Assembly: GCA_947038565.1 (NCBI GenBank) | Contig: CAMQWP010000001.1 | Coordinates: 192,381 to 256,380 of the forward strand | Reading direction: 5' to 3' | Length of the DNA: 64,000 nucleotides | Origin: an uncultured Clostridia bacterium | GTDB lineage: Bacteria > Bacillota > Clostridia > Christensenellales > UBA3700 | In this document: piece by piece, positions 1-64,000 of the stretch | Numbering within the stretch: the first letter of the stretch is position 1 | How the letters are laid out: each line of letters starts with the position of its first letter | Notes under the pieces: generated by a model | What the model was told of the DNA's origin: nothing | The model's input: only the letters and a program-made list of their open reading frames with translations | Database searches by the model: none | Translations under genes and position numbers: made by a program

Positions 1-236
1 GCAATCTCCGCTTGATCTTTATTTAAAACAGTTCCTGCACCAACTAACAATTCGGGAAAATTCTTTTTTGCAAGTTCAATGGCCTTTGGGGCACACGCCG
101 TTCTAAAAGTTATCTCAAGCACACCTACACCGCCATTTTTCAATGCTTTTGCAAGTGGTAAGATATCCTCAACATTGTCTATCTTTATAACGGGAACTAA
201 CTTTGATTTGCATAATATTTCAAACTCTTTGTTCAT
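1..236 (-). CDS. eda: KDPG/KHG aldolase, N-terminal part (runs off the window)
   Basis: Reading leftward from an ATG at 234-236, the frame is open to the window edge and gives about 78 residues beginning MNKEFEILCKSKLVPVIKID. The segment LVPVIKIDNVEDILPLAKAL, then GVGVLEITFRT and LLVGAGTVLN, is the typical N-terminal half of the class I 2-keto-3-deoxy-6-phosphogluconate / 4-hydroxy-2-oxoglutarate aldolase barrel (EITFRT and GAGTV are family signatures). The family splits KDPG to pyruvate and glyceraldehyde-3-phosphate at the end of uronate or gluconate breakdown. A GGAGAG ribosome site sits just upstream. The Schiff-base lysine lies beyond the window. The neighbouring pyruvate kinase gene is also leftward but separated by 1 kb. 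Confidence 0.88.
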   Translation of the reverse strand, partial: MNKEFEILCKSKLVPVIKIDNVEDILPLAKALKNGGVGVLEITFRTACAPKAIELAKKNFPELLVGAGTVLNKDQAEI

Positions 237-839
237 ATTATCTCTCCATTTCTTTAAGTAAGTAAATTAGTAATTTTAAATACATGTATATCATACTAAA
301 TAGTATCATATATATACACATATATTATATCACAATTGCTATGATTTTGCATCATTATTTTTTGCTTAATAATCGCACGATAAAGCTGATTAGTATTATT
401 TATCCGTTTACATTGATGTGCATATTGACAATATTACCTGAAAATACATTAAGCATTTGCATATATTTTGCACACAGCAGTGACGCTACGATTACGGTGC
501 TTTGCTGTTAGCTATTTTCTGTTATTATTGATACTACTACATTTTCAATACTATTTATAATTTATCCCGTACAGTATATTTAAGTATTGTCATCGCTTTC
601 AACTTAATTATTTGAATAAAGTATATTTTCTAGAAAAAATCACACATAATCAACATTTTATGATTTTGGTACTGATTATTACATTATATACTTACGTTCA
701 AAGCCAGTGTCATATTGCGTCGAATTTCCCGTAAATATGATAATTTTTTGAATTGTAGCCTAAAGACGGCTATTTTTATATTGAAAACGTGTATATTAAC
801 GTAAATAATGCGATATTTTTAATTTAATTAGAATTTCTA
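237..839. other. AT-rich intergenic stretch, no gene seen
   Basis: About 600 bases between the aldolase start and the promoter of the zinc-ribbon gene. I see no frame with a ribosome site and a plausible protein, and no clear RNA structure. It must hold the leftward promoter for the aldolase. Confidence 0.5.
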
Positions 840-868
840 TTGACATATGTACTATATAGGTGTATACT
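840..868 (+). promoter_or_regulatory. sigma-A promoter of the zinc-ribbon gene
   Basis: TTGACA at 840-845, a 17-base spacer, and TATACT at 863-868. Transcription would start near 875, leaving a leader of about 75 bases before the ATG at 949. Confidence 0.75.
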
Positions 869-892
869 AAAAATAGAAATTCGATCAAGTTA

Positions 893-938
893 CTCCATTT
901 TAAGGATATTTAATCAATTTTCTAATTTTTAAATGGAG
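893..938 (+). promoter_or_regulatory. leader hairpin covering the ribosome site
   Basis: CTCCATTT at 893-900 is the exact complement of AAATGGAG at 931-938, which contains most of the ribosome site (GGAGG at 935-939) of the gene starting at 949. The two arms are 30 bases apart within the predicted leader. Folding would hide the ribosome site; this may make translation depend on temperature or on another factor. The pairing is seen; the regulation is inferred. Confidence 0.45.
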
Positions 939-948
939 GTATATAATT

Positions 949-1113
949 ATGGAAGATAAGAAATTAACTTGTAAAGATTGTGGCGTCGAGTTCGTTTGGA
1001 CTGCTGGTGAGCAAGAGTTTTACGCAGAGAAAGGTTTCGAGAACGCTCCAATGCGTTGTCCAGATTGCAGACGTGCTAAGAAGAATAACAACAATTCTTT
1101 TAACAGAAGATAA
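949..1113 (+). CDS. small zinc-ribbon protein (54 aa)
   Basis: A 54-residue protein starting MEDKKLTCKDCG, with CxxC pairs at C8/C11 and C37/C40 (MRCPDCRRAKK) and a basic, Asn-rich tail. The aromatic stretch EFVWTAGEQEFYAEKGF between the two knuckles is typical of the 'probable zinc-binding domain' family found alone or fused in many bacteria, often linked to cold-shock-type or nucleic-acid-binding proteins. GGAGG lies 9 bases before the start. It has its own promoter and a terminator, so it is a single-gene unit. The function is unknown; RNA or DNA binding is a guess from the basic tail. Confidence 0.85.
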   Translation: MEDKKLTCKDCGVEFVWTAGEQEFYAEKGFENAPMRCPDCRRAKKNNNNSFNRR

Positions 1114-1135
1114 GTTTGATAAAAACTTGAATATT

Positions 1136-1170
1136 AACCACAGCTTTTGCTGTGGTTATTTTTTTGCTTT
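1136..1170 (+). terminator. terminator of the zinc-ribbon gene
   Basis: AACCACAGC (1136-1144) pairs with GCTGTGGTT (1149-1157) around a TTTT loop, followed by a T-rich tract. Confidence 0.85.
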
Positions 1171-1222
1171 TTTTTATGGCTATGCTCTTTCATACAAATA
1201 TATATTTTCCTATACAGCAACA

Positions 1223-1251
1223 AAAAGCCGACTTTTATCAAGTCGGCTTTT
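1223..1251 (-). terminator. terminator of pyk
   Basis: AAAAGCCGACTT (1223-1234) pairs with AAGTCGGCTTTT (1240-1251). It has a T tract on both strands and lies 36 bases past the pyk stop. Confidence 0.8.
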
Positions 1252-1286
1252 TATATTTAGCTGATTATAATATACGATGATTTTTA

Positions 1287-2702
1287 TTACTCAACTATTT
1301 CTATTTTTACGATATTAGTTGCGCCACTCTTTCCTATGTGAGTACTTGCTACTAATACGACTTTGTCTCCAGCAGCAATTAACCCTTTTTCTTTGCATAT
1401 TACTGTAGAATCATTATACAACTCTTCAAAAGAATCTATACTTTCTTTGAATATCGGTGTAACGCCCCAGCTAAGAGCAAGTTTGTAATATGACTTGCTA
1501 TTATGTGCAATTGCAAATACAGGACTTACTGGTCTAAATCGGCTTACCATACGTGGGCTTGCTCCTGTCTCAGTTACTACTATTATCGCGTCCGCGTCTA
1601 TGTCGTACGAAGCTTTAACAGCAATACTACTGATAGAATCAGCTATATTTAGTATTTTAAAGTCTTGATTGTTGAATCTCTTTTTATAATGTATGTTCTG
1701 CTCAGTATGCTCTAGGATATCAGACATTGTCTTTACTGCTCTAACAGGGTGTTTACCCGCAGCAGTTTCACCACTAAGCATAACAGCACTAGTACCGTCA
1801 TAGACAGCATTAGCGACATCACTCGTCTCTGCTCTAGTCGGTCTAGGGCTAGATATCATACTCTCTAGCATTTCAGTTGCGACTATTACTCGCTTGCCAG
1901 CGTCACGACTTTTCTTCACGATACATTTTTGCAACTGTGGCAGTCTTTCATAAGGTATCTCGACACCCAAGTCACCTCTTGCGATCATAATTCCTTGACA
2001 GCAAGCCATTATCTCTTCTATATTCTCTACGCCTTTAGCACTCTCTATCTTAGCGATGATATCTATATCGTTCGCTCCATTCTCTTTAATGAATGAGATC
2101 AGACTTATCAAGTCCTCACGAGTAGATACGAATGACGCGGCTATAAAGTCTACATCTTGCGCTATAGCAAAAAGTAAATCTTCTTTATCGCTTTCGCTGA
2201 GGTAAGGTAATTGCAAGTCAATTCCCGGAACATTAATTGACTTATTATTACTAAGAACTCCGCCAATAATAACTACTAGATGAATATTTTTACCGTCAAC
2301 GTCCATTACTTGCATCTTTATAAGTCCGTCACACAGTAGTATTGCGTCTCCAGCATTTACATATAAATACAAATCCTTATATGTGATACTTGCCTTAGTC
2401 TTGTCGCCGACGATATCCTCATAAGAGAACATAAACTTATCACCAGCCTCCACTTCAATATGTCCCTCTGCAAACTTAGCAAGCCTTATCTCAGGGCCTC
2501 TAGTGTCAGCAAGGATAGCGATAGGTATATCTAGCTCATCTCTGACCTCCCTCACTAGTCGGATGTTTTCTGTATGCGTTTCATGGTTCGCATGACTCAT
2601 ATTTATTCTAGCGACATTCATTCCTGACTTTGCCATTTCCGTGATTATTTCCTTACTATTGCATGCAGGTCCGATAGTAGCGATTATTTTAGTTTTTTTC
2701 AT
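1287..2702 (-). CDS. pyk: pyruvate kinase
   Basis: A 471-residue enzyme converting PEP and ADP to pyruvate and ATP, the last step of glycolysis, in the cytoplasm. The N terminus KTKIIATIGPA, the arginine segment MNVARINMSH, DTRGPEIR, the KIESAKGVENI lysine/glutamate motif, IMIARGDLGVEI and TSAVMLSGETAAGKHP are all family signatures. The length fits the short bacterial form without the extra C-terminal PEP-utiliser domain. I start at the ATG at 2700-2702 because TTGGAGG stands 6 bases upstream; an in-frame ATG 30 bases earlier has no ribosome site. One small oddity is ATEMLESM where ATQMLESM is usual. Upstream are TTGAAA (2779-2784) and TATAAT (2757-2762). Confidence 0.97.
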   Translation of the reverse strand: MKKTKIIATIGPACNSKEIITEMAKSGMNVARINMSHANHETHTENIRLVREVRDELDIPIAILADTRGPEIRLAKFAEGHIEVEAGDKFMFSYEDIVGDKTKASITYKDLYLYVNAGDAILLCDGLIKMQVMDVDGKNIHLVVIIGGVLSNNKSINVPGIDLQLPYLSESDKEDLLFAIAQDVDFIAASFVSTREDLISLISFIKENGANDIDIIAKIESAKGVENIEEIMACCQGIMIARGDLGVEIPYERLPQLQKCIVKKSRDAGKRVIVATEMLESMISSPRPTRAETSDVANAVYDGTSAVMLSGETAAGKHPVRAVKTMSDILEHTEQNIHYKKRFNNQDFKILNIADSISSIAVKASYDIDADAIIVVTETGASPRMVSRFRPVSPVFAIAHNSKSYYKLALSWGVTPIFKESIDSFEELYNDSTVICKEKGLIAAGDKVVLVASTHIGKSGATNIVKIEIVE

Positions 2703-2756
2703 CTTGCCTCCAATATAGCTATTGCTATACATTCTTATTTCTCTTTTAATTATTAC

Positions 2757-2784
2757 ATTATAACATAATATTGATTATTTTCAA
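2757..2784 (-). promoter_or_regulatory. promoter of pyk
   Basis: On the minus strand TTGAAA at 2779-2784 and TATAAT at 2757-2762, with a spacer of 16. Confidence 0.6.
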
Positions 2785-2861
2785 TCTGTTTTAAAGCAAT
2801 TTTTTTGCGATCGATCTTATAAGCGTGCATTTTTTTGTTCAATATTTATACTTACAATACA

Positions 2862-3122
2862 TTAATCGCATTCATTATACTCCTTGATTACATACCACTT
2901 ACTATTGTATCTATCAAAGTATATTTTTTTCGGTTTTCCTTTTATAAGACATTTATACTCTAGTGCTGCCGAAAATCCGCCACGAGGAGTAGTCATTTGT
3001 GCAGTATAAACTTTATCAATAATGAAAATATCGTCTTGAAAAAATATTTTTAGAGGCGTTATCTGTCCGTATTCGTTGTACTTGACAACTACCTCTACCG
3101 GCACCTGAATTATGCTACTCAT
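2862..3122 (-). CDS. conserved small protein downstream of lexA
   Basis: An 86-residue cytosolic protein starting MSSIIQVPVEVVVKYNEYGQ. The start is chosen because AAAGGAG precedes the ATG at 3120-3122. Predicted mostly beta, with the pattern VPVEVVVKY..G.ITPLKI...D...IDKVY near the start, a GGFSAALEYKCLIKGKPKKIYFD middle and WYVIKE near the end. From memory, clostridial genomes carry a similar small protein next to SOS genes such as lexA or the Y-family polymerase gene. It lies 67 bases downstream of lexA, is transcribed with it, and so is probably under SOS control. Its function is unknown. Confidence 0.75.
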   Translation of the reverse strand: MSSIIQVPVEVVVKYNEYGQITPLKIFFQDDIFIIDKVYTAQMTTPRGGFSAALEYKCLIKGKPKKIYFDRYNSKWYVIKEYNECD

Positions 3123-3189
3123 CCTTACTCCTTTACTTTTTTTATTATAATTACCTTGCATATCAACCAATTTAGTAGATACTATATGG

Positions 3190-3798
3190 TTAATAAAATT
3201 TAATGCATGATACTAGCTTGCCTTGAAGTTCTAGTGTGTAAGGAAAGATATCCGCGTATCGGTCATTCTCTGCGACCAAACGAACCACTCCGTCTTCATT
3301 ATAATATCTCTTTAGCGTATTCTCATGGCCGTCCACCAACGCAACTACAATATCTCCACTACTTGCCGTGTTGCAACGGCTAATCACTAAAGTGTCGCCA
3401 TCTTCGATACCCGCACCCGTCATACTGTCACCACATGCCTTTAGCATATAATATTCACCTTCACCGAAAAGTGACTTTGGAAGTAATACCTCATCACCAT
3501 AACTCTCTTCTTGCTCTTCGCCAGGCAACCCACAAGATATATTTCCAATGATCCTTGTCGGTGTGAAATTTTTGCTTAATATAGGTCTTATCATGTCAAT
3601 ATTTCTAGATTTAAGTGCATTACGCCTGATTTGTCCGCTATCTTCTAGTGCAGACACATAGCGTGACACAACATCACGAGAATTTGTATCCAATACGCTC
3701 AACATCTCCGATGTAGTAGGTGACATATTATTTTCTATTTGATAATTGCTTATGTAAGCATATAATTTATCTAATTTATCTTGATCCTTACTTCTCAT
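3190..3798 (-). CDS. lexA: LexA, SOS repressor and autoprotease
   Basis: A 202-residue LexA. The N-terminal winged helix-turn-helix (about residues 1-65, with MSPTTSEMLSVLDTNSRDVVSRYVSALEDSGQIRR) binds SOS operators. The C-terminal S24 peptidase domain has the catalytic serine S125 (ACGDSMTGAGI) and lysine K163 (NTLKRYY). The self-cleavage bond would be C89-G90 in ISCGLPG, where many LexA proteins have Ala-Gly. RecA filaments on damaged DNA would trigger cleavage and induce repair genes. AAAGGAG precedes the ATG. A near-consensus operator overlaps the start of its own transcript, so autoregulation is likely. Confidence 0.95.
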   Translation of the reverse strand: MRSKDQDKLDKLYAYISNYQIENNMSPTTSEMLSVLDTNSRDVVSRYVSALEDSGQIRRNALKSRNIDMIRPILSKNFTPTRIIGNISCGLPGEEQEESYGDEVLLPKSLFGEGEYYMLKACGDSMTGAGIEDGDTLVISRCNTASSGDIVVALVDGHENTLKRYYNEDGVVRLVAENDRYADIFPYTLELQGKLVSCIKFY

Positions 3799-3908
3799 AC
3801 AAAACTCCTTTTTCTATCATGTCTTATACACTATTATATTTATTTATGTATAATATATACTTAAACTACTTTTGATGTTTTTTACTTAATTTCTTTGTTC
3901 ATGTTACG

Positions 3909-3922
3909 CGAACACTTGTACT
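3909..3922 (-). promoter_or_regulatory. LexA operator (SOS box) at lexA
   Basis: CGAACACTTGTACT fits the Firmicutes pattern GAAC-N4-GTTC with one change (GTAC). It sits 6 bases downstream of the lexA -10 box, a usual place for a repressor site. Confidence 0.6.
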
Positions 3923-3928
3923 ATTTAC

Positions 3929-3957
3929 ATAATACCACTATACTTATGTATTGTCAA
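3929..3957 (-). promoter_or_regulatory. promoter of lexA
   Basis: On the minus strand TTGACA at 3952-3957, a 17-base spacer, and TATTAT at 3929-3934. Confidence 0.8.
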
Positions 3958-4022
3958 TGCTTTTCACATCTTTGCATTGTCAAATATTGCCACACTTACT
4001 TATTTACTTACCTAATTATAAA

Positions 4023-4057
4023 ATATCGCAACACTAATAATAATAGCGTTGCGATAT
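4023..4057 (-). terminator. terminator of the sulfatase gene
   Basis: ATATCGCAAC (4023-4032) pairs with GTTGCGATAT (4048-4057). A TTTTATAATT tract follows on the minus strand. Confidence 0.7.
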
Positions 4058-4074
4058 AATACATTATTTCTCAT

Positions 4075-5436
4075 TTATTTGCAAAATAGTCTTTTCTTTA
4101 TTTTCGGAGTTTTACCCTCGACAGCCTTTATCTTAGATAGGAGCTGATCGCGTAAATCGCTACGAACTTGAGCGTATTCAGGATCTTTGATAAGGTTATT
4201 TACTTGATGCAAGTCTTTATCATTATCATATAAGATATCTTCTACATACACATTTGAGCTAGCACTTTCTATACCGAAACTGCCACGTTTTTTCACGCTA
4301 TAAGTATATTTATCCGTCTTTATTGCTCTACCTAATTGAGATTCGCTTATTTGCATAAACGCAGTATTATTTTTTATTTTTCCGTCAATCATGTCTAATA
4401 TACTTTCACCCTGATACTCGCTCGGCACTTTTCCTCCAGCCATTTTCAATATGGTAGTCGGCATGTCAATAAGGCTGACAGTACCGTCAAATACATGCCC
4501 GTTTAACACTTCTTTAGCACAATCAGTATTGATATACTCCGCAAGACCTCCACCTATCATAACCATTGGGATATGTATACTCGCGTCATGGCAAGATCTT
4601 TTATACTCAAAGTTGCGTGTCTTAAAATGGCAACCGTGATCAGAAGTATAGATAATGATAGTATTATCCCACTGCCCACTTTCTTTAACCGCTGATACCA
4701 AGTCGGCAAAATTACTATCAAGCCTATTGCAACTAGCAATGTACTTAGCAAACTCTCTATTATAATCACCTTTATTATGACTTGTCAAATCCTGCGGAAG
4801 TGGGTAATCCTTAAACTTCTCATCAAGCCCCTTCACGCACTCAAAAGTATTAGTCGTATTTTGCTGATGCGGTTCTAGTTGCGATATAAATAAAAAGTAT
4901 GGCTTCTCACTGCCTTTTTTACTCTTTATATAATCAGTAGCATAACCATTTAGCGTGTCGCTTCTGACTCCCTCAAACTCCACTTTTTCATTTGATTTAT
5001 CGAACACGAAACCACCATAACAAGCCGAAGTGAACTCCAAGCAATCTGCAGCCATCCAGTAATCTTTATAGCCCGCTCTTAAGTCTTCAGGAACTGGCAA
5101 TACTCGAAGGTTATTCCTTTTCTTAAGTCCCATCGTATCTGACGCTAAATGCCACTTTCCAACATATGCCGTATCGTATCCTAGACTATCAAGCTCGTTC
5201 GCCAAAAAATGCGCATACGTTTTGTCGATAGAAATACTGTTTATAAAACAGCCATTTTCACTCGCATATTTACCTGTTTGCAAGCAAGCCCTAGCAGGTC
5301 CACATACAGGCTGACATGTATACGCATTTTCAAAGCGAATACCGCTTTTTGAAAGGCTATCAATATTAGGCGTTATCTCTTCACAAATCGTATCCGCACG
5401 TTGCTGGTCGCTAAAATAAAATATAATATTCTTCAT
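4075..5436 (-). CDS. cysteine-type sulfatase (arylsulfatase family)
   Basis: A 453-residue alkaline-phosphatase-fold hydrolase that removes sulfate esters. The core CxPxR signature is C45-G-P-A-R49 in QPVCGPARACLQTGKY; the cysteine must be oxidised to formylglycine, in anaerobes by the radical-SAM maturase anSME, which is not in this window. Metal-site motifs FSDQQR (residues 8-13), GKWHL and IIYTSDHG are present. There is no signal peptide, so it probably acts in the cytoplasm on imported sulfated sugars or small sulfate esters. It stands alone with its own terminator, near a GPH sugar symporter, and a role in host or algal glycan use is inferred. GGGGAG precedes the ATG. Confidence 0.92.
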   Translation of the reverse strand: MKNIIFYFSDQQRADTICEEITPNIDSLSKSGIRFENAYTCQPVCGPARACLQTGKYASENGCFINSISIDKTYAHFLANELDSLGYDTAYVGKWHLASDTMGLKKRNNLRVLPVPEDLRAGYKDYWMAADCLEFTSACYGGFVFDKSNEKVEFEGVRSDTLNGYATDYIKSKKGSEKPYFLFISQLEPHQQNTTNTFECVKGLDEKFKDYPLPQDLTSHNKGDYNREFAKYIASCNRLDSNFADLVSAVKESGQWDNTIIIYTSDHGCHFKTRNFEYKRSCHDASIHIPMVMIGGGLAEYINTDCAKEVLNGHVFDGTVSLIDMPTTILKMAGGKVPSEYQGESILDMIDGKIKNNTAFMQISESQLGRAIKTDKYTYSVKKRGSFGIESASSNVYVEDILYDNDKDLHQVNNLIKDPEYAQVRSDLRDQLLSKIKAVEGKTPKIKKRLFCK

Positions 5437-5644
5437 AATTCTCCCCTATTTATCACATATATTATTATATCATACATTGCATATTGGTGCAATAGCAAAC
5501 GCTTTTTTACCAGACTATTATTAAGATTTTAACAATATAACTAAAAATGTACTAATAACGCCTTAATATTAAATAGTTATCCTTATATATTCACGCTACA
5601 TTACGTCTAATTAATAGGATTTGCAAGATATGTACGATTTTTAC

Positions 5645-5673
5645 TTGTCAACTCTTGTAAAACAATGTAAAAT
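5645..5673 (+). promoter_or_regulatory. promoter of the AgcS symporter gene
   Basis: TTGTCA at 5645-5650, 17 bases, TAAAAT at 5668-5673. It leaves a leader of about 110 bases. Confidence 0.6.
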
Positions 5674-5750
5674 AGAATAGAGAATTATTATTTTATTATT
5701 CTAATTGCAATAATACTATTAATTAATTCTAGATTATTTTATATCAACGC

Positions 5751-5772
5751 GCAATATCTTGCAAGATATTGC
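5751..5772 (+). promoter_or_regulatory. perfect 22-base palindrome before the AgcS ribosome site
   Basis: Bases 5751-5772 read the same on both strands; each arm is GCAATATCTTG or its complement. It ends 6 bases before the AAGGAG ribosome site. A related half site, TTGCAAGATATG, lies at 5631-5642. It could be a repressor operator or an RNA hairpin next to the ribosome site. Confidence 0.55.
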
Positions 5773-5787
5773 AAACAAGGAGAAATA

Positions 5788-7248
5788 ATGGAAATACTAT
5801 CTAAAATAACCAGTTTCGTTTGGGATTATATTTTGCTATTCACTCTGGTCGGTGCGGGAATATTCTTCACTATAAGGCTAAGAGGTGTGCAATTTACGCA
5901 TATAGTTTTAGGATTTAAAACTACATTCAGACGTGCTCCAAAACCCGATGGACACAAGTCAACTTTTAGACGCCTTCGTGATGGTGAAAAATACAAACAC
6001 ATACAAGCTACTAAGATAGATTTACCTCTTTCTCCTTTCCAAGCACTTGCTACTTCAGTAGCTGCTCAGATAGGTACTGGTAATCTAGTAGGTGCTGCCA
6101 CTGCTATAACAATGGGTGGTGCTGGTGCAATATTTTGGATGTGGGTATCAGGGTTGTTCGGTATGGCAACTATTTTTGCCGAAGCCACTATGGCACAACG
6201 ATACAAGCGTGAGATAAACGGCGAAACTATTGGCGGACCTATCTGCTATATTAAAGGTGCTTTCAAAGGTACTTTCGGTAAAGTATTAGCTGTAATTTTT
6301 GCAGTACTTATAATTCTTGCCCTTCCTATCGCGGGCAATATGGTTCAAATAAATTCTATCACCGACGCCTTTAACACTGCTATACCTCAAATCCCTAACT
6401 GGGGTTACGGTATCATTGTTGTATTCTTTGCGGCTATTATCTTCCTTGGCGGTGCTAAAAGAATATTTAAGTTCACTGAGAAAATTGTTCCTATAATGGC
6501 ACTTCTATATATAGTAGGAGCTGTAGTAGTTTTAGGTTTCAATTATCAGTCTTTGGGTCAAGCCTTCTCTAATATCTTTGTAGGAGCTTTTGCACCTCAA
6601 GCAATAATCGGTGGTGTCGCCGGAGTTACCGTAATTAAATCAATGCGTTTTGGTGTCGCTAGAGGTCTTTTCTCTAACGAGGCTGGTATGGGCTCTACTC
6701 CTCATGCTCATGCACTAGCTAAAGTAAAACATCCAGCCGAGCAAGGTTGCGTAGCTATGATGGGAGTACTTATAGATACATTTATCGTACTTACACTTAC
6801 TTCACTAGTATTGCTATCAAGCGGACTAGTAGGTCAAGAAGGTATGGTCGGAATAAAACTAGTTCAAGAATCATTCGCCGCAGTATTCGGTGATTTCGGA
6901 TATTTCTTTATCGCGATTTGTCTTTTCTTTTTCGCTTTCTCTACGATCATAGCATGGTACTTTTTCGGTGTTACGAACGTTAGATATCTTTTCGGAGAAA
7001 AATCAGTTAAGTTTTATGCGATTATTGTTTTAGCATTCTTAATGCTAGGATCTTCTTTAAAACTAGATCTTGTATGGACACTATCTGACCTTATGAATGG
7101 ACTGATGGTACTGCCTAATATACTTGCTCTTCTTGCTCTTAGCTCTGTTACCGCTAGAACTCTTAAGGAGTTTAAAAAACTTAACAAAGACGGTACTCTA
7201 AAGAGTTATCAACAAAGTGTACATAGATACAACTCGCTAAAAGATTAA
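5788..7248 (+). CDS. AgcS-family sodium/alanine (or glycine) symporter
   Basis: A 486-residue inner-membrane protein with about ten or eleven hydrophobic helices. The N-terminal FTIRLRGVQF, the long Pro/Arg-rich loop before PLSPFQALATSVAAQIGTGNLVGAATAITMGGAGAIFWMWVSGLFGMATIFAEATMAQRY, and SNEAGMGSTPHAHA are signature blocks of the alanine-or-glycine:cation symporter family (AlsT/YrbD/DagA group). It would import small neutral amino acids with sodium. It is a single rightward gene with its own promoter, palindrome and terminator. The exact substrate cannot be read from the sequence. Confidence 0.95.
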   Translation: MEILSKITSFVWDYILLFTLVGAGIFFTIRLRGVQFTHIVLGFKTTFRRAPKPDGHKSTFRRLRDGEKYKHIQATKIDLPLSPFQALATSVAAQIGTGNLVGAATAITMGGAGAIFWMWVSGLFGMATIFAEATMAQRYKREINGETIGGPICYIKGAFKGTFGKVLAVIFAVLIILALPIAGNMVQINSITDAFNTAIPQIPNWGYGIIVVFFAAIIFLGGAKRIFKFTEKIVPIMALLYIVGAVVVLGFNYQSLGQAFSNIFVGAFAPQAIIGGVAGVTVIKSMRFGVARGLFSNEAGMGSTPHAHALAKVKHPAEQGCVAMMGVLIDTFIVLTLTSLVLLSSGLVGQEGMVGIKLVQESFAAVFGDFGYFFIAICLFFFAFSTIIAWYFFGVTNVRYLFGEKSVKFYAIIVLAFLMLGSSLKLDLVWTLSDLMNGLMVLPNILALLALSSVTARTLKEFKKLNKDGTLKSYQQSVHRYNSLKD

Positions 7249-7332
7249 TTAATTTATTCATAATACTAACGTATTGTTTGTCTATTAGATAATCTTACAT
7301 TAACAAACTAATATTTTATTTTATATAATATA

Positions 7333-7367
7333 AATACTGCAAAGCGTTATGCCTTGCAGTATTTTTA
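7333..7367 (+). terminator. terminator of the AgcS gene
   Basis: AATACTGCAAAGC (7333-7345) pairs with GCCTTGCAGTATT (7351-7363) with one mismatch, then TTTTA. Confidence 0.8.
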
Positions 7368-7675
7368 TATCATTCATATGGCATATGTTTCGCGGCGCTT
7401 AGTCTTACATACGCCGCATACACATTCTTACAGTACAAATATAGATCTAACAAACTATCTTTACACTACATATCACAATCATTTAAATAGAGAGGGTTTA
7501 TTATTTTTTCTTTATCCCTTACATACTTTCCTTTTTATCTTTTATTACTTGTTTATATCATAGTGCTTCAATAACTTATTTTTAAGATCACTGATTGCTT
7601 TGTCTATATATACACCTTATCCACTTCTATATTTTGAAACACTAGTTAGCACTCTTTCGTCCTTCATCAAGCATG

Positions 7676-7708
7676 AAAAAAGAGCGGTAAATAATTACCG
7701 CTCTTTTT
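7676..7708 (-). terminator. terminator of the GPH symporter gene
   Basis: AAAAAGAGCGGTAA pairs with TTACCGCTCTTTTT (7695-7708). It works in both directions and lies just past the stop of the leftward symporter gene. Between 7368 and 7675 I see nothing. Confidence 0.8.
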
Positions 7709-7719
7709 ATTATTTTATA

Positions 7720-9495
7720 TTAGTGTTTTACTTCCTCGTCAGTACTTGCGTCTTCTGCATTTACTTCCTCGTCAGTTTTATCCATGTCCGCATCTTCTAA
7801 AGCAGCTGCGTCCATTCCTTCGATGATTTCTTCACTAGTAAGTGGATTACCTACTAATAGCTGATCATCTAAAGTCTCGTCAATAACAGTAATAGACTCA
7901 TTATCAATAACAATACCATTCTCTTCTATAAAATCAGATAATGCATTGATGTCGCCTTCTTCTAGTCTAATCTCTAACATGTCTCTATCTTCATCACTAA
8001 TAGTCTCGTCATCATGTAAAGCTCTTACTTTTAGTACTTCCATTATCATCTCATGTTTTTTCTCTGGTAGATCCCAGAAGAAATAAGGAATAGCTGACAA
8101 TAGACAACTTACAATACAAACACCTGACATAATAGCTACGATAGCGTATAATGCCTCATGACCTGGAGTCAATAAGATATCATTGTTCATACCGTCATAA
8201 CCTTGTGAGTTAAATACAGCTGGAGAGATAAGTGCTGTTGCCATACCTATAGCAAGAGTTATCATACCGCCAAACTGAGATAAGAAACCTTCTATACGGT
8301 CGCCTGTCTTATATTGTTGATAATCATTGATTTCCGCTTGGAAAGCAGGATTAATAACAAGCTGGAATCCAGCAAAGATAGTAGTAACATATATAAAGAA
8401 TATTCCTGCCCATGGATTATGGACAAACGTCAATGGTATCATCGACAAAGCCATACCTATATTAGTACCGATAATTAATTTCTTCTTACCGAATTTCTTA
8501 ATAAATACTGGAGCAAATAACATACCTGGAACACTAGCTGTACCTATAACAAGCATTAGAATAGACTGCATTAACTTAGCTAAGTCTTCTAGTCCTTGTG
8601 CTTTCAAATCTGGGCTTATAACAAAGTTAAGATACCAAATAACAAAGTTCGTCATAACGAATACTTTTATAATTGCAAGTACCATTGATGAATTGTGAAT
8701 CCAGAAATATTTATTTTTCGCAACCTTCTGAACACCTTCCATGAATTTTTGTTTTTGCTTAAATTCTTTTGATATAACCATACGCTCTTTAACGCCGAAC
8801 GCCATGATTAGACCTAAGCCAAAGAATACGGCTGCCATGATTGGTGCAAGCACCTGAGCGGTAGCAACAGTATTAACACCATCTGCGGTATCAGTACTAT
8901 ATATAATATTAGAAAGTGCAGGGTATACTGCCCATACGATTGTCGGTCCAAGCGAGGTGAAAATCGATCCGATGGACATTAGCTGGGTTCGCTCTTCCAT
9001 ACTCGGCGCCATAACTTGTGCAAGACTTACAAAGGCTAAGATATATACTCTATTAAATAAGTTTACAAGGTTGAAAAGTATAGCGTAAGTTATGATCATA
9101 ACTAGACTATCCTCGATCCTTAATACCTGACCTAAAGCAAAGAAACAAGCAATGATAGGAATAGGTAAGACTATCAAATACGGTCTAAATTTACCATATT
9201 TGGTATTAGTATTATCTATCAACCAGCTTACTAGCGGAGAAGTAACAATTGCTACTACCGAAGTTATCATAACAACGATTGCTATGTGATAAGCATCTAT
9301 TGATCTTGCATTTGCAATGTAGAAACCTGTTTGTAGAGCATACAAATTAAGGAATACAGTTGCACCCATTGCGCCCATACCACCAATTGCATATAGCAAC
9401 CACTCGCGAAGCGTTAATGACTTACCTGGACACGGAGTGCTCCACTTTGGTAATCCATTAATCATTTGCTTTATTTTACCATTTTCTTTACCCAT
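7720..9495 (-). CDS. GPH/MelB-type sugar:cation symporter with acidic tail
   Basis: A 591-residue major-facilitator protein of the glycoside-pentoside-hexuronide group. Twelve hydrophobic helices span about residues 27-490. The cytoplasmic loop SWLIDNTNTKYGKFRPYLI is the MelB-family motif (D-x-T-x-x-K-x-G-x-x-R), and the second-half loop EAINDYQ-type segment (NPAFQAEINDYQQYKTGDRIEGFLSQFGG) is also typical. It would import a glycoside or uronide with sodium or protons. About 100 C-terminal residues are acidic and extend past the usual family end (EEVNAEDASTDEEVKH); such a tail may be regulatory. GAGGGG precedes the ATG. Confidence 0.92.
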   Translation of the reverse strand: MGKENGKIKQMINGLPKWSTPCPGKSLTLREWLLYAIGGMGAMGATVFLNLYALQTGFYIANARSIDAYHIAIVVMITSVVAIVTSPLVSWLIDNTNTKYGKFRPYLIVLPIPIIACFFALGQVLRIEDSLVMIITYAILFNLVNLFNRVYILAFVSLAQVMAPSMEERTQLMSIGSIFTSLGPTIVWAVYPALSNIIYSTDTADGVNTVATAQVLAPIMAAVFFGLGLIMAFGVKERMVISKEFKQKQKFMEGVQKVAKNKYFWIHNSSMVLAIIKVFVMTNFVIWYLNFVISPDLKAQGLEDLAKLMQSILMLVIGTASVPGMLFAPVFIKKFGKKKLIIGTNIGMALSMIPLTFVHNPWAGIFFIYVTTIFAGFQLVINPAFQAEINDYQQYKTGDRIEGFLSQFGGMITLAIGMATALISPAVFNSQGYDGMNNDILLTPGHEALYAIVAIMSGVCIVSCLLSAIPYFFWDLPEKKHEMIMEVLKVRALHDDETISDEDRDMLEIRLEEGDINALSDFIEENGIVIDNESITVIDETLDDQLLVGNPLTSEEIIEGMDAAALEDADMDKTDEEVNAEDASTDEEVKH

Positions 9496-9796
9496 AAAAA
9501 TACCCCTCTATAGTTTATTTGACAATCCCCATCATCAATGTTGAAAATTATTACAATTTGTTTATTTATTATATAAATATGTATTTTTTTCTAACATATA
9601 ATACTTTTTATCTATATATAATAAACGTACAACAACTTATAGTAACATATTCATCGCACATTTGTCAAGGCGGTATCGACTTTTTAATGTAAAAATACTA
9701 TGATTTTGTATATTATGCAAATTATTGCTTGCACTTTAATTCTATATGTATTATTTTTCTTTTTTTCTTGACTAATGCATTTATGAGAAAATAAAA

Positions 9797-9826
9797 ATAG
9801 ATGGAATGTTATAACCCCATCTATTA
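9797..9826 (-). terminator. terminator of the ESCRT-III/Vps4-like operon
   Basis: AATAGATGG (9797-9805) pairs with CCATCTATT (9818-9826); on the minus strand it is followed by a TTTTATTTT tract. The bases between 9496 and 9790 show nothing else. Confidence 0.75.
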
Positions 9827-9857
9827 CTTACTAGCCTTAAGATATTATATTTGTTGT

Positions 9858-10472
9858 CTATATCAATTCTTCTATTTTATCTATCTCTTCTACTGTAGGC
9901 ACATCGTTAAAAGCAGACATATCATCACTGATTGCTTGCTCATCAAACATGGCAAGTATGTCTTGTTGCCCTACTGACGAGCCATATATACTATCATTTT
10001 CTACATACGCCGACTCAGCCATGTCGAAGGTATCAAGCACGCTCTCCAAACTCTCTTCACTATTCATCTTAGTAGCATTTACACTATTTAGAAATTTAGA
10101 TAACTGAGCAGGTTGTTTTAACATTTCATTAAGCGAGATGTTTGCATTGTTAGATAAAAACTCTCTATCGTCCATTGCAGATTTCAGCTGATACATAGCA
10201 CTCATATTAGTCGCGATAAATTGCAGCCTCTTACCATACATTGCATTATTCTTCTTTAGGTTTTCTATGTTCTTAGCATAGAATACACGCATGTTTGTGT
10301 CTTTCTCGGCTTTACCCTTTGCAAATAATCCCGTAATAGTTACGTTGTTTTCTTCAATACTTGAGACAATGCTTTCTTGCTGTTTCTCTAGCTGAATTAT
10401 AGAGTCAACTACCTCAGTTCTTGATATCTTATCGAATTTAGTTTTTTTCTTAAATATGTCAAAAAAGCCCAT
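9858..10472 (-). CDS. second ESCRT-III (Snf7)-like protein, last gene of the operon
   Basis: A 204-residue, almost entirely helical, soluble protein. It begins MGFFDIFKKKTKFD, a short hydrophobic-then-basic start like the membrane-anchoring end of Snf7 proteins. Residues about 18-60 and 63-110 form two long charged helices (SIIQLEKQQESIVSSIEENN and AKNIENLKKNNAMYGKRLQFIATNMSAMYQLKSAM), laid out like the alpha1-alpha2 hairpin of ESCRT-III. The C-terminal third is acidic with further short helices and ends VPTVEEIDKIEELI, a possible ATPase-contact tail. It has no obvious MIM1 arginine/lysine end, unlike the first-gene paralogue. Nine bases separate it from the preceding gene. Assignment to the Snf7 fold is from pattern and context, not from a search. 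Confidence 0.6.
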   Translation of the reverse strand: MGFFDIFKKKTKFDKISRTEVVDSIIQLEKQQESIVSSIEENNVTITGLFAKGKAEKDTNMRVFYAKNIENLKKNNAMYGKRLQFIATNMSAMYQLKSAMDDREFLSNNANISLNEMLKQPAQLSKFLNSVNATKMNSEESLESVLDTFDMAESAYVENDSIYGSSVGQQDILAMFDEQAISDDMSAFNDVPTVEEIDKIEELI

Positions 10473-10481
10473 ATTTCCTCC

Positions 10482-10820
10482 TTAGATAACTATAGTTTTT
10501 CTCTCTGCGATTAACACTCTAAGCTCATTTATTTCATCTATCACTCTAGCATCTTTTTTCGGATTGCTTACGATTATTTTTATATCATCTAGTTTAGATA
10601 AAATTTTATGCTCTACTTTTTCTGCTGATGACAACTCGCTAGGACTAAGAAATTTCATATCCTCGCGTAAACTGTCTAGCATAAGTTTATAATCCTTATT
10701 TTCAGTCATCTCCATGAGTACTGATATACGGTTACATGCCATTAATTGCATGTCCTCAACTGTGTCTTTTACTAATTTTTTCTCGCGCTTATTTGCACGT
10801 CTTCTAGCTAAAAATCCCAT
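10482..10820 (-). CDS. short helical protein of the ESCRT-like operon (unknown)
   Basis: A 112-residue soluble helical protein, fourth in the operon. The start is the ATG at 10818-10820, preceded by GAGGAGG. It begins MGFLARRRANKREKKLVKDT, the same MGF-plus-basic opening as the two ESCRT-III-like proteins. Two or three helices with heptad-like spacing follow (EDMQLMACNRISVLMEM, KVEHKILSKLDDIKIIV, VIDEINELRVLIAERK). I do not recognise a family. It is about half the length of an ESCRT-III core, so it may be a reduced relative or an adaptor. Confidence 0.65.
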   Translation of the reverse strand: MGFLARRRANKREKKLVKDTVEDMQLMACNRISVLMEMTENKDYKLMLDSLREDMKFLSPSELSSAEKVEHKILSKLDDIKIIVSNPKKDARVIDEINELRVLIAERKTIVI

Positions 10821-10837
10821 GATTACATCCTCCTCAA

Positions 10838-11794
10838 TTATATTTCTTTGCCACACGTTTGACAAAACTTGCTGCCCGGAGCAACTACTGTACTGCAACT
10901 GCTACAGACTCTTGACATGCCTTGAGCCTCACCACAATTTCCGCAAAATTTACTACCCACTGGCATAGATATGCCACAATTTCCACAGAATACAGTATTG
11001 CTTTGTGCGACAGGTCTTGTAGCTTCAGCTACTTTTGTCACCACTCGTTCGTTACTGTCACGCTCTTCTTTGTCTATCTCTAGCTCTTCTTTGCGTAATT
11101 GTGCATGGCTGGTATCTTTTTGCTGAAGCATGTATCTTTCTTCCATTAACTTTATCCTAGTCGCTTTTATATCTTCAGGAAAGACAATATTATCGATAGT
11201 AAATGCTTTTAATACAACACCATACTCATCAAAACTATCAGTAAGCTCTACTTCTAACTGTTCAGAAAGGTTTTTCACATCTGATGCAAGATCAAAATAA
11301 CTAGTACCCTCATCGACCAATTTTCTAGCAAAAATATCCTTTACGTTAAGAGAAATAATGCTTTTCAGAAAGCTAACCAATGACTTAACATCAGCGATCT
11401 TGCCAGTGCCAAGTAATCTTTTGTACACTTTCATAGTGTTATTTATCTCGAAAACAACGGTACCGCTAGCACCTAAGTAAGCAGGCATCTTCGTATCAAC
11501 ATCGATAAATTCTATATGCGAAGGAGTGCCCCACAGCGACTGTAATCTGACTTCATTATTGATAAAAGTGATATCTATATCTATTTTTTTCTCGCCCTTT
11601 GGCTTAGCAATTTCATGCTTGCCCGACTGCATTATTTTCATGTCTGTACCATTGACAACAACTACCGCCTCAGTATTAACTGGAACCATTAAATATGCGT
11701 CTACCTTCACATCTCTATGTGCAGATCTAACTACTAGGTTATCGCCCATACCACTATCAAGTCTAATTATTAGATCATTATTAAAAATACCCAT
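10838..11794 (-). CDS. SPFH/band-7 protein with two C-terminal zinc ribbons
   Basis: A 318-residue protein. Residues about 15-215 form an SPFH (prohibitin/flotillin-type) domain, without a transmembrane helix. A charged helical linker (ATRIKLMEERYMLQQKDTSHAQLRKEELEIDKEE) leads to two treble-clef zinc ribbons, C270-C287 and C297-C314, with the repeated pattern CGNCG / GSKFCxxCG. The layout is that of Bacillus subtilis YdjI, encoded in an operon with PspA, itself a distant ESCRT-III relative. Here it lies 12 bases after the Vps4-like gene. It probably forms ring assemblies that recruit the ESCRT-like proteins to membrane; this role is inferred. Confidence 0.85.
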   Translation of the reverse strand: MGIFNNDLIIRLDSGMGDNLVVRSAHRDVKVDAYLMVPVNTEAVVVVNGTDMKIMQSGKHEIAKPKGEKKIDIDITFINNEVRLQSLWGTPSHIEFIDVDTKMPAYLGASGTVVFEINNTMKVYKRLLGTGKIADVKSLVSFLKSIISLNVKDIFARKLVDEGTSYFDLASDVKNLSEQLEVELTDSFDEYGVVLKAFTIDNIVFPEDIKATRIKLMEERYMLQQKDTSHAQLRKEELEIDKEERDSNERVVTKVAEATRPVAQSNTVFCGNCGISMPVGSKFCGNCGEAQGMSRVCSSCSTVVAPGSKFCQTCGKEI

Positions 11795-11806
11795 TTAATT
11801 TTCCTC

Positions 11807-12961
11807 CTACTTTTTACCTTTCATGTCTTGTTCAAACTTTTGCAGAGCCTTGATATCAGTCTGTAATACTGACGAACTTGATGACTCCATCACTTCATTA
11901 AAATGCTGTCTTGTGATAGGTAGCATTTCTTTGCTTTGCATTTTGATTAAATCTTTTAATATACACATTTTGATTCTATCGCACAGCTCATTACAATCCG
12001 CACCATTATACCCTTCAGTAGCAACGGCCATTTCTGCAATAGTTACACCATTCAGTTGCATATCCTTTAGCTTTCTATTTATAAGATATTCTCTTGCTTC
12101 AAGATCTGGCAATGGCACATATAATAGCTCATTGAATCGACCTGGTCTTAATAATGCCGAGTCAATATCCCAAGGTCTATTAGTGGCTGCCAGTATCAAA
12201 AGTGTATTTTCACTGTCACCAAAACCTTGTATTTGAGCAAGTAACTCAGGCACAATTCTATTCATAACAGTAGAATTTCCGCCACGCTTTACGCCTATAG
12301 CCTCGAACTCGTCGAAAAATATTACTGCGCGTTCATGACTTCTTGCTTCAGCGAATAGATTTTTAAGATTTTTCTCCGCCTCACCAAACCACTTACTAAC
12401 TATATCACTACACTTAACTTGATAAAAATTCCCCCCGACCTCGCTAGCTATAGCCTTTGCGATCATGGTTTTACCTGTACCAGGTAGACCATACATTAGT
12501 ATTCCGCCACCTGCTTTTAGGTCGACCATTTTATAATACTCGGGGTACTGCAACGGTAGTAATATCCTGTTTTTGACAGCATCCTTTACTTCGTTTAGTC
12601 CCGCTACGTCTTCAAAAGTAATGCCCGTGTCTCCTGTCGCAGTAAACGAATTACCATCATCTTCGCCATTTTCTTTTCCATCTTCCCCTAGACTGTTGCC
12701 ACAATTACTATTCGATTTCTTAACAGTATTACTAGTAGGACGCACGGAAGTGTCTATACTCTCAGCAATCTCGATAATGTTTTTCGCTCTCTCCATTTGA
12801 CTACGTTTTACAGAGCCGTCATTTTCTTTCGCTGATGAGATAAGCATTTCTGCAGCTTTCATTAAAAACTTTTTGCAAGCAAGCATGTCTCCAGCATTTT
12901 TATAAACGATAGCTTTATCATAATATAATTTAAACATTTCATAATGTTGACTACCAGCCAT
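11807..12961 (-). CDS. Vps4-type AAA ATPase with N-terminal MIT-like domain
   Basis: A 384-residue ATPase. Residues 1-72 are three amphipathic helices laid out like a MIT domain (YEMFKLYYDKAIVYKNAGD, ACKKFLMKAAEMLISSAKE, SQMERAKNIIEIAESI). A low-complexity linker (73-112) leads to one AAA module: Walker A GLPGTGKT (158-165), Walker B VIFFDE (213-218), sensor-1 N261, arginine fingers R272/R275. The pore-loop stretch CSDIVSKWFGEAEKNLKNLF (184-203) is the hallmark of the Vps4/katanin/spastin clade. The C-terminal stretch PITRQHFNEVM...SVLQTDIKALQKFEQDM matches the closing helices of Vps4. There seems no room for the eukaryotic beta domain. Its ribosome site AAGGAG lies in the last codons of the upstream gene, so the two are coupled. 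Confidence 0.88.
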   Translation of the reverse strand: MAGSQHYEMFKLYYDKAIVYKNAGDMLACKKFLMKAAEMLISSAKENDGSVKRSQMERAKNIIEIAESIDTSVRPTSNTVKKSNSNCGNSLGEDGKENGEDDGNSFTATGDTGITFEDVAGLNEVKDAVKNRILLPLQYPEYYKMVDLKAGGGILMYGLPGTGKTMIAKAIASEVGGNFYQVKCSDIVSKWFGEAEKNLKNLFAEARSHERAVIFFDEFEAIGVKRGGNSTVMNRIVPELLAQIQGFGDSENTLLILAATNRPWDIDSALLRPGRFNELLYVPLPDLEAREYLINRKLKDMQLNGVTIAEMAVATEGYNGADCNELCDRIKMCILKDLIKMQSKEMLPITRQHFNEVMESSSSSVLQTDIKALQKFEQDMKGKK

Positions 12962-12964
12962 ATA

Positions 12965-13549
12965 TTACTCCTTAATGCTTTGCTTTAAGTCCGCAAGTGA
13001 CTTCTCAATATCCATATCAAACTGTGCATCCTCTTCGTCTTCCTGAGCCGCTAAATACTTCTCCACCTCTTTATCATCAATAGATGCACCTTGATTTGCA
13101 ACACTGCTATAACTATCGTTAGTAGTGTCCATTAATATCTCAAGCTGTGCAGACGCCATCTCTACGCCAGTAATAGCACTTTCAAATTCTTTTTGCACTT
13201 TGACAAAATTCATATCTTTAGTAGTTTTACTCATCTCTACACTAAGCATACTCATGCCGTCAAGAAATAATGATGTTACTTTTGTTAGATCTTTCATCTG
13301 TGACGCTAGCTCAAAATTAAGCTGCATTTCTTTAGCCTTTTTTTGTTGCATCATCGCCATCTTCAGCCCTGATAAAGCAAGATTATACTGTGCGTCCAAT
13401 CCTTCTTGCTTTGCCCTCTTTGCGGCTTCAAGATATTTGCCTTTTTGATCTTCTAACTCACGTATATGCTTGTTAAATTGGTTAATAGTTTTCTTAATAA
13501 TCATACGTTGTTCCATTTCTTTCTCTTGCTTAGACTTAAAAAACCCCAT
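12965..13549 (-). CDS. ESCRT-III (Snf7/CHMP)-like protein with MIM1-type tail, first gene of the operon
   Basis: A 194-residue soluble helical protein. It begins MGFFKSKQEKEMEQ; residues 17-50 and 52-98 form a long basic helical hairpin (NQFNKHIRELEDQKGKYLEAAKRAKQEG, then NLALSGLKMAMMQQKKAKEM), followed by LFLDGMSMLSVEMSKTTKDMNFVKVQKEFESA, which has the order and spacing of CHMP alpha3/alpha4. The rest is acidic. The last residues, D178-M-D-I181-E-K-S184-L185-A-D-L188-K189, fit the MIM1 pattern (D/E)xxLxxRLxxLK with Ser for Arg. Three bases separate it from the Vps4-like gene. Net basic first half and acidic second half are typical of ESCRT-III. It should polymerise on membrane and be remodelled by the ATPase; that is inferred. 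Confidence 0.78.
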   Translation of the reverse strand: MGFFKSKQEKEMEQRMIIKKTINQFNKHIRELEDQKGKYLEAAKRAKQEGLDAQYNLALSGLKMAMMQQKKAKEMQLNFELASQMKDLTKVTSLFLDGMSMLSVEMSKTTKDMNFVKVQKEFESAITGVEMASAQLEILMDTTNDSYSSVANQGASIDDKEVEKYLAAQEDEEDAQFDMDIEKSLADLKQSIKE

Positions 13550-13621
13550 TTTTTTCTCCTCGTAATGCTAAAAGCAAACTTTATTTTTTCTCTATATAAT
13601 TCGACTACTTAAATCACGTAA

Positions 13622-13650
13622 ATCAAAAGCACGCAATTAAGCGTTGTCAA
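13622..13650 (-). promoter_or_regulatory. candidate promoter of the ESCRT-III/Vps4-like operon
   Basis: On the minus strand TTGACA at 13645-13650, a 17-base spacer, and TTTGAT at 13622-13627. The -10 is poor, which would suit an inducible operon; the leader is about 70 bases. Confidence 0.4.
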
Positions 13651-13870
13651 ATAATTGTATTTTAACTGCAATCCTTAATATATAATATTTAGAATTGGAT
13701 ATATATTACATAATACCATTTTTTGCACTAAAAAGTCAATACTCATTACGCATACGGCGTATATTTTACATTTTAAAGCTTCTAAAAGCCAAAGTTAGCC
13801 TTTATTTGTCCGTAATGATAAATTTTTCTTGCATTAGTTTATTATATTTTACCCGTAAACCGCAAAGAAA

Positions 13871-13897
13871 ACAGCCCACTGATAAATAGTGGGCTGT
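13871..13897 (-). terminator. terminator of the predicted glycan-enzyme gene
   Basis: ACAGCCCACT (13871-13880) pairs with AGTGGGCTGT (13888-13897); TTTTCTTT follows on the minus strand. Confidence 0.8.
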
Positions 13898-13938
13898 CGT
13901 TATTATAAAATTATATGTATTTAAAGAGATACTATCTC

Positions 13939-15990
13939 TTATATATTTATTTCATTAATCCCCGCAATTATAGAATAATTATTGTTCGATATATTTATTG
14001 TACCGTCCTTAATCGCCCTTATGACATATGTTTTCACATGCTTATCATCAGAGTAAAAAATATCGTTTTTCATATAGCAATTATACAATTCATATTTCCC
14101 GTCATCGCATTGGTGGATAAAAGCCCTACCAAACACAGTTTCAGTTAAGCACTTGAAATGTTCATGCACGTCGTTATCGCAGCTACCTCCAGCACTTCTT
14201 TTAAGTTTTAGTTTCTTAAAATCAAGAACGTATTGGAATATTAATTTCTCAGGATCTTGTCTATACCAGTCGGATATCATTGGCATATATTTTTCCCCGA
14301 CTACAGTAGGCACAAGTACCGCGTGACCATCATTGCCACGCTCAAATGTCTCCCCTACTATACAAGGGTCAGCCACAAACGCCCAGTTTAGAACACCTTG
14401 CTCGTCTATCACTTGCATGCACGCACCCATGGTATCCATTGTTAGTTTCAAATATTCGAACTTCCCTGTCAGCATGTATAAATAATAACATGCACAGTTT
14501 TTCCAGCTTGTCCAGCCGTGAGGAGTATTTAGCATATTATACCTAAAGTTTATATCATATCTTGCTTCCCAAAAACGCAATGTCGCACCAAATGTTCTAC
14601 AATCAGGAATTATAGTTTGCTGCAAACACTTGTGTTTCTCAAAAATTTCTTCTGCAACGCTCGTTAAACCTTCACGATTTTTACTCTCATTATAAGCCAA
14701 GAATGCAAGCTGCAGTACTTCACACGAGATCATTCCGTCCTCAAAAGTCATCTGTCCTTCCGTGCCTATATTGTCCTTATTTTTATGTAGATCATAGATA
14801 GCACGCCTTGCACTGTCCCAGTGTATTTTACTGCGATCTAGTAGTCCTATTTCTCTCTCTTTTATAGCCAACATAAGCATGCTTTTTGCCGGATAAATGA
14901 CGCATGTATAGTGTATATTATGAGAGCGATAGCTACCATCAGCATGCTGACACTTTAACAATACTTCAGCATTATTATTAGCTCTTTCCATGTATTTCAT
15001 ATCGCCTGTAAGCGAATAAAACTCTAATAACAGTTCGAAAAAACCTGACGTGTTTTGTATCCTATGCGGAAGTGCTTTTTTCGCTAATGTGCCATGCCTA
15101 TTTGTTATTACCTTATAAAACTTTTCAAACTCACTTACTAACTGCGATGTGTACTCAGTATTATTTAATATCTTTGCGTAGGCTACTCTAGTAAAATATC
15201 CATACCAACTCTCTACGTGAGAGCCTGCTTTTTGTTGACAATTTTCTGCACTTTTACTTGCATTTTCTAGATAATAAAACCAGTCATGTCTTACATATAC
15301 ACTCGTTTCTGCGTCACCTTCTTCGCTTATAATGTGACGACCTACTTCATCAAAAGTTATCTCTTCACCCTTGTGCGTAATACTCTCTTTTGGCTGCATA
15401 ATATACCTTGATGGCAATTCGAAAAGTATCCCTGTTTTAGCAGTAATATATTCATATCCTTCTTGCACGCTATCCACCATCTTATAGTATATATCTATCT
15501 CGTACTTATCATTAGCATTTATCTCTTTTGCACTCTTCGCATGCCTCAATGGTTGCTCATGAACATTAAAAAATTCTATGCTACTAGTATATATTCGATG
15601 TCCCACGTCAGACATTAAATAGTTTGACCTATTATATTCGTTCTTCCATGACACTATATTTCCAGGACATGCCACGGTAATTATTTTACCTAACGGCGAT
15701 ACGAACATTCCCCAAAACCCTTCCTTCTCACACCTTAGTGCCGTTGGGAAGAATTTATCATTCCACTCTGGATACGTATCCATGTATGTATCTATGCCGA
15801 GTCTAAAGCCTACCGCCTCACAGTCTATGCGAGATGTTGCAATAAAAGATATGTGAGTATGCTTTTCACCCTCTTTCACTTGGTTTTCGGTACTTATCAT
15901 CGCTAAACTTGCACTGATATCTTTACTTTTTCCCTTCACAGTCATGTAGACCGATTGCTTGTAATTATCCGTCCTAAAATACTTTTCCAT
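13939..15990 (-). CDS. predicted alpha/alpha-barrel carbohydrate-active enzyme
   Basis: A 683-residue soluble protein without a signal peptide. Residues about 1-210 look beta-rich (FIATSRIDCEAVGFRLGIDTYMDTYPEWNDKFFPT, FWGMFVSPLGKIITVACPG). Residues about 230-560 are helical with repeated small-residue and aromatic motifs typical of an (alpha/alpha)6 barrel (ESWYGYFTRVAYAKIL, NTSGFFELLLEFYSLTGDMKYMERANNNAEVLLKCQHADGSY, TPHGWTSWKNCACYYLYMLTGKFEYL). LEFYSLTGD..Y...A and CQHADGSY recur in six-hairpin glycosidases and unsaturated-uronide hydrolases. I cannot name the family or the catalytic residues. AAGGGG precedes the ATG. A role in polysaccharide breakdown fits the nearby sulfatase and GPH symporter but is inferred. 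Confidence 0.6.
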   Translation of the reverse strand: MEKYFRTDNYKQSVYMTVKGKSKDISASLAMISTENQVKEGEKHTHISFIATSRIDCEAVGFRLGIDTYMDTYPEWNDKFFPTALRCEKEGFWGMFVSPLGKIITVACPGNIVSWKNEYNRSNYLMSDVGHRIYTSSIEFFNVHEQPLRHAKSAKEINANDKYEIDIYYKMVDSVQEGYEYITAKTGILFELPSRYIMQPKESITHKGEEITFDEVGRHIISEEGDAETSVYVRHDWFYYLENASKSAENCQQKAGSHVESWYGYFTRVAYAKILNNTEYTSQLVSEFEKFYKVITNRHGTLAKKALPHRIQNTSGFFELLLEFYSLTGDMKYMERANNNAEVLLKCQHADGSYRSHNIHYTCVIYPAKSMLMLAIKEREIGLLDRSKIHWDSARRAIYDLHKNKDNIGTEGQMTFEDGMISCEVLQLAFLAYNESKNREGLTSVAEEIFEKHKCLQQTIIPDCRTFGATLRFWEARYDINFRYNMLNTPHGWTSWKNCACYYLYMLTGKFEYLKLTMDTMGACMQVIDEQGVLNWAFVADPCIVGETFERGNDGHAVLVPTVVGEKYMPMISDWYRQDPEKLIFQYVLDFKKLKLKRSAGGSCDNDVHEHFKCLTETVFGRAFIHQCDDGKYELYNCYMKNDIFYSDDKHVKTYVIRAIKDGTINISNNNYSIIAGINEINI

Positions 15991-16116
15991 ATAACCCCTT
16001 ATATACGATGTGTTTTTATATATTGTTTGTTTTTTCGTTACACTATTGAATTATACACTATTATGATTATTAAATCAATAGCAGCATTAAAAAAACATTC
16101 GCTTTTATTAAACAAA

Positions 16117-16151
16117 AATAGAAGCAGCGGTTTTAAAACGCTACTTCTATT
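16117..16151 (-). terminator. terminator of the ferritin-like gene
   Basis: AATAGAAGCAGCG (16117-16129) pairs with CGCTACTTCTATT (16139-16151). A second small hairpin, TTTTGCT-GA-AGCAAAA, lies at about 16159-16174. Confidence 0.7.
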
Positions 16152-16179
16152 ATTTCCGTTTTGCTGAAGCAAAAACTCT

Positions 16180-16608
16180 TTATAAGAATTTCTTTAATTG
16201 CTCGATATTATTAAGCTCTGTTTGTTCAAGTTTTTTCATAAGCTCTACGCATTCTTCGCAAGCATCTTCATTTTCTTTGACCTGTCTTATTGCTTGGATA
16301 ATACCCATATTGCTACCGATGATAAGCATCTCCGCGATATGTGACGGAGAATTATCCGCCATCGTCTGGAAATTAATCATCATATACGTCTTGATTTTAT
16401 CGAATGTGCCTATATCGACTATATCCTTACCCTTAGCCTCAATGATTTCTTTTGCTCGACGATTTATCTCGATATACTCATTGTACTGCACTTGTAGTTG
16501 TTCAATGAAATCTTGATCCTCAACAATTGTCAACAATTGCTTAACAGTGGTTACACCCATCTCCGAATTTTGATAAATATAATTAATCAATTCACCTTGC
16601 TTTTTCAT
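16180..16608 (-). CDS. ferritin-like four-helix protein of unknown function
   Basis: A 142-residue helical protein: MKKQGELINYIYQNSEMGVTTVKQLLTIVEDQDF..L..QYNEYIEINRRAKEII, then HIAEMLIIGSNMGIIQAIRQV and a C-terminal helix ending NNIEQLKKFL. The arrangement of four long helices with conserved Glu/His suggests a ferritin-like bundle, as in a conserved clostridial family I know only as hypothetical; a metal role is not established. It has AGGAGAG before the ATG and its own terminator. Confidence 0.7.
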   Translation of the reverse strand: MKKQGELINYIYQNSEMGVTTVKQLLTIVEDQDFIEQLQVQYNEYIEINRRAKEIIEAKGKDIVDIGTFDKIKTYMMINFQTMADNSPSHIAEMLIIGSNMGIIQAIRQVKENEDACEECVELMKKLEQTELNNIEQLKKFL

Positions 16609-16791
16609 AGTTATTCACTCTCCTAATATTATTTATAAAAAATAGCCTAACATAGTTCTTCACTAAAATGTTAAGCTGATCTCTACTTTTTTATTATGAG
16701 CATTGATACGAAAATTATCAATTATTAACTGCGTTTTGTTTCCATTATTTCCCTAGTCTTGACCGCTGTCGGTAATGCTTTACTTGACTTG

Positions 16792-18990
16792 CTATTTTAA
16801 CCAACTTATACCATTTATGCCTTTATCCCAGAAATACCCAAAAATATAGCTGTCTTTTTCGTTAGGCATTCTTAGATATAGCTTATCACAGTTATAAAAT
16901 GCTCTCTCACCTATCTCATTAAGACTCTCGCCGATATAGAATGATGTAAGACTTGTACAATTATAAAACGCCGTTTGATTTATTTTAATTAGTCCTTTGA
17001 TTTTTGGTGCTGTTACTAGACTCGTACAATTACGATATGCATCAACTGGTATTTCTGTAATCGTGTCAAAGCCCACGCCTCTTACGATTATCAGGCTCGA
17101 ACTGTTTGTAAATAGCGGATGAGCTGACATTTCAGCATCGATACAAATTTCCTTTATAATATAATTGTTGGTAAAATAATCCAGATCTACAAATTTAACT
17201 TTAAGATTCCCTATTTCTTCAGCTATCTCTACCATTAGCACGTCACCTTCAACGTGTGAAAATTCATAATACTCTTTGCTTTCGTTCAGCGTGTATGCAA
17301 CATTATTATACATAACTTCCTGCTCGACATTTACATCCGTCGACGCATTAACATCAACATTCATTGTTACTACGCTTACTACTGCTATTACAATAATAAA
17401 CAGACTAATTAATATGAATGGTAGAATAGGACTTTTTTTCTTCGCTGCCTTTTCTTCCTTTTTATGCTTACGATACTTCTCTTCATGATATTTTTTATTA
17501 GCACTTGTTTTCTTAAAAGTATTATCCTTGTTGTTGTCATAATAGCTTGGAGTACTACCATTAAAAGTAGTCTTTACATTATTAGCTATGTTTTTTCCTG
17601 TTATGACTACGTTATTAAGAACATCAGTGATTTTGCGTTCTAAAGACGGATTACCATAGTTTTGTTGTGCATTATTGTGGTTGTTTGTACTTGACTGCCT
17701 CGCCACAAGATTCTCTTTTGCTCTCATAACCAGCCCTGTCCATATTATTTTTTGCTCATGGTCACTAGAGTAAGTTATTGCATTAATATAGTTTATATCC
17801 GAAGTATAGTCAGCCAATACTCCCGCAATATCTTTTTCGTCCGAAATACGATTGTTTGCAAGCATTTTAAGCCACCACATCTCGCCACAGTTTGGTGCTA
17901 ATTTTTGCACCTCTTCTAATACTTCTATTGCCTTTATAAAGTTAAGCGAATATAACATACCACGTGTCTCTTGCAACATCTGATCGACCTTAATATTCTC
18001 TCTCGCACCATTCGAATAATTTGTATTGTAGGATTTCCCCTCCATACTTTTTTCATACTTTGCCCTATCTATCTCTCTAAATGACCTAATACATAGATCA
18101 GCAAGCTGTCTCTTAGTATTACCTACACCGTCCACCCACATTTTTCCATCGAAAAAGTCGTTAAACAATGATGTATGTACACTATTATCTATCTTGTACT
18201 CTACTCTTGCTTTGCCTAATGATTTTGCTATATTGATCTCGCTTTTGATGTCTTTTGACATCATTGCGTCTTCACTAGATATTACCAGAAAGATAGAACA
18301 ACTATTTATAGCTTTAGTTATATTATCCCAATAGTTAATTGTATCGTTTGGTCGCAAGTTCCTAGTGGATATCCAACACTTATGACTATCTTCCTCTAGC
18401 TCTGTCACTACCTGCTCTGCCACATCTATATCGGTACTTCTATGACACACGAATATGTCTCTAGGAATATCATCATAATTATCTTCCATAGCACGTCTTG
18501 TTGCGTATTGTGCTTTGTATAATTTCAACTCATCACAATTATCTACGCCATCAAGAGCCATTATGAAAGACTCTATATCTATCCTATCTCTTAGGTCACT
18601 GTACTCGTATACGTGACTTAATACACGCCTTGTGTCACTTGGTGTCAAGTTCACACTTTCACTACCGTAATAATCTTTAATATACGCGTTATGTCCTAAT
18701 ACATTTTCGGCGTATGCATAGTAATATTGAGACAGCCCATCACCAGCGACTATCTCTAATATATCATAAGACGACTTGGAGATGCTTCCTATGTCATTAG
18801 CACCCACAGCGTCACTTTGTATATTTCTAAGGTTTTTTAGTTTGCAAGAAATTGCCTCGTCAATACTGCCTAGTTTTTTGCTAGACTCTACAAAATATTC
18901 ACTTCCGCAAGCGGGACACTCGGCAACACTTACGCCCTCATCAGCACTTACATTCGCCCCGCACATAGGGCATTTCATTAATTCTAACAT
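16792..18990 (-). CDS. TIR - transmembrane - LRR protein with N-terminal zinc ribbon
   Basis: A 732-residue protein, read from the ATG at 18988-18990 (AAAGGA before it) rather than an earlier in-frame start. Order: zinc ribbon (CPMCG..., CPACG, residues 7-29); a helical region; a TIR domain at about 176-305 (DIFVCHRSTDIDVAEQVV, CWISTRNLRPNDT, CSIFLVISSEDAMMSKDIKSEINIA); a helical, TPR-like stretch with EVQKLAPNCGEMWWLKML; an Asn-rich linker; a lysine-rich stretch before one membrane helix (about 520-543, ILPFILISLFIIVIAVVSVVTM); and a C-terminal BspA-type leucine-rich domain (CTSLVTAP, INQTAFYNCTSLTSFYI, IGERAFYNCDKL). The lysines before the helix put TIR inside and LRR outside. E251 in KSEINIA sits where the TIR NAD-glycohydrolase glutamate is expected. 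Confidence 0.85.
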   Translation of the reverse strand: MLELMKCPMCGANVSADEGVSVAECPACGSEYFVESSKKLGSIDEAISCKLKNLRNIQSDAVGANDIGSISKSSYDILEIVAGDGLSQYYYAYAENVLGHNAYIKDYYGSESVNLTPSDTRRVLSHVYEYSDLRDRIDIESFIMALDGVDNCDELKLYKAQYATRRAMEDNYDDIPRDIFVCHRSTDIDVAEQVVTELEEDSHKCWISTRNLRPNDTINYWDNITKAINSCSIFLVISSEDAMMSKDIKSEINIAKSLGKARVEYKIDNSVHTSLFNDFFDGKMWVDGVGNTKRQLADLCIRSFREIDRAKYEKSMEGKSYNTNYSNGARENIKVDQMLQETRGMLYSLNFIKAIEVLEEVQKLAPNCGEMWWLKMLANNRISDEKDIAGVLADYTSDINYINAITYSSDHEQKIIWTGLVMRAKENLVARQSSTNNHNNAQQNYGNPSLERKITDVLNNVVITGKNIANNVKTTFNGSTPSYYDNNKDNTFKKTSANKKYHEEKYRKHKKEEKAAKKKSPILPFILISLFIIVIAVVSVVTMNVDVNASTDVNVEQEVMYNNVAYTLNESKEYYEFSHVEGDVLMVEIAEEIGNLKVKFVDLDYFTNNYIIKEICIDAEMSAHPLFTNSSSLIIVRGVGFDTITEIPVDAYRNCTSLVTAPKIKGLIKINQTAFYNCTSLTSFYIGESLNEIGERAFYNCDKLYLRMPNEKDSYIFGYFWDKGINGISWLK

Positions 18991-19270
18991 CTTTATTCCT
19001 TTACGTACAAAACATTGTTGCGTTATTATAAAAAATTCGTTTACGGCCGATTTAAACGCGTACCGTGTCACTTCATAATATTATAATATTAAAACAATTA
19101 TACTATATTTATGCCAAATTGTCAATGTTAATTTACTCATAGCACGTTACACCTAGCATAGCACTCATATATTGAACTGCTTAGTTTATCAATTCAGTCG
19201 TCAAATACATATATCTGCAAATAATAACTTACATAAATGATTGGCAACAACCTTTATCGCATATAACAAA

Positions 19271-19299
19271 TGGAGCATAGATATCACATCTATACTCCA
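19271..19299 (-). terminator. terminator of the lemA-DUF2207 operon
   Basis: TGGAGCATAGAT (19271-19282) pairs with ATCTATACTCCA (19288-19299) with one mismatch. The bases between 18991 and 19270 show no gene; they hold the promoter region of the TIR gene. Confidence 0.65.
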
Positions 19300-19392
19300 C
19301 TTTTATGATTTTTGATTTTATCAATAATATGATATTATCGACGTCTTTCACTTGTTTATTTGATAACAATTAGTTATATAAACATTATTATA

Positions 19393-21354
19393 TTACCAAG
19401 AGCTACCACCACCACCGCCGAAACCGCCGCCGCCTGAGCTTCCTCCGCCGCTAAATCCGCCGCCACCACCGCCACTGCTTGACGATGAGCTAGGAGGCTT
19501 AGCTGAGCTTGCCGATCTCATAATGCTGTTTGCACTATTGATTGCTGAAGAGAATACCACATAATTAAACATTGCTCCGCGACCACTAGGGCTATTATCC
19601 CAAGAAGGTGCAGTAAGAGGTATATCCTTGAACTTATCTTGCCATACCTCACTTACACCCATTACTTGTGCATAAGGCAGTACTTTATAATAAAACTCTG
19701 GATATTCTTCTATCATTGTCTCTAGTTTGTCTTTTTCAGCTAACAAAATGAAGTTTCTGAACCCTTGTATTTCACCAAGTATTGCACAATACTCTGGATC
19801 ACGCTTTAGTATAAATGGCGTAAGAATAAGTGGGAATACCGATGCAATTGATACAAGAATAGACGTCATTATGTCTAGCTTGCCAAGATACGTAAACACG
19901 GCAGCAATTATCGCCATCAACGCGACGCTTGCTACTCCATATATGATAATGTGTGTCTGATGTTTCTTTTTATCATGCTTTATATCATGCCTAGAGATGA
20001 TACCACCCAAGCTAGAAAACGCGAATAATAAAGCACTTAATACAATTCCCATTATAATGTTAGGAACATTAAGGACCCAACTAGACAAGTAGTCAAGACC
20101 TACCATCAATGCAGGAAGTGCACACGCCACAACAGTCAAACCTGTTGACATTGTTTTAGAAATCTTTGTGTATGAATATTTTTTCATGTCTTCTTTCAGC
20201 TTACTACTAGCAAGGGATACTACTGAACCAAACTCGTGATCCAAGTCAGCTATTCTTACCACATTACCACTTTCAAATAAGCCGTCGAATAATTCTTGAT
20301 CATAAATATCATCGTTACCATCTTTGCCTTTTGGCGGGTAATATTCTCTAACTTTTATGAGTTTTGTATTAGAAGGATCGATTTCATCAATATCTATTTT
20401 TATCAAACCTTCATTAGCCCAATAGAAAATCATGCATGTGATATCTTCTTGATCTATATCACCATCGATGATATATCCAACCTCGCAAGGATAAAGTCCT
20501 CGCGGAGCTTTAAAAGCTACTGGTGCAATTAATTCATCCTCTCGACCACGAATAGCAAATACTATAGTTAGTATGATTATCACTATTCCCATAATGCCTA
20601 GTATTACAAGATTCCACTCGATACGTAGAGTAAATACTCCATCTTCGAATTGCATTCTAGAAGTGACACCGCTAAATGCTTGCAATGCGATACCCGTATC
20701 ACCACTAGGCTCCATCACGAAAAATTCAACACCCTTAATAGTCTCCGTTTCCTGTCGAACTACTACGTTTGCATTATTGTCTTTCACGCCAATATTACCT
20801 GACACGGTATCATATGTAGGAGTAGCACCCTCAGGGAAGGCTAACAACACCTTAAAATCCTCTATGTATGTATCAAAGCCAAACGGCACAAGGTTTAGAT
20901 ACAATTCGTCATTAAAAGTCGTCCACCCTGGTAAAACCATTGTATAACTTACGCTATACTCATGATTGCCCGTCAAGTATTTTCCTTTTGATCCAATTTT
21001 TAACCTTAAAAAGTCACCCTCTGATATCACCGACATTTTTTGACCGCTTGATATACGCACGTCATCATACTTCTCTCCGCTATTACGAGGCAAATCAAGT
21101 ATAATACCTTGCTTTCTTGTATTGAAAACAGCAGTTAAATCAATATTAACTTTGACTTTTTTGTCGCTTGTTACCTCATATTTGTAGTCGATATTTTCAT
21201 AATAATATGTATCATCCACGTCTCCAGGTCTTGGCACAGACGAACTGCCCACGAAGTTTGTAATGAAAACTATTAAGAAAAACAATACCATGACACCCGC
21301 GATTATAAGCGGCACATACTTGACTATATTATCTCTTATTTTATCTTTACTCAC
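19393..21354 (-). CDS. DUF2207 membrane protein with Gly/Ser-rich tail
   Basis: A 653-residue membrane protein. One helix at residues 12-35, then an outer beta-sandwich DUF2207 domain (about 45-240; YYYENIDYKYEVTSDKKVKVNIDLTAVF...GIILDLPR..., NDELYLNLVPFGFDTYIEDFKVLLAFPEGA), a second helix near 248-268, a cytosolic winged-helix-like part (CEVGYIIDGDIDQEDITCMIFYWANEGLIKI), and more helices at about 405-510. It ends in SSSSSSGGGGGGFSGGG..GGGGGSSW, as usual for the family. It follows lemA by 9 bases; LemA-DUF2207 pairs are common in Firmicutes and linked to envelope functions, but their biochemical role is unknown. Confidence 0.93.
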   Translation of the reverse strand: MSKDKIRDNIVKYVPLIIAGVMVLFFLIVFITNFVGSSSVPRPGDVDDTYYYENIDYKYEVTSDKKVKVNIDLTAVFNTRKQGIILDLPRNSGEKYDDVRISSGQKMSVISEGDFLRLKIGSKGKYLTGNHEYSVSYTMVLPGWTTFNDELYLNLVPFGFDTYIEDFKVLLAFPEGATPTYDTVSGNIGVKDNNANVVVRQETETIKGVEFFVMEPSGDTGIALQAFSGVTSRMQFEDGVFTLRIEWNLVILGIMGIVIIILTIVFAIRGREDELIAPVAFKAPRGLYPCEVGYIIDGDIDQEDITCMIFYWANEGLIKIDIDEIDPSNTKLIKVREYYPPKGKDGNDDIYDQELFDGLFESGNVVRIADLDHEFGSVVSLASSKLKEDMKKYSYTKISKTMSTGLTVVACALPALMVGLDYLSSWVLNVPNIIMGIVLSALLFAFSSLGGIISRHDIKHDKKKHQTHIIIYGVASVALMAIIAAVFTYLGKLDIMTSILVSIASVFPLILTPFILKRDPEYCAILGEIQGFRNFILLAEKDKLETMIEEYPEFYYKVLPYAQVMGVSEVWQDKFKDIPLTAPSWDNSPSGRGAMFNYVVFSSAINSANSIMRSASSAKPPSSSSSSGGGGGGFSGGGSSGGGGFGGGGGSSW

Positions 21355-21363
21355 TTAGACCTC

Positions 21364-21954
21364 CTAAAATGAGAACTTGACATTCTCTCGCTCAGTAACC
21401 TGAGCCTCGAAGAACGGACGTTGTTCAAGGTTCATTTTTTTAGCGAAGTGACTACCTGGGAATTTTCTTATAGCAACATTAAACTTCTTAACCGTTGCAT
21501 TATAATATGACCTTGCTTGTGCAATTTCATCCTCAATATCAGTAAGTTCTTTTTGCAACATCAAAAACTGTCTATCCGCTTTTAATTCTGGATAAGTCTC
21601 TTGCATCATCATAAGTCTAGCACATTGATTACCAAACTCACCTTCCGCCTCGAACTTGGCACCGCCAACAGCAGTACGCGCAGAGTTACGAGCAGCTATT
21701 ACACGCTCTAGTGTCTCGCTTTCATGCTTAGCATAACCTTTTACTGTCTCTACTATTCCAGGGATAAGATCATATCTCTTTTTAAGATAAACGTCCATTG
21801 TAGAAAAAGACTCGTCAACAGTGACTTCACTCTCTACAAACTTATTTTTGCTAGAAATACTCCAGCCTACATACGCAATACCACCAATAACAACAGCGCC
21901 AACACCGACACCTATACCTATTGTCACGCCCACACTTAATGCACTTACTACCAT
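21364..21954 (-). CDS. lemA: LemA-family protein
   Basis: A 196-residue LemA protein. One N-terminal membrane helix (VGVTIGIGVGVGAVVIGGIAYVGWSI), then a helical bundle with FVESEVTVDESFSTMDVYLKKRYDLIPGIVETVKGYAKHESETLERVIAARNSA, the family signature. The start is the ATG at 21952-21954, with CGGAGGG upstream; an earlier in-frame ATG has no ribosome site. The N-out topology with a cytosolic or surface bundle is typical. It is first of the two-gene operon with DUF2207. Confidence 0.95.
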   Translation of the reverse strand: MVVSALSVGVTIGIGVGVGAVVIGGIAYVGWSISSKNKFVESEVTVDESFSTMDVYLKKRYDLIPGIVETVKGYAKHESETLERVIAARNSARTAVGGAKFEAEGEFGNQCARLMMMQETYPELKADRQFLMLQKELTDIEDEIAQARSYYNATVKKFNVAIRKFPGSHFAKKMNLEQRPFFEAQVTERENVKFSF

Positions 21955-22132
21955 ATAATTACCCTCCGTATATTTGTATTTCTGTTTTGATTTTACTTTT
22001 ATAACATATAAAACATTGTATGCAATTACTACAAATAATATATAATAATTATACAAGTTTTTTACATTATATCATAATTCGTCAAATTTTGCAAGTTTTC
22101 TTTTTTTGAGTATTTTGAGGAAAAATCAAAAA

Positions 22133-22159
22133 AAGAGTTAGCTTATAAAGCCAACTCTT
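22133..22159 (-). terminator. terminator of the four-helix membrane protein gene
   Basis: AAGAGTTAGCTT (22133-22144) pairs with AAGCCAACTCTT (22148-22159) with one mismatch; seven T follow on the minus strand. Confidence 0.8.
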
Positions 22160-22186
22160 CTCGGAATATTCATTTTATAATACTAA

Positions 22187-22849
22187 TTACTCAGTGATAT
22201 TATCTTTATCCTTTTCGATAGTAGCTTCTTCATCAGCTATCTTGATGTCGCACTCCGATTCTTTAAGCTGAGCTTTCTTTGCGATTACTGGTAGTACCGC
22301 TAGGCATACACCGAACTTTCCATTTTCCATTTTTCCTATTTTGATAGCCTTGCCTTTTAATGCTAGCACGCCTGTCAAAAGAGGGAATGATATAAATATA
22401 ATCGACATAAAGAATAATAAAACATAGATAACATACAGCCCGCCAACACTTGGTATAAGCAAATTGAAGTCCGCAACTATCTTGCCTAACATCATTATCT
22501 CACCAACTGAACCTACTAGTCCGCTTTGAGCTGGGAATATTGCGATAAATACATACACTAGGGGCAATGTCAATACTGTACTAAATATAGTTACACCCAT
22601 AACCATTGCGTTTCTTAGCTTGTCATTCTCGATTAAAAAAGACACATTAGAGAAAGTCATTATTCCTGTTGCCATAACTATAATTACGACAGCATACTTT
22701 GCGATAACATTAGGTATCTCTGAAAACCCCTTAAATACTATTACTGCTTCCATAGCCGTAAGTAAAAACATAATACCTACTGTTACGATACATACCGATA
22801 AAGTTATTAAAGCGATCTGTATCGCCTCTTTCTTGCTCAATTTATCCAT
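22187..22849 (-). CDS. hypothetical membrane protein, four or five helices
   Basis: A 220-residue protein with hydrophobic helices at about residues 9-33, 45-68, 80-105 and 130-165, and a charged C-terminal tail ending in a run of Glu/Asp/Lys (KESECDIKIADEEATIEKDKDNITE), probably cytosolic. I do not recognise a family. GGAGG precedes the ATG, and a strong terminator follows, so it is a single-gene unit just upstream of the lemA operon. Confidence 0.7.
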   Translation of the reverse strand: MDKLSKKEAIQIALITLSVCIVTVGIMFLLTAMEAVIVFKGFSEIPNVIAKYAVVIIVMATGIMTFSNVSFLIENDKLRNAMVMGVTIFSTVLTLPLVYVFIAIFPAQSGLVGSVGEIMMLGKIVADFNLLIPSVGGLYVIYVLLFFMSIIFISFPLLTGVLALKGKAIKIGKMENGKFGVCLAVLPVIAKKAQLKESECDIKIADEEATIEKDKDNITE

Positions 22850-23119
22850 TTAATTACCTCCAAAGAAAAATCAAATTTTTCTATTACTAGTATACATTAT
22901 ATCACATATTGCATTTTCTCTCAATCATATTTGATATAAATAAAAAAATTTATTTGCCTACTTTAAATATAGACTTCTCCAGAGTTAAGCCTTTGAAATA
23001 CGAGTAGGCTCAATACTGTTTTTTGCAACATTATATATATTCCCTTTTAAGTTGTTTTGATTATTATTTTAAACCTTTAAGTATCTCGAAAACCATACTA
23101 ATTACGCTATAATTCCGAT

Positions 23120-23872
23120 CTATTCTTCTAAGATCTTTACTGCTTTGATTATCAGAAATGACGGTCTAATTATTTCTTTTTTCAGGGCTGGGAGGATCTC
23201 TATTGCCTCACTTGTCGGCATAGGCTCTATCACTGATGTTATCCTAAACCCCGCACAAATTATGTCATTTATAATTACACCCATAGGTCTATGATATATA
23301 ACTACATCGGACACAAACCATTCATCCTTTCTTATACCAGGCTTCATATAATTAGATAATTTATAAGCGAATTCGTTGCCGTTTTTATCAGTTAAATAAT
23401 CTACTTTTTGTCCACGACTTGCAGTAGATACAGGATGTTCCATTGATAATAAAAGCTCACCATCCTCATAGGTCATATTACCTATTTTTCTCATAAGCTC
23501 TGCAAAGTTTTCTATATAATGTACTGCTAGAGAACTGTATATAAGATCAAACTTTTCTCCTACTTTTTCTATATCCATCATATCATAATTATAATATCTG
23601 ATAAGCGGATCATCGGTGTTTTTTTCAGCAAGTGCAAGCATGTTTTTTGATATATCAACGCCCACAATATAGCTCGCTCCATCATGAGAAAACTGTCTAC
23701 AATTCTCTCCAAAACCGCACCCAACATCTAACACTCTTCTACCTTGCATATTCGGAAGAAGTCTGCTCATCGCTGGTTGCTCAAGAAGATCATTATAGTT
23801 ACGCCCCTCATCTTTTCGCAGTTTTATATATCCGTCAAAAAACTTATCGTTATCATATATATTATTTTCCAT
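23120..23872 (-). CDS. class I SAM-dependent methyltransferase
   Basis: A 250-residue cytosolic enzyme. Motif I is VLDVGCGFGENC (residues about 46-57), followed by the acidic GVDISKNMLALAEKN, motif YNYDMMDI and FDLIYSSLAVHYIENF. The C-terminal part has SMEHPVSTA and WFVSDVVIYHRP, as in small-molecule methyltransferases of the Methyltransf_11/25 type. The substrate cannot be read. GGGGTG precedes the ATG; it is a single-gene unit. Confidence 0.9.
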   Translation of the reverse strand: MENNIYDNDKFFDGYIKLRKDEGRNYNDLLEQPAMSRLLPNMQGRRVLDVGCGFGENCRQFSHDGASYIVGVDISKNMLALAEKNTDDPLIRYYNYDMMDIEKVGEKFDLIYSSLAVHYIENFAELMRKIGNMTYEDGELLLSMEHPVSTASRGQKVDYLTDKNGNEFAYKLSNYMKPGIRKDEWFVSDVVIYHRPMGVIINDIICAGFRITSVIEPMPTSEAIEILPALKKEIIRPSFLIIKAVKILEE

Positions 23873-24239
23873 ATACTCACCCCTTTTTTATACTAGATAT
23901 AGTATTGACTTTATTACTAGAAATAATTCATTTTATTATGTAACTTTATTGTGTTTTTAAATTATTTTGTTTATTGTATTTGTGCTTTTTGCTATCTAAA
24001 ACACTGTTAAATTTGGTCAAAATCCATATACGTACATGGTTCACAGCCTTATTATATCATACTTCTGTATTCAATTGACAAATAAAAGTAAAAACCATGC
24101 AAGTATTTTTAATAACAGCTTTGCATAGTTTTACGATTTGTTTCTTTATTTTATATTGCAAATATTATAAAAAATATTTATGATATACACATTAAATAGA
24201 TAGTTTATAACTATGTGTTTTTGTTGGTTATTTACGTTC
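23873..24239. other. intergenic stretch, no gene seen
   Basis: 367 AT-rich bases between the methyltransferase start and the sigma-factor stop. No ribosome site with a credible frame and no clear hairpin terminator. Confidence 0.5.
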
Positions 24240-24710
24240 TTATTCCGCCGAATAGTATGCCTTTATTTTTTTCTTTATACTGCTTAAATGGTTTCTAACG
24301 GTGCTAGCAGGAATACCAATTTCTTTAGATATTTCTTGGCTATTAAAGTTATGCATTTTCAATAGTGTAATTTTTTTCTCAAGGCTTGTAAATCCAAAGT
24401 CATCAAGATTGATCTCTCCATCTAGGCTATTCCTTGATATTTTATTTTCTACATCTTCAAGCGGAATAGTGCTTATTTTTGATCGTCTAAAATAATCAGC
24501 TCTGATACTATTAGCTATAGAATATAGTAAACCTATCTCGCTTGTAATATTAGCGTCTACACGTTTATAATATCCCCAAAACTTCAAAAAAGTATCTTGC
24601 GTTAAATCTTCAGCAATAGATGTATTACCATAGATTGTCGATCTAAAATACGCTATTATTTTTCTCCGATTGTCCACATATATCTTAGTGAACTGTATAT
24701 ATTTTTTCAT
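24240..24710 (-). CDS. ECF-like RNA polymerase sigma factor
   Basis: A 156-residue sigma-70 family protein with region 2 (IAEDLTQDTFLKFWGYY, then IGLLYSIANSIRADYFRR) and region 4 (LLKMHNFNSQEISKEIGIPASTVRNHLSSIKKKIKAYY), and no region 1 or 3, as in ECF sigma factors. It would direct RNA polymerase to a small regulon. It starts 4 bases after the stop of the upstream gene and lacks a clear ribosome site, so translation is probably coupled to that gene. Confidence 0.9.
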   Translation of the reverse strand: MKKYIQFTKIYVDNRRKIIAYFRSTIYGNTSIAEDLTQDTFLKFWGYYKRVDANITSEIGLLYSIANSIRADYFRRSKISTIPLEDVENKISRNSLDGEINLDDFGFTSLEKKITLLKMHNFNSQEISKEIGIPASTVRNHLSSIKKKIKAYYSAE

Positions 24711-24714
24711 AATA

Positions 24715-25473
24715 TTAACTATTAACTAACGAACTATTTACCGACATGTAGCCTCTAAGTTCCTTACTGCACTTATAACCTTTGCCGAAAAATACGAATT
24801 TAATATTTTTGTCCTTCAAGTCTTCCTCTTTTACTGATCTATCGATCTTTATTATATCCTTATTTTGACAAATAATAAGCGTATTGCTTTCGATGTTTGA
24901 TATGTGTGATATAGTTATGTTTTTATCTTGAATTGTCTTATACGATTCAAAATCAACATACATTACTTTTCCATTTATATCAGTTTTTACATTCGACATT
25001 TTTACTAAATCGGATTGCAATATTACTACGCCATTGACATTTATATCTATATCTTTTTCAGTACCAGGTTTGCCAAAAATAACCCCTGCACCATTGATCA
25101 TGCATACAGTGCGTTTCTCTATTCCTTTACCGCTTAGGTCAATTTCTCCATTTCCGTTATGTGATATAATCTCGTCATCTATATCCAGATACAAGGTCTT
25201 TGCTATGTTTTTTATACTCACCTTTACCCAAGCAGATTGTTGCTCTGGAGTATTTGCACGCGGCAACATAAGCAATGCAACATTGCGAATTTCTTTTATT
25301 TCGCTTATCGCTTCAGCAGAATTAATATGCCTAAGATCAAGAGTTGCGATATTTAAATAAGAAGTCTTATTATCCGTTTGATCACTACTTCTCATTACAC
25401 TTAAGATCTCTTTTTTTATCTCATTAGCTATTGCCTTATTTGATATCTTTTCTAGTCTTTCAGTCTTTTTCAT
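24715..25473 (-). CDS. cytosolic protein co-encoded with the sigma factor (possible anti-sigma or partner)
   Basis: A 252-residue protein, read from the ATG at 25471-25473 with TTGGAGG upstream. No membrane helix. Residues 1-70 are charged and helical (EKISNKAIANEIKKEILSVM); residues 65-110 have RNVALLMLPRANTPEQQSAWVKVSIKNIAKTLYLDID; the second half reads like a short beta-helix (VCMINGAGVIFGK, INVNGVVILQS, INGKVMYVD, ISNIESNTLIICQN). I do not recognise a family. Being first in the operon with an ECF-like sigma makes a regulatory partner likely, but most anti-sigma factors of this kind span the membrane and this does not. Confidence 0.65.
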   Translation of the reverse strand: MKKTERLEKISNKAIANEIKKEILSVMRSSDQTDNKTSYLNIATLDLRHINSAEAISEIKEIRNVALLMLPRANTPEQQSAWVKVSIKNIAKTLYLDIDDEIISHNGNGEIDLSGKGIEKRTVCMINGAGVIFGKPGTEKDIDINVNGVVILQSDLVKMSNVKTDINGKVMYVDFESYKTIQDKNITISHISNIESNTLIICQNKDIIKIDRSVKEEDLKDKNIKFVFFGKGYKCSKELRGYMSVNSSLVNS

Positions 25474-25593
25474 ATTATCCTCCAACGATTGTTTTTTATT
25501 CGTGATTTCCCTTCACAATAGTTAAGACGCACAAAACTCGCTATTTGTCCAGTGAAAGTATAAGTTTTTTATTTACTATTAAATGTCCTATAT

Positions 25594-25622
25594 ATTATAT
25601 CATTCTTTCGATTGAATATCAA
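25594..25622 (-). promoter_or_regulatory. promoter of the sigma-factor operon
   Basis: On the minus strand TTGATA at 25617-25622, 17 bases, TATAAT at 25594-25599. Confidence 0.7.
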
Positions 25623-25651
25623 TACCAATCTTTACAATTTCGCATAAAAAT

Positions 25652-25677
25652 GCCGACTAAAAATTTGCCTAGTCGGT
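25652..25677 (-). terminator. terminator of the first MATE gene
   Basis: GCCGACTA (25652-25659) pairs with TAGTCGGT (25670-25677); ATTTTTAT follows on the minus strand. Confidence 0.7.
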
Positions 25678-25692
25678 ATCTCTTTATTATCT

Positions 25693-27132
25693 TTATATAC
25701 TTACATCCTCTTCTATTACTTGCTCTCCTACCCCCGCAGTTACCGCGATTTGACCACTTAGCATGGTTGTTTCTTCGTCGCTATAATACAATTTACCCTT
25801 TTTCTTATCGTAAAAGTATAATGACCAATAGTAAGCTAGACACACTCCTAGACACACTGCCGAAGAGATAGATACTGCTAATCCTATATTGAAAAGTTGT
25901 GGGTTGTCTTGATTTGCAAATACATACGATAACGGTATCCTAACAAGGAACGCCGTACCTAATCCTTGTGCCATTACGAACAATGTATGACCCCTACCAT
26001 TGAAATAACCCAACATGCAGAAAGATATAGAAATTAAAATATACTCAAAAGAAGTTCCTCGCAAGTACTCTCCTGTAGCTGCTATTACTGCTGGGTCTTT
26101 CTCGAATATGCTCGCAAGAAGTCCACCGCCAAAATATGTCAAAAGAGTAATTCCAACGCCCATCACAGCGGATATTCCTATAGATATATACAGAGCTTTT
26201 CTTGCTCTATCTGGTTTATTAGCTCCTATATTTTGTGCAACGAACGCAGACAGTGCTGACATGAACGACATCGGTACGATAGACAAGAACATAAATAGTT
26301 TTTCAGTGATACCTATAGACGCTGAGGCAATAAGTCCAAGACCATTTACGATACCAGTGATTATTAGAAATGATGTAGCAGCCAGAAAGTCTTGAAGTGC
26401 TATAGGCGCACCTATCTTTAATACTTTAAGAGTTGATCCTGTTTTTATAAAGTCGGACTTATTAAACTTAAAAGGCAACTTTGCTTTTTTGATATAGAAT
26501 ATTGAAAATACTACCGAAATGCCCTGTGCTATTACTGTCGCAATCGCCGCACCAGTTGCATTCATCTTAAGCCCCGCAACTAGCACAAAATCTATAATAA
26601 TATTAATAACGCAAGATATAGCTACAAAAATAAGTGGCGAAAGTGAATTACCAACTCCTCTAAACACGCTACTAATTCCGTTATACATACCTACAAATAT
26701 AAGACCGCCCGAGCATATTCGCACATACGAAACTGTTTCAGAGACAGCCTCAGCCGGAGCATTCATAAGCCAAACTAGAGGCTCTGCAAGAGCAAGACCA
26801 ATCACCGCAAGCGTGATTGTCGCTATCGTGATTATCTTCGTAGATGCCATCATAATACGATTTGCACCGTCATGGTCGCCTGCACCTATCCTTTGTGCTA
26901 TTAGGATAGTATTACCCGTAGATAGTGCTATGATAACAGTCGTGAAAGCGTGCATCAACTGACTTCCGGTACCGACCGCAGACACACTAGAAGTGGAGCT
27001 GAACTGTCCCACGACAAATAAATCCACAGCACCATAAAGGGCTTGCAGTACAAATGATAATAATAATGGTAGTGCAAAAATAATAAGTGACTTTGCAATA
27101 CTACCTTCTAAAAATGTTGTTTTTTGCTTCAT
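25693..27132 (-). CDS. MATE-family multidrug exporter
   Basis: A 479-residue inner-membrane protein with twelve helices. The start ATG at 27130-27132 has TAGGAG upstream. The N-terminal FLEGSIAKSLIIFALPLLLSFVLQALYGAVDLFVVGQF and the later LSTGNTILIAQRIGAGDHDGANRI are family signatures; GLKMNATGAAIATVIAQGI is the equivalent block. It would expel cationic drugs or metabolites with sodium or protons. Expression is probably controlled: the leader contains a complete intrinsic terminator and the promoter spacer holds a palindrome. It is not next to its own regulator gene. Confidence 0.95.
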   Translation of the reverse strand: MKQKTTFLEGSIAKSLIIFALPLLLSFVLQALYGAVDLFVVGQFSSTSSVSAVGTGSQLMHAFTTVIIALSTGNTILIAQRIGAGDHDGANRIMMASTKIITIATITLAVIGLALAEPLVWLMNAPAEAVSETVSYVRICSGGLIFVGMYNGISSVFRGVGNSLSPLIFVAISCVINIIIDFVLVAGLKMNATGAAIATVIAQGISVVFSIFYIKKAKLPFKFNKSDFIKTGSTLKVLKIGAPIALQDFLAATSFLIITGIVNGLGLIASASIGITEKLFMFLSIVPMSFMSALSAFVAQNIGANKPDRARKALYISIGISAVMGVGITLLTYFGGGLLASIFEKDPAVIAATGEYLRGTSFEYILISISFCMLGYFNGRGHTLFVMAQGLGTAFLVRIPLSYVFANQDNPQLFNIGLAVSISSAVCLGVCLAYYWSLYFYDKKKGKLYYSDEETTMLSGQIAVTAGVGEQVIEEDVSI

Positions 27133-27171
27133 ATTTCTCCTAATCTCGTATACTCCTAGTAGCTTATGCCT

Positions 27172-27202
27172 AAAAAAAAGGTGCAACTTACACAGTTGTA
27201 CC
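27172..27202 (-). terminator. leader terminator (attenuator) of the first MATE gene
   Basis: GGTGCAACT (27180-27188) pairs over nine bases with AGTTGTACC (27194-27202), with one G-U, and eight T follow on the minus strand (27172-27179). It stands 40 bases before the start codon and downstream of a strong promoter, so read-through must be regulated. A second hairpin, ACGCT...AGCGT, precedes it at about 27209-27227. Confidence 0.75.
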
Positions 27203-27295
27203 TTGACGACGCTGACGTACGAGCGTATAGATTTAGTGAAAAAGCATAATTTTACAATTTCTTTCACACGGTTTCTATAACATATTTATATATCA

Positions 27296-27324
27296 ATTAT
27301 ATAGTATCAATACTATATTGTCAA
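27296..27324 (-). promoter_or_regulatory. consensus promoter with an operator-like palindrome, first MATE gene
   Basis: On the minus strand TTGACA at 27319-27324, a 17-base spacer, TATAAT at 27296-27301. The spacer is nearly filled by ATAGTAT-CA-ATACTAT (27301-27316), a likely repressor site. Confidence 0.75.
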
Positions 27325-27436
27325 TTAAATTTATAGCATTTCAATTATTTTAATATCAACAGCACACTTAATCGTTTTAAATAACTGCTTTGTTATAGCG
27401 AAATAGGTCTCTTGCAAAATAATATTACGCAATTAT

Positions 27437-27465
27437 TTGTAATATAACCTTTTATGTGATATACT
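27437..27465 (+). promoter_or_regulatory. promoter of the Methyltransf_32-type gene
   Basis: TTGTAA at 27437-27442, 17 bases, TATACT at 27460-27465. Confidence 0.55.
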
Positions 27466-27508
27466 CATATTAATAAGCTAGTATACCGCAAACACGCAGG
27501 AGATAAAT

Positions 27509-28645
27509 ATGGAAAAAATTATATTAGAAATCAAAAACAGCCAAGAAAAGCTAATAAAGATAGTAATGAGCGATATGGTTAAGGACGGCGAATACAACAA
27601 GACCACTCTACAACAAATCACTCTAAAAGGCGAGCTTTACTGGCAGGCGGAGCGGATAAAAAACAATCAAGCACATCACTCAAATATAAGTAATGCGGAC
27701 ATTGAGGCATGGCTTATAGCAGAATTGTCACATTATAGACAGATCAACCTAGTATGCAACGGAACAAACATAACTTATTTCCTAAAACAAAACGGAAAAT
27801 ATCGCAGGTTACAAGCTGAAAATAAACTTGCTAAACCTACTTCTAAAGCACATAATAATGTCAAAAATTACATTTTAGATGAGGGCGAGAATATCCCTGC
27901 ACTCATAGACTTAGGAGTCTTTAACAATGAATATAAGATCATAAAATCAAAGTACGATAAGTACAAACAAATCAATCGCTTTGTTGAAATTGTCGATGAT
28001 ATGTTCAAAGATAGCGGAAGGGATAATATAACTATTTTAGACTTCGGCTCTGGCAAGTCTTATCTAACATTTATAATATACTATTATTTTACAGTTAAAA
28101 AAGGTATAAATGCGAAGATTATCGGATATGATCTTAAAGCCGATGTAGTGGCGGACTGTAATGCTATTGCAGAAAAGTACGGCTATGACAATCTAAAATT
28201 TATCGTCAGCGACGTTGCGGTGGATAATCTTTATAATGAAAAAATCGACATGGTGATATCGCTTCACGCTTGCAACACTGCTACCGACTATGCACTTGCG
28301 AATGCCATTACACGCGGAGTACCATATATTTTATCAGTTCCTTGCTGTCAGCATGAAGTCAACAGCACCATTTCTAAAGGCGGAGATTTAGACATAATGA
28401 TGCGTCACGGACTGATCAAGGAGCGTATGAGTGCACTGCTTACAGATAGTATTCGTGCTGAGGTATTAGAGCAATATGGCTACAAAGTAGACATGATGGA
28501 GTTTGTAGATTTTTCTCACTCGCCTAAAAACATCATGATACGTGCAAGGCTAGAGGGCTCGGGAAATAGAAACCTAAGCAATGTCAAATCGCTTATGTCA
28601 ACATATGCATTTGATCAAACCTTAGTAAAGTTATTAGAAAAATAA
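27509..28645 (+). CDS. SAM-dependent methyltransferase, METTL25/Methyltransf_32-like
   Basis: A 378-residue cytosolic protein. The N-terminal part (1-130) is a mixed domain with QQITLKGELYWQAE; the C-terminal Rossmann methyltransferase has motif I ILDFGSGKSYLTF (about residue 176), IIGYDLKADVV, IDMVISLHACNTATDYAL and YILSVPCCQHE. The LHACNTATD and PCCQHE blocks are typical of the Methyltransf_32 group, several of which modify RNA. The substrate is unknown. AGGAGA precedes the ATG. It is one of only five rightward genes left of the origin. Confidence 0.85.
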   Translation: MEKIILEIKNSQEKLIKIVMSDMVKDGEYNKTTLQQITLKGELYWQAERIKNNQAHHSNISNADIEAWLIAELSHYRQINLVCNGTNITYFLKQNGKYRRLQAENKLAKPTSKAHNNVKNYILDEGENIPALIDLGVFNNEYKIIKSKYDKYKQINRFVEIVDDMFKDSGRDNITILDFGSGKSYLTFIIYYYFTVKKGINAKIIGYDLKADVVADCNAIAEKYGYDNLKFIVSDVAVDNLYNEKIDMVISLHACNTATDYALANAITRGVPYILSVPCCQHEVNSTISKGGDLDIMMRHGLIKERMSALLTDSIRAEVLEQYGYKVDMMEFVDFSHSPKNIMIRARLEGSGNRNLSNVKSLMSTYAFDQTLVKLLEK

Positions 28646-28657
28646 TATACCAATTAG

Positions 28658-28690
28658 AAAAGGGCTGAGATGTAATATCTCAGCCCTTTT
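28658..28690. terminator. bidirectional terminator between the methyltransferase gene and pyrE
   Basis: AAAAGGGCTGAGAT (28658-28671) pairs with ATCTCAGCCCTTTT (28677-28690), with T tracts on both strands. Confidence 0.9.
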
Positions 28691-28705
28691 TATTTTTCAA
28701 TGCGT

Positions 28706-29347
28706 TTATAGACAGTACTTACTAATGTACACATCCATTCTAGCTAAAAGCTCCGTATCTTTTTCTACATCCTTTATGTACTCATATATATCGTAAATAC
28801 TTACGATAGAATGTACTTTGATGCCATATTGCTCTGTCAAATACTGCCTAGTACTGATAGTTCTATTTGGAGCAACCTCACTCCTATCAACAGCAACTAA
28901 TAGATCAGTAACATTACTATGTTTCAGGATCGGCATGCACTCTTCTACTGAAGTTCCTGCTGTAATCACGTCTTCTATGATCACTACTCTCTCGCCAGCT
29001 TTAGGCTTATAGCCTACTAAAGATCCGCCCTCGCCATGATCTTTCACTTCTTTGCGATTGAAAGAAAAAGAGATGTTTTTATTATAATTATTATACATGT
29101 GAGACGTAATTCCCGCAACTAGAGGAATACCCTTGTATGCTGGCCCGAATAAGATAAGATCATCGCCTAGTCCATCAACTACTTCGCTGTAATAACCAGA
29201 AAGTTTGCTGATCTGCTCACCAGTACAGTAATTACCTGTATTGATAAAATAAGGAGTATTTCTACCACTCTTAGTCACAAAATCTCCGAACAATAAAACA
29301 TTTGAGTCAAGCATTAGCTTGATAAAATCCATTTTCTTAGCTTGCAT
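28706..29347 (-). CDS. pyrE: orotate phosphoribosyltransferase
   Basis: A 213-residue enzyme joining orotate to PRPP to give OMP in pyrimidine synthesis. FGDFVTKSGRNTPYFINTG, FGPAYKGIPLVAGI, FNRKEVKDHGEGGSLVGY (mobile loop with the KxxKxHG pattern) and the PRPP motif VVIIEDVITAGTSV are all present. Length is normal. It stands alone, not in a pyr operon. GAGGTG precedes the ATG. No PyrR-type leader is seen. Confidence 0.96.
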   Translation of the reverse strand: MQAKKMDFIKLMLDSNVLLFGDFVTKSGRNTPYFINTGNYCTGEQISKLSGYYSEVVDGLGDDLILFGPAYKGIPLVAGITSHMYNNYNKNISFSFNRKEVKDHGEGGSLVGYKPKAGERVVIIEDVITAGTSVEECMPILKHSNVTDLLVAVDRSEVAPNRTISTRQYLTEQYGIKVHSIVSIYDIYEYIKDVEKDTELLARMDVYISKYCL

Positions 29348-29535
29348 ATTACACCTCTTTAAATTTGTATTTTGAAAAATTCGATTTCACAAACAGTGAT
29401 TTCTTTTATCAATTATAACATAATATACGCACACTTGCAAGTAATTAATATATATTATGCTAAAGATTATACGCTGCTTTTTGTGCAATATATATCATTT
29501 TCCTATTTTAACGCTACAAATATCAACAATTGTCA

Positions 29536-29565
29536 TTGACATTTCGTCTCATATAATGTTACAAT
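29536..29565 (+). promoter_or_regulatory. promoter of the small HTH gene
   Basis: TTGACA at 29536-29541, an 18-base spacer, TACAAT at 29560-29565. Confidence 0.55.
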
Positions 29566-29589
29566 GTATACAGCACTAGGAGGTGTAAT

Positions 29590-29781
29590 ATGGCATTTCA
29601 CGAATTTCTGAAAGATAAGAAAAAAGAGCTAGGCATGAATATGACTCAATTTTCATCGTTACTTGGAGCTAAAAGACCTATAGTTGAAGACTGGGTTCTT
29701 GGCGAACGTAGACCTAGAATTGATACTGAGCGTGAGATACGTTCTCTACTTAATAAGATGACTGACCCTGAAGATTTTTAA
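29590..29781 (+). CDS. small helix-turn-helix protein (63 aa)
   Basis: A 63-residue protein, MAFHEFLKDKKKELGMNMTQFSSLLGAKRPIVEDWVLGERRPRIDTE, with the XRE/Cro-like pattern MTQFSSLLGAKRPIVEDWVLGERRP (helices 2-3). It is a stand-alone HTH domain without an effector domain. AGGAGG precedes the ATG; it has its own promoter and a terminator. Its target is unknown. Confidence 0.85.
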   Translation: MAFHEFLKDKKKELGMNMTQFSSLLGAKRPIVEDWVLGERRPRIDTEREIRSLLNKMTDPEDF

Positions 29782-29821
29782 GGAGCAATTGTCAAGCTAA
29801 TTAATTTTATATAAAACAATA

Positions 29822-29856
29822 AAAACACTGAGATATAATTCTCAGTGTTTTTTGTT
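29822..29856. terminator. bidirectional terminator after the small HTH gene
   Basis: AAAACACTGAGA (29822-29833) pairs with TCTCAGTGTTTT (29840-29851), with T tracts on both strands. Confidence 0.85.
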
Positions 29857-29954
29857 TTTTATTATTTTGATATCGGTTGCATGAATAGAGAAGAAAACAT
29901 ATTACTTGCACACTATAAAACATACCTCCAACAACTTTGATAGGTGATAAATGA

Positions 29955-31337
29955 TTATAATGAGTATTTTTTTCTGTACGCGATAAAGAAACTTGTATTA
30001 GTAATAATTGCAAACAACTCGCCAATAGGCACTGCAAGCCATACGCCTATTACCTCTTTCCCTCCCAAGGCTACAGATACTGCTGGCCACGCAAAAAGCC
30101 CAACTAGTACAAACACAAAAGTTCTTAAGAATGAACTTAACGCAGATACTGCACCATTAGAGTACGCGGTAAACATACCTGACGAGTATGTGTTTATTCC
30201 TACAAACAATATAGCGAAAGCAAATATTTTTAGGCCTTCATTTGCTAGATCAAAAGTTCCACTTTCTCGACTTATAAATAACGATATTAGCTGCTCTGAT
30301 CCAAAGAATGTAATGAAGAATAAAACTACTGACAAAACAGAAATGAACATCATACTACTTCTGAAAATGTATTTTAACTGTTGCGAGTCACTCTCACCAA
30401 ACTTATAACTTATAACTGGTATAAGCCCAAATGAATAGCCCATAAAAGCAGCTGTAAGCATAAACTGCAAGTACATTATAGCAGATATCGCTGCTACACC
30501 ATTTTCGCCTGCAATACGTAATAATGTAACATTGAATACAATGGTAATTATAGCCGCAGATATATTTGTCACCAGCTCCGAAGATCCGTTAGTACATACT
30601 TTTATGATTTCTTTAGGCACTATTTTAAACTTGGTAAAATACAGCGTACCTTTATGATTAATTGCAAAATATCCTAAGAATAAAAATGCTGGTATGCAAT
30701 AACTAACTCCCGTTGCAACAGCAGCACCCATTACGCCCATGCCACAAACACCTACTAGAATAAAATCAAGCAGAACATTAAATAAGCCACCAATAATGAT
30801 AGACGCTAGTCCGTATATTGGCTTTCCTGCGGTAATGAAAAAGCCCTGCGCGAAAACTTGCAATACATTTAATATACTAAACCCGCCAAGAACTAAAAGA
30901 TATTTTTCTGCATGTATAATAGTTTCTTGTGAAACATCTTGCGAACCTACTAATAGTTTTACAATTTGCTCTGAGGCGGACATTACAACAATTGTCGCTA
31001 AAACTCCGAATATGATCCCTACTATTGTTACTGCGGTAAATGCACTTTTCGCCTTTTCGTCCTCACCCTTCCCCATATAATTAGATACGAGCGTAGATCC
31101 TCCTGACGAAAACATCAGCCCTACCGCTAGTGTAATTGATAGTACTGGCATTACAAGATTTATTGCAGCAAGTGCACTTTCGCCCACATAATGCGTGACA
31201 AACAAACCATCTACCATAGTGTATACAGACATAAATATCATACTAAGCAATGTAGGCATAGCAAAAGTCAAAAGTGAGCTTAAATTAAATTTTTTCGCTA
31301 AAAGGTTTTCCACCTTTACTTCTTGATCATTATACAT
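29955..31337 (-). CDS. MATE-family exporter, MepA-like
   Basis: A 460-residue membrane protein with twelve helices. N-terminal NLSSLLTFAMPTLLSMIFMSVYTMVDGLFVTHYVGESALAAINLVMPV and STLVSNYMGKGEDEKAK match the MepA/DinF-type MATE block. It follows a MarR-family gene by 37 bases in the same direction, as in the Staphylococcus mepRA pair, so it is likely derepressed by a drug or metabolite ligand. TGAGGAG precedes the ATG. Confidence 0.95.
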   Translation of the reverse strand: MYNDQEVKVENLLAKKFNLSSLLTFAMPTLLSMIFMSVYTMVDGLFVTHYVGESALAAINLVMPVLSITLAVGLMFSSGGSTLVSNYMGKGEDEKAKSAFTAVTIVGIIFGVLATIVVMSASEQIVKLLVGSQDVSQETIIHAEKYLLVLGGFSILNVLQVFAQGFFITAGKPIYGLASIIIGGLFNVLLDFILVGVCGMGVMGAAVATGVSYCIPAFLFLGYFAINHKGTLYFTKFKIVPKEIIKVCTNGSSELVTNISAAIITIVFNVTLLRIAGENGVAAISAIMYLQFMLTAAFMGYSFGLIPVISYKFGESDSQQLKYIFRSSMMFISVLSVVLFFITFFGSEQLISLFISRESGTFDLANEGLKIFAFAILFVGINTYSSGMFTAYSNGAVSALSSFLRTFVFVLVGLFAWPAVSVALGGKEVIGVWLAVPIGELFAIITNTSFFIAYRKKYSL

Positions 31338-31374
31338 TTATACTCCTCAAATAACTTTTTGTGATATCATTACT

Positions 31375-31851
31375 CTAGACATTATCACTTTTTTTACACT
31401 TAACAAACCCTTCAATAAAATGATTATTGTACATGTCGATCATTTCGAAAAATTTATCAACCTCACTTTCACTATATTTACTTGTAAGCAATGATATTAT
31501 CTCACTGTCAACATCCACCCCTTCTCCAAAACAACTATTAAATATATCACCGTACTTTTCAGTGACAGATAGATAATATACCCTTCTATCTTTTTCGCTT
31601 TGGATTTTTGTTATATACCCCGCACTTTCTAGCTCGTTTATTTTTTGAGTAACCGAAGGTCTTGCCACATGCAAAAGATCAGCTATATTACTAGCTGTAT
31701 AGTATCCATTTTTTCCGTTTACAATATCTAAATACAACGTACTATTATATGTCAATACTTTATCTTTGCGTTCCATATTATGTAGCAAAAGTTCAAATAC
31801 TGCTGTATCATGTATGATCTTACTTAATGCCTGTCTATATTTATCTTTCAT
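31375..31851 (-). CDS. MarR-family transcriptional regulator
   Basis: A 158-residue winged-helix protein. The DNA-binding core is YYTASNIADLLHVARPSVTQKINELESAGYITKIQSEKDRRVYYLSVTEKY (about 49-100), with the wing DRRVYYLS. The flanking helices form the dimer. It precedes a MATE gene and probably represses the shared promoter, where an interrupted palindrome is visible. GGTGAG precedes the ATG. Confidence 0.92.
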   Translation of the reverse strand: MKDKYRQALSKIIHDTAVFELLLHNMERKDKVLTYNSTLYLDIVNGKNGYYTASNIADLLHVARPSVTQKINELESAGYITKIQSEKDRRVYYLSVTEKYGDIFNSCFGEGVDVDSEIISLLTSKYSESEVDKFFEMIDMYNNHFIEGFVKCKKSDNV

Positions 31852-31887
31852 TTCTCACCACGCAAAAGTAGTTACTATTACCTAATT

Positions 31888-31929
31888 ATTATAACCTTCC
31901 CATATTTAATTGTCAAGCACAATTGCTTG
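31888..31929 (-). promoter_or_regulatory. promoter and operator-like palindrome of the marR-MATE operon
   Basis: On the minus strand TTGACA at 31911-31916, 17 bases, TATAAT at 31888-31893. CAAGCA-CAAT-TGCTTG (31914-31929) overlaps the -35. A second imperfect palindrome, TAGTTACTATTACCTAATTA, lies at 31868-31887 over the transcript start. Confidence 0.7.
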
Positions 31930-32013
31930 ATTTTTCCACACACCCTTAATTATATTATTTCCACAATTAATTCATTTAAACACTTATACTTTTATGACAC
32001 TAGTTGATAAAAA

Positions 32014-32045
32014 AAACATTCGCCACAAAAATCGTGACAAATGTT
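32014..32045 (-). terminator. terminator-like hairpin left of the one-helix protein gene
   Basis: AAACATTCGCCAC pairs (with two G-U pairs) with GTGACAAATGTTT around AAAAATC; T-rich on the minus strand. It is 200 bases past the stop of the gene at 32252. The stretch 31930-32251 holds nothing else I can name. Confidence 0.5.
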
Positions 32046-32251
32046 TGTATATGTATTTTTATGATATAATTTTCGGATGTTTGTCGCAATATAGCGGTTT
32101 TTTATCATATTAACGCATGACGTCATCACTTTAACTCGCTTTGTTGCAAATACTAACCACCTATAAGTGCGATAACATTCTTATGTTTATAATGTGATTT
32201 TTTACTGAAATACTATATTTATTATAATTATTTCTTGTATTTATATCGTCT

Positions 32252-32608
32252 TTATCGAATTATAAAAAACATTAAAATGCCTATAATTAAAGGCACAACA
32301 AGGCAAACAATCATAAACCATTTTATAAAACTAACATTACTATCCAGTCTTTTAATCGCTTCTATATTCGCTATATTTAATGCCCTATCAATCTCCGCAT
32401 CCGTCCATTCTAATAAATCTTCCACATGGTAAAACTTAATATTTTTACCGTCAGAATCTCTTTGAATGCGTATGCCCTTAGGTAGTTTTTCTTTACTTAC
32501 CACCATTTTTTTATATTCTTCTGTCTCTTTTGCATTGCAATACTGACGAGTTAAAACTTGCTCGCTACCTATAGTTTTTCTTACTTTTTCCATTAATCCT
32601 TTATTCAT
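32252..32608 (-). CDS. hypothetical protein with one C-terminal membrane helix
   Basis: A 118-residue protein with a soluble N-terminal part (KVRKTIGSEQVLTRQYCNAKETEEYKKMVVSKEKLPKGIRIQRDSDGKNIKFYHVED) and a tail anchor (WFMIVCLVVPLIIGILMFFII). No family recognised. GGAGGGAG precedes the ATG. Confidence 0.65.
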   Translation of the reverse strand: MNKGLMEKVRKTIGSEQVLTRQYCNAKETEEYKKMVVSKEKLPKGIRIQRDSDGKNIKFYHVEDLLEWTDAEIDRALNIANIEAIKRLDSNVSFIKWFMIVCLVVPLIIGILMFFIIR

Positions 32609-32691
32609 TATCTCCCTCCTTTACTTTGTTTATATATTATATCATATTTTATATAATAATGCAATATTCAATTTTCATATAATTTTCCACA

Positions 32692-32720
32692 TTGACAAAC
32701 AACTTCATATATGGTATAAT
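32692..32720 (+). promoter_or_regulatory. consensus promoter of the four-helix protein gene
   Basis: TTGACA at 32692-32697, 17 bases, TATAAT at 32715-32720. Confidence 0.85.
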
Positions 32721-32753
32721 TTATATATCTAAACAGTACGCATAGGAGGACTT

Positions 32754-33494
32754 ATGAAAAAAAATAGCACGTTAAAACAGCCTAAATTTAAAAACAAATA
32801 CATATGGGACGAATTGATCTCCGCAGATAGCAGAGCTAAACTTCTTGCTTTAAAAAAAGTAAGAATTGACATGCTTTCTGTTTTTTCTAATTTTCCAATA
32901 TCGCTACTTCTTACTATTAATTTAGTCTTTTATTTGCTACTGAATAATGATGAATCTTTTAGCGGTATGTCTATTGCAACATCAGTTTATATTTGCGTAT
33001 TTATATTGATAATGATCGCCACTATTGCAATAACGATCACCAGAGCATTTAAGGACAGCCAGAGAATAATCTTGCTTGGATCTAACATTCCATCTACAAA
33101 CACAAGCACTGAGGATTTTAGTACCTTTAAAGCTTGCGATGACATTGTTATCAACAAATTCACCATATTCAAATGGTCATGCGTATCTATTACTATTGTA
33201 TGTATTATCTTATCAATAATCGCATCAACATTATTCACGGCGGGACATTTAACTAATGAAAAATCCCTTTGTTTTGCAGGCGTGTACATTTTAGCACCAG
33301 CATTTTTATTTCAAATAATTTCTTCAATTATTAACCTAATAAATATAATCGCTTGGGAAAACTATTACAAAACTACAATGATAAGTTATAACGAAGATAG
33401 ACTTGCTTTAGCAAGTGCTAACAATGAAACGGCAAGCACTACTATAGTTCTTGATAATGTTACATCATCTTTAAACGATGCAATTAGTAGATAA
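32754..33494 (+). CDS. hypothetical membrane protein with four helices
   Basis: A 246-residue protein with helices at about residues 46-66, 75-100, 143-165 and 178-203, a soluble N terminus rich in Lys (KKNSTLKQPKFKNKYIWDELISADSRAKLLALKK) and a Thr/Ser-rich C-terminal tail. No family recognised. AGGAGG precedes the ATG. It is rightward, with its own strong promoter, and divergent from the one-helix protein gene. Confidence 0.7.
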   Translation: MKKNSTLKQPKFKNKYIWDELISADSRAKLLALKKVRIDMLSVFSNFPISLLLTINLVFYLLLNNDESFSGMSIATSVYICVFILIMIATIAITITRAFKDSQRIILLGSNIPSTNTSTEDFSTFKACDDIVINKFTIFKWSCVSITIVCIILSIIASTLFTAGHLTNEKSLCFAGVYILAPAFLFQIISSIINLINIIAWENYYKTTMISYNEDRLALASANNETASTTIVLDNVTSSLNDAISR

Positions 33495-33552
33495 TTTTTA
33501 TTTGTAAAATATAATGCTAATTGCACTTTCTTTAATTGTTTATTCGATTTTA

Positions 33553-33590
33553 AAAGCCCTATCTTATACAAAATAAGATAGGGCTTTCTT
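33553..33590. terminator. bidirectional terminator between the four-helix protein gene and the ArsC-like gene
   Basis: AAAGCCCTATCTTAT (33553-33567) pairs perfectly with ATAAGATAGGGCTTT (33573-33587). Confidence 0.9.
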
Positions 33591-33602
33591 TGTTTATATT
33601 GA

Positions 33603-33968
33603 TTATTTTTTTGGGGCTGCTGCAAGCCAGCTAAGCCACGTCTTGCTGCCATCTCCGACCGTTGCCCTTCTGCCCTCACATTCTCTTACTACGGGCGTTA
33701 TTATCAGCTTAGGATTATCTACAAGACATTGCTTCTTCGCGTCCATTGTTCGTAACATACCATAAGAGGTTGTCTTATACAATGGACTTTTACTATCTAC
33801 TAATAACGATATATCACCTATTCCAGCAATAACGCTTTCTAGTTCTCTTAAACTCATTCCCTTTTCTAAAATATCAATAGACTGGAACTTTATTTTTCTT
33901 TCCTTAAAGAATCTTTCCGCGGACTTTGTTTTAAAGCACTTTGTTTTGCCATAGATTTGTATGTTCAT
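33603..33968 (-). CDS. ArsC/Spx-family thioredoxin-fold protein
   Basis: A 121-residue protein, MNIQIYGKTKCFKTKSAERFFKERKIKFQSIDI, with the ArsC/Spx opening and one cysteine in the active loop (C11). PLYKTTSYG, LVDNPKLIITPVV and the C-terminal VGDGSKTWLSWL fit the YffB/ArsC-like group. With one active-loop Cys it may be a glutathione-independent reductase or a Spx-like regulator; neither is proven. AAGGAGAG precedes the ATG. Confidence 0.85.
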   Translation of the reverse strand: MNIQIYGKTKCFKTKSAERFFKERKIKFQSIDILEKGMSLRELESVIAGIGDISLLVDSKSPLYKTTSYGMLRTMDAKKQCLVDNPKLIITPVVRECEGRRATVGDGSKTWLSWLAAAPKK

Positions 33969-34085
33969 TGCCTCTCCTTGATGTGTTGATTATGCTAGTA
34001 GACTACATTATCACATGCTTGTTTTATTGTGTCTTTTACACATGATAACACATTACATATATTATGTCAATTGCGGAAAGTGTTA

Positions 34086-35180
34086 TTATTTATTCGCTAT
34101 GGTTAATATTGCTTTTAATACTATTTCAATATCCTCATAGTTAGTATTGCTGACATTAGTTATAGTTACTGATACTAGATACTCTCCCACATTATTAAAA
34201 GAGTTCTCCGACCACTCAACTACAAATCCTTCAGGAAAATCATCAGAAACTAAATTTAAGCTATAAAAAGAGCCGTCATATATTACAGTTTTATCCTCAA
34301 AATAATAATTAGCCATTTCATACACACCTTTACTAACCGTTATGGTACTGGTTATCTGTGGTATTTTTTCATAATACTTATTATAATGCGTAAAATTGAC
34401 AATGACTTCGTATTCTCCGGCTTGATTATGTCGATTATTTTCAAAATCTACAGTTACACCTTCAGGCAAAACACCTATCAAGCTCGCACTATAAAAAACT
34501 GCTTCTCCTTCTACTACTTTATACTGACCTTCTATAGGTGGCACCTTGATTACGGACATATCAAACACTCCAAGACGAATAGTTAAAGTAGCTTTTCTAG
34601 GCATAATCTCGGTATAATTATTTTTATCATAAATAAAATTCGCCTGAACGATATGAGTGCCGACACCGCTTACGTTATTTCCAACATAGCTTATTTTTAC
34701 ATCAGCAGGAACTTTGCCACCAACTACTAAACTATGTTTCTCTCCATTTGCTACGATATCAGCATCTTCAAAAGTCAACACTTCACTATTATATCTCGAT
34801 TTTTCTATTCTCCATTTTATAACGATATCTTTATTTGAACCCTCAGCCCAAGAATTTAGATTCTTATCATTTATATACGCTATTGCTGTATATTCACCAG
34901 CATTAGTAGCCCTACTATCGCCTGATATAGTATATTTATCTGTGCTAATAAGTCCGATAAAATGCTCTGTATTATCATACACAAACGACGTTTTATAGTC
35001 AGGTAAAACTATAGCAATAGACCCGATCTCTCCGTCGGAATTATCAGAATCATCAGCGTTACCCTCTATAATATTTCCGTTGTTTTTATCCATTACATAT
35101 ATCACCGTAGCCGCGGTTATTATGCTCATCAGCACTAATATTACTATAATAATCGGCAATATCGTTTTTCTTGCGTTCAT
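34086..35180 (-). CDS. membrane-anchored MBG-domain surface protein
   Basis: A 364-residue protein with an N-terminal signal-anchor helix (ILPIIIVILVLMSIITAATVIYVM), an acidic Asp/Ser linker, and four repeats of about 80-90 residues of the MBG (Ig-like beta-grasp) type, each running from a FxYDGSxHSL-like opening (VYDNTEHFIGL, IVANGEKHSLVV, IYDGSFYSLNL) to a NxGEY...INDK turn (NAGEYTAIAYI, GVGTHIVQANF, NQAGEYEVIVNF, NVGEYLVSVTI). The same repeat fills the giant surface protein. No sortase motif. Adhesion or cell-surface structure is the likely role. Confidence 0.85.
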   Translation of the reverse strand: MNARKTILPIIIVILVLMSIITAATVIYVMDKNNGNIIEGNADDSDNSDGEIGSIAIVLPDYKTSFVYDNTEHFIGLISTDKYTISGDSRATNAGEYTAIAYINDKNLNSWAEGSNKDIVIKWRIEKSRYNSEVLTFEDADIVANGEKHSLVVGGKVPADVKISYVGNNVSGVGTHIVQANFIYDKNNYTEIMPRKATLTIRLGVFDMSVIKVPPIEGQYKVVEGEAVFYSASLIGVLPEGVTVDFENNRHNQAGEYEVIVNFTHYNKYYEKIPQITSTITVSKGVYEMANYYFEDKTVIYDGSFYSLNLVSDDFPEGFVVEWSENSFNNVGEYLVSVTITNVSNTNYEDIEIVLKAILTIANK

Positions 35181-35413
35181 TTTTTTCTCCTGTTACTTGA
35201 GACTTTTGATTTTTTCTTTAATACATTATATACTCTTATAGCGTTATAAAAAAGCCGTGAATTTGTATTAATTCAAATCAATTCGCAAAAAATTTGATTT
35301 ATCTTTATGATTAACATTGTTTTTACCTATTATCACGATGTTTTTAGCCTATACTCTTCTTTAGTAATTTTATGGCTAAAATATTCGTATGATTTAGTAT
35401 AAAAACAAAAAAA

Positions 35414-35448
35414 CCTGTCTTTACCTTTGTTAGGTTTTAAAAGACAGG
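35414..35448 (-). terminator. terminator of the helicase operon
   Basis: CCTGTCTTT (35414-35422) pairs with AAAGACAGG (35440-35448); TTTTTTTGTTTTT follows on the minus strand. Confidence 0.85.
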
Positions 35449-35472
35449 CTTATTTTTTATAAATTTTTTTGA

Positions 35473-36735
35473 TTATTTTTTATTTATTATAAAATCGACT
35501 TGTACTGCAAGCCATTTTACGTAGTACTCAGGAGTTATAGAGTTCATCAATTCGACAGTCTCCATTGATGTTTTTTCGCCATCTATGTCTATAATTTTGA
35601 AAATTAGATTTCTGTAAATATCACTGAATACAGCCATTCCTTCTTCATCATTTGTCGAGAATTCCTCTACGATCGGCACTAGTATACCGCAAATATTTAC
35701 TTCAGCATACTTCACTACCACACCTGAATTATTCGACTTAAGTACTCCTATCATCAAACACTCTTCTTGTATCAAACGATATACTTCATCTGTCTTGTTT
35801 TTCGCGTCTGAACTGAAACAATCTAAGGCATCTTGATGTGCAATTATTCCTTTGTATTGAATATTGCTAGGGCAAAAAACCTTACACTTAGCGTTTGTCA
35901 AGAACTGGCTTGTTCCGTTTACATACTTAAATTTATCTAGTTTTATTTCTTTTTCATTGCACTCGTCCGCTATCATATTTCTTATGCTTTCATCGCATTC
36001 GTCGCCTAGTTGGATTTCTCCGTCTACTTCTACAATATCAAGGCTTGTTGGGATTTTTACTTTTTCAATCTGTACTACTTCAGCATCGAAAATTTTTGTT
36101 TTCGCATTACCGTCGTTGATCCATTTTTTCACACACTTATGTTCATTTATCTCGGCGTCGATTTGTGCGATTGTTAATTGTTCTTTTGCATTGTCTTTGC
36201 ACAAAACTATTTGCTTTTCGATCTCTCCGCACTCAGCTATTTCACTAGCAAGCCTGATAGTACCGTCTAAAGCGTTTTCCGTCAACGTTACTTTTCCGTA
36301 CTTCTCTTTACTTAAGAATTGCATTTCAGCTATTGCTTCTTCGCCACGACTAGTCAATCTAAGAGCACTCATCAATATGGTTTTCGCCGATATGTCAGCG
36401 ATAATTGCCTTTACTACTTCTATCATTTGACGATTGACACTTTTATCTTTTAGTGCGTTTCCGATCGGGATAGGCATGCATCTAGCATAATTTATCAGGT
36501 TGATACTTATTAGTTTTCGAAGTCGACTCTCAAACATAGAATGCAAGTCCTTAGAAAAACCTAGATCAATCAACACTGATTGCAATGTCGCACCTTTTAA
36601 CTGTAAATCTTTACTCTCTACTGCCTTCAGTAACACAAGAGCAAATACGTCTAACTCCCTCGGCGTCGCATAACTAAATGATACAGTGTATTGCTTGCAC
36701 TCAATCGCTAGCGGTAATGTTCCTAGTTTTCTCAT
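35473..36735 (-). CDS. helicase-operon partner protein, unknown
   Basis: A 420-residue soluble protein, no membrane helix. The N-terminal 130 residues look like a helical, winged-helix-like region (YATPRELDVFALVLLKAVES, LINYARCMPIPIGNALK, LRLTSRGEEAIAEM). The rest is mixed and charged, with a beta-rich C-terminal part (ECLMIGVLKSNNSGVVVKYAEVNICGILVPIVEEF). I recognise no family. It lies 3 bases after the helicase gene, whose last codons AAG GAG supply its ribosome site, so the two proteins are translated together and probably work together. Confidence 0.7.
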   Translation of the reverse strand: MRKLGTLPLAIECKQYTVSFSYATPRELDVFALVLLKAVESKDLQLKGATLQSVLIDLGFSKDLHSMFESRLRKLISINLINYARCMPIPIGNALKDKSVNRQMIEVVKAIIADISAKTILMSALRLTSRGEEAIAEMQFLSKEKYGKVTLTENALDGTIRLASEIAECGEIEKQIVLCKDNAKEQLTIAQIDAEINEHKCVKKWINDGNAKTKIFDAEVVQIEKVKIPTSLDIVEVDGEIQLGDECDESIRNMIADECNEKEIKLDKFKYVNGTSQFLTNAKCKVFCPSNIQYKGIIAHQDALDCFSSDAKNKTDEVYRLIQEECLMIGVLKSNNSGVVVKYAEVNICGILVPIVEEFSTNDEEGMAVFSDIYRNLIFKIIDIDGEKTSMETVELMNSITPEYYVKWLAVQVDFIINKK

Positions 36736-36738
36736 TTA

Positions 36739-39700
36739 TTACTCCTTGTTTATACCTAGCATCTCACTAGCACTCATGTACTTTGCACTACAGTTATCGT
36801 ATATTTCTTTATACGCGTATTTCATCTTTACTTCTTCACTTCCGATATCTGGTACGTTTATCTCTATATCCTTATAGAAATCAGGATTTCCAATCATGAT
36901 AAGCATGTTCCTCGCCCTTGATATAGCTACATTTATTCGGTTGTACTTAGTCACAAACTCTCCATAGCCGTTGCTTTTGAACTTTTTATTATAGCTCCTA
37001 ACAAGATTTAAGATAACAATATCTTTCTCCTTGCCTTGGAAGTTATCAACGGTGGCTATATCTCCTCTTACATTAAAGTTGATATACTTAGCTTTAAACT
37101 TATCCGCTCTAAGTGCATTTTGAATATTCCTAATCTGCTCACCGTACATTGTAATGACTGCAAGAGAGGGTTTATGTCCAGCTCCATCGCCCGACGCTTT
37201 GTCATAATCGGCCCTGTTGTTCTTATACAATTCACCGTATTGCGCATCTATTTTCTTGATTAACTTCACAGTCATTCTCACCTCTAATTTATTTACTTTA
37301 GAAGTCTCTTTTACGCTTCCTTGCTCCTCAAAAGCTGGAGTTCCGTCCGCGTATTCTTTGCTCGACATCCAGTACGTCATGTCTTGCTTGTTTATTATAT
37401 TATAGTTTCCACTGTCAGCCTTTACTTCTAGATAATGTTGCTTTTTATTATTTTGACTTTCTCCTCCGCCTAGCTTTAGCGGATCGTTATAAAATACATT
37501 TACGCACTCCATTATCTGCGAATTAAATCTATACTGCTCAGATAGCATTGCTTTATTATTCTTCAGCTTATTATAAATCTCTTCAAACAAACTAGTTTCT
37601 ACCATTTTTTTAAAGTCAAATAGCGTCTTGTCTTTCATGATCGCTTGCTTCTCAGCAATAGACATATCATCAAATATATTATCCCGATACTTGAATACTG
37701 GAGGCAATTGACGCTGATCGCCAACAAGCACTACGCTTTTTCCATACAGCATAGGTATAATTATCTCCATAGGCGTTGCCTTAGATACTTCATCAATAAT
37801 CACCACATCAAAGTCCTGATCGGCCAAATACATGCTACCTAGACCGAGCTCTTTAAGATACGCATTATGCTCTTCTCTGTAGCTAGAACTTGCCGTGCAA
37901 GTAAAGCCATACACATTTGCATTATGGACAAAAAGCGGTCTTGTGAATAATTCTTTTTGCCAGTCAGATATCTTGAGTTTATTCTCACCCTCGACCTTCA
38001 TGCCGTCTATAAGACTTACTACACTATTATATACTGCCTCACATCTTTTAAACTCTTCTTCTATTTGTATATATTTGCTTTTTTCACTTGTGATAAATTC
38101 ATTTATTTTATCCAACTTTTCTTCGTCATTTTTTGGCAAACAATTATCATGCAACTCTTCTTGATAGAATGATACAAAGTAATTTTCTATCTTTTCATTC
38201 TCATCTTTTATCTTGCTAAAGATTTCATCCTTTTCTATCTCTGCTCTTTCTATTGCACGCTCATTCGCTTGTATTTTTTTCACGATTTTAAGTAGCTTTG
38301 CACTGTTTTCATAATAGTTGCTTTTTAGATTTTCTATATGACTTTCTGTTATGCACTCGCTACATACCTTCTTATAACCATTAGAAACTGCTATTACCAT
38401 AGCTAATTCATCGGTTATATTGTCCGCAAAAAACAGCTCAATATCGTCATTTAACTCTATACTGCCGTCAATGCTAACAATTTCTTTTTCTATGATTGTT
38501 TTTCTTTCTTCTCCGCAATGCATTGCGACAAAATAATTGATATCCGATAGCACTACACCATCACAACAAAGGCTTTTAGTATCACAAATCCCTGTCATCA
38601 TTTCCATTAAAGCCGACGCAAGTTCAGCATTATTTATATCGCAACTTATTTTACACGGCTCAAATCCAGCCTCCACATAAGTTGTCGCAAGAAGGATTTC
38701 TTTTTCCATATTACTCATCTCACTTTTCACGTGAAACATTTTATCATGATACTTCGTAATTCCTCTAGACAGCCTTGAAATGACTTTCGCTAAATCAAGC
38801 ACCTTTTCTCTCCTGCTCGATATCTGCTCAATAAGATCTTTGCTCTCCATGTATGCATTTTCTTTTGCTGATATATTCCTACTGAAACTCTCGACTTTTT
38901 CTATCTTGTCTCCAAACATTTTATGCGTATTTAAGTAGAAATTTTCTAGTAGTTGATCAGGCAAATACTCTGAGTTTCCACGTCTTTTATCACTTACCAT
39001 TCGGATAGGCAATACATTCGGCTCTTTTGGCAATCTCTCTAGTACGTTATCTATCGCAATATGCGTTTGAGAAGAAACTGCCACTTTTTTACCCATCTTG
39101 TTATATTGATATACAAGCTCGGTTATTGTCTGTGTCTTTCCCGTTCCTGGAGGGCCTTGTATAAGGAAAATACTATCACTATTAAGGCACTTTACTACTG
39201 CATTTTTTTGACTATCGTTTAGGTTCTTCTGTTGGTACTCTATCTCTTTTTCAGAAATGCACTTTATGCTACTTTCAAATTTGTCTGGCTCGACTATCAA
39301 CCCTGCTACTATCGGCGATTTAACATTGCCGTCATAAAGATCTTGTATCGCCTTCTCTGCTCTTTTGCATAATGCCACTTCACCAGTTACTGCATTGCCT
39401 AGATATAGAGGTGATTTTCCTAGCTTTTTCTTGCTATTTACATATCCACGTATATCATAACTGTCCCCATTCATTGCTTCTGGCACGAAGTAGTATGCAG
39501 TAAATATATCACTTTCTTTAATTGACTCTTTTTTCACTCCAGTCGTTTCACTTTTGCTATTTAGCTTTTCGCCTTTTGCACTATTAGTAGTGATATCTTT
39601 TCTTATTACTTTTTTACTAAATTCGCTACAAATATAATCACCTAGGACTATTGCCGAAGGCTCTTTATCTAAAGTAGGGTCTTTCTTTAGATCATTTAAT

Positions 39701-40560
39701 AATTCGATATCAAATTTATCCATTACGCTGGCTTCTTTTCTAAAAAAGCGTTCAGCGACTTTATTTCTTTTTAATCTTGCTGTTTCAGTAAAATTCTTTG
39801 CACTAATATTCACTGACATGATTACATACTTGCTTGAGCCCTCTACTGACGGACAAGCGTTAGACACATACAATTGCGACGTTGTACGTGCTATTATATA
39901 CCCTTCATATTCAGTATTGTTTCTCTCGTTATTCTTAACTTCTACCGTTTCGTGAAATTGTAAGTTTTCTATTTTTTTATAGTCAATGCTTGCCATTGTA
40001 ATAGCTCGTTGAAACTCGACAAAAGCACTCCACTTCCCTACGAACTCTGATAGTTTTTCAGTAGAACATAACATCGGCACAGCGATAAACTCGTCTATAT
40101 TTATTGCATTTGACTCTTTTGAAGAAAAGTCTTTGTCTCTTGTCTTGCAATCTATCGCAACGGTCATTGCATGCTCATAACTTTTACAGTCGCTATTGCT
40201 AGTAAGATATATATCAACTACTTCTATATAACTTCTCTCTATATTATATTTATCAGTCTTGACTACAACATTTCCTTTGATAGATATAGTATTTCCGCCT
40301 AGCTTGCTTGCCTCGTGCAAATTAACCATACTTCTGAAGAAGTAGTTTCGTAGCCTCCCTAGTCCTCTATCCGTGCCCGTAACTTCTCTGTTAAAATTCG
40401 GCGTAGACACTGCCCAGCGTCTACAACTACTTATCATCTCGAAAAATTCGCTGTACGATATATTGTACTTCGTCATCATGTTTTCTATTTTGTCTTTCAG
40501 CTTGTCCACATTTTTTAATGCACCAAAACTGTTATTGAAATCAAATCTTAATACTTTCAT
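36739..40560 (-). CDS. large SF1 (UPF1/DNA2-like) helicase
   Basis: A 1273-residue ATPase, read from the ATG at 40558-40560 (TAGGAG upstream). Residues 1-440 are an unknown domain. Walker A is IQGPPGTGKTQT at about 467-475, motif Ia AVSSQTHIAIDNVL, Walker B VVIIDEVSK near 920, motif III VLVGDQRQLPP, and motif VI YNRINVAISRARN near 1213: the UPF1-like SF1B set. Between the two motor halves lies a long, charged insertion of about 350 residues with coiled-coil character. No nuclease motif is seen. It is first in an operon with a protein of unknown function, controlled by a strong promoter and a leader terminator. A defence or repair role is possible, not shown. Confidence 0.9.
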   Translation of the reverse strand: MKVLRFDFNNSFGALKNVDKLKDKIENMMTKYNISYSEFFEMISSCRRWAVSTPNFNREVTGTDRGLGRLRNYFFRSMVNLHEASKLGGNTISIKGNVVVKTDKYNIERSYIEVVDIYLTSNSDCKSYEHAMTVAIDCKTRDKDFSSKESNAINIDEFIAVPMLCSTEKLSEFVGKWSAFVEFQRAITMASIDYKKIENLQFHETVEVKNNERNNTEYEGYIIARTTSQLYVSNACPSVEGSSKYVIMSVNISAKNFTETARLKRNKVAERFFRKEASVMDKFDIELLNDLKKDPTLDKEPSAIVLGDYICSEFSKKVIRKDITTNSAKGEKLNSKSETTGVKKESIKESDIFTAYYFVPEAMNGDSYDIRGYVNSKKKLGKSPLYLGNAVTGEVALCKRAEKAIQDLYDGNVKSPIVAGLIVEPDKFESSIKCISEKEIEYQQKNLNDSQKNAVVKCLNSDSIFLIQGPPGTGKTQTITELVYQYNKMGKKVAVSSQTHIAIDNVLERLPKEPNVLPIRMVSDKRRGNSEYLPDQLLENFYLNTHKMFGDKIEKVESFSRNISAKENAYMESKDLIEQISSRREKVLDLAKVISRLSRGITKYHDKMFHVKSEMSNMEKEILLATTYVEAGFEPCKISCDINNAELASALMEMMTGICDTKSLCCDGVVLSDINYFVAMHCGEERKTIIEKEIVSIDGSIELNDDIELFFADNITDELAMVIAVSNGYKKVCSECITESHIENLKSNYYENSAKLLKIVKKIQANERAIERAEIEKDEIFSKIKDENEKIENYFVSFYQEELHDNCLPKNDEEKLDKINEFITSEKSKYIQIEEEFKRCEAVYNSVVSLIDGMKVEGENKLKISDWQKELFTRPLFVHNANVYGFTCTASSSYREEHNAYLKELGLGSMYLADQDFDVVIIDEVSKATPMEIIIPMLYGKSVVLVGDQRQLPPVFKYRDNIFDDMSIAEKQAIMKDKTLFDFKKMVETSLFEEIYNKLKNNKAMLSEQYRFNSQIMECVNVFYNDPLKLGGGESQNNKKQHYLEVKADSGNYNIINKQDMTYWMSSKEYADGTPAFEEQGSVKETSKVNKLEVRMTVKLIKKIDAQYGELYKNNRADYDKASGDGAGHKPSLAVITMYGEQIRNIQNALRADKFKAKYINFNVRGDIATVDNFQGKEKDIVILNLVRSYNKKFKSNGYGEFVTKYNRINVAISRARNMLIMIGNPDFYKDIEINVPDIGSEEVKMKYAYKEIYDNCSAKYMSASEMLGINKE
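38723..38738 (+). promoter_or_regulatory. parS-like site inside the helicase gene
   Basis: CTTTTCACGTGAAACA matches the parS consensus TGTTTCACGTGAAACA at 14 of 16 bases, with the inner fourteen perfect. It lies 23 kb from the predicted origin, a normal distance for a ParB site. Confidence 0.6.
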
Positions 40561-40635
40561 TTTGCTCCTAATCTTTAAAATAATTGCGATTAAGTGTATA
40601 CGCAACTATGCTGGCGACACTTCACTATACAAAAT

Positions 40636-40663
40636 AAAAAAGTTGACCTATCTCTAAGTCAAC
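40636..40663 (-). terminator. leader terminator of the helicase operon
   Basis: GTTGAC (40642-40647) pairs with GTCAAC (40658-40663), extended by two inner pairs, and six T follow on the minus strand. It lies downstream of the promoter at 40754-40782 and 76 bases before the start codon. Confidence 0.65.
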
Positions 40664-40753
40664 CCGATTTATTGCTAAAACCATGCTATATTAAGCCCGT
40701 TTTATTATTCTTTTGCAATTTCGGATATAGTAAATGTAGTTAGTTTATACCTC

Positions 40754-40782
40754 ATTATACTATATTCTACATAGATTGTCAA
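40754..40782 (-). promoter_or_regulatory. consensus promoter of the helicase operon
   Basis: On the minus strand TTGACA at 40777-40782, 17 bases, TATAAT at 40754-40759. Confidence 0.85.
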
Positions 40783-40950
40783 CGCATTGCATGCCTTATA
40801 AAACAGGGCACGTATCCATGATTACAATAAATAAATTAGAAGACCGCCGAAAATAGTCGCATATTTAGTTGCCTTACTGTTATTTTATTCGTTAGATTTA
40901 TTATATCATAGTATTATCTCAAACGCAATACGCATATGATAGGCATAAAA

Positions 40951-40982
40951 AATAACAGCACAAATCACTTTATGCTGTTATT
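40951..40982 (-). terminator. terminator of the giant surface-protein gene
   Basis: AATAACAGCA (40951-40960) pairs with TGCTGTTATT (40973-40982); TTTTTT follows on the minus strand. Confidence 0.8.
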
Positions 40983-41048
40983 AAATATTGACTTGTATTG
41001 TATCATGAACTATCTCATAGACATTTCAAAACGTTACCTGCAAACTAA

Positions 41049-44000
41049 TTAGTCTTCTTTTTTATCAAGTCTTCTCTGTCTAGCTTTCTCGCGCTGAATG
41101 TTTTTCTGCTTTTCTCTCTCGTCCAAAATACGGTTAAAGTTTATATCAACAAGATCAACAGAAGTTTTAAGAGCCTCGTCATCAGTGATATTTAATTTTA
41201 TAGGTTTTTGTTTGATTTTTGCATCTGACGCATTTTGATACATCATCAAATCATCATTAGGTAAGATCATTTCAGCCACGATGATATCGTTTTTGATATG
41301 AATTTTGATTAATTGTTCTCTACCTATCTTGATAAGATCATATCTATTAGAATCAGTAATAGTAGCACCATCTTTATCCAAAGAGTATTCTTTCAATATA
41401 TCGTATCTTTCTCTTTGTCTTTTTGACAGCATTTTGTATTTTTCTACTTTGTTGAAGTCGTCTTCTTTAGAAACGATAATTTTTGCGACTTCATTTTCTT
41501 TAAGATCAGTGAATAACGACTCATCGATATCTATTTTGCTGACTAACCCATCATGGTTAGCAGGCATAGGCAATTCGTTATTATTCTTATAAGGCAACTG
41601 CTCAGACTGAGAGCTAATTAATTGAGGAAGTGACTGCAACATTGTCTGCATGTTGTTGCTCATCATCTCGTACATATAACTCATAATATCTTGCATGTCG
41701 TCCTTCACCATACCACCGCCATTAGAAACAGCGATACTATTAGACTCATCATAATGCCACTTAGCATAAAGAATAGTATGATCGATAACAGGAGCATTGA
41801 ACGCGAATGGTTTTTCACAATTCATATCAGTACACCAGCTAACAAAAGTATAGCCCTTTCTTTCAGTAACAGTTTCTATTTCTAGTTTCTTATTACAATC
41901 AATAACTACATTTTCTAAAGGCGTTCCGCTCATAGTATTGAACTTAACAATACACTTGCTAGGACCCCACTTAGCGAAAAGCATCATATTATCTTTAATA
42001 GTAGCAGTTTTAACGAACTTATTAACAAGCTCTTCTTCGGTAAACCAGCCTATGAATTTAAACCCATCTTTAGTAGAATAGTAATCTTCCGTATGTTTAG
42101 CACCTACAAGGATTTTAACAGTCCTAACCTCGGTACCGCCATTAGCGTCATATATAATAGTCCACTTTTCAGGTCTCCATTGTGCATAAAGTTTAACAGT
42201 TTCATTTTTAACATTAGTAAGAGCGCTAACCTGTTGTCTATTTGCTAGCAGTGCACCGACACCAGCAGGGTCAGTTGTCCAGCCTGCGAAGCTATAATCT
42301 TTCTTTTTGAACTTATTATTAGTAAGTGCAAACTTCTTATTCATAGCGACTTTCTGGTTATGCATTCTACCCTTTTCTTCGCCAAGCGTTTCGAATGAAA
42401 CGACATATTTCTTTCTAAGGACTGAATAAACTACGATAATCATAAGAAGTAACGCAATAATGCAAAGCACGTAAACATACCAGTAATTTAAAGACCATTC
42501 TGAAATCGCCTCAAAAGGAGTAAGAGCACGAGCAACTACAAGACCGTAGATACTAAAGTGATTAGTAGTAAAAGTAACAAATCCGTCAGCAATCAAGTCA
42601 GGGTTTATAATTTGAATAGTAGATCTATCGTCATTTACATACGCGATAACAAGATTTTTCGCCTGAGGTAAAAGTTCATCAGGAATTCTGATTCTTACCT
42701 TTACATCTCTAGCTACAGACTTGCCATCCTCTAGCACGTCGATATCATACAAGTATTTAACGTTATATCTAGCATGTAGCATACCGTTATTTGCAAAAGA
42801 AACGTCATTAACTACAGTAGAAGATATAATTGTATCGCTTAAGAAACCTTTGTTCTCGTCTGAAACATCTATATTCTCATCAATACCCGTAGTAAGTTTC
42901 AATCTTTTAATAGTATATGTTTTTTCATATCCTAGGATATTGATAGTATACTCACCAGCGAATTTAGACTCGCCATTGATAACTCCCGTGCCACTAATAG
43001 AGTGTGGAAGGATATCCCCTTTATAAGAAGGAATTGGTTGTTGGTGATAATCAGTCTCGATAAAGAAGTCGTTTAGCGGTCTTGCGATATCGTAAGTGTA
43101 GTTAATATCTGGAATAGCGATAATATTAAATTTCCAATTATTATTACCCGCATCTCCTGTCATAACCATATAGTTAGTATCAGCTAATACATCTACAAAC
43201 GCGCTTGCAATGCTAGAAGTATTATCGATAAGCACCTTGCTTACCTTAACAGTCTCGCCTTTGATATCAATGTACGTAGCAGAAGGCATTACTTTACCCT
43301 CAAGCAATACATACTTAGTATCCCAAGTAAGTCTAACGCCCGCCTGCAAGATTGTATAATCTAGCATGTACTCGCCGTACTCATTTTCAGTTTTGATAAT
43401 GAACTTATATTTAGCTTTTCCGGCATTGATATTATTAGCCTCGCCGATATTTTCAAAATCCAAATTATAAGAGTATTTGCCGATATTCAATTGCTCAATC
43501 TCAAAAGACTGCACGTCACCGTCGTAAACGATTTCACTAGCATTTTTGATAGTGATACTTTCTCTTGAAACGATATTATTCATTTCAATCTCGCCAAGAA
43601 TTCTTCTATTCACTACATAAACCGCTTCCACCTTAGCGAAGTGGTAGTTCGTATATCTCTCGACTAAAGCAAGTACAGCATAAGTATTAACGTCATAGAA
43701 GCCTTCTGCGTTCATATCACCAAGGATATTAGTAGCAAGGACTTTTTCATTACCTAATACATCGCCCATTGCAGGGTTAAAATACGCCTTAGGAGGACTA
43801 TTTGTACCATAAGTAGACTCTAGGTTCTCCCAAACTACTTCCGTTTTATAAGGAGTTATAGCAAAAGATTTATTAATAGTACCGATATAGTTCTTGACAT
43901 GTATCTGAACAGTCGCAGTACCGACATTAATATTATTGTTATAGCTAATAAACTCAACTACTGGAGTAATGATCGCACCGCCTACACTAAAAGTAAGCTC

Positions 44001-47000
44001 TATTTTCGCAAATTGCTGTTTTTTACCGTTAAACACAGTCGAAGACGGGAATTCTTGAACTACATCACTATCATTCCAAGCTACAAATATTTCGATATCC
44101 GACATCTCTGGAAGGACTAAAATTTCTTCACCCTCGCCCTTTACATATATAGAGAACTCAAGCCCAGACTCGAAAAGGTTAATATTTTTAAGCACACTGC
44201 TATATCTAGCAGCGTCGATAAACGCTATGTATTTACCTTTCTCAAGGATGATAGCATTATGAACGACGTCCGCGCCCTGAATTTTATTGATATTGATCTC
44301 AAAACTAATAGTATCTATAAGTTTATTACCGACCTTAGAGTAAACGCCAACTTGAACGCTGTGCTGATTACCATCGTAATCGATAAGACCTTGCGACTCG
44401 CCGATCGAGCCCATATCTACTGACCAAAGCAGTTTAGCGTCAAGAGCGACAATGTCAAACTTGCCGATAACCAAGCCAGAATATTCTATAAGCGAAATTT
44501 GAAGCTCGTAAGTACCTACATTAATAGCGATTGAAGGATTAATAACATACCCCTCGACAGCTTTTTCTACGTTATCAACGAACACCTGAATACTAGAAGG
44601 AGTCTGTGCAGTACCGTTATAAACAGCCTGTTTAACGACAACCCTAACACCCTGTCCAGGGATAGGTGGAAGACTTACTACTTCGATACCCAGATGAACA
44701 TTACCTTCTATAATCTTGATATTAGCCAGTAGCTCATCAGTAAGGAAATTACCAGTTTTTGTAACTATAGCATGGTAGTCACCTAAAGCCAGTTCGCCGA
44801 ACACCTCGACGCCTGGAGAAGAAACAGTACCATTAAACACCTTGATATCAGAAGAAACTACGCCCAAATCATTTAAAGAGAAAGGCAATCCCTTAGCATC
44901 CAAGATCTTAAGACTATACTGTGAAACGTTGTAACCGACCTGAGGTCTAGCACTACCCGTCCAAACGTATCTTGCCTCTTTAAGCTCGACTCTGAAATCA
45001 ATTTTCATATTTTCAGCACTGTAATTACCGCCAGCCTTGCCGTAATTAATAACAACATAAGTATCGTCTTTATTCACGCTAGCATTGATACCGCCAGTAT
45101 ATCTATAATCAGTAACGCTAGTTAATCCAGCAGGATTAGCCGCCTCGACCTCTCTGCCGTCTATCATAACACTGATAACCTTAGGCTCGTACTTTTGATT
45201 GTTATAGATATAAGTATCATCATCAAGCTCAAACTTAACGTCATCATACTCAGTCAACACACGCTGATCGATATAGAATTCTTGATCCTTGCCGGCAGAC
45301 GAAATATCTCCCTTCCAAGCATAGTTTTCAGTATCTAAGATATCCGCTCTAGCAATATAAGCATAATTTTGCTTAGCATTAATTGCTCCGTCGATATAAT
45401 CCTTAGTATAAACTTTAACAAGTCCTTTTTCTGCTGCTGAACTATAACCATTGATAGTAAATCCAGGAAGTTTCACTGTACCATCGTACTCAAATCTAAT
45501 AAGTCCATCAGACACATTCTTGCCTAGCCACTCGATAGTCAATTCTTTTTTCTCTATCTCGAAGTTAACCGAAATAGTACCATAGAAGTTACCTCTAAAA
45601 GAAATAACTACTTGAGGTTGAGCGCTACCCGAATCAATACTAGCATTAGTATTGTGTAGGTAAGAAAGAGTATAATCATCTCTTTCGTAAAGTGCTAGCT
45701 TAGTTGCAAATTTATCATAACTAAAACTACTGAAAGTCGGAGTAATCTCACTACCATTATATATAAGGTTGCCCGTCATAACATGAGTGATATCATTATT
45801 CCTACCAGTAATATCTAGCTGAGTGATATAGAATTTTTGCTCAACAGTTTTAGCATTCAACGAATAGTTGTCGTTATCAAGCGACGCACGCGCGACATGC
45901 CCACCAGCAAGTACATTTGTCATAGCACCATTTATAGCAAGGTCGATCCTTTCTCCATCAATACCAACACCCTCAACATACGCTTTAGGTGCTTGATCTT
46001 GACCGTTGAAAGTGAAGTTAAAGCTATTATCCGCATTCGCCTGCCACTTTACGTCTACGTTTTTCGCAGTGATAGCATAGTTAAATAAAATATTAAAAGT
46101 ATAGTTTTTATTCTCTTTACGAGCAGTAATTACTCCTGTGTAGTCGCCTACATTGAAAGAATTACCGTTCGGGTTTACTGTAGGTATAAAGTCACTATGT
46201 ATAGTACCATCATTGAATACGACAGTAACTTTAAAGTCACCGATCTGCGCGCCACTATACTCGTAACTAGCAGTATTCTTGTTATCATACTTGATAGACT
46301 TAACGTCATCTACACTATCATAAACTCTAGCTACGATACTATAAGTTTTCTCAAGGTCACCAGTAAGGTTATAGTTCTTTGGATTTAGGTGCTCCGCGAT
46401 CTGAACAGTCACTTTATAAGACGCAACTGATATAGGCGAGCCCATTTGATCTTTATACTCTACCTCAAGACTTCTCTCGCCACTCTTAATAGTAGCTGTA
46501 GGACGTATCGCCTTACCAGTATATATATTCCAGCCCTCGTTCTCTACATTAAAAGTAACTGTAGCATTTGCCTTAGCGATCTCGAAATCCCATCTGATAC
46601 TACCAGAGAAGTTCTCTGATAGTGCTACGATTACGTACGCCTTAGCAAACTCTGTAGTAGCATTTACATTACTATCATAATAATAAGTATTCTCAAAAGT
46701 AACTACTGTATTATCCTTCTTCTTAATACCAGTGATATTCGGCTCGATCGCCACACCATGGTTATAAGTATAAGTAGCACTATCTAGTGCAACAGTAACT
46801 TGCTCCTTGTTCAACACTTGAGGAGTGATAGTATACTTCGCCGCCTCATTACCAAGCACATAGTTCTGCTTGAATAACGCTACAGAATCATTAGTAAACT
46901 TCGCTCTAGCATTATAAGCAATACCGCCGTTTACGTTTATATTCTCTACGGTCATACCGTCCTCGCCTAAAGCAACGCCGACATAATAATTCATCAACCC

Positions 47001-50000
47001 TGCATTATCCGCACGATCGCCGTCAAGTAGCTCTATCTTAGCATAAGGACTCAATGCCCCGCCAGTATACACCATGCTCAATTGATTAGGTACGGTAGGA
47101 GTTTCGCCTTTTATAGCCTCCCACATTACGTTTACTTTATATGGAACGATATTAAATGTGATTTTCTTGCTACCTTCGTAATTATCATTACCAATATTAA
47201 TAGTAGCAGCTACTTCTCCCACATTCCTTCTATTTCCATCATGGATTACACTATTGACTTTTACATCACTTAGTCCTACTACTCGTACTGTATAATCAGC
47301 GATCGCAAGATCCCTAGCACTATAAGTAAAGCTATCAGTACCATTAGCAAGCGACACTGTTATGTCCGACTGCCCAATAGTCTTTTTAGTTATGTAGAAC
47401 ACTGCGTTTTCAGTCACATTAGTGAAGTTGTTTAAGTGCGTTTCTGTTCCTGAGATATTAAATATTACTACATAATTACCTACATTGATCAGCTTACTCA
47501 CGTCGATAGGATTACCTACGTTATCTTTGTAACTGTATGTACCTGATATATTATTTATACCCGTAATGCTCGCTACTACTGTAGGCTTTACTGCATATCC
47601 AGTATACTCTGTAGATAATGTCTCGCCCCACTCATAGCCAATAGTCGCTTGCGTAATAGTGAATTCATGCTTATAAGCCTTCGCACCATTACCGTATATG
47701 AAGTTTCCACCAAACGCTACGTGTATGCCAGCTTGTCCAGCATTAGTCGCATTAGAATACTCTGCAATACTAAAGTTAGTCTTGCCCAGCTCACTTGTAG
47801 CAGATATAGTATATCCGTCTACCTTCAGCGTCTTTATCGTCGGAGTAATATCCGCACCCTTATATACAAAGAACGAATCCACTTCATTGAATACTATCTC
47901 TACTGCTAAAGTACTTACATCAAGTGCCTTTATAGTAATAGGCAATATCTCTGCCGATATTATAGTATAGTTATTTTCATATATCTCTGGTATGATCGCT
48001 TTCGCGTCAAAACTTCCTACTTCCTTAGATATATCTTTTCCTGTCACTCTATCTTTTATTATTAGCGGTATCTTTCCTCCTAGCCCATCAGCATTTGCCA
48101 TCTTCGCCTCTAGGTCTATTGCCGCGCCATAATTATACGCAAAGTCAAACTGCGGATTGCTCACAGAGCTCCATAATACCGCTACTTGCTTCTTCGATAT
48201 AGTAAAAGCCTTATTAAAACTACCGCTGTACGCTCCTAAGAACACTACGTCTACAGTAGCCTTTGTGTCCGATACTCCATCATTCGCATTGATATTATTT
48301 AGCTGATTTTCTAGCCTATAATGTCTGCCTAGAGTAAGCGGTATATTATTATGAGTCATAGTAAGCACTGGCAACTGTGCTGCCGCATTATACTGCAATG
48401 CACCTACTGTCAGCGTCACATCACTCTCACTAGCGATCTTCGCATATATATAGTACGCCTTATATTCCTGAGCACTAAATGTATAGCTCGCTTTTAAGTT
48501 CTCTTCTAGCGTAACATACGCATGATACTTTCCGACCGCAGCATACTCAGTGATAACAGCGTCATTGTTTTCATTTTTGATCATAGGCTTATCTATTGTT
48601 ATAGTTTGTCCGCCTGCGCCTTTAAAACTTGCTGTTATATGCTGATTCAATCCATTGAAAGGAAATTTCCAGTCAGTAGTAGTAGTCTCCGCACCATTCG
48701 GTGCCCAGTCAATACTTGTTACATTATACGGTGTAATATCAAATCTTTTTCTAACATTTGAGTCAAAAGTATAGTTATACGCACCGTTAGCATTCTTCTT
48801 CGCCACTATCTCTAGATAATGCACGCCCGCTGTAGTCGTAACTATAGTATTATTACCAAGTCCGAATACGAAGTCTATATCATACTTAAGTGTAGTATCA
48901 CCTGCTAATGCATTCACTACAGTGATGTTTTTATTTAATACATCACTGAAATTATACTGACTACCCTTATACTCATAAGTACTATTGACATACGGAAGTA
49001 GTGTATTTACATTCTCTATCACTCTACCTATATAGTTCACTTCGACCTTAGCCTTCAGCTCATATCCATTGTCGGTATTTGTGATGATAAGCGGTATATA
49101 ATACTTAGTCTCTCCGCCAACATTTGCCGTAGGAGTTCCTTTTATAGTACGATCATTTATATTAAATATTAGTCCTGTAGGCAATACAGGATTGCCGTCC
49201 AGCCTATAAGTAAAGCCCTCATCACTTGCCGCCGTAGGCGTAGGTAAGGTTATAGTATTGTTAGCATTGTTATAGTCCATGCCATACTCTACATTTTGCG
49301 ACTTATGCTGATACTCAAATGCATCTTTAGTAAATCTTACGTATACATGTATAGTACCAGTATGAGTACTGCTCGCTCCTTCAGTAGTGAAGTTCTCTTT
49401 ATTATCAGGGAAGTAGTTCGCTGGCAAAGTAAACTTATTCGCCGCTGTACCTGCTATTGCTCCCGTGCTACTATTATAATAATCTCCTACATTAAAGGCA
49501 TGATACTTCTTCGTAGCATTCTCTGTAAAACTCGTCGCTGTCGCGAACTGATACTCTACTGGATAGTCTCCGGCAAAGTATGCGTCTTTCGCATTTGCTC
49601 CGTTTGATGTCTTTGTCATCTCGCGACCAGTCGTAGAGTCGATGTACTTGATATGATAATTCTTCGCAGAAGTTACTGGTTTATCAGGAGTTACGTTTAC
49701 AAAAGTAATATTTAAATCTTTTGGTAGTATACCATTTAATGTGTTTTTTCCTACATCAAAAGCATAAACGTATGTATTTATCTTCCCTTCTACAGGCACA
49801 CCTTTTACGTCCTGCACTTCTGTATCACCCGCTTTCCTAAGTGTTGGGATACCATTTGCTAATACATATCCTTGATTTAATTTAAATTCAATATTTAAAC
49901 TTCTATCTTCTTGAATGTGTGTTGTGTTTGATGTTATAGTATAGCTATCGTCTGCATCAGGCAATACAATTTTAAAAGGTCTTATATGTACTGGCTTTCC

Positions 50001-51638
50001 TGCAACTATTCCCCATGATGAATGAGATCCGCCTACAGCTTCACTTATTAATGTTAAATCATATCTTCCTGCTCCTCTATTAAGCACATTTATTATGTTT
50101 TCGCCATTTGTTACAGGCAAATATTTTTGCGTATCAAAGCCTGGATTTTTTTCTAGTCCTGATATTGCCCCATTCGACTCTATCCAGCCTATATTACCTA
50201 GCCCCGACGCTTTATAATTAGGTGTGTACTTCCCAAATAATGTATTGGTTCCTCCTGTCTTTACCGAATATGAATTGATGAAAAAATTATTTTCTGTTAA
50301 ATCATAAGCGTCTGCACTTCCTACAAGACCTCCGTCATAGACAGGATCCGAAGATGCAAATGTAGAATAGTTTACCGAGTTATAGATTCTCACAAAATCG
50401 TGGCCTCCTGAACTATAAAGCATTCTACCTGCGAGACCTCCGTATATTACGCTTCCACTAATATTAATAAATGTTGCATAACTAACTGAATTATATATTC
50501 CGCCCCATCCACCTATAGATCCCGCTAATCCTCCAACATAAGCACGTCCCTTTAGTGTCCCGTTGAAAGATGAAGAAACGATCTTACCTTTTCCATTAGA
50601 TGTATTTCCTGCTAGCCCTCCGATATAGCTATCACCTTCGGCTCTTCCATTTGACGAGCAGTTTATTATATTTCCTGAATTTGATCCTGCTATAACACCT
50701 ACATTCGCGTGTCCATTCGCATAAGACTCGTTTACTCTTAGATTTTTGATCTCCTCCGCATACACAGTAAATAATCCTACAAACTCTCTGTAATACTTGT
50801 GATTTACTGAAGATGGTTCAAACCTCTCATATGCAGATCTTACTGTATACATACCTGTAATTGATAGTCCATTGCCATCAAAAGCCTCTATCGCTTTTGA
50901 TGCAGAATAAACCTCTGGTCTTAATGGATTATATACAAGAACACCCATACCTATCCACTCGTTTTTTGGTCTATTTGGATTTACTCCATAATCATTTTTT
51001 CCTTTATCTTGTATTTTATTATCTTCAACATACTCCCAGTTTTGCCATCCATTTCCGTCATTAAGGTCATTTAACCTTATATTTCTAATTAACCTGTAAT
51101 GCGCTTTGGTCATATCTTGTAAGTTATAAGAGTATCCATTTATCACTTCTATTGCGCTATAATTTGGAGCATAATCATTCTCTGGATCTCCACCACTCCT
51201 AGGATTATTAGTTAGTCTTGCTAGTAATGCTAATTGCTCAGCTGTTCGTATCAAATACGGATTTTCTTTTGAACCGTTTCCATCATGAAAAGTATAATCG
51301 TATAAACCTGTCCATATTTCTTGATCCAAAGCTTGATGTGCTGTTTTAAATTGTGCAGGTGTTTGCTTATTGTAAAGCGATTGATAAGGTAGAGGATATT
51401 TGCTCCATACAGACTGTGAAATTTCATCTCCAGTAGACGGAATTCCCGGACCCACATACTCTACGTCGGCGCCATTTTCAGCTACGCCATCATCTATGTC
51501 TCCCACAATATCATCAGGGGAAGGGATTTTTATATCCAGGACGGCTAAAAGCGTGCCAAATACATTAAGTATCATGACAAGCACTAACATCACCGCAAAT
51601 ATTCCTTTTAGGATTTTTTTCTTCTGTAAATAGTTCAT
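41049..51638 (-). CDS. giant multi-repeat surface protein (3529 aa)
   Basis: Order: signal or anchor helix (residues 10-34); a beta-helix with GLUG repeats (about 300-470: YIGGLAGNTSNGKG, YVGGLAGSIGGWGG); a MucBP-like domain (YHIKYIDSTTGREM); an Ig-like domain; then a very long array, some twenty or more, of MBG-type repeats of about 80-100 residues (openings like YTYNHGVAIEPNITGI, endings like NINAGKAKYKFII). A membrane helix follows at about 3050 (WYVYVLCIIALLLMIIVVYSVL), then three Listeria-Bacteroides (InlB B-type) repeats (FAGWTTDP..., FIGWFTEEE, FVSWCTDMN, each ending LYAQW-like) and a charged tail ending REKARQRRLDKKED. No LPxTG. The GGAGG ribosome site is strong. Adhesion is likely; the C-terminal topology is odd. 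Confidence 0.93.
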   Translation of the reverse strand: MNYLQKKKILKGIFAVMLVLVMILNVFGTLLAVLDIKIPSPDDIVGDIDDGVAENGADVEYVGPGIPSTGDEISQSVWSKYPLPYQSLYNKQTPAQFKTAHQALDQEIWTGLYDYTFHDGNGSKENPYLIRTAEQLALLARLTNNPRSGGDPENDYAPNYSAIEVINGYSYNLQDMTKAHYRLIRNIRLNDLNDGNGWQNWEYVEDNKIQDKGKNDYGVNPNRPKNEWIGMGVLVYNPLRPEVYSASKAIEAFDGNGLSITGMYTVRSAYERFEPSSVNHKYYREFVGLFTVYAEEIKNLRVNESYANGHANVGVIAGSNSGNIINCSSNGRAEGDSYIGGLAGNTSNGKGKIVSSSFNGTLKGRAYVGGLAGSIGGWGGIYNSVSYATFINISGSVIYGGLAGRMLYSSGGHDFVRIYNSVNYSTFASSDPVYDGGLVGSADAYDLTENNFFINSYSVKTGGTNTLFGKYTPNYKASGLGNIGWIESNGAISGLEKNPGFDTQKYLPVTNGENIINVLNRGAGRYDLTLISEAVGGSHSSWGIVAGKPVHIRPFKIVLPDADDSYTITSNTTHIQEDRSLNIEFKLNQGYVLANGIPTLRKAGDTEVQDVKGVPVEGKINTYVYAFDVGKNTLNGILPKDLNITFVNVTPDKPVTSAKNYHIKYIDSTTGREMTKTSNGANAKDAYFAGDYPVEYQFATATSFTENATKKYHAFNVGDYYNSSTGAIAGTAANKFTLPANYFPDNKENFTTEGASSTHTGTIHVYVRFTKDAFEYQHKSQNVEYGMDYNNANNTITLPTPTAASDEGFTYRLDGNPVLPTGLIFNINDRTIKGTPTANVGGETKYYIPLIITNTDNGYELKAKVEVNYIGRVIENVNTLLPYVNSTYEYKGSQYNFSDVLNKNITVVNALAGDTTLKYDIDFVFGLGNNTIVTTTAGVHYLEIVAKKNANGAYNYTFDSNVRKRFDITPYNVTSIDWAPNGAETTTTDWKFPFNGLNQHITASFKGAGGQTITIDKPMIKNENNDAVITEYAAVGKYHAYVTLEENLKASYTFSAQEYKAYYIYAKIASESDVTLTVGALQYNAAAQLPVLTMTHNNIPLTLGRHYRLENQLNNINANDGVSDTKATVDVVFLGAYSGSFNKAFTISKKQVAVLWSSVSNPQFDFAYNYGAAIDLEAKMANADGLGGKIPLIIKDRVTGKDISKEVGSFDAKAIIPEIYENNYTIISAEILPITIKALDVSTLAVEIVFNEVDSFFVYKGADITPTIKTLKVDGYTISATSELGKTNFSIAEYSNATNAGQAGIHVAFGGNFIYGNGAKAYKHEFTITQATIGYEWGETLSTEYTGYAVKPTVVASITGINNISGTYSYKDNVGNPIDVSKLINVGNYVVIFNISGTETHLNNFTNVTENAVFYITKKTIGQSDITVSLANGTDSFTYSARDLAIADYTVRVVGLSDVKVNSVIHDGNRRNVGEVAATINIGNDNYEGSKKITFNIVPYKVNVMWEAIKGETPTVPNQLSMVYTGGALSPYAKIELLDGDRADNAGLMNYYVGVALGEDGMTVENINVNGGIAYNARAKFTNDSVALFKQNYVLGNEAAKYTITPQVLNKEQVTVALDSATYTYNHGVAIEPNITGIKKKDNTVVTFENTYYYDSNVNATTEFAKAYVIVALSENFSGSIRWDFEIAKANATVTFNVENEGWNIYTGKAIRPTATIKSGERSLEVEYKDQMGSPISVASYKVTVQIAEHLNPKNYNLTGDLEKTYSIVARVYDSVDDVKSIKYDNKNTASYEYSGAQIGDFKVTVVFNDGTIHSDFIPTVNPNGNSFNVGDYTGVITARKENKNYTFNILFNYAITAKNVDVKWQANADNSFNFTFNGQDQAPKAYVEGVGIDGERIDLAINGAMTNVLAGGHVARASLDNDNYSLNAKTVEQKFYITQLDITGRNNDITHVMTGNLIYNGSEITPTFSSFSYDKFATKLALYERDDYTLSYLHNTNASIDSGSAQPQVVISFRGNFYGTISVNFEIEKKELTIEWLGKNVSDGLIRFEYDGTVKLPGFTINGYSSAAEKGLVKVYTKDYIDGAINAKQNYAYIARADILDTENYAWKGDISSAGKDQEFYIDQRVLTEYDDVKFELDDDTYIYNNQKYEPKVISVMIDGREVEAANPAGLTSVTDYRYTGGINASVNKDDTYVVINYGKAGGNYSAENMKIDFRVELKEARYVWTGSARPQVGYNVSQYSLKILDAKGLPFSLNDLGVVSSDIKVFNGTVSSPGVEVFGELALGDYHAIVTKTGNFLTDELLANIKIIEGNVHLGIEVVSLPPIPGQGVRVVVKQAVYNGTAQTPSSIQVFVDNVEKAVEGYVINPSIAINVGTYELQISLIEYSGLVIGKFDIVALDAKLLWSVDMGSIGESQGLIDYDGNQHSVQVGVYSKVGNKLIDTISFEININKIQGADVVHNAIILEKGKYIAFIDAARYSSVLKNINLFESGLEFSIYVKGEGEEILVLPEMSDIEIFVAWNDSDVVQEFPSSTVFNGKKQQFAKIELTFSVGGAIITPVVEFISYNNNINVGTATVQIHVKNYIGTINKSFAITPYKTEVVWENLESTYGTNSPPKAYFNPAMGDVLGNEKVLATNILGDMNAEGFYDVNTYAVLALVERYTNYHFAKVEAVYVVNRRILGEIEMNNIVSRESITIKNASEIVYDGDVQSFEIEQLNIGKYSYNLDFENIGEANNINAGKAKYKFIIKTENEYGEYMLDYTILQAGVRLTWDTKYVLLEGKVMPSATYIDIKGETVKVSKVLIDNTSSIASAFVDVLADTNYMVMTGDAGNNNWKFNIIAIPDINYTYDIARPLNDFFIETDYHQQPIPSYKGDILPHSISGTGVINGESKFAGEYTINILGYEKTYTIKRLKLTTGIDENIDVSDENKGFLSDTIISSTVVNDVSFANNGMLHARYNVKYLYDIDVLEDGKSVARDVKVRIRIPDELLPQAKNLVIAYVNDDRSTIQIINPDLIADGFVTFTTNHFSIYGLVVARALTPFEAISEWSLNYWYVYVLCIIALLLMIIVVYSVLRKKYVVSFETLGEEKGRMHNQKVAMNKKFALTNNKFKKKDYSFAGWTTDPAGVGALLANRQQVSALTNVKNETVKLYAQWRPEKWTIIYDANGGTEVRTVKILVGAKHTEDYYSTKDGFKFIGWFTEEELVNKFVKTATIKDNMMLFAKWGPSKCIVKFNTMSGTPLENVVIDCNKKLEIETVTERKGYTFVSWCTDMNCEKPFAFNAPVIDHTILYAKWHYDESNSIAVSNGGGMVKDDMQDIMSYMYEMMSNNMQTMLQSLPQLISSQSEQLPYKNNNELPMPANHDGLVSKIDIDESLFTDLKENEVAKIIVSKEDDFNKVEKYKMLSKRQRERYDILKEYSLDKDGATITDSNRYDLIKIGREQLIKIHIKNDIIVAEMILPNDDLMMYQNASDAKIKQKPIKLNITDDEALKTSVDLVDINFNRILDEREKQKNIQREKARQRRLDKKED

Positions 51639-51656
51639 ATGATTTCCTCCAAATAA

Positions 51657-51860
51657 TTATGCAAGACAACTCTCCGCATTTATTTCCGCGACTCGCTCTT
51701 CCACTTTCTTGTTAATTGCTTTTTTGTTTTTTATAATTCTTCGTTTTGCAAATTGTCTTTCTGTTACACAAATAATATTTTTTTTCCCAAACTCGCTTTT
51801 CCTTTCTAACCAATTGCTTTTTAAAATTGTTTTTCTGTTACACAACTTGTTTTAGCAAAT
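51657..51860. repeat. degenerate repeats in the leader of the giant gene
   Basis: TTTCTGTTACACAA or its near copy occurs at about 51769-51782 and 51831-51844, each with a CAAATTGT-type and AATTGCTTTTT-type companion; two or three copies of a unit of about 65-75 bases. They lie between the likely promoter and the start codon of the giant gene. Confidence 0.5.
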
Positions 51861-52409
51861 TGTTCTTTTGTTTTGATTCTCATTTCTTTATATCCCCACG
51901 CAGTTGCCCGCATATTGCTATTATTTATTATAATTATGTATGCTCTATATTAGACATATATCATCATATCTCACAAGCACTTAACTGCTTATATTGATCT
52001 TAAAAATCATTTTAATAAATGCGTAATTTATGTGTTCGCATGTATGCAAAAATTCTCTTAATATACATAGCGGAATTAAGACTGAAATACACTCGTAAAA
52101 TCTTCAAGTTTTTTCTTATTTTTGTCATTGTTTTTTTGCTCACGTAAAGCGTTTTTAATACTATTTCTTTTACTAAATATTGCACGTATTAAACATAGTT
52201 TTTACAGCAAATAAAGTTGAATAATACAAATTTTGAATATATATCTCGTCTCTACGATTACATAAATACATTTATCGCTATATAATCTGAAATAATAAGG
52301 TATTTTGATGTTTTTTAATGTCTTTTTTAATGCTAAATTACGTATTTTTAATGTTTTTGTGCTTTTTTATTAAAAATAGTAATATTTACTACTTTACCTA
52401 TGTAATTTT

Positions 52410-52438
52410 AGTTTATCACGCAAAATTCAATTAGTCAA
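52410..52438 (-). promoter_or_regulatory. candidate promoter of the giant gene
   Basis: On the minus strand TTGACT at 52433-52438, 17 bases, TAAACT at 52410-52415. It implies a leader of about 770 bases, AT-rich and without genes (51861-52409 shows only T-rich runs). Confidence 0.4.
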
Positions 52439-52839
52439 TGCAATTGCAATTAATAATTACTATTTTGTATTATTTTGTCGAATTCGTGTCGAAAAAATCT
52501 CAAAACTAACACACGCTATGCTCAAACACGTTTTTTATCGTTCAAAAGCGAACATATAAAACCACTTTAATTACTGCGTATGTTTTTATTTCGCAAGGTT
52601 TTGCATTAAATATACAGTTTTCGCTTAGCATTATATTAACGCATATTACCTACTTTTTTGTGCAAATTTTTGCTTTATTTTCTTTGATATTTTTATGCAA
52701 TAATAATACTTTTCAGCTTTATGAAAAACCTCACTATTATAGCATGCTTTTATTGCACTTTTTTATGCGTTTTTTATACCAAATATTACCACTTTCAGCT
52801 TTGCTTTTTTCTACTCTAGCACCGTGATATTTTACCTAC

Positions 52840-53700
52840 TTTCTAAGTGTTTTATCTTCTCTCTTTTATATCGCATTTACGATCTCTTTTCTTTCTCTTC
52901 CCCTTGCCCCGCTCTGCTCTTTTATATCGTATGTTCTAGCTTTTTTATCTCTTGTATTCGCCCTATTTTAACCGCCCCAGTATTATCTTATTTCTTGATC
53001 TCGTTGCTTTCTCCTTACCCCGCTCTGCTCTTTTATTCTTCATTCGCCTTGCTCCGCTTTGCTTTTTTATATACTCTTCGACACACTCTCAACGCTCCTC
53101 TCTTTGCCCCGCGTTGCTCTTTTATCTCACTGCATACTCTTTTACTTTCTTCCCCTTGCCCTATTCATTGCTTACCTCGTTTTAACTCACTTACTATCGG
53201 TTGCACCAATACATGTCAATGCCCTTCGTCACGCTCTCAACGCCCCTCTCTGTTGCCCTACATCGTTTCAAATTGTCTTTATTACATTGTTTCATACATT
53301 GTTTATATGATTTTATTTATTTTCGTTTATACCTATCCCAATATATTAACTCCAAAACTATCTTTTTATTTCTCCACGTTGCCACCAGCTCAATGCACCA
53401 CACGGCTCTATTTGCATTGCTCTTTTATCTTTCCTTTGCTTGCCCCTTTGCATTGCTTATCTCGTTTGAACTCACTTACTATCGGTTACACCAATACATG
53501 TCAATGCCCTTCGCCACGCTCTCAACGCTCCTCTCTCTGTGCCCTTATACGTTTCAAATCCCCTTTGCTACGTTGTTTCATACATTATATATATGATTTT
53601 CTTCACGCTCTCAACGCCCCTATCTCTGTTGCCCTACATCGTTTCAAATCTCCTTTGCTACGTTGTTTCATACATTATATATATGATTTATTTCATGGTG
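52840..53700. repeat. pyrimidine-rich region with direct repeats
   Basis: The plus strand is strikingly rich in C and T. A unit of about 20 bases like TTGCCCCGCTCTGCTCTTTTAT recurs at roughly 52906, 53014, 53050, 53104 and 53410 in varying form. A larger unit of about 150 bases occurs at 53167-53315 and 53453-53602 (from TTGCTTA through ACTATCGGTTRCACCAATAC to CATACATT..ATATGATTT), and its second half again at 53603-53690. Open frames across it appear to be a by-product of the composition. Confidence 0.7.
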
Positions 53701-53708
53701 AATAATTG

Positions 53709-53766
53709 CAAATGCAACTTGTGCGTAAAAAAATGACGGTCTTTCGACCGCCACATGTTGCATTTG
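53709..53766 (-). terminator. nested hairpin with terminator
   Basis: An outer stem CAAATGCAAC (53709-53718) / GTTGCATTTG (53757-53766), extended by GTG/CAC, encloses GACGGTC-TTTC-GACCGCC (53735-53752); TTTTTTT follows the inner hairpin on the minus strand. It could end a leftward transcript or be part of a small structured RNA. Confidence 0.5.
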
Positions 53767-54169
53767 TTAAAATTCTTCACCGATAATATCCGCTTTTTGA
53801 TATTCATAGTATATGTATTCTCATATATTACGTGCTATCTCCCCCGACTTTTCTATGTCCTATAATACCCTTATAGCACACAACTTACTATTGATCATAA
53901 CTATAAAGATAACACTATTCTACTACCGCTCTACTTGCAAGCGAACATACTTTACCATTCACTTGTTTGCATTTGCTTGATTATACTTAATTCTGCTTGC
54001 ACTTCTATACAATAACTTATATCTTTTTGTATATAGACAGCCTTTATTTAGTAGTTACTATAATCTTTCTTTTTTAAATATCATAATTAATCATTTTAGC
54101 CTAATACATAACTAATTACTTTAGCTAATACCTACTTAATCATTTTTAGATTTATATCAAAATAACCCT

Positions 54170-54540
54170 TTCTAGGCTAATATCATAACAATATTCTTCA
54201 ACATTATATCATATAAGCACTTTTTGCCTAATATCATAACAAGACTTTTAGCAATTATCATCCTTACTCTTGCTCTTTTATTTATTTATTCATTTTATTC
54301 TATATTTTGTTATCCATGCTCGATATTATCGAGCCGTTCCTCATATTATTATTATTTCATGACCGCTTTATATTTTTTATCAGTCTGTGCATTGGTATAT
54401 TTACCCCAAAGATACAAGGGCACACTGTTTTTTATAAAATCAATGTACTATCTCCTCCGTTCAATTAATATATAATATTTCTCTTATCAGTTATTTTTAT
54501 TCTATATTTAGTTATCCTTGCTCGATATTGTCAAGCCTTT
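54170..54540. repeat. two pairs of short direct repeats
   Basis: CTAATATCATAACAA occurs at about 54176 and 54228. A unit of about 45 bases (TTATTCTATATTTWGTTATCCWTGCTCGATATTRTCRAGCC) occurs at about 54295-54335 and 54497-54537. The rest of 53767-54606 is AT-rich with no credible gene. Confidence 0.6.
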
Positions 54541-54608
54541 CCAAAAAAACAATGATTTTGCACTTAAAATCACACTTTGAGACACTAAACCCGCGGAAAT
54601 TGGCATAA

Positions 54609-54640
54609 AAAAAAGACGGTTATAATATAACCGACCTTTT
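54609..54640 (-). terminator. terminator of the tRNA cluster
   Basis: AAAGACGGTTATA pairs with TATAACCGACCTTT with a two-base mismatch; eight T follow on the minus strand, just past the last tRNA. Confidence 0.8.
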
Positions 54641-54642
54641 CG

Positions 54643-54717
54643 TGGTGACCCGTGGGAGAATCGAACTCCCGATTCTGCCGTGAGAGGGCAGCGTCTTAAC
54701 CGCTTGACCAACAGGCC
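54643..54717 (-). tRNA. tRNA-Glu (CTC)
   Basis: 75 bases with encoded CCA. The anticodon stem-loop is CTGCC-CTCTCAC-GGCAG, anticodon CTC; the T arm has GGTTCGATT-type GTTCGAT and the acceptor pairs GGCCTGT with ACGGGTC through G-U pairs. Confidence 0.9.
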
Positions 54718-54722
54718 ACATC

Positions 54723-54798
54723 TGGTGGGAGTTACAGGGCTCGAACCTGTGACCCTCTGCTTGTAAGGCAGATGCTCTCCCAACTGAGCTAAACTCCC
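54723..54798 (-). tRNA. tRNA-Val (TAC)
   Basis: 76 bases with encoded CCA. Starts GGGAGTTTAGCTCAGTTGGGAG; the anticodon loop is CTTACAA, anticodon TAC; T arm GGTTCGAGCC. Confidence 0.95.
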
Positions 54799-54868
54799 AT
54801 AATAATTATGGATTGGATTCCACTAGATGTGTTTAATTGTAATGATAATAACTCTTTAAAAGAATTAA

Positions 54869-54943
54869 TGGTGACCCCAAGGAGAATCGAACTCCTGATT
54901 TCACCGTGAAAGGGTGATGTCTTGACCGCTTGACCATGGGGCC
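54869..54943 (-). tRNA. tRNA-Glu (TTC)
   Basis: 75 bases with encoded CCA. Anticodon stem-loop CACC-CTTTCAC-GGTG, anticodon TTC; acceptor GGCCCCA with TGGGGTC. Confidence 0.95.
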
Positions 54944-54965
54944 TAAATATTAAAATTTTTTTAAT

Positions 54966-55042
54966 TGGTAGCGGCGACAAGATTCGAACTTGTGACCTTT
55001 CGGGTATGAACCGAACGCTATAACCAACTAAGCTACGCCGCC
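54966..55042 (-). tRNA. tRNA-Met (CAT), elongator
   Basis: 77 bases with encoded CCA. Starts GGCGGCGTAGCTTAGTTGG; anticodon loop TTCATAC, anticodon CAT. The fully paired G1-C72 type acceptor (GGCGGCG/CGCCGCT) marks the elongator. Confidence 0.92.
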
Positions 55043-55057
55043 AAAGGAATTTTAAAA

Positions 55058-55134
<77 letters not shown>

Positions 55135-55371
55135 TTAATGCGTTAACGAGTAACGTCATAATTGCTTAGTAATAATAACTTATTTTTCGCGATTTGTCAA
55201 CCGTTTTAACGAACTTTCTTTAAAAAGTATAAAATTAATTTTTTCGGCGTGTTTTTCATTAATTTTATTATTATATTATATCATTATTTTATATAGGTTT
55301 ATTGTATTATGGTCATATTTTCGGCGTTTTATCGCGTCTTTATATTATTATTTGCCTTTTTAGTGGTTTTA

Positions 55372-56232
55372 TTACATTTTACCGTCAAGTTTCATGATTA
55401 AGTAACCTTCTAGGTTATCAGACTCGCTAACGGTTATTTTTTCTTGCTTTAGCAACGACATTATTTGATACATTGCGTGCATTGCACCGACTATTATGTC
55501 TTCTCGTCCTGCAAACATGCCTTTTACCTCTCGCCTTTCGGCTAGTGTAAGCGGAGTTATCACGGCGATAAGTGCTTGCAAATTTTTCTTTGTGATCACT
55601 GATCCGTGTATAAGTGCTGGATCGTATGGCTGTACTTGATGGATTAATGCCGCGATAGTAGTTGCAGTACCACCTATCGAAACGGCATTCGCACATACTG
55701 GCAATTCGCCATACTCAGCAAGTTTTGTAGTAATATAATCATTTAGCTCTGTTTCGTCCTCGCCACACGCGTCTCTCAACACCACTCCGCCCATGCGTAT
55801 ACTTTTAGCATAGTCGATTTTGCCATCTTCTCCGAAAATAATCTCCGTGCTCGCTCCGCCGATATCTACGACAGTACATTTACCCGATTGACCAACGCCG
55901 ACATATCCTAGCTGGGCTTCCATTTCGCCCGATACGACGTCTACTTCTATGCCTGTAGCCTCATACACCTTATTAAGTAGTTCCGATGAGTTAGTAGCAC
56001 GTCTTACCGCCTCCGTCGCAAATATCATCACCGTATTTGTCACAGTTCTTGCTTTCGCTACATACGTTATTATCGCTTTAGCAGTTCGGTCTATTGCCTT
56101 TGCTGCCAGCTCAGACGAATTTACTATGCCTTCAGCTAGTTTAGTAGTGCTAACTTGCTTGCTTATTGTATGCTCTCCGTCGTGGAGCATTAACCTTACC
56201 GAATTACTTCCTACATCTATTACTGCGTACAT
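55372..56232 (-). CDS. ppx: Ppx/GppA-family exopolyphosphatase or pppGpp phosphatase
   Basis: A 286-residue protein of the ASKHA fold. The phosphate-1 motif is DVGSNSVRLML (residues 5-15), ATEAVRRATNS, the phosphate-2 motif VDIGGASTEI (about 118-127), and SIGGTATTIAAL (about 191-202). It has only the catalytic core, without the C-terminal domain of E. coli Ppx; similar short forms are common in Firmicutes. It would hydrolyse polyphosphate or pppGpp. GAGAGG precedes the ATG. Confidence 0.92.
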   Translation of the reverse strand: MYAVIDVGSNSVRLMLHDGEHTISKQVSTTKLAEGIVNSSELAAKAIDRTAKAIITYVAKARTVTNTVMIFATEAVRRATNSSELLNKVYEATGIEVDVVSGEMEAQLGYVGVGQSGKCTVVDIGGASTEIIFGEDGKIDYAKSIRMGGVVLRDACGEDETELNDYITTKLAEYGELPVCANAVSIGGTATTIAALIHQVQPYDPALIHGSVITKKNLQALIAVITPLTLAERREVKGMFAGREDIIVGAMHAMYQIMSLLKQEKITVSESDNLEGYLIMKLDGKM

Positions 56233-56434
56233 ACTTATCCTCTCTGGTGTTTTTTTATCTGTTTAGTGTTTCTCTTTATATAGTATATTAATTATATATA
56301 TTATTTTATTATAATTATTATAATCTTTATATACCTTTATACTTACACTTTTATCATGTCACATTTCGTTCTTTCATTATATCACAAAACTTTGACTTTT
56401 ATACTTTTTCCGCATGTTTTCAGCAAAATTGTCT

Positions 56435-56779
56435 TCACAATGGCTTACTCACACTATTAGAAGTCGCTTCGCTATGCTTTTTTGTACGCTTTTCTATTAC
56501 AATAGTTAAGTATTTGCCTATCTTCATTACCGCAATTAGTAATAACACATAGGTCAATACATGATAGTATCTTATCGCGCCATTACATGATATTAACATC
56601 GCGACTACGAAACTTGCGACCGCACAAAAACCTTGCAAACACTGCCTAATTACGCCAGTTTTTTGCCCCGATATGAATATCGCCGTGTATCGTATACTAA
56701 TATGCAATATCACATATGCTATCACCGCAATTACTATAGATAAAAACTGGATAAGATGTTGATTTATCAGTCCATTCAC
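56435..56779 (-). CDS. yabQ: YabQ-like spore cortex membrane protein
   Basis: A 114-residue membrane protein with helices at about 7-30, 44-65 and 70-90 and a basic C-terminal tail. Size, topology and position immediately after yabP identify it as YabQ, needed for the spore cortex in Bacillus. It starts with GTG, overlapping the yabP stop by four bases (GTGA). Confidence 0.8.
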   Translation of the reverse strand: MNGLINQHLIQFLSIVIAVIAYVILHISIRYTAIFISGQKTGVIRQCLQGFCAVASFVVAMLISCNGAIRYYHVLTYVLLLIAVMKIGKYLTIVIEKRTKKHSEATSNSVSKPL

Positions 56780-57054
56780 TTCAATAACCTCTTTATAAAG
56801 CCTATCTTCTCGCGACTTGATGAATATATCAGGCTTGATACTCTGCCGTTTATTAGCACCATGCCACGCTCGATATCCAACGTTTTTATGTCAAGCCCGA
56901 TGCCTTTTATGTTTAGCACGTTATCAGCGAGTTTTAGACTTACACTCTCCTCGTCATAACTGATTACGTTTTCTACGCCTGTCACCTCTACGCTTTCGCA
57001 GTACGCTAGTCTTATGTTATGCTTTTTGCTTACTTTCTTTTCTATATCTGTCAT
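56776..57054 (-). CDS. yabP: sporulation protein YabP
   Basis: A 92-residue protein, MTDIEKKVSKKHNIRLAYCESVEVTGVENVISYDEESVSLKLADNVLNIKGIGLDIKTLDIERGMVLINGRVSSLIYS, a typical YabP/YqfC-family beta protein (HNIxLxxCESVEVTGVENVxSYDE). It is part of the mother-cell sporulation programme. I use the ATG at 57052-57054, preceded by AAAGGAGGG. It overlaps yabQ. Its presence is the best sign that the organism sporulates. Confidence 0.92.
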   Translation of the reverse strand: MTDIEKKVSKKHNIRLAYCESVEVTGVENVISYDEESVSLKLADNVLNIKGIGLDIKTLDIERGMVLINGRVSSLIYSSSREKIGFIKRLLK

Positions 57055-57333
57055 ACTTCTGCCCTCCTTTACCATTATATAATCAGGTCGGGCGAATTAT
57101 TCCATTATTATTAGACAGTGAAGGTCAGTAATTTCTTTTAGTAGGTCGAGATTTTTTCGATCATTCTGCTATTTTATTTATTTTTTCATATTGATTTCAA
57201 CTGTTCGGCTTTTTCTTGTCGGTTTCTCTTGATCCCTTTTCTATAATTTCGCTTTTTGCAAGCTACTTTTTACTTATGCAATCATGCTTTTTCGCTGACG
57301 TTATGCCGATTTTGTATTTTTGGCAAAAAAAAT

Positions 57334-57376
57334 AAGCCCCCTTTCCAGTTTTCTGGATAAAAGGGGGCTTTTTTAA
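57334..57376 (-). terminator. terminator of the NfeD-flotillin operon
   Basis: AAGCCCCCTTT (57334-57344) pairs with AAAGGGGGCTT (57360-57370), with an inner CCAG/CTGG; T tracts on both strands. Confidence 0.9.
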
Positions 57377-57391
57377 TTAATTGTGTTATGT

Positions 57392-58888
57392 TTACTTTTT
57401 AGCAGTTTTTGCCTTTGCTGGCTTTGCCGCTGGAGCTACATCAGCAAGTATTTCTACCGCTTCAGTTGTTTCCTTTGTCGGCTTTGCAATTCTTGTTTCA
57501 GCTAATTTGCCTGGGTTTACTAGGCTTGGTAATGTCATTCCCGCCATGTTGAACATTTCTTCTAGTGGTGGTAATGATTTAAGCATTCCCGATAAGAAAT
57601 TCGATGTTCCAGTCTTGCCGTCAGCACCATTTCCGCCGTCCCAAACTGTGATCTTGTCGATTTTAATATTCTTAATCGCTTCAACTTGTGTAGCTACTAA
57701 CGTCTCTAACTTGTCTGCTACCATTAACTGTACCGCACTGTTTGCGTCGCCATTAGCCGCTTTTACCATGCTTGCAATACCATCAGCCTGCGCAGTTAGT
57801 ATCGCGTTGATACCACGTGCTTCCGCCTCCATCTTTGCATACATTGCCTCAGCCTCGCCTCGTGCAATTCTTCTCTTTTGCTCCGCTTCAGCCTCCGCTT
57901 CAAGCTCTAACTTTCTCTTTTCAATCTCTGCTTTTACGATAATATCAGCTTCTTGAGTTGCTTTTTCTTTCGTTGCTCTTGCATTCTCGGCTATTTGCTC
58001 CGCTGCGTATGCTTCTTCCAACGCGCCCGCCTCTTGAGTTTTCTCTGATGATACCGCTCTTCTTAATGCCTCAGCTTGACGCTCACGCAAAGTTGATTGT
58101 GCTTCAGCAATGTCAGCTTTAGCTTTGTTTTCTCCCGATATCGCCTCAGACTCCGCAAGTGATACGTTTATACGCTCGTCTCTTTGTGCTTGGGCTTGAC
58201 CAATGCTACCATTCTTGTCCGCTTCAGCAACTGATACTTTCGCTTCATTAATCGCTCTTGATGCCGCTTCTTTACCTAATGCCTCGATATATCCTGATTC
58301 GTCAGTAATATCAGTCATATTTACATTGATAAGTCTTAGACCGATCTTCTTTAGCTCGGTTTCTACATTTCCTGATATTGCCACCAAGAATTTATCACGG
58401 TTTGTATTGATTTCTTCTATATCCATTGTCGCAATTACTAAACGCAACTGTCCAAATATGATATCTTTCGCTAGCTCTTGTATCTCTGGTAACTTTAGTC
58501 CTAATAACCTCTCCGCTGCGTTTTGCATTACCGCTGGGTCTGTGCTGATACCTACAGTGAATCTTGACGGTACGTCAATACGGATATTTTGCTTTGATAG
58601 TGCGTTCCTAAGGTCAACACTTATTGATAACGGTGTAAGATCTAAAAATGCGTACGCCTGAATCATCGGTACGATAAACGCCGCACCGCCATGAATACAC
58701 TTTGACGATCTGTATGTGCCGTCTTTGTTTGTGCCTATCTTACCATAGATAACCATTACCTTATCTGATGGGCATTTTTTGTATCTTGTGAAAAATACAA
58801 TAATCGTTGACGCCGCGATCAGCACCAATACGACTACTATAATGGCTATTACTCCACCAACGCTTATTCCTGTTAACATATTTAACAT
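57392..58888 (-). CDS. floT: flotillin (FloT/YuaG-like)
   Basis: A 498-residue scaffold protein. A membrane helix at 11-33 (GGVIAIIVVVLVLIAASTIIVFFT), an SPFH domain (about 40-220: CPSDKVMVIYGKIG, GAAFIVPMIQAYAFLDLTPLSISVDL), an Ala/Glu-rich coiled coil (about 225-390) with repeated EA/AE, then a conserved C-terminal part and an Ala/Lys-rich tail AKPAKAKTAKK. It would organise membrane microdomains with its NfeD partner encoded 49 bases upstream. AGGAGAG precedes the ATG. Confidence 0.95.
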   Translation of the reverse strand: MLNMLTGISVGGVIAIIVVVLVLIAASTIIVFFTRYKKCPSDKVMVIYGKIGTNKDGTYRSSKCIHGGAAFIVPMIQAYAFLDLTPLSISVDLRNALSKQNIRIDVPSRFTVGISTDPAVMQNAAERLLGLKLPEIQELAKDIIFGQLRLVIATMDIEEINTNRDKFLVAISGNVETELKKIGLRLINVNMTDITDESGYIEALGKEAASRAINEAKVSVAEADKNGSIGQAQAQRDERINVSLAESEAISGENKAKADIAEAQSTLRERQAEALRRAVSSEKTQEAGALEEAYAAEQIAENARATKEKATQEADIIVKAEIEKRKLELEAEAEAEQKRRIARGEAEAMYAKMEAEARGINAILTAQADGIASMVKAANGDANSAVQLMVADKLETLVATQVEAIKNIKIDKITVWDGGNGADGKTGTSNFLSGMLKSLPPLEEMFNMAGMTLPSLVNPGKLAETRIAKPTKETTEAVEILADVAPAAKPAKAKTAKK

Positions 58889-58937
58889 ATTCTACTCTCC
58901 TATATATAATTCTATTTCTTATATGTGTTTTCTTGTT

Positions 58938-59567
58938 TTACTTCTTTTTTCTTTTTTTCTTTGCTTTGTCGATATTCGGAATTTCAACCACTACGCTTGT
59001 GTCTGATGAAACTTTACAAGTATCGCCCGATACACTAAGTACAATGATGTCGCGTCCTGTCACAATTGGCTCTTCCTCGTCAGTAATAGCTTCCATCTCT
59101 GATAGCTTTCCCTGCACAACTATGCTTATTTTGCCCTTTCCTGCATTTTTCTCAGGAATAGTCAAATACACCTCGCCAATTTTGCCAATAGCATTTTCGC
59201 ACAATACCGCACCGTTTGCCTGTAGTTTTTTGATAGCCTTGTACGCATATCCTATTCCTACAAACGCCAACAGACCGAAAACTGTAGATATAACTACACT
59301 CCACGCTTCATGCAGTCCGCCCAATTGGCAAGCAACGCCTACCCAGCCAGCGATAGCAAAAAAGCCTACTAGTCCTTTGATCGTAAATAATCCTATTCCA
59401 CCGTCAGAATCGCCGTCAAAATCCACCCCAGCGTCACCGAATTCCATGTCTCCAACACCAGATATACCTATTATAAGCAACACTAACTGCACAATAAGCA
59501 CAACTGTGGCTAAACAAGCTATAACAAAATATATTTGCCCAAACACTTGTAAATCATTCCAAAACAT
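58938..59567 (-). CDS. NfeD-family membrane protein (YuaF-like)
   Basis: A 209-residue protein read from the ATG at 59565-59567 (GTAGGAGG upstream). Three or four hydrophobic helices in the first 120 residues, then an OB-fold C-terminal domain (GAVLCENAIGKIGEVYLTIPEKNAGKGKISIVVQGKLSEMEAITDEEEPIVTGRDIIVLSV) and a Lys-rich end KAKKKRKKK. The pair NfeD-flotillin is conserved in Firmicutes. Confidence 0.93.
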   Translation of the reverse strand: MFWNDLQVFGQIYFVIACLATVVLIVQLVLLIIGISGVGDMEFGDAGVDFDGDSDGGIGLFTIKGLVGFFAIAGWVGVACQLGGLHEAWSVVISTVFGLLAFVGIGYAYKAIKKLQANGAVLCENAIGKIGEVYLTIPEKNAGKGKISIVVQGKLSEMEAITDEEEPIVTGRDIIVLSVSGDTCKVSSDTSVVVEIPNIDKAKKKRKKK

Positions 59568-59868
59568 ACTACCTCCTACCATGATATTGTATCGCAATAT
59601 TAGTTGATACAATTCATAAAAAAAATTAAATCTATAATCACAAACAGCTGTTCATTAATATAATAGATTGGACATATTATAGCATATTATTAAAGCAAAT
59701 GCAAATCGAGCCAAAAAGTGGCTAGATTTACATTATACGGTTTTCTTTATTTTATATTAAAATAACTTCATATATGGCAAAATAAACACTTCTTTACGTT
59801 ACAAACTACTATATATATATATTTTAGCTTTATTATTATATTCCAAATTTATACTATATAGAAGAATA

Positions 59869-59890
59869 GTGCCGTCTGCATCAACGGCAC
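59869..59890 (-). terminator. hairpin past mtnN
   Basis: GTGCCGT (59869-59875) pairs with ACGGCAC (59884-59890). On the minus strand the T tract is weak (TATTCTTC); it still lies 28 bases past the mtnN stop. The stretch 59568-59868 shows no gene. Confidence 0.55.
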
Positions 59891-59917
59891 CATTTTTAAA
59901 ATTTTATACTGTTTTGA

Positions 59918-60619
59918 TTAATTTACAGAACCTAATTTAGCAATAAGTTTAGACACAGCTTCTGTATAAAATGTGACGCCAGTCTCTATAATGCTCTCGA
60001 AACTGTCTTGAGCCTCTTCATCCGCGTTATCGGATACCACCTTTAACATCACGCAAGGCACATTGAAGTTTAAACAAGCTAAATATATACCCATGCTTTC
60101 CATATCGCATATTTCACAAGCAAAGTGATTAATTAGCCAATTTCTTGTATCCGTAACATCAATAAACTTATCACCTGTTGCAATTCTGACCTCTGGATAA
60201 TCACCGATAACACTTTTAACTAGGGATAATATCTCGTCATTTATTGAAAACACAAAGCTATCACGCTTAAATGGATATTTACCAAACGAATTAGGATCGC
60301 TTGACTGTAGCGAAAAGTCGTAATGCACAACTTCATTCACTAAAACGATATCCTTACACTTATATTTATCACTTAAAGAACCTACAACACCAAAATTAAT
60401 AATAATTTCAACACCATACTTCAAAATCAATAACTGTGTAGCAAGTGTTGCGGAAATCTCGCCAATACCAGAATCAGCCATATAAATACTAACGTCGTTT
60501 AGTTTAAATTCAGTAACTTTAATATTACCGAACACATATTCCCCCACTAAATCACCTAATTTATCAAACAAATCTTTTTGCTCAGAAACCATTGCAACTA
60601 CTAAACCTATTTTTTTCAT
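59918..60619 (-). CDS. mtnN: 5'-methylthioadenosine/S-adenosylhomocysteine nucleosidase
   Basis: A 233-residue purine-nucleoside phosphorylase-fold enzyme that splits MTA and SAH. MKKIGLVVAMVSEQKDL holds the catalytic Glu13; GIGEISATLATQLLI, IINFGVVGSL (usually INxGxAGG), the MESMG ribose-binding glutamate, and the catalytic aspartate in KVVSDNADEEA are present. I use the ATG at 60617-60619 with AAAGGAG upstream. It occupies the position leftward of the origin where dnaA normally lies. Confidence 0.9.
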   Translation of the reverse strand: MKKIGLVVAMVSEQKDLFDKLGDLVGEYVFGNIKVTEFKLNDVSIYMADSGIGEISATLATQLLILKYGVEIIINFGVVGSLSDKYKCKDIVLVNEVVHYDFSLQSSDPNSFGKYPFKRDSFVFSINDEILSLVKSVIGDYPEVRIATGDKFIDVTDTRNWLINHFACEICDMESMGIYLACLNFNVPCVMLKVVSDNADEEAQDSFESIIETGVTFYTEAVSKLIAKLGSVN

Positions 60620-61679
60620 ATAAACTCCTTTGCATATTATATATATGTAACCTATATTTTTACATTTGTACTTTATAACCATTATAAATATTTAATTCGC
60701 TTTTGTCAACAAATATACAAATATAGATAATTATATTACAAAAATGTTGAAAAATCCACAATAAGTGGGTGATTTGATAGTTTCACATGGAACTTTGCTT
60801 AAAAATGTTGAAAACTGCGTGTTTTTCGATGATTTATCCACATTTAAGGGTAGTTGTCAACAGGTTTATGTCATTTATTTGCAAAATCAAAATAACTAAT
60901 GGTTATACTCATCTATCTAAATAGGATTAAATCATACTTATACTAACTTTCCACATGTTTTAAACTAGTTATGCACATTGATTGTGGAAAACACAAAAAA
61001 TCACATATAAACCTATATTTTACTATAAAACACATAATAAAATATGCCCTTGCTTGTTCCTTTCATTGTGGAGAAAAAACTTATAAACTCAAGTTTTATA
61101 CGCTGTTATCCATCATGTGCTTACGTGATATATATTGTTTGCTAGGGTTTAATTACAGTTCGACATATTATAAAGATTAAAAACGTACTTCACAATCAAT
61201 ATAGTCATTATACTAGCTCATAAAAAGGTGCTGCACATACACTATTAAATGTGAACCTACTTGCGACGGCAACAAATATAAATCGCTATCAGCATACAAT
61301 ATTACTTGATTGTTGAAAAAACACAAGCATACGCATAACAATGACGCCACCACAATATTATTTTCACAACCACCTATAGCGTACAAATGTTCTATATAAA
61401 AACGCATTATTGATAGACAAATATTGTTAAATATTATTATATTCTATACAAACTCTGCATATTTTGAACATTTCAACAAATATACAGGTTAAACATGAAT
61501 ATTTAAGCATTTTATAGTAAAATCACTGACTTGATCATAATTTATGATTAATTATTTATGTTCATAAAAATTTATTTGCTAAGTAGCATAACTATATAAT
61601 TGTTGTTTTAACGATGTGACGCTCGGAACCGATACATATTGTATACGACAAAATATATAATTGGATATTGGAAATCAAT

Positions 61680-61695
61680 TGTTTCATGTGAAACA
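61680..61695 (+). promoter_or_regulatory. parS-like site 1
   Basis: TGTTTCATGTGAAACA, one base different from the ParB-binding consensus TGTTTCACGTGAAACA. Confidence 0.8.
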
Positions 61696-62117
61696 ACCTT
61701 GACAAACGCGATATAGCCAATTTGCATTATCCACCTTTAACATTTATTCATAGCGACACAGGCTATAAAATATATACCACAGACACCACATTTATGCGAA
61801 CTTGTACAATCGCTACTATCATACTTTACATTACGAATTAAGCAAACCAACCCCTATAATATTTAAAACAATACTTCTTTATCACCACTACAACTCTGCA
61901 ACCCTACACAAGTAACAAATTTTAAAAATATTGCCATCAATATAACCATTATCAATAACTACGACTAAAAACAATATAAACTTACGCACCCTACAAACAC
62001 AGCTAACATAAATGCACAAAATTAAACAAACACTTTTTTATGCGTTTATAATAGTTTTTGTATATTATTACCTATTAAACATGAACATATACGTGGCGTA
62101 ATCATTTATTTTTCAAA

Positions 62118-62133
62118 TGTTTCCCGTGAAACA
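62118..62133 (+). promoter_or_regulatory. parS-like site 2
   Basis: TGTTTCCCGTGAAACA, one base different from the parS consensus. Confidence 0.8.
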
Positions 62134-62250
62134 ATTATAGACATTTGCTGGCTAAAATACAATTATTTTCCATTTTTAAGCATGAACGCGGCTAAAACTT
62201 ATTAATTTTTACATTGCATTTGACTCAAAAAATTTATTATCCTAAATTTA

Positions 62251-62294
62251 CGACGTAAGTGTTTCACGGTTTTTGTGAAACATTAATTACGTCG
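62251..62294 (+). other. long hairpin holding two parS halves split by 7 bases
   Basis: CGACGTAA (62251-62258) pairs with TTACGTCG (62287-62294); inside, TGTTTCAC (62260-62267) pairs with GTGAAACA (62275-62282) around GGTTTTT. The inner arms are exactly the two halves of a consensus parS. Confidence 0.7.
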
Positions 62295-62616
62295 ATTTTA
62301 ATTGTTTATTTTCGTGTTTTACCTCATTCACACCTCGTTTTTCAAAGTTCACTTGCTTAGATTCACGATTTTGCATCTTATTTCTTGTGTACTGTTCGGT
62401 TTTGGTGCTTAATTAGCGTGATTTCTGCACTTTTATGACTTCTTATAGCTGCTATTATTATGTTTTTGCTACCTATGCCATTATGCTTTTTCTCCGAGTT
62501 TTTAGTTGATTGTTTTATATTTATTCTTTTTTTGTATTTTTTATGCATTATTTATGTTTTTGTACTGCAAATAAGTCATTCAGTTTGCTAATTTTCAATT
62601 ATTCATTGCAATATAG

Positions 62617-62645
62617 TTGACATACATTGTTTTTTCATATATAAT
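62617..62645 (+). promoter_or_regulatory. consensus promoter of rpmH
   Basis: TTGACA at 62617-62622, 17 bases, TATAAT at 62640-62645. Confidence 0.85.
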
Positions 62646-62714
62646 TATATAACAAATGCACGCATAGTGTTTTGTAATTTTGATAATAACTACAACTAAA
62701 GTGAGGATATAACT

Positions 62715-62849
62715 ATGAAAAGAACTTATCAACCAAAAAAGAGACAAAGAAGTAAAGTACACGGCTTCAGAATCAGAATGGCATCAGCATCTGGTCGCAA
62801 ACTTATCAAGAGAAGAAGAGACAAGGGTAGAGCTAAGCTTTCTGCTTAG
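62715..62849 (+). CDS. rpmH: ribosomal protein L34 (bL34)
   Basis: A 44-residue, highly basic protein, [43 protein letters not shown], a complete bL34 of the 50S subunit. Its promoter is strong, and GAGGAT lies before the ATG. It is the standard right-hand marker of the Firmicutes origin. Confidence 0.98.
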
Positions 62850-63087
62850 TATTTAATTATTTAAATAGCGAGAGTTCTAACTTTCGTAAAATTTCTACAT
62901 TTATTGCAATATTGCCGATAGCTTGTTTATAATTGCTTTTTATCTGCTCTATTGCTATTAATTTGTATAAATATATTTTGATAACTGCTCAGCTTATAAC
63001 ATAGATATTCGTATTATTTGCGGTTTAAATTTCATGTGTTATACAATCATGATTTCTAAACAATTAAATATATGTTTTGACATGTCT

Positions 63088-63123
63088 AAGGAGGCTGAAT
63101 TTATTAAGTTCAGTCCTTTTTTA
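63088..63123 (+). terminator. terminator between rpmH and rnpA
   Basis: AGGCTGAA pairs with TTCAGTCCT around TTTATTAAG, with a bulge, and six T follow. It suggests rnpA needs its own promoter or read-through. Nothing else is seen in 62850-63087. Confidence 0.65.
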
Positions 63124-63237
63124 AGCGAATTTTTCGACTAGCATGGCGAATGCCTTGCTCACGCAACATATTATCTTTGTCATACATGTCACATGCATAC
63201 ATTGCTTTTACAGCTAACTTGCAAACGAGAGGTTTTA

Positions 63238-63597
63238 ATGAATAAAATACACAGATTAACATCATCTAGAGCCTTTGACTATGTCCGAAAAAGAGGCAAA
63301 TCCGTTGCAAACACTAATCTTGTGTTAATTTGTGCACCTACTAAATACGCTCTTCGCGTTGGCTTTTCAGTCAGTAAAAAAGTCGGTAAAGCTGTTGTTC
63401 GAAACAAGACAAAGCGTAGACTTAAAGAGGGATTTAGACTTTTACTGCCACATCTTGACCAAAGATTTAATTATGTATTTATAGCCAGAAACACTGCTGC
63501 CGAGTGTGATTATCATGTCCTACTAGGATCTATGAAACACTTGCTTTATAAGTCTGGCATGATTATAAATAAAGACGAATTTAACGCTATAAAATGA
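63238..63597 (+). CDS. rnpA: ribonuclease P protein component
   Basis: A 119-residue basic protein that helps RNase P RNA cut tRNA leaders. MNKIHRLTSSRAFDYVRKRGKSVANTNLVLI, RVGFSVSKKVGKAVVRNKTKRRLKEGFR (the RNR motif) and the C-terminal helix are typical. The start at 63238 follows AGAGG; an in-frame ATG 45 bases earlier is not supported. Confidence 0.96.
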   Translation: MNKIHRLTSSRAFDYVRKRGKSVANTNLVLICAPTKYALRVGFSVSKKVGKAVVRNKTKRRLKEGFRLLLPHLDQRFNYVFIARNTAAECDYHVLLGSMKHLLYKSGMIINKDEFNAIK

Positions 63598-63947
63598 TAA
63601 TTGTTTATGATTAAGTAAAGATTTTTAACTTACGGCTTGTATTTTATAATCTTTTTTGTCAATAATGATTAAATGTATTTGTTTTCTGCGTACTGTTAAG
63701 AGTTATTAATATTTAATTACGCTTATCTTTAATCGCATTTATATCGTACTAATAATTATAAAATTTATTTTATATACGCGCGTACGTTATACATAATACA
63801 TTATTACTGTGACTGTGGTATAATTAAGTTTTTAAACTTGAATATCTTAGCCATGAATGTAATCAATTTAATAATGTTATTTATAGATATTTATCTATAA
63901 ACTATTTGTCAATACACTAGTATTTCACCTGTTTGGAGGTATAATTT
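63598..63947. other. unusually long gap between rnpA and yidD
   Basis: 350 AT-rich bases where these genes usually touch. It holds an extended -10 (TGG-TATAAT at 63816-63824) as a likely yidD promoter. No gene seen. Confidence 0.6.
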
Positions 63948-64000
63948 ATGAATATTGCTCGCAAGACTTTTATCATGCCAGTCAAGTTTTATAAATCTTG
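63948..64000 (+). CDS. yidD: start of YidD (membrane protein insertion factor), cut by the window
   Basis: TGGAGG precedes the ATG at 63948. The first 17 codons read MNIARKTFIMPVKFYKS, matching the opening of YidD (…LPIRFYQ..ISP) and its usual place after rnpA. Too short to be certain. Confidence 0.7.
   Translation, partial: MNIARKTFIMPVKFYKS

Follow-up and report, generated by a model that had tools for sequence, protein, structure and literature searches.

The window, i.e. the whole stretch of 64,000 nucleotides analysed here, carries a bacterial operon of five genes in which an ESCRT-III-type protein (A) is paired with an AAA ATPase bearing an MIT-like N-terminus (B) and an SPFH protein (C), followed by two smaller helical proteins (D and E). 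The ESCRT-III/Vps4 pair is a membrane-cutting machine in archaea and eukaryotes, and TIR and protease genes are typical of immune systems. Our preferred reading, to which we give a probability of roughly 0.6, is that the operon encodes an accessory, cassette-like system for membrane remodelling in gut Clostridia, which works in an ESCRT-III/Vps4-like manner and is coupled to immune-type effectors. An earlier note on this DNA had already proposed the pairing of A, B and C, which stands and can now be extended to a family of loci; its further suggestion of a second Snf7-like protein is unproven, and that of a use in sporulation is unlikely.

The five genes are tightly packed, as had been noted, forming minus-strand open reading frames with intergenic gaps of 3-17 bp and a purine-rich ribosome-binding-type sequence upstream of every start (Table 1). 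Related operons were found at 92 distinct loci, and comparison of A with an 87%-identical sibling gave a dN of 0.09 against a dS of about 2.4 (a saturated value), which together argue that the arrangement is more than chance and that the five-gene operon is real.

Table 1 Features of the operon and its surroundings (positions in the window)
Feature	Position	Strand	Basis or remark
Terminator-like hairpin after E	9796..9825	-	12-pair stem, T-rich tail; 8 such sites vs 1.7 in shuffles
Gene E, helical protein, 204 aa	9858..10472	-	Conserved family
Gene D, small helical protein, 112 aa	10482..10820	-	Family conserved at same operon position
Gene C, SPFH/Band-7 + C-terminal double zinc ribbon, 318 aa	10838..11794	-	Band_7_1 2e-14, DZR 5e-9
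Gene B, Vps4-like AAA ATPase, 384 aa	11807..12961	-	PF00004, Vps4_C in relatives, CdvC profile match
MIT-like N-terminal domain of B, residues 2-68	12758..12958	-	Three-helix model, Pfam MIT in one relative
Gene A, ESCRT-III/Snf7-type helical protein, 194 aa	12965..13549	-	Snf7 profile, hhalign, Foldseek
MIM1-like C-terminal helix of A, about residues 178-190	12980..13018	-	Conserved island after variable linker
Promoter-like site upstream of A	13710..13739	-	Consensus match alone; site count not above shuffles
Second hairpin	13870..13898		Between operon and next gene
Probable partner, zinc ribbon + TIR + BspA-type LRR protein	16792..19071	-	TIR_2 2.6e-12, LRR_5 1.9e-12; two genes between partner and operon

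Nearly all of the 92 loci come from a single order of gut Clostridia, that of Christensenella and its relatives, within which the spread is patchy (28/247 genomes). The usual gene order is C-D-E-A-B (79/110 loci), A-B-C-D-E being found in the window and one sibling. The operon is absent from the sole other sampled genome of the window's genus, in which the gene flanking the window copy, looked for as an empty-site comparison, was not found either. A wide spread in the phylum was rejected, as the window's own genome was alone in a 398-genome phylum sample and a 391-genome class sample yielded same-order genomes only, and so was a phage- or plasmid-borne element, as searches of plasmids, phages and IMG/VR contigs gave no match. 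One large clade has the locus at a constant position in the chromosome, in a manner suggesting stable inheritance.

The neighbours of the operon recur with it. Zinc-ribbon/TPR proteins adjoin 75 of the 92 loci, with TIR in 49, the window among them, and across 15 genomes half of the TIR_2 matches (11/22) fell within 10 kb of gene A, where about 0.3 would be expected; the column of the catalytic-type Glu in these TIR domains is E in only 41/57. Zinc-ribbon trypsin-like proteases adjoin 28/92 loci, and Trypsin_2 was matched by all eight newly tested members of this group (8/8). BrxL is present at 9/92 loci; it was the sole BREX component recognised, a core set such as PglX plus BrxC was not found, and membership of BREX was rejected. 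A seven-gene cassette, CDEAB-BrxL-TIR, sits before nrdR in two genomes (G059 and G213), and in four others (G222, G098, G005 and G000) ylmC and nrdR are adjacent, the cassette site being empty. The survey of gene neighbourhoods across clostridia that the earlier note had proposed yields the operon family, together with a partner context that the note had overlooked. Taken together, the zinc-ribbon TPR/TIR, protease and BrxL context and the inserted cassette make membrane surveillance or defence the more likely role.

The strongest competing explanation is a housekeeping machine for envelope-stress repair, like PspA-YdjGHI and with no immune role, in which the filament would stabilise or repair, the AAA protein would recycle and the TIR-type domains would be scaffolds. 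We take this possibility seriously, while judging it rather doubtful. The pairing of an SPFH protein with an ESCRT-III-superfamily protein has a precedent in PspA-YdjI of Bacillus subtilis (PMC8581546), the chromosomal neighbours are fixed in one clade, the usual catalytic-type Glu is missing in some TIR domains, and the window's own genome has no clear PspA, so that the operon could substitute for it. However, the patchy distribution, the movement of the cassette with BrxL and TIR, and the swapping of TIR and trypsin-like partners resemble an accessory conflict system.

The kinship of A was assessed by profile and structure comparison. Pfam Snf7 matched 7/33 relatives of A at E<0.1, the best at 2.8e-8; the window's own A gave E 0.22 with this model, which places no Sulfolobus protein above its cut-off either. 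In hhalign, A matched Snf7/CHMP with P 1.9e-4 as compared with 0.38 for the reversed control. The top Foldseek matches were all ESCRT-III chains, but with E 0.08 or worse, and VIA Z values of 10-11 against ESCRT-III chains lie in the range given by unrelated helical hairpins and so do not separate the two. The A-type domain is also fused to a RuvB-like AAA domain (L046), in a chain that itself matches Snf7 at 2.4e-5, and, by family profile, to FtsK (L041 and L044). An assignment to PspA/Vipp1 was rejected, with no PspA match in Pfam scans and an hhalign P of 0.11. These comparisons confirm A, at the family level and by sequence kinship, as an ESCRT-III/Snf7-type protein, as the earlier description of it as Snf7/CHMP-like had anticipated. 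In addition, a MIM1-like tail pattern, fitted after seeing the data, occurs in 73/77 cognate A proteins against a shuffled mean of 1%; an earlier, looser MIM1 pattern matched 32%, and the strict canonical form with a basic central residue was rejected, being found in 0/97 A proteins. From this conserved tail we infer that the MIT-like domain of B may bind the MIM1-like helix of A.

B matches PF00004 at 2e-38 and has a P-loop in 90/90 proteins, with two P-loops in 21/90. Its N-domain was modelled as three helices and matched Pfam MIT at 1.2e-6 in one relative, the window copy alone being weak (TPR_8 0.0065); PDB MIT domains were among the matches in a profile search with this domain, which also gave weak TPR matches. 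Vps4_C was matched by 14/18 members (best 2.2e-5; window 0.0057, below the cut-off), and a helix equivalent to Vps4_C is present in the D2 domain of p97. The B profile matched Acidianus CdvC over the full length including the MIT region with 264 bits, and every match listed by a VIA search with the model of B was to AAA. We can therefore confirm that B is an AAA ATPase of the classical kind, that its N-domain is MIT-like and that its C-terminal helices are of the Vps4 type: the earlier reading of these features, and of the block SDIVSKWFGEAEK, is borne out by the PF00004 match and by the MIT and Vps4_C matches of its relatives. The Vps4 tree suggested in the same note gave a mixed answer. The AAA domain of B is about equally close to Cdc48/p97 D2 and to Vps4; a split placing B with Vps4 and CdvC received 96/93 in a tree with few references and with katanin and spastin left out, but an AU test did not reject the grouping of B with Cdc48 D2 (p 0.127). 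The B proteins make up a separate, long-branched clade that is widely divergent internally, and a firm placement was rejected given the long branches and few references.

These data also bear on the origin of the locus. If gut Clostridia had recently acquired an ESCRT locus from archaea by horizontal transfer, this would account for the CdvC layout kept in B, and the Meth_adaptin ESCRT loci of archaea likewise include an SPFH-zinc-ribbon protein (PMC11188069). Such a recent event is nevertheless unlikely given the long-branched, internally divergent clade of B and the identity among A proteins, which falls to about 15-20% within the order, and the set of D, E, TIR and trypsin-like proteins is absent from the description of the archaeal loci (PMC11188069); an old archaeal transfer is possible. 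That A and B are not ESCRT-III and MIT-Vps4 proteins at all is a reading for which we see little room. The grouping of B with Cdc48 D2, which was not rejected, the weak TPR matches of the N-domain of B and the weakness of the window's A alone are in its favour, but it has to contend with relatives of A that reach Snf7 at 2.8e-8 where reversed controls fail, with a CdvC match spanning the whole of B, and with the MIM1-like tail.

Among the remaining proteins, C agrees with its earlier description as an SPFH protein with two zinc ribbons (Table 1). D is consistent with the short helical protein described; it had no family match, and an N-terminal membrane helix is predicted in 46/76 of its relatives. 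E had been read as a second Snf7-like protein, which we could not confirm: 0/17 members had a Pfam Snf7 match, a PDB profile search likewise gave no Snf7 kinship, and the hhalign match between E and A (P 0.013-0.048) was no better than some reversed controls, so that the ESCRT-III kinship of E is unproven.

A Cdv-like cell-division or sporulation machine is highly improbable, for although ESCRT-III and an MIT-AAA protein form the division core of some archaea, and one cassette (L025; C, D, E, A, B, BrxL and TIR) lies downstream of ftsZ-spoIIGA-sigE-sigG, FtsZ is present in 15/15 genomes examined, which speaks against its replacement, the operon occurs in both of the two among these 15 in which Spo0A had no match, most relatives in the order are without the operon, and relatives have an empty ftsZ-nrdR site.

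Returning to an accessory membrane-remodelling system coupled to immune-type effectors, we propose that C, through its SPFH domain and zinc ribbons, and D, which is often predicted to be membrane-anchored, would form a platform at the inner membrane face, on which A, probably with E, would build an ESCRT-III-type filament, the short hydrophobic N-terminus of A inserting into the membrane. B would dock via its MIT-like domain onto the MIM1-like helix in the tail of A, and its AAA ring may extract subunits, leading to constriction, repair or turnover of the filament, with membrane fission or repair as the putative outcome. The TIR or trypsin-like partners, which share zinc ribbons with C, may be tethered to the same platform as sensors or effectors; membrane damage, e.g. 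from phage, could then be answered by repair and/or by an NAD-depleting or proteolytic response, in keeping with a candidate role in defence. Points that weigh against this reading are the weak Snf7 match of the window's own A, the VIA scores shared with unrelated hairpins, the Cdc48 D2 grouping of B that was not rejected, the unproven kinship of E, the constant chromosomal position in one clade, the lack of matches among plasmids, phages and viral contigs, and the incomplete conservation of the TIR Glu.

Tentatively, and with somewhat less than even confidence, we would go further and regard the operon as encoding an ESCRT-III/MIT-AAA machine that is complete and native to bacteria, and that provides membrane surveillance and repair at the heart of a mobile immune cassette whose effectors are TIR, trypsin-like proteins and BrxL. 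If true, this would be the first link of ESCRT-type membrane remodelling with TIR immunity in bacteria. Reviews have described Vps4 as absent from bacteria, a view altered by a conserved operon in which an ESCRT-III-type protein stands alongside both an MIT-AAA ATPase and an SPFH protein. The operon also allows the origin of AAA-driven ESCRT-III turnover to be addressed in bacteria, and its recurrent company of TIR, protease and BrxL makes it testable whether membrane repair is linked to bacterial immunity.

Of the known systems, the archaeal Cdv pair CdvB-CdvC likewise sets an ESCRT-III-type protein with a C-terminal MIM-like helix beside an MIT-AAA ATPase. In contrast with Cdv, the Clostridia operon has an accessory distribution in FtsZ-bearing bacterial hosts, no CdvA-type gene was recognised in its five-gene set, and its loci add the SPFH protein, D, E and TIR or protease partners. 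Transfers of VPS4-like ATPases to bacteria are reported in the part of Ravi et al. 2024 cited here (PMC11237479), which also describes a two-AAA-domain protein next to PspA, recalling the two P-loops in some B proteins; in those Vps4 transfers, however, an unrelated TPR/6TM protein replaces Snf7, and the Clostridia gene set is not among the arrangements described in that part. The PspA-YdjGHI operon of B. subtilis similarly joins an ESCRT-III-superfamily protein to the SPFH protein YdjI, which is required for bringing PspA to the membrane (PMC8581546), but its protein is PspA rather than a Snf7-type A, and its four genes include neither a Vps4-like ATPase nor TIR. In the Meth_adaptin ESCRT loci of archaea (Makarova et al. 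2024, PMC11188069), the adaptin-type, GOLD and ProX partners have no recognised equivalents in the Clostridia loci, which are bacterial and have TIR and trypsin-like partners instead; their Vps4 loci do include an SPFH protein with a coiled coil and a zinc ribbon. C of the Clostridia operon parallels both YdjI of B. subtilis and the SPFH-zinc-ribbon proteins of archaeal ESCRT loci (PMC8581546, PMC11188069).

The five ORFs A–E lie 3–17 bp apart in an operon that ends in a terminator-like hairpin, and a second hairpin stands between the operon and its upstream gene. The window comes from a 340-kb contig of a 2.09 Mb genome that is 95.6% complete.

Features of the operon and of a neighbouring TIR gene in the window
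Feature	Coordinates	Strand	Basis
Gene A	13549-12965	-	ORF
Gene B	12961-11807	-	ORF
Gene C	11794-10838	-	ORF
Gene D	10820-10482	-	ORF
Gene E	10472-9858	-	ORF
Terminator-like hairpin, closing the operon after E	9825-9796	-	
TIR protein; zinc ribbon at the N-terminus, LRR of BspA type	19071-16792	-	Pfam

Gene B encodes a classical AAA ATPase, whose model comprises a three-helix N-domain (residues 2–68) joined to the AAA core by a disordered linker. Vps4_C was matched by 14 of 18 B relatives, and the alignment between the B-family profile and Acidianus CdvC covered positions 4–366 (264 bits; Cdc48 D2, 240; FtsH, 206). These data confirm the architecture proposed in the earlier note, i.e. that of a Vps4-type AAA ATPase with an MIT-like N-domain; B possesses the Vps4 architecture. 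The N-domain matched Pfam MIT in one of 15 relatives (1.2e-6), and in the PDB its profile retrieved the MIT domain of a chitin synthase (0.003) as well as an entry under the name p60 katanin (0.17), which we take to be the Sulfolobus CdvC MIT domain; TPR matches offer an alternative for this domain. Phylogenetically, Cdc48 and FtsH were set apart from Vps4, CdvC and B (support 96/93), but a B plus Cdc48-D2 clade was not rejected in tree comparison; common descent of B and Vps4 is likely. The reference Vps4, CdvC, Snf7 and PspA sequences compared here came from the PDB. The window's own genome holds no close paralogue of B, the next-best match being 34% identical and consistent with FtsH. Two P-loops occur in 21/90 B proteins. 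At five loci (L023, L024, L030, L032 and L033) gene B spans ~690–730 aa with two AAA modules, and further variants carry an additional C-terminal domain behind the AAA core.

Kinship of A with ESCRT-III was assessed at family level. The window's A alone scored E 0.22 against Pfam Snf7, a low score that is not disqualifying, since this model finds no protein above its cut-off in Sulfolobus acidocaldarius. Snf7 was matched by 7/33 A relatives (best 2.8e-8) and by an A–RuvB fusion (2.4e-5). An A profile search ranked CHMP2A second among 177,635 PDB sequences (E 1, positions 8-142), and when the A family was compared by hhalign with a Snf7/Shrub/CHMP2A profile, P was 1.9e-4 across 116 columns, against 0.38 for the reversed-profile control and 0.11 for PspA/Vipp1. 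The AF2 model of A (pLDDT 78) had CHMP2A, CdvB, CHMP3, Asgard ESCRT-IIIB and CHMP1B as best Foldseek matches, each at E 0.08 or worse, and its VIA Z-scores of 10–11 are also reached by unrelated hairpins, so the fold by itself is no proof. The A tail is conserved (0.76 vs 0.37–0.56) behind a variable linker, and 73 of 77 cognate A proteins carry a C-terminal helix such as IDKEMEELR or IEKELEALK, a pattern picked after data inspection. We liken this helix to MIM1 of Vps2/CHMP2, although its basic central residue is replaced in A. A search for PspA in the window's own genome matched nothing apart from a 63-aa open frame near a contig end outside the window (G000:C1:339125-339283; weak, 5.9e-4).

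Several A-type proteins are fused to other motors: the A–RuvB fusion (L046:5966-7633, minus strand) joins a Snf7-like domain to a RuvB-like AAA module with the RuvB C-terminal domain, and two others (L041:9506-11419 and L044:9769-11670, both minus strand) join an A-family N-terminus, recognized by family profile, to an FtsK/SpoIIIE DNA-translocase motor, identified by Pfam in L041.

C is an SPFH protein with a double zinc ribbon, which is kept in 72/84 relatives; for D, a membrane helix at the N-terminus is predicted in 46/76. E, previously claimed as a second Snf7-like protein, is a conserved helical family for which none of the tests run, hhalign included, found an ESCRT-III tie; it starts with a short hydrophobic-basic motif of the same kind as many A proteins.

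With A as query, 28 of the 247 genomes of the order Christensenellales, own genome counted, had relatives; the single other sampled genome of the genus had none. When genomes sampled across the phylum (398) and the class (391) were searched by profile, solely the own genome and others of the order matched, and scanning 84,980 species genomes yielded 80 named loci, from uncultured Clostridia, Christensenella and Candidatus Coproplasma. The order C-D-E-A-B is found in 79/110 loci (some genomes counted twice), and A-B-C-D-E in the window and its sibling L052. Removal of duplicates left 92 distinct loci; as these were collected by similarity to A, the sample is not independent. Almost every relative is a metagenome-assembled genome; the long contigs, neighbouring genes that are bacterial, such as ftsZ and nrdR, and recurrence across many assemblies argue against contamination. 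One locus (L047:5791-11474, minus strand) has three A-type and two B-type genes, which suggests filaments made of several subunits.

A zinc-ribbon/TPR protein cluster lies beside or within 75/92 loci, with 120/122 members on the operon strand; because single linkage was used to build it, some few of its members are perhaps akin only through their repeats. TIR domains were detected with a home-made profile at 49/92 loci, several Pfam-confirmed, including that in the window, and the catalytic-type glutamate column holds E in 41/57. In 15 genomes, 11 of 22 TIR_2 matches lay within 10 kb of gene A (~0.3 expected; statistic chosen post hoc). Just two TIR_2 genes were found in the own genome, one of them in the window. 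A zinc ribbon with a trypsin-like peptidase is the second partner (28 loci), and BrxL is found at nine. In G059 (L025) and G213 (L157), C-D-E-A-B-BrxL-TIR forms a single stretch with nrdR at its end. As ylmC directly adjoins nrdR in G222 (whose operon is located elsewhere), G098, G005 and the window's own genome, these seven genes were gained or lost as one.

The sporulation role suggested earlier is unlikely. The operon was also considered as an FtsZ substitute, and this too was judged unlikely. We found no description of a TIR-linked or bacterial ESCRT–Vps4 system in the main texts of the open-licence literature. A clear Vps4 homologue is said to be lacking in bacteria (PMC7615534), and for bacteria PMC11237479 reports that Vps4 has been transferred with no Snf7, and that PspA occurs alongside double-AAA proteins. 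Judging from homology, the SPFH protein C would probably act as a platform for an ESCRT-III-type filament that the MIT-AAA protein B would remodel; gene context suggests that TIR or protease effectors are probably coupled to it, held via zinc ribbons. The precedent for such a platform and filament is YdjI with PspA (PMC8581546).

Follow-up and report, generated by a model that had tools for sequence, protein, structure and literature searches.

Reviews of the pairing of ESCRT-III with Vps4, in the sections drawn on here, confine it to archaea and eukaryotes and report it absent from bacteria, and the relevant part of PMC7615534 describes bacteria as having no clear Vps4 homologue. Excerpts of PMC11237479 report VPS4-like AAA ATPases transferred to bacteria, AAA ATPases that accompany Snf7 or PspA, and, next to PspA, an ATPase with two AAA modules; because such cases are reported there, the idea of a bacterial Snf7/AAA pair is already partly in print. 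In the bacterial VPS4-like cases of that source an unrelated TPR-6TM gene displaces snf7, whereas in the operon described below the ESCRT-III-like gene adjoins the ATPase gene and has not been displaced. For archaea, a portion of PMC10936438 describes a “main clade” with kinase and phosphatase genes, and for Bacillus subtilis, a portion of PMC8581546 links PspA to the SPFH protein YdjI. Together with part of PMC13051332, these sources supplied the literature background. Searches of an open-access library, which covers few subscription papers and bioRxiv preprints, listed no report of the present operon.

The operon lies in a 64,000-nucleotide stretch of clostridial DNA (here called the window) and consists of five codirectional genes separated by gaps of 3, 12, 11, and 9 bases, encoding, in this sequence, SnfA, an ATPase, an SPFH/double-zinc-ribbon protein, a small protein of cluster c5, and SnfB (Table 1). 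The original prediction dealt with the ATPase; the ESCRT-III-like gene next to it, absent from that prediction, is the main point of the present analysis. We propose, with a probability of roughly three in four, that this is the operon of a bacterial ESCRT-III/ATPase machine, and we judge it to be a variant found in Christensenellaceae-like Clostridia and Planctomycetota that is linked to TIR proteins. The same genes come back in other loci, there in the order SPFH, c5, SnfB, SnfA, and ATPase. The small c5 protein had zero Pfam matches. SnfB is unrelated to SnfA at the profile level, and its candidacy as a second ESCRT-III protein was set aside given that it has no SnfA profile match, no Snf7 match, and no ESCRT match in the PDB. 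The operon as a replacement for cell division was likewise set aside, since the 2.09-Mb genome containing the window encodes FtsZ.

Table 1. Features of the SnfA/ATPase operon and its TIR companion, in window coordinates
Feature	Position	Strand	Basis
SnfA, ESCRT-III/Snf7-like protein, 194 aa, first gene of the operon	12965..13549	-	Pfam, profile against PDB, AF2 and Foldseek
MIM1-spaced C-terminal helix of SnfA (IEKSLADLK)	12983..13009	-	Family tails against shuffles
Vps4-like AAA ATPase, 384 aa	11807..12961	-	Pfam, AF2 model, structure comparison, tree
MIT-like three-helix N-domain of the ATPase, residues 1-72	12746..12961	-	AF2 helices, family-level MIT matches
AAA module of the ATPase with lid and C-terminal helix, without beta domain	11810..12625	-	Pfam, structure, spacing
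SPFH/Band-7 protein with double zinc ribbon	10838..11794	-	Pfam Band_7_1 2.1e-14, DZR 4.9e-9
Small conserved protein, cluster c5	10482..10826	-	Homologues in 17 loci
SnfB (name of convenience), second coiled-coil protein	9858..10472	-	Present in 21/24 clostridial loci including the window
Companion protein with zinc ribbon, TIR, transmembrane helix, and LRR_5	16792..19071	-	TIR_2 2.6e-12, LRR_5 1.9e-12

The Snf7 likeness of SnfA emerges at the level of the family. The window's SnfA matches Pfam Snf7 at an E value of 0.22, short of the cut-off, and nothing else in the genome matches this model at E ≤ 10; among the 35 family members, 14 match at E ≤ 1 (best, 2.3e-6). A SnfA family profile run against the PDB returned seven sequences at E ≤ 10, led by CHMP2A (0.0093) and also including CHMP3 (0.047), the rest being two S100-A5 entries and designed proteins; PspA/Vipp1 chains were not among the seven. 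The AlphaFold2 model of SnfA (pLDDT 74.3) had archaeal CdvB proteins as its top three Foldseek matches (E 0.023 to 0.05), with no match reaching E 0.001. Superposition with VIA gave an rmsd of 2.3 over 102 residues for the Snf7 core and 2.1 over 109 for CHMP2A. BAR and bMERB bundles equaled ESCRT-III in Z, mostly at larger rmsd, and on this predicted model ESCRT-III cannot be told by Z-score from other bundles of long helices. At several loci there are two or three SnfA paralogues, and in four (L057, L058, L059, and L060) the SnfA domain is the N-terminal part of proteins of 511 to 637 aa, accompanied by SnfA paralogues in the same locus.

The extreme C terminus of SnfA is conserved in pattern. 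Scored against the MIM1 consensus, 34 of the 35 tails carry MIM1 spacing at this position, as in eukaryotic ESCRT-III, compared with a mean of 1.1 and a maximum of 5 in 2000 shuffles. These features bear on a different reading of the operon, namely, a Psp-like envelope-stress scaffold in which SnfA and the SPFH protein would coat damaged membrane while the ATPase served as a general chaperone rather than as a polymer disassembler. The SPFH partner is in keeping with this idea, given that in B. subtilis, too, a member of the ESCRT-III superfamily (PspA) has a genetic link to an SPFH protein (YdjI) (PMC8581546, in the part drawn on here). So is the lack of any PspA_IM30 match above the cut-off at the SnfA locus or elsewhere in the window's genome, although the same lack distinguishes this genome from PspA/Vipp1 systems. 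SnfA, however, is nearer to Snf7 than to PspA/Vipp1 in the profile comparisons above, and its MIM-like tail, together with the MIT-like N-domain of a dedicated AAA ATPase, points to a specific coupling between the two proteins, which makes the scaffold reading unlikely.

The pairing of SnfA with the ATPase is conserved across genomes. A search of named genomes that used SnfA alone yielded 34 loci, or 35 with the window (the profiles for counting SnfA and SnfB were themselves derived from these loci by iteration). At 33 of the 35, an AAA gene with an MIT-like N-domain lies within 6 kb of SnfA on the same strand; the exceptions are L041, whose contig ends 295 bases past SnfA, and L044. An AAA gene with the N-domain is also present in every one of eight extra loci taken from order-level matches, and in four loci from a Planctomycetota sample an AAA gene always adjoins SnfA, with the N-domain detected in two. 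In all 12 extra loci, then, the ATPase is adjacent, and the N-domain was detected in 10 of them.

The ATPase gene itself is real, as originally predicted: across residues 1 to 383 its product shares 78% identity with a relative from its genus, and the ORF yields an AlphaFold2 model with a mean pLDDT of 79.9 (23-row alignment). The model places three helices at residues 2-23, 26-45, and 49-68 (pLDDT mostly about 90), followed by a disordered linker (75-104), the AAA module, and a C-terminal helix (367-383). The AAA module (Pfam AAA, 2.3e-38) carries Walker A at position 158, the pore loop SKWFGE at 189, Walker B at 214, ATN at 259, and LLRPGRF at 270. The latter bears out the remark that the finger segment is Cdc48-like.

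The proposal that the N-terminal residues form an MIT-like domain holds at the family level, where the three modeled helices are joined by MIT matches in both Pfam and the PDB. Among 30 N-domains, five match Pfam MIT (best, 1.5e-6) and eight match TPR_8 (best, 0.0023); the window ATPase sequence alone has no Pfam MIT match, and the putative MIT identity of its N-domain derives from the family rather than from the window protein. The MIT domain resembles TPR. An N-domain profile searched against the PDB ranked mostly designed TPR proteins, matched at one helical pair, above the MIT chains, which reached 0.0013 (2w2u) and 0.002 (VPS4B; columns 13-83), the VPS4B MIT domain being matched over its full length.

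Because this profile was trained on 17 sequences, its matches to them or to near copies of them carry no independent weight. No CbbX-like, RuvB-like, Thermococcus, or Chlorohelix row belonged to the training set. Among these rows, CbbX-like double-AAA ATPases beside SnfA match at E 7e-22 to 1e-26, RuvB-like and related ATPases at 8e-7 to 5e-4, Chlorohelix at 1e-5, and Thermococcus at 1.2e-4. Four ATPases encoded upstream of SnfA, likewise absent from the training set, gave 1.7e-8 (L039), 1.9e-5 (L036), 0.016 (L038), and 0.3 (L037), the last two at or past the noise level; Acidianus CdvC (0.039) came ahead of the first unrelated ORF (0.19), and yeast Vps4 stood at 1.1. Three types of motor adjoining SnfA, namely, Vps4-like, CbbX-like double AAA, and RuvB-like, therefore share the N-domain, and because it is also found on the latter two, it is the N-domain rather than the motor that tracks SnfA. 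Fusions of the N-domain to CbbX-like double-AAA or RuvB-like motors were seen in L020, L021, L023, L024, L027, L031, L035, and L045; a swap of the motor beside SnfA is a possible explanation of them.

The original prediction had also pointed to the lack of the Vps4 beta domain, and this proved correct: the lid helix and the C-terminal helix are 44 residues apart in the window ATPase and 80 apart in yeast Vps4 (for comparison, katanin has 54 and spastin 49). Its interpretation as the mark of an early-branching form did not hold up and was dropped, given that Acidianus CdvC, with the same spacing of 44, also has no beta domain; because archaeal CdvC has equal lid spacing, the absence is ordinary for archaeal Vps4. 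The suggestion of an archaeal-like form fared no better, since the host is bacterial and the nearest named relatives from the SnfA search are Clostridia and Christensenellaceae MAGs, a likeness on which alone the host's placement was based. The pair resembles eukaryotic ESCRT-III/Vps4 in the profile matches to CHMP2A, CHMP3, and VPS4B. It differs in the missing beta domain, in that ESCRT-0/I/II parts were not recognized, and in a very low sequence identity. Two side observations concern the architecture of the relatives: the ATPases of L004-L007, L013-L015, L030, and L033 have an additional C-terminal region of roughly 100 residues that is absent from the window ATPase, and in L017 a single ORF (2364-4553, plus strand) encodes two tandem Vps4-like ATPases.

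Pfam Vps4_C (PF09336) scores 17.1 bits on the window ATPase, under its cut-off of 21.3, and 23.9 and 24.3 bits, over the cut-off, on those of L006 and L043. The NCBIfam CdvC model covers residues 98-380 of the window ATPase (2.2e-57) and residues 14-370, including the N-domain, of the L043 ATPase (1.1e-67); in both proteins CDC48 scores slightly above CdvC. The pup_AAA model scores lower than either. The structural comparison, in agreement with the tree described below, gave Metallosphaera Vps4 a Z of 28.8 (rmsd 1.9 over 266), tied with p97 D2 (Z 28.6). These results raise the question of whether the ATPase could instead unfold soluble substrates in the manner of Cdc48, SnfA serving as its coiled-coil adaptor. 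The LLRPGRF segment, the top rank of CDC48 among the NCBIfam models matching the AAA part (5.2e-64), and the tie with p97 D2 would fit such an enzyme. The ATPase, however, has a single AAA domain and no Cdc48 N-domain (Pfam and AlphaFold2 model), and the SnfA family shows homology to Snf7.

The phylogeny of the ATPases adds to these objections. In a tree of 42 rows rooted on FtsH (a sparse sampling without Asgard or ARC sequences, from which L055 D1, the long-branched L017 D2, and L015b were left out), 13 clostridial and six Planctomycetota downstream ATPases form one clade (support 100/99). This bacterial clade is sister to, and not within, a group of Vps4, CdvC, katanin, spastin, Thermococcus, and upstream-type sequences (95/89), and the two are united against Cdc48, FtsH, and Nostoc (99/90). 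The AU test rejects a tree in which the bacterial clade is joined to Cdc48 D2 (p-AU 0.0101). The three FtsH rows form a clade of their own (100/100), and the window ATPase falls on the Vps4 side. The AAA module is thus Vps4-related, as had been predicted; the outcome that would have spoken against that prediction, a position within FtsH unrelated to Vps4, was not found. With the D2 grouping rejected, we consider a Cdc48-like unfoldase very improbable. The upstream ATPases of L036-L039 group with Thermococcus Vps4 (100/99); these are three Planctomycetota loci (one from a Kuenenia MAG), which have a second, downstream ATPase, and one locus from another bacterium.

On a Thermococcus peptonophilus plasmid, a SnfA homologue (E 4e-24) lies beside a Vps4-type ATPase (Vps4_C 7.7e-9, over the cut-off), a kinase, and a PP2C gene, a locus that resembles the archaeal main clade as described in part of PMC10936438. 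A Chlorohelix (Chloroflexota) plasmid holds a similar ATPase and a kinase, with no SnfA detected in the 6.4 kb covered. Archaeal CdvB/CdvC and euryarchaeal loci have in common with the window an ESCRT-III-like gene beside a single-AAA ATPase with an MIT-like N-domain and no beta domain. They differ in that the window has a bacterial host, an ATPase of a separate sister clade, the LLRPGRF segment, and SPFH, small c5, SnfB, and TIR proteins as partners, while no winged-helix or CdvA gene was recognized there.

The distribution of SnfA is patchy. Sampling at the level of the order found it in 31 of 297 genomes, and sampling at the level of the phylum in one of 398 (the window's own); in the phylum of L036 (Planctomycetota), 53 of 294 sampled genomes have it. 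Most genomes in the order-level sample lack it, as does one genome of the same genus. Since 50,697 phage records held no SnfA match, a phage origin was set aside.

TIR genes cluster with SnfA. In 22 SnfA-bearing genomes, TIR_2 occurs at 34 places, 12 of them no more than 10 kb from SnfA, where 0.43 would be expected, and of 12 large neighboring proteins scanned, the window's excluded, nine contain TIR_2 (8/10, plus L014 with and L018 without it), one of them combining TIR, NB-ARC, and APAF1_C in a single protein next to the ESCRT-like locus (L057, 8390-11500, plus strand). BrxL-like and trypsin-like genes occur in five loci each; the BrxL-like gene, of about 479 aa, is located shortly past the ATPase in L013, L014, L015, L030, and L033 (TIGR02688, 2.4e-133 for the L014 copy). 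The window's companion protein has, from its N terminus, a zinc ribbon, a TIR domain, a hydrophobic helix (residues 549-567), and LRR_5 repeats, and because this single predicted transmembrane helix lies between them, the membrane would separate TIR from LRR. Toll-like receptors have the same domains across the membrane in the opposite order. Upstream of the TIR gene lies a gene for a DUF2207 membrane protein (19393-21354, minus strand).

It is tempting to speculate from this neighborhood that the system serves anti-phage defense or self-sacrifice, with the ESCRT-like part sensing or reshaping membrane damage and the TIR, BrxL-like, and trypsin-like proteins acting as effectors. The TIR enrichment, the recurrent BrxL-like and trypsin-like genes, and the patchy distribution all argue for such a role. 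Several observations temper it: TIR places close to SnfA fall in just 10 of the 22 genomes, the phage records are devoid of SnfA, and PADLOC matched the ATPase to the AAA part of IetA, with zero matches for SnfA, the SPFH protein, and SnfB. IetS, of the IetAS system, is a subtilisin-like protease; no protease was found among nine window proteins scanned. We regard the defense role as a serious contender that falls somewhat short of even odds. It concerns what the system is for and is compatible with the reading of the operon as an ESCRT-III/ATPase machine.

If the operon does encode such a machine, SnfA would polymerize on the cytoplasmic face of the membrane, probably anchored by the SPFH protein and aided by SnfB. 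The ATPase would then be recruited through binding of its MIT-like domain to the MIM-like C-terminal helix of SnfA and may draw SnfA tails through the pore of the AAA ring, dismantling the polymer at the expense of ATP. This dismantling would remodel or repair the membrane and recycle the SnfA subunits. Besides the pairing, the shared N-domain, the tail motif, the Snf7 and CdvB likeness, and the tree, this reading is favored by the SPFH linkage, with its parallel in YdjI and PspA, and by the SnfA homologue and Vps4-type ATPase of the Thermococcus plasmid. The analysis demonstrates the relationships of SnfA and the ATPase by sequence or fold, together with the MIT-like domain, the tail motif, and the pairing of the genes, and from these the polymerization, MIT-MIM binding, disassembly, membrane action, and any immune role are inferred. 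A broader form of this proposal, in which a full bacterial ESCRT-III/ATPase branch keeps the MIT-MIM coupling fixed while exchanging the AAA motor and, in clostridia, forms the membrane arm of a TIR-linked response to infection or damage, appears rather doubtful to us.

The view that this machinery is restricted to archaea and eukaryotes would need revision if bacteria have such a pair, equipped with a MIM-like tail and an MIT-like domain. The pair would also provide outgroup data on the origin of Vps4 from Cdc48-like ancestors and offer a compact system for testing what a minimal ESCRT machine needs. Finally, one adaptor domain on differing motors would show that the motors are exchangeable.

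Follow-up and report, generated by a model that had tools for sequence, protein, structure and literature searches.

In animals, Toll-like receptors (TLRs) combine leucine-rich repeats (LRRs), a single membrane helix and a cytosolic TIR domain in one chain. The same three modules are joined in a 732-aa protein encoded in the window, the stretch of 64,000 nucleotides from an uncultured Clostridia bacterium that was analysed here, but in the opposite order of TIR, membrane helix and LRR. Compared with the animal receptors, the protein has a short BspA-type LRR, a zinc ribbon, TPR-like modules and ESCRT-like neighbour genes, and nearly all members of its family retain a candidate catalytic glutamate. 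The module order and the LRR type (about 62 residues, with no long LRR solenoid) rule out membership of the animal-type TLRs. Plant TIR-NB-LRR proteins also place the TIR before the LRR in one chain; however, the 732-aa protein contains no nucleotide-binding domain and possesses a membrane helix. With SARM1 and the bacterial TIR NADases (AbTir, SPARTA TIR-APAZ and TIR-STING), it shares the TIR fold and the glutamate at the catalytic position, whereas it differs from them by its membrane anchor, its zinc ribbon and its ESCRT-like partners, and no Argonaute, STING or SAM domain was seen. In the case of Thoeris, the similarity to ThsB is weak and confined to the TIR (E 0.0027, PADLOC), and Pfam and PADLOC scans of neighbouring proteins revealed no ThsA-like domain or partner. 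Membership of the Thoeris, SPARTA and CBASS TIR systems was dropped, as the weak PADLOC matches lie inside the TIR only and no partner genes were seen. The 732-aa protein is a bacterial TIR protein, a known kind, in a new variant form.

The cassette of genes near the TIR gene resembles the archaeal and eukaryotic ESCRT-III/Vps4 systems, with which it shares a Snf7-like protein, a predicted MIT-AAA protein with a Vps4-like C-terminus and an SPFH protein with a zinc ribbon, the last of which is included in some archaeal ESCRT systems (PMC11188069). However, the cassette is bacterial, has a TIR protein, and sometimes carries BrxL or a zinc-ribbon protease. Phage-shock systems (PspA, YdjI) likewise place an ESCRT-III-superfamily protein and an SPFH/band-7 partner at the membrane, PspA being paired with SPFH in PSP-type systems (PMC11237479). 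The cassette differs from these systems: its protein is of the Snf7 type rather than the PspA type, and it is accompanied by an MIT-AAA ATPase and a Toll-type TIR protein; in the consulted sections of PMC11237479, no Toll-type TIR was seen. BREX membership was rejected, since BrxL occurs alone and in some related operons. In the literature searched, which covered few subscription papers, no description was found of a TIR with Snf7/SPFH/MIT or BrxL, or of a bacterial TIR with a BspA LRR, and the TIR–cassette operon may be a new system.

The TIR gene starts with an ATG at 18990, immediately preceded on its 5' side by a ribosome-binding-like AAAGGA motif, and ends with a stop codon at 16792 on the minus strand, which agrees with the limits (16792–18990) given by the initial annotation. 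From the N- to the C-terminus, the product consists of a zinc ribbon, a helical region, the TIR, TPR-like helices, a lysine-rich stretch, the membrane helix and the BspA-type LRR (Table 1). The ribbon, TIR, helix and LRR had been listed in the initial annotation and all stand, but the helical region (about 45–169) and the TPR-like region (about 329–437) had been omitted. AlphaFold2 models residues 1–430 fairly well and the outer part poorly (pLDDT about 30–63). At the N-terminus, none of the zinc-ribbon Pfam models passes its cut-off; the two CxxC pairs, C7/C10 and C25/C28, are invariant in 15 relatives and uphold the zinc ribbon proposed there.

Table 1. Features of the TIR gene, its product and the neighbouring cassette, in window coordinates.
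Feature	Position	Strand	Basis
Zinc ribbon/helical/TIR/TPR-like/membrane helix/LRR gene	16792..18990	(-)	ORF, Pfam, AlphaFold2
N-terminal zinc ribbon, residues 7–32 (C7, C10, C25, C28)	18895..18972	(-)	cysteines invariant in 15 relatives
Helical region from ribbon to TIR, residues 45–169	18484..18858	(-)	AlphaFold2 helices, pLDDT about 72–90
TIR domain, residues 174–311	18058..18471	(-)	TIR_2 E 2.4e-12; SARM1 and SPARTA TIRs at Z about 17
E251 codon (GAG), candidate catalytic glutamate	18238..18240	(-)	conservation in relatives
TPR-like helical region, residues 329–437	17680..18006	(-)	AlphaFold2 pLDDT mostly 80–95; TPR Pfam matches of relatives here
Lysine-rich low-complexity linker, residues 438–520	17431..17679	(-)	sequence, charge count, low pLDDT
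Predicted membrane helix, residues 521–543	17362..17430	(-)	hydropathy
BspA-type LRR, about three repeats, residues 643–704	16879..17064	(-)	LRR_5 E 1.9e-12
142-aa protein, directly downstream of TIR gene	16180..16608	(-)	same position in G002
683-aa orphan gene, between 142-aa gene and cassette	13939..15990	(-)	no Pfam family
Snf7a, Snf7/ESCRT-III-like coiled-coil protein, 194 aa	12965..13549	(-)	47% identical to L113 protein
AAA ATPase, MIT-like N-terminus and Vps4-like C-terminus, 384 aa	11807..12961	(-)	AAA E 2e-38
SPFH/band-7 protein, C-terminal double zinc ribbon, 318 aa	10838..11794	(-)	Band_7_1 E 2e-14 (over cut-off), DZR E 5e-9
Small conserved protein of about 110 aa	10482..10820	(-)	profile matches in many of the operons
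Snf7b, second coiled-coil protein, possibly ESCRT-III-like, 204 aa	9858..10472	(-)	alignments

The TIR assignment draws on profile and structure together. Pfam TIR_2 matches residues 179–257 with 47.8 bits against a cut-off of 28 (E 2.4e-12), and the modelled domain superposes on SARM1 with a Z score of 17.1 and an rmsd of 2.0 over 124 residues, while the SPARTA TIRs give Z scores of about 17. Residue E251 sits in the helix 246–258 of the model, where TIR NADases carry their catalytic glutamate, and is invariant in 15 full-length relatives. In a wider set of related TIR domains, a glutamate is kept at this position in 29 of 30; it is lost in the TIR of G103. The nearest solved TIR by sequence is MyD88 (E 6e-4), which shows no glutamate there in the alignment. 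These results bear out the TIR domain with a glutamate at the expected position that had been read from the DNA, and the AlphaFold check suggested at the time returned a TIR rather than a different fold; the suggested domain search matched both TIR_2 and LRR_5 well over their cut-offs. A survey of TIR domains reports that this glutamate is not always accompanied by activity (PMC7075850). NAD breakdown by the predicted TIR is possible, and we infer both an NADase activity and a role in defence for the protein.

Hydropathy gives one membrane helix, at about residues 521–543. The 30 residues before the helix hold 13 K/R and 4 D/E, with 1 K/R and 6 D/E after it; because of this charge bias, an N-in/C-out topology is expected, consistent with the single helix and the lysine-rich N-in signal of the initial annotation. 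The two further proteins of the genus that bear an LRR likewise carry more positive charge before the helix than after it, as does L115, a longer protein described below. Beyond the helix, Pfam LRR_5 scores 47.7 bits against a cut-off of 27.7 at residues 643–704. As the AlphaFold2 model of this part is too poor for fold comparison, the LRR is assigned from its Pfam match and its repeat motif. An LRR lying outside the cell is supported by these motifs and by the predicted topology.

A contig search with the full protein gave nothing, and alignment of the N-terminal part gave six loci. The N-terminal 310 residues, comprising the ribbon, the helical region and the TIR, define a family in uncultured Clostridia, the named matches of which are MAGs labelled Clostridia or Clostridiales. 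No relatives were found in viral contigs, phages or plasmids, and a mobile-element origin of the TIR protein was dropped on this account. A single membrane helix followed by a BspA LRR is present in the window protein (P0001) and in L034 and L033 of the same genus. Eight relatives (L036, L068, L069, L070, L071, L072, L076 and L035) end in three to five membrane helices with neither LRR nor ectodomain; L035 is a paralogue encoded in the same genome as the 732-aa protein. In L073, L074 and L075, the ending is a soluble Sel1-repeat region without a membrane helix. Since the N-terminal block continues into three to five membrane helices or Sel1 repeats in these relatives, the LRR is an accessory rather than a defining module. 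What the family conserves, as predicted from its sequences, is a zinc-ribbon/helical/TIR protein, usually membrane-anchored and often encoded in an SPFH/ESCRT-III-like/Vps4-like operon.

The same operon slot also holds other, distantly related TIR proteins with LRRs. In G194, the protein (L115, 1907 aa) contains a TIR, a membrane helix, Flg_new and LRR_5; in G065 (L123), a TIR, membrane helices of uncertain number and LRR_5; and in G171 (L126), a TIR and LRR_5 with no predicted membrane helix, so that its LRR cannot be outside by that route. The LRR of TIR–LRR proteins is not always outside the cell. Because LRR-bearing TIR proteins occur in these three loci, the combination of TIR and LRR probably arose more than once; such proteins sit in both main clades of the TIR tree, a tree with several weak forks and with flagged long branches. 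Membrane anchoring recurs across separate TIR lineages.

The initial annotation had called the protein a reversed TLR. Of this description, the TIR fold, the candidate glutamate, the one helix, the opposite module order and, by topology prediction, the outer LRR hold, but the LRR is accessory. The survey for the same architecture that it proposed recovered TIR–helix–LRR proteins in the genus and in L115 and L123, but L126 has no helix and most relatives have no LRR. A ligand receptor modelled on the TLRs, as the protein had been conceived, is not what the family conserves, as the LRR is variable and often replaced.

Further variation was observed among the TIR proteins. In L124 (4298–8005), the C-terminal end of a TIR–membrane protein is a ribosomal protein L7/L12 C-terminal domain (E 1e-15). 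The TIR slot of G165 and G188 (L111, 8645–12415; L122, 9896–13663) is occupied by zinc-ribbon proteins of 1255–1256 aa that combine membrane helices, a TIR-like region of high divergence and a C-terminal domain that is rich in repeats and GLUG-like by eye; in the one scanned, the TIR-like region gave no Pfam TIR match. Weak matches to DUF2207-like membrane segments occur in the TIR proteins L112 and L121, and a DUF2207 and LemA gene pair lies directly upstream of the TIR gene in the window (19393–22056).

On the 3' side of the TIR gene, the minus strand of the window carries the 142-aa gene, the 683-aa orphan and then the compact cassette (9858–13549), which is separated from the TIR gene by 3.2 kb, with the orphan between. 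G002 shows the same gene order without the orphan. A homologue of the 142-aa protein lies near the TIR/ESCRT-like operon of G065. The 683-aa orphan, with no homologue among the loci examined, is probably not part of the system. The small conserved protein is counted from an ATG and would reach 138 aa from an upstream TTG. No BrxL was found beside the window TIR gene.

The ESCRT-like identity of the cassette proteins is supported to different degrees. The window Snf7a by itself reaches E 0.22 against Pfam Snf7. Its homologue in G103 (L113), 47% identical, scores 34 bits against a cut-off of 27.3 (E 2.8e-8), and the window protein is placed in the Snf7 family by transitivity. AlphaFold2 models Snf7a as a long hairpin with following helices and a C-terminal helix (mean pLDDT 64), and its C-terminal acidic-to-basic Leu motif resembles MIM1. 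The top three Foldseek matches are archaeal CdvB (probability 0.96–0.97, E about 0.05), and with VIA-align, BAR domains score at least as high as ESCRT-III; given this and the moderate confidence of the model, the fold by itself is no more than suggestive of ESCRT-III. Profiles of Snf7a and Snf7b searched against the PDB found matches at chance level only, CHMP2A at E 2.9 among them, and no Pfam Snf7 match up to E 0.1 was found among 16 Snf7b members. The best PDB match of the AAA N-terminal profile is the chitin synthase 1 entry 2mpk (E 8e-5), which we take to be an MIT domain. Vps4_C is matched in 12 of 14 members of the AAA family and stays below cut-off in the window AAA; the ATPase domain also resembles those of the Cdc48 type. 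In contig 10 of G279 (L128, 5719–7254), a Snf7a-like region (profile E 2e-31) and an FtsK/SpoIIIE ATPase domain (Pfam E 2e-28) are fused in one protein, whose gene is followed by an MIT-AAA gene and a TIR frame.

The linkage between TIR and cassette was assessed by searching the MIT-AAA profile across the order and then TIR_2 in the AAA-bearing genomes. Of 31 such genomes, 16, belonging to six families, have a TIR_2 gene no more than 10 kb from the MIT-AAA gene, whereas uniform placement predicts 0.69 (P 5e-20). When the five genomes that seeded the AAA profile are removed, the count is 11 of 26 against 0.53 (P 3e-13); both P values ignore relatedness among genomes. The linkage extends over both main TIR clades as well as the six families, and is firm. 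The operons are same-strand; many of their intergenic gaps are shorter than 60 bp, and overlaps occur between several genes. In G279 and G221, the order is TIR-SPFH-110aa-Snf7b-AAA; in G012 and G007, SPFH-110aa-Snf7b-Snf7a-AAA-BrxL-TIR; and in G036, G194, G292 and G171, the TIR lies between Snf7a and AAA, with a zinc-ribbon protease after AAA. The cassettes of G087, G179, G215 and G141 have no TIR within 10 kb, and the contigs of G117 and G249 are too short to judge. Snf7b is present in 21 of 297 genomes of the order. In a class-wide search, Snf7a was matched in 4 of 391 genomes, all of the same order, and therefore no claim is made beyond it: the system was found within one uncultured clostridial order only.

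BrxL is present in part of the operons (L107, L108, L110, L113, L127 and L133), and no other BREX genes were noticed near those that carry it. At L037 (G020, 1–13889), a diverged TIR gene adjoins a Snf7-like gene (Pfam E 0.004) and an AAA gene whose product begins with an MIT-like region; genes for an SNF2 helicase and for nuclease-like proteins lie alongside, and the locus looks like a defence island. The BrxL of several operons and the SNF2-helicase and nuclease-like genes of G020 lean towards defence.

There is about an even chance, in our estimate, that the 732-aa protein is the TIR component, or membrane-tethered TIR effector, of an ESCRT/SPFH membrane-surveillance or remodelling operon. 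In such an operon, the SPFH protein and ESCRT-III-like polymers would come together at the inner side of the cell membrane, with the AAA ATPase recycling them, and the TIR, which its helix would anchor there, would stay off while this machinery rests. Membrane damage or attack, such as phage entry, would lead the TIR to oligomerise and to cleave NAD+ via E251, resulting in growth stop, cell death or signal production. The short outer LRR would be an addition particular to this lineage, perhaps serving to fix the protein to the cell wall or to make it responsive to a ligand. A bolder form, which we hold tentatively and consider somewhat doubtful, is a new class of immune or membrane-integrity system, in which a membrane-anchored TIR NADase physically coupled to the ESCRT-III/Vps4/SPFH machine would sense membrane attack by way of that machine and deplete NAD+, with interchangeable outer-domain sensors (LRR and others).

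That MyD88 is the closest solved TIR by sequence would suit a non-enzymatic scaffold, in which the TIR, like that of MyD88, does no more than self-assemble and forms a platform at the membrane; the SPFH/ESCRT-III-like machine would be recruited or nucleated there for routine envelope repair, vesicle formation or division, with no NAD chemistry; however, the glutamate retained in nearly all the related TIRs, and missing from MyD88 in the alignment, makes this unlikely. It is a good deal less probable than an even chance, and distinctly improbable in our view, that an external ligand, on binding to the outer LRR, directly causes the cytosolic TIR to dimerise and break down NAD+, with the neighbours secondary. 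The union of TIR, one helix and LRR in one chain, the clear N-in charge pattern and the LRR-bearing forms in separate TIR lineages (L115, L123) favour such a receptor, whereas the LRR comprises about three repeats in the 732-aa protein and gives way to three to five membrane helices or Sel1 repeats in most family members, the helix is missing from L126, and the linkage to the cassette is stronger than that to the LRR. BspA-type LRR matches are abundant in this bacterial family, as would be expected if the LRR were an adhesin or cell-wall anchor of a surface or host-interaction protein and the cytosolic half an accessory; this is very improbable, since it is the cytosolic block that is conserved, and an ectodomain is missing from most relatives. 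Least credible, with hardly any probability left to it, is that the TIR gene and the cassette do not work together and are neighbours by coincidence or because both sit in one defence island: some cassette genomes do have no TIR within 10 kb, but the excess of linked genomes over expectation, its spread over six families and two TIR clades, and the same-strand genes that overlap or nearly do so all speak against it.

If the membrane-tethered TIR does belong to the operon, TIR immune domains and ESCRT-III/Vps4 remodelling, two hallmark eukaryote-like modules, would be joined in one bacterial operon. Such an operon offers a testable answer to the question of how membrane damage could trigger a TIR. 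Furthermore, if the outer LRR works as a sensor, a TLR-like design would have arisen independently in bacteria.
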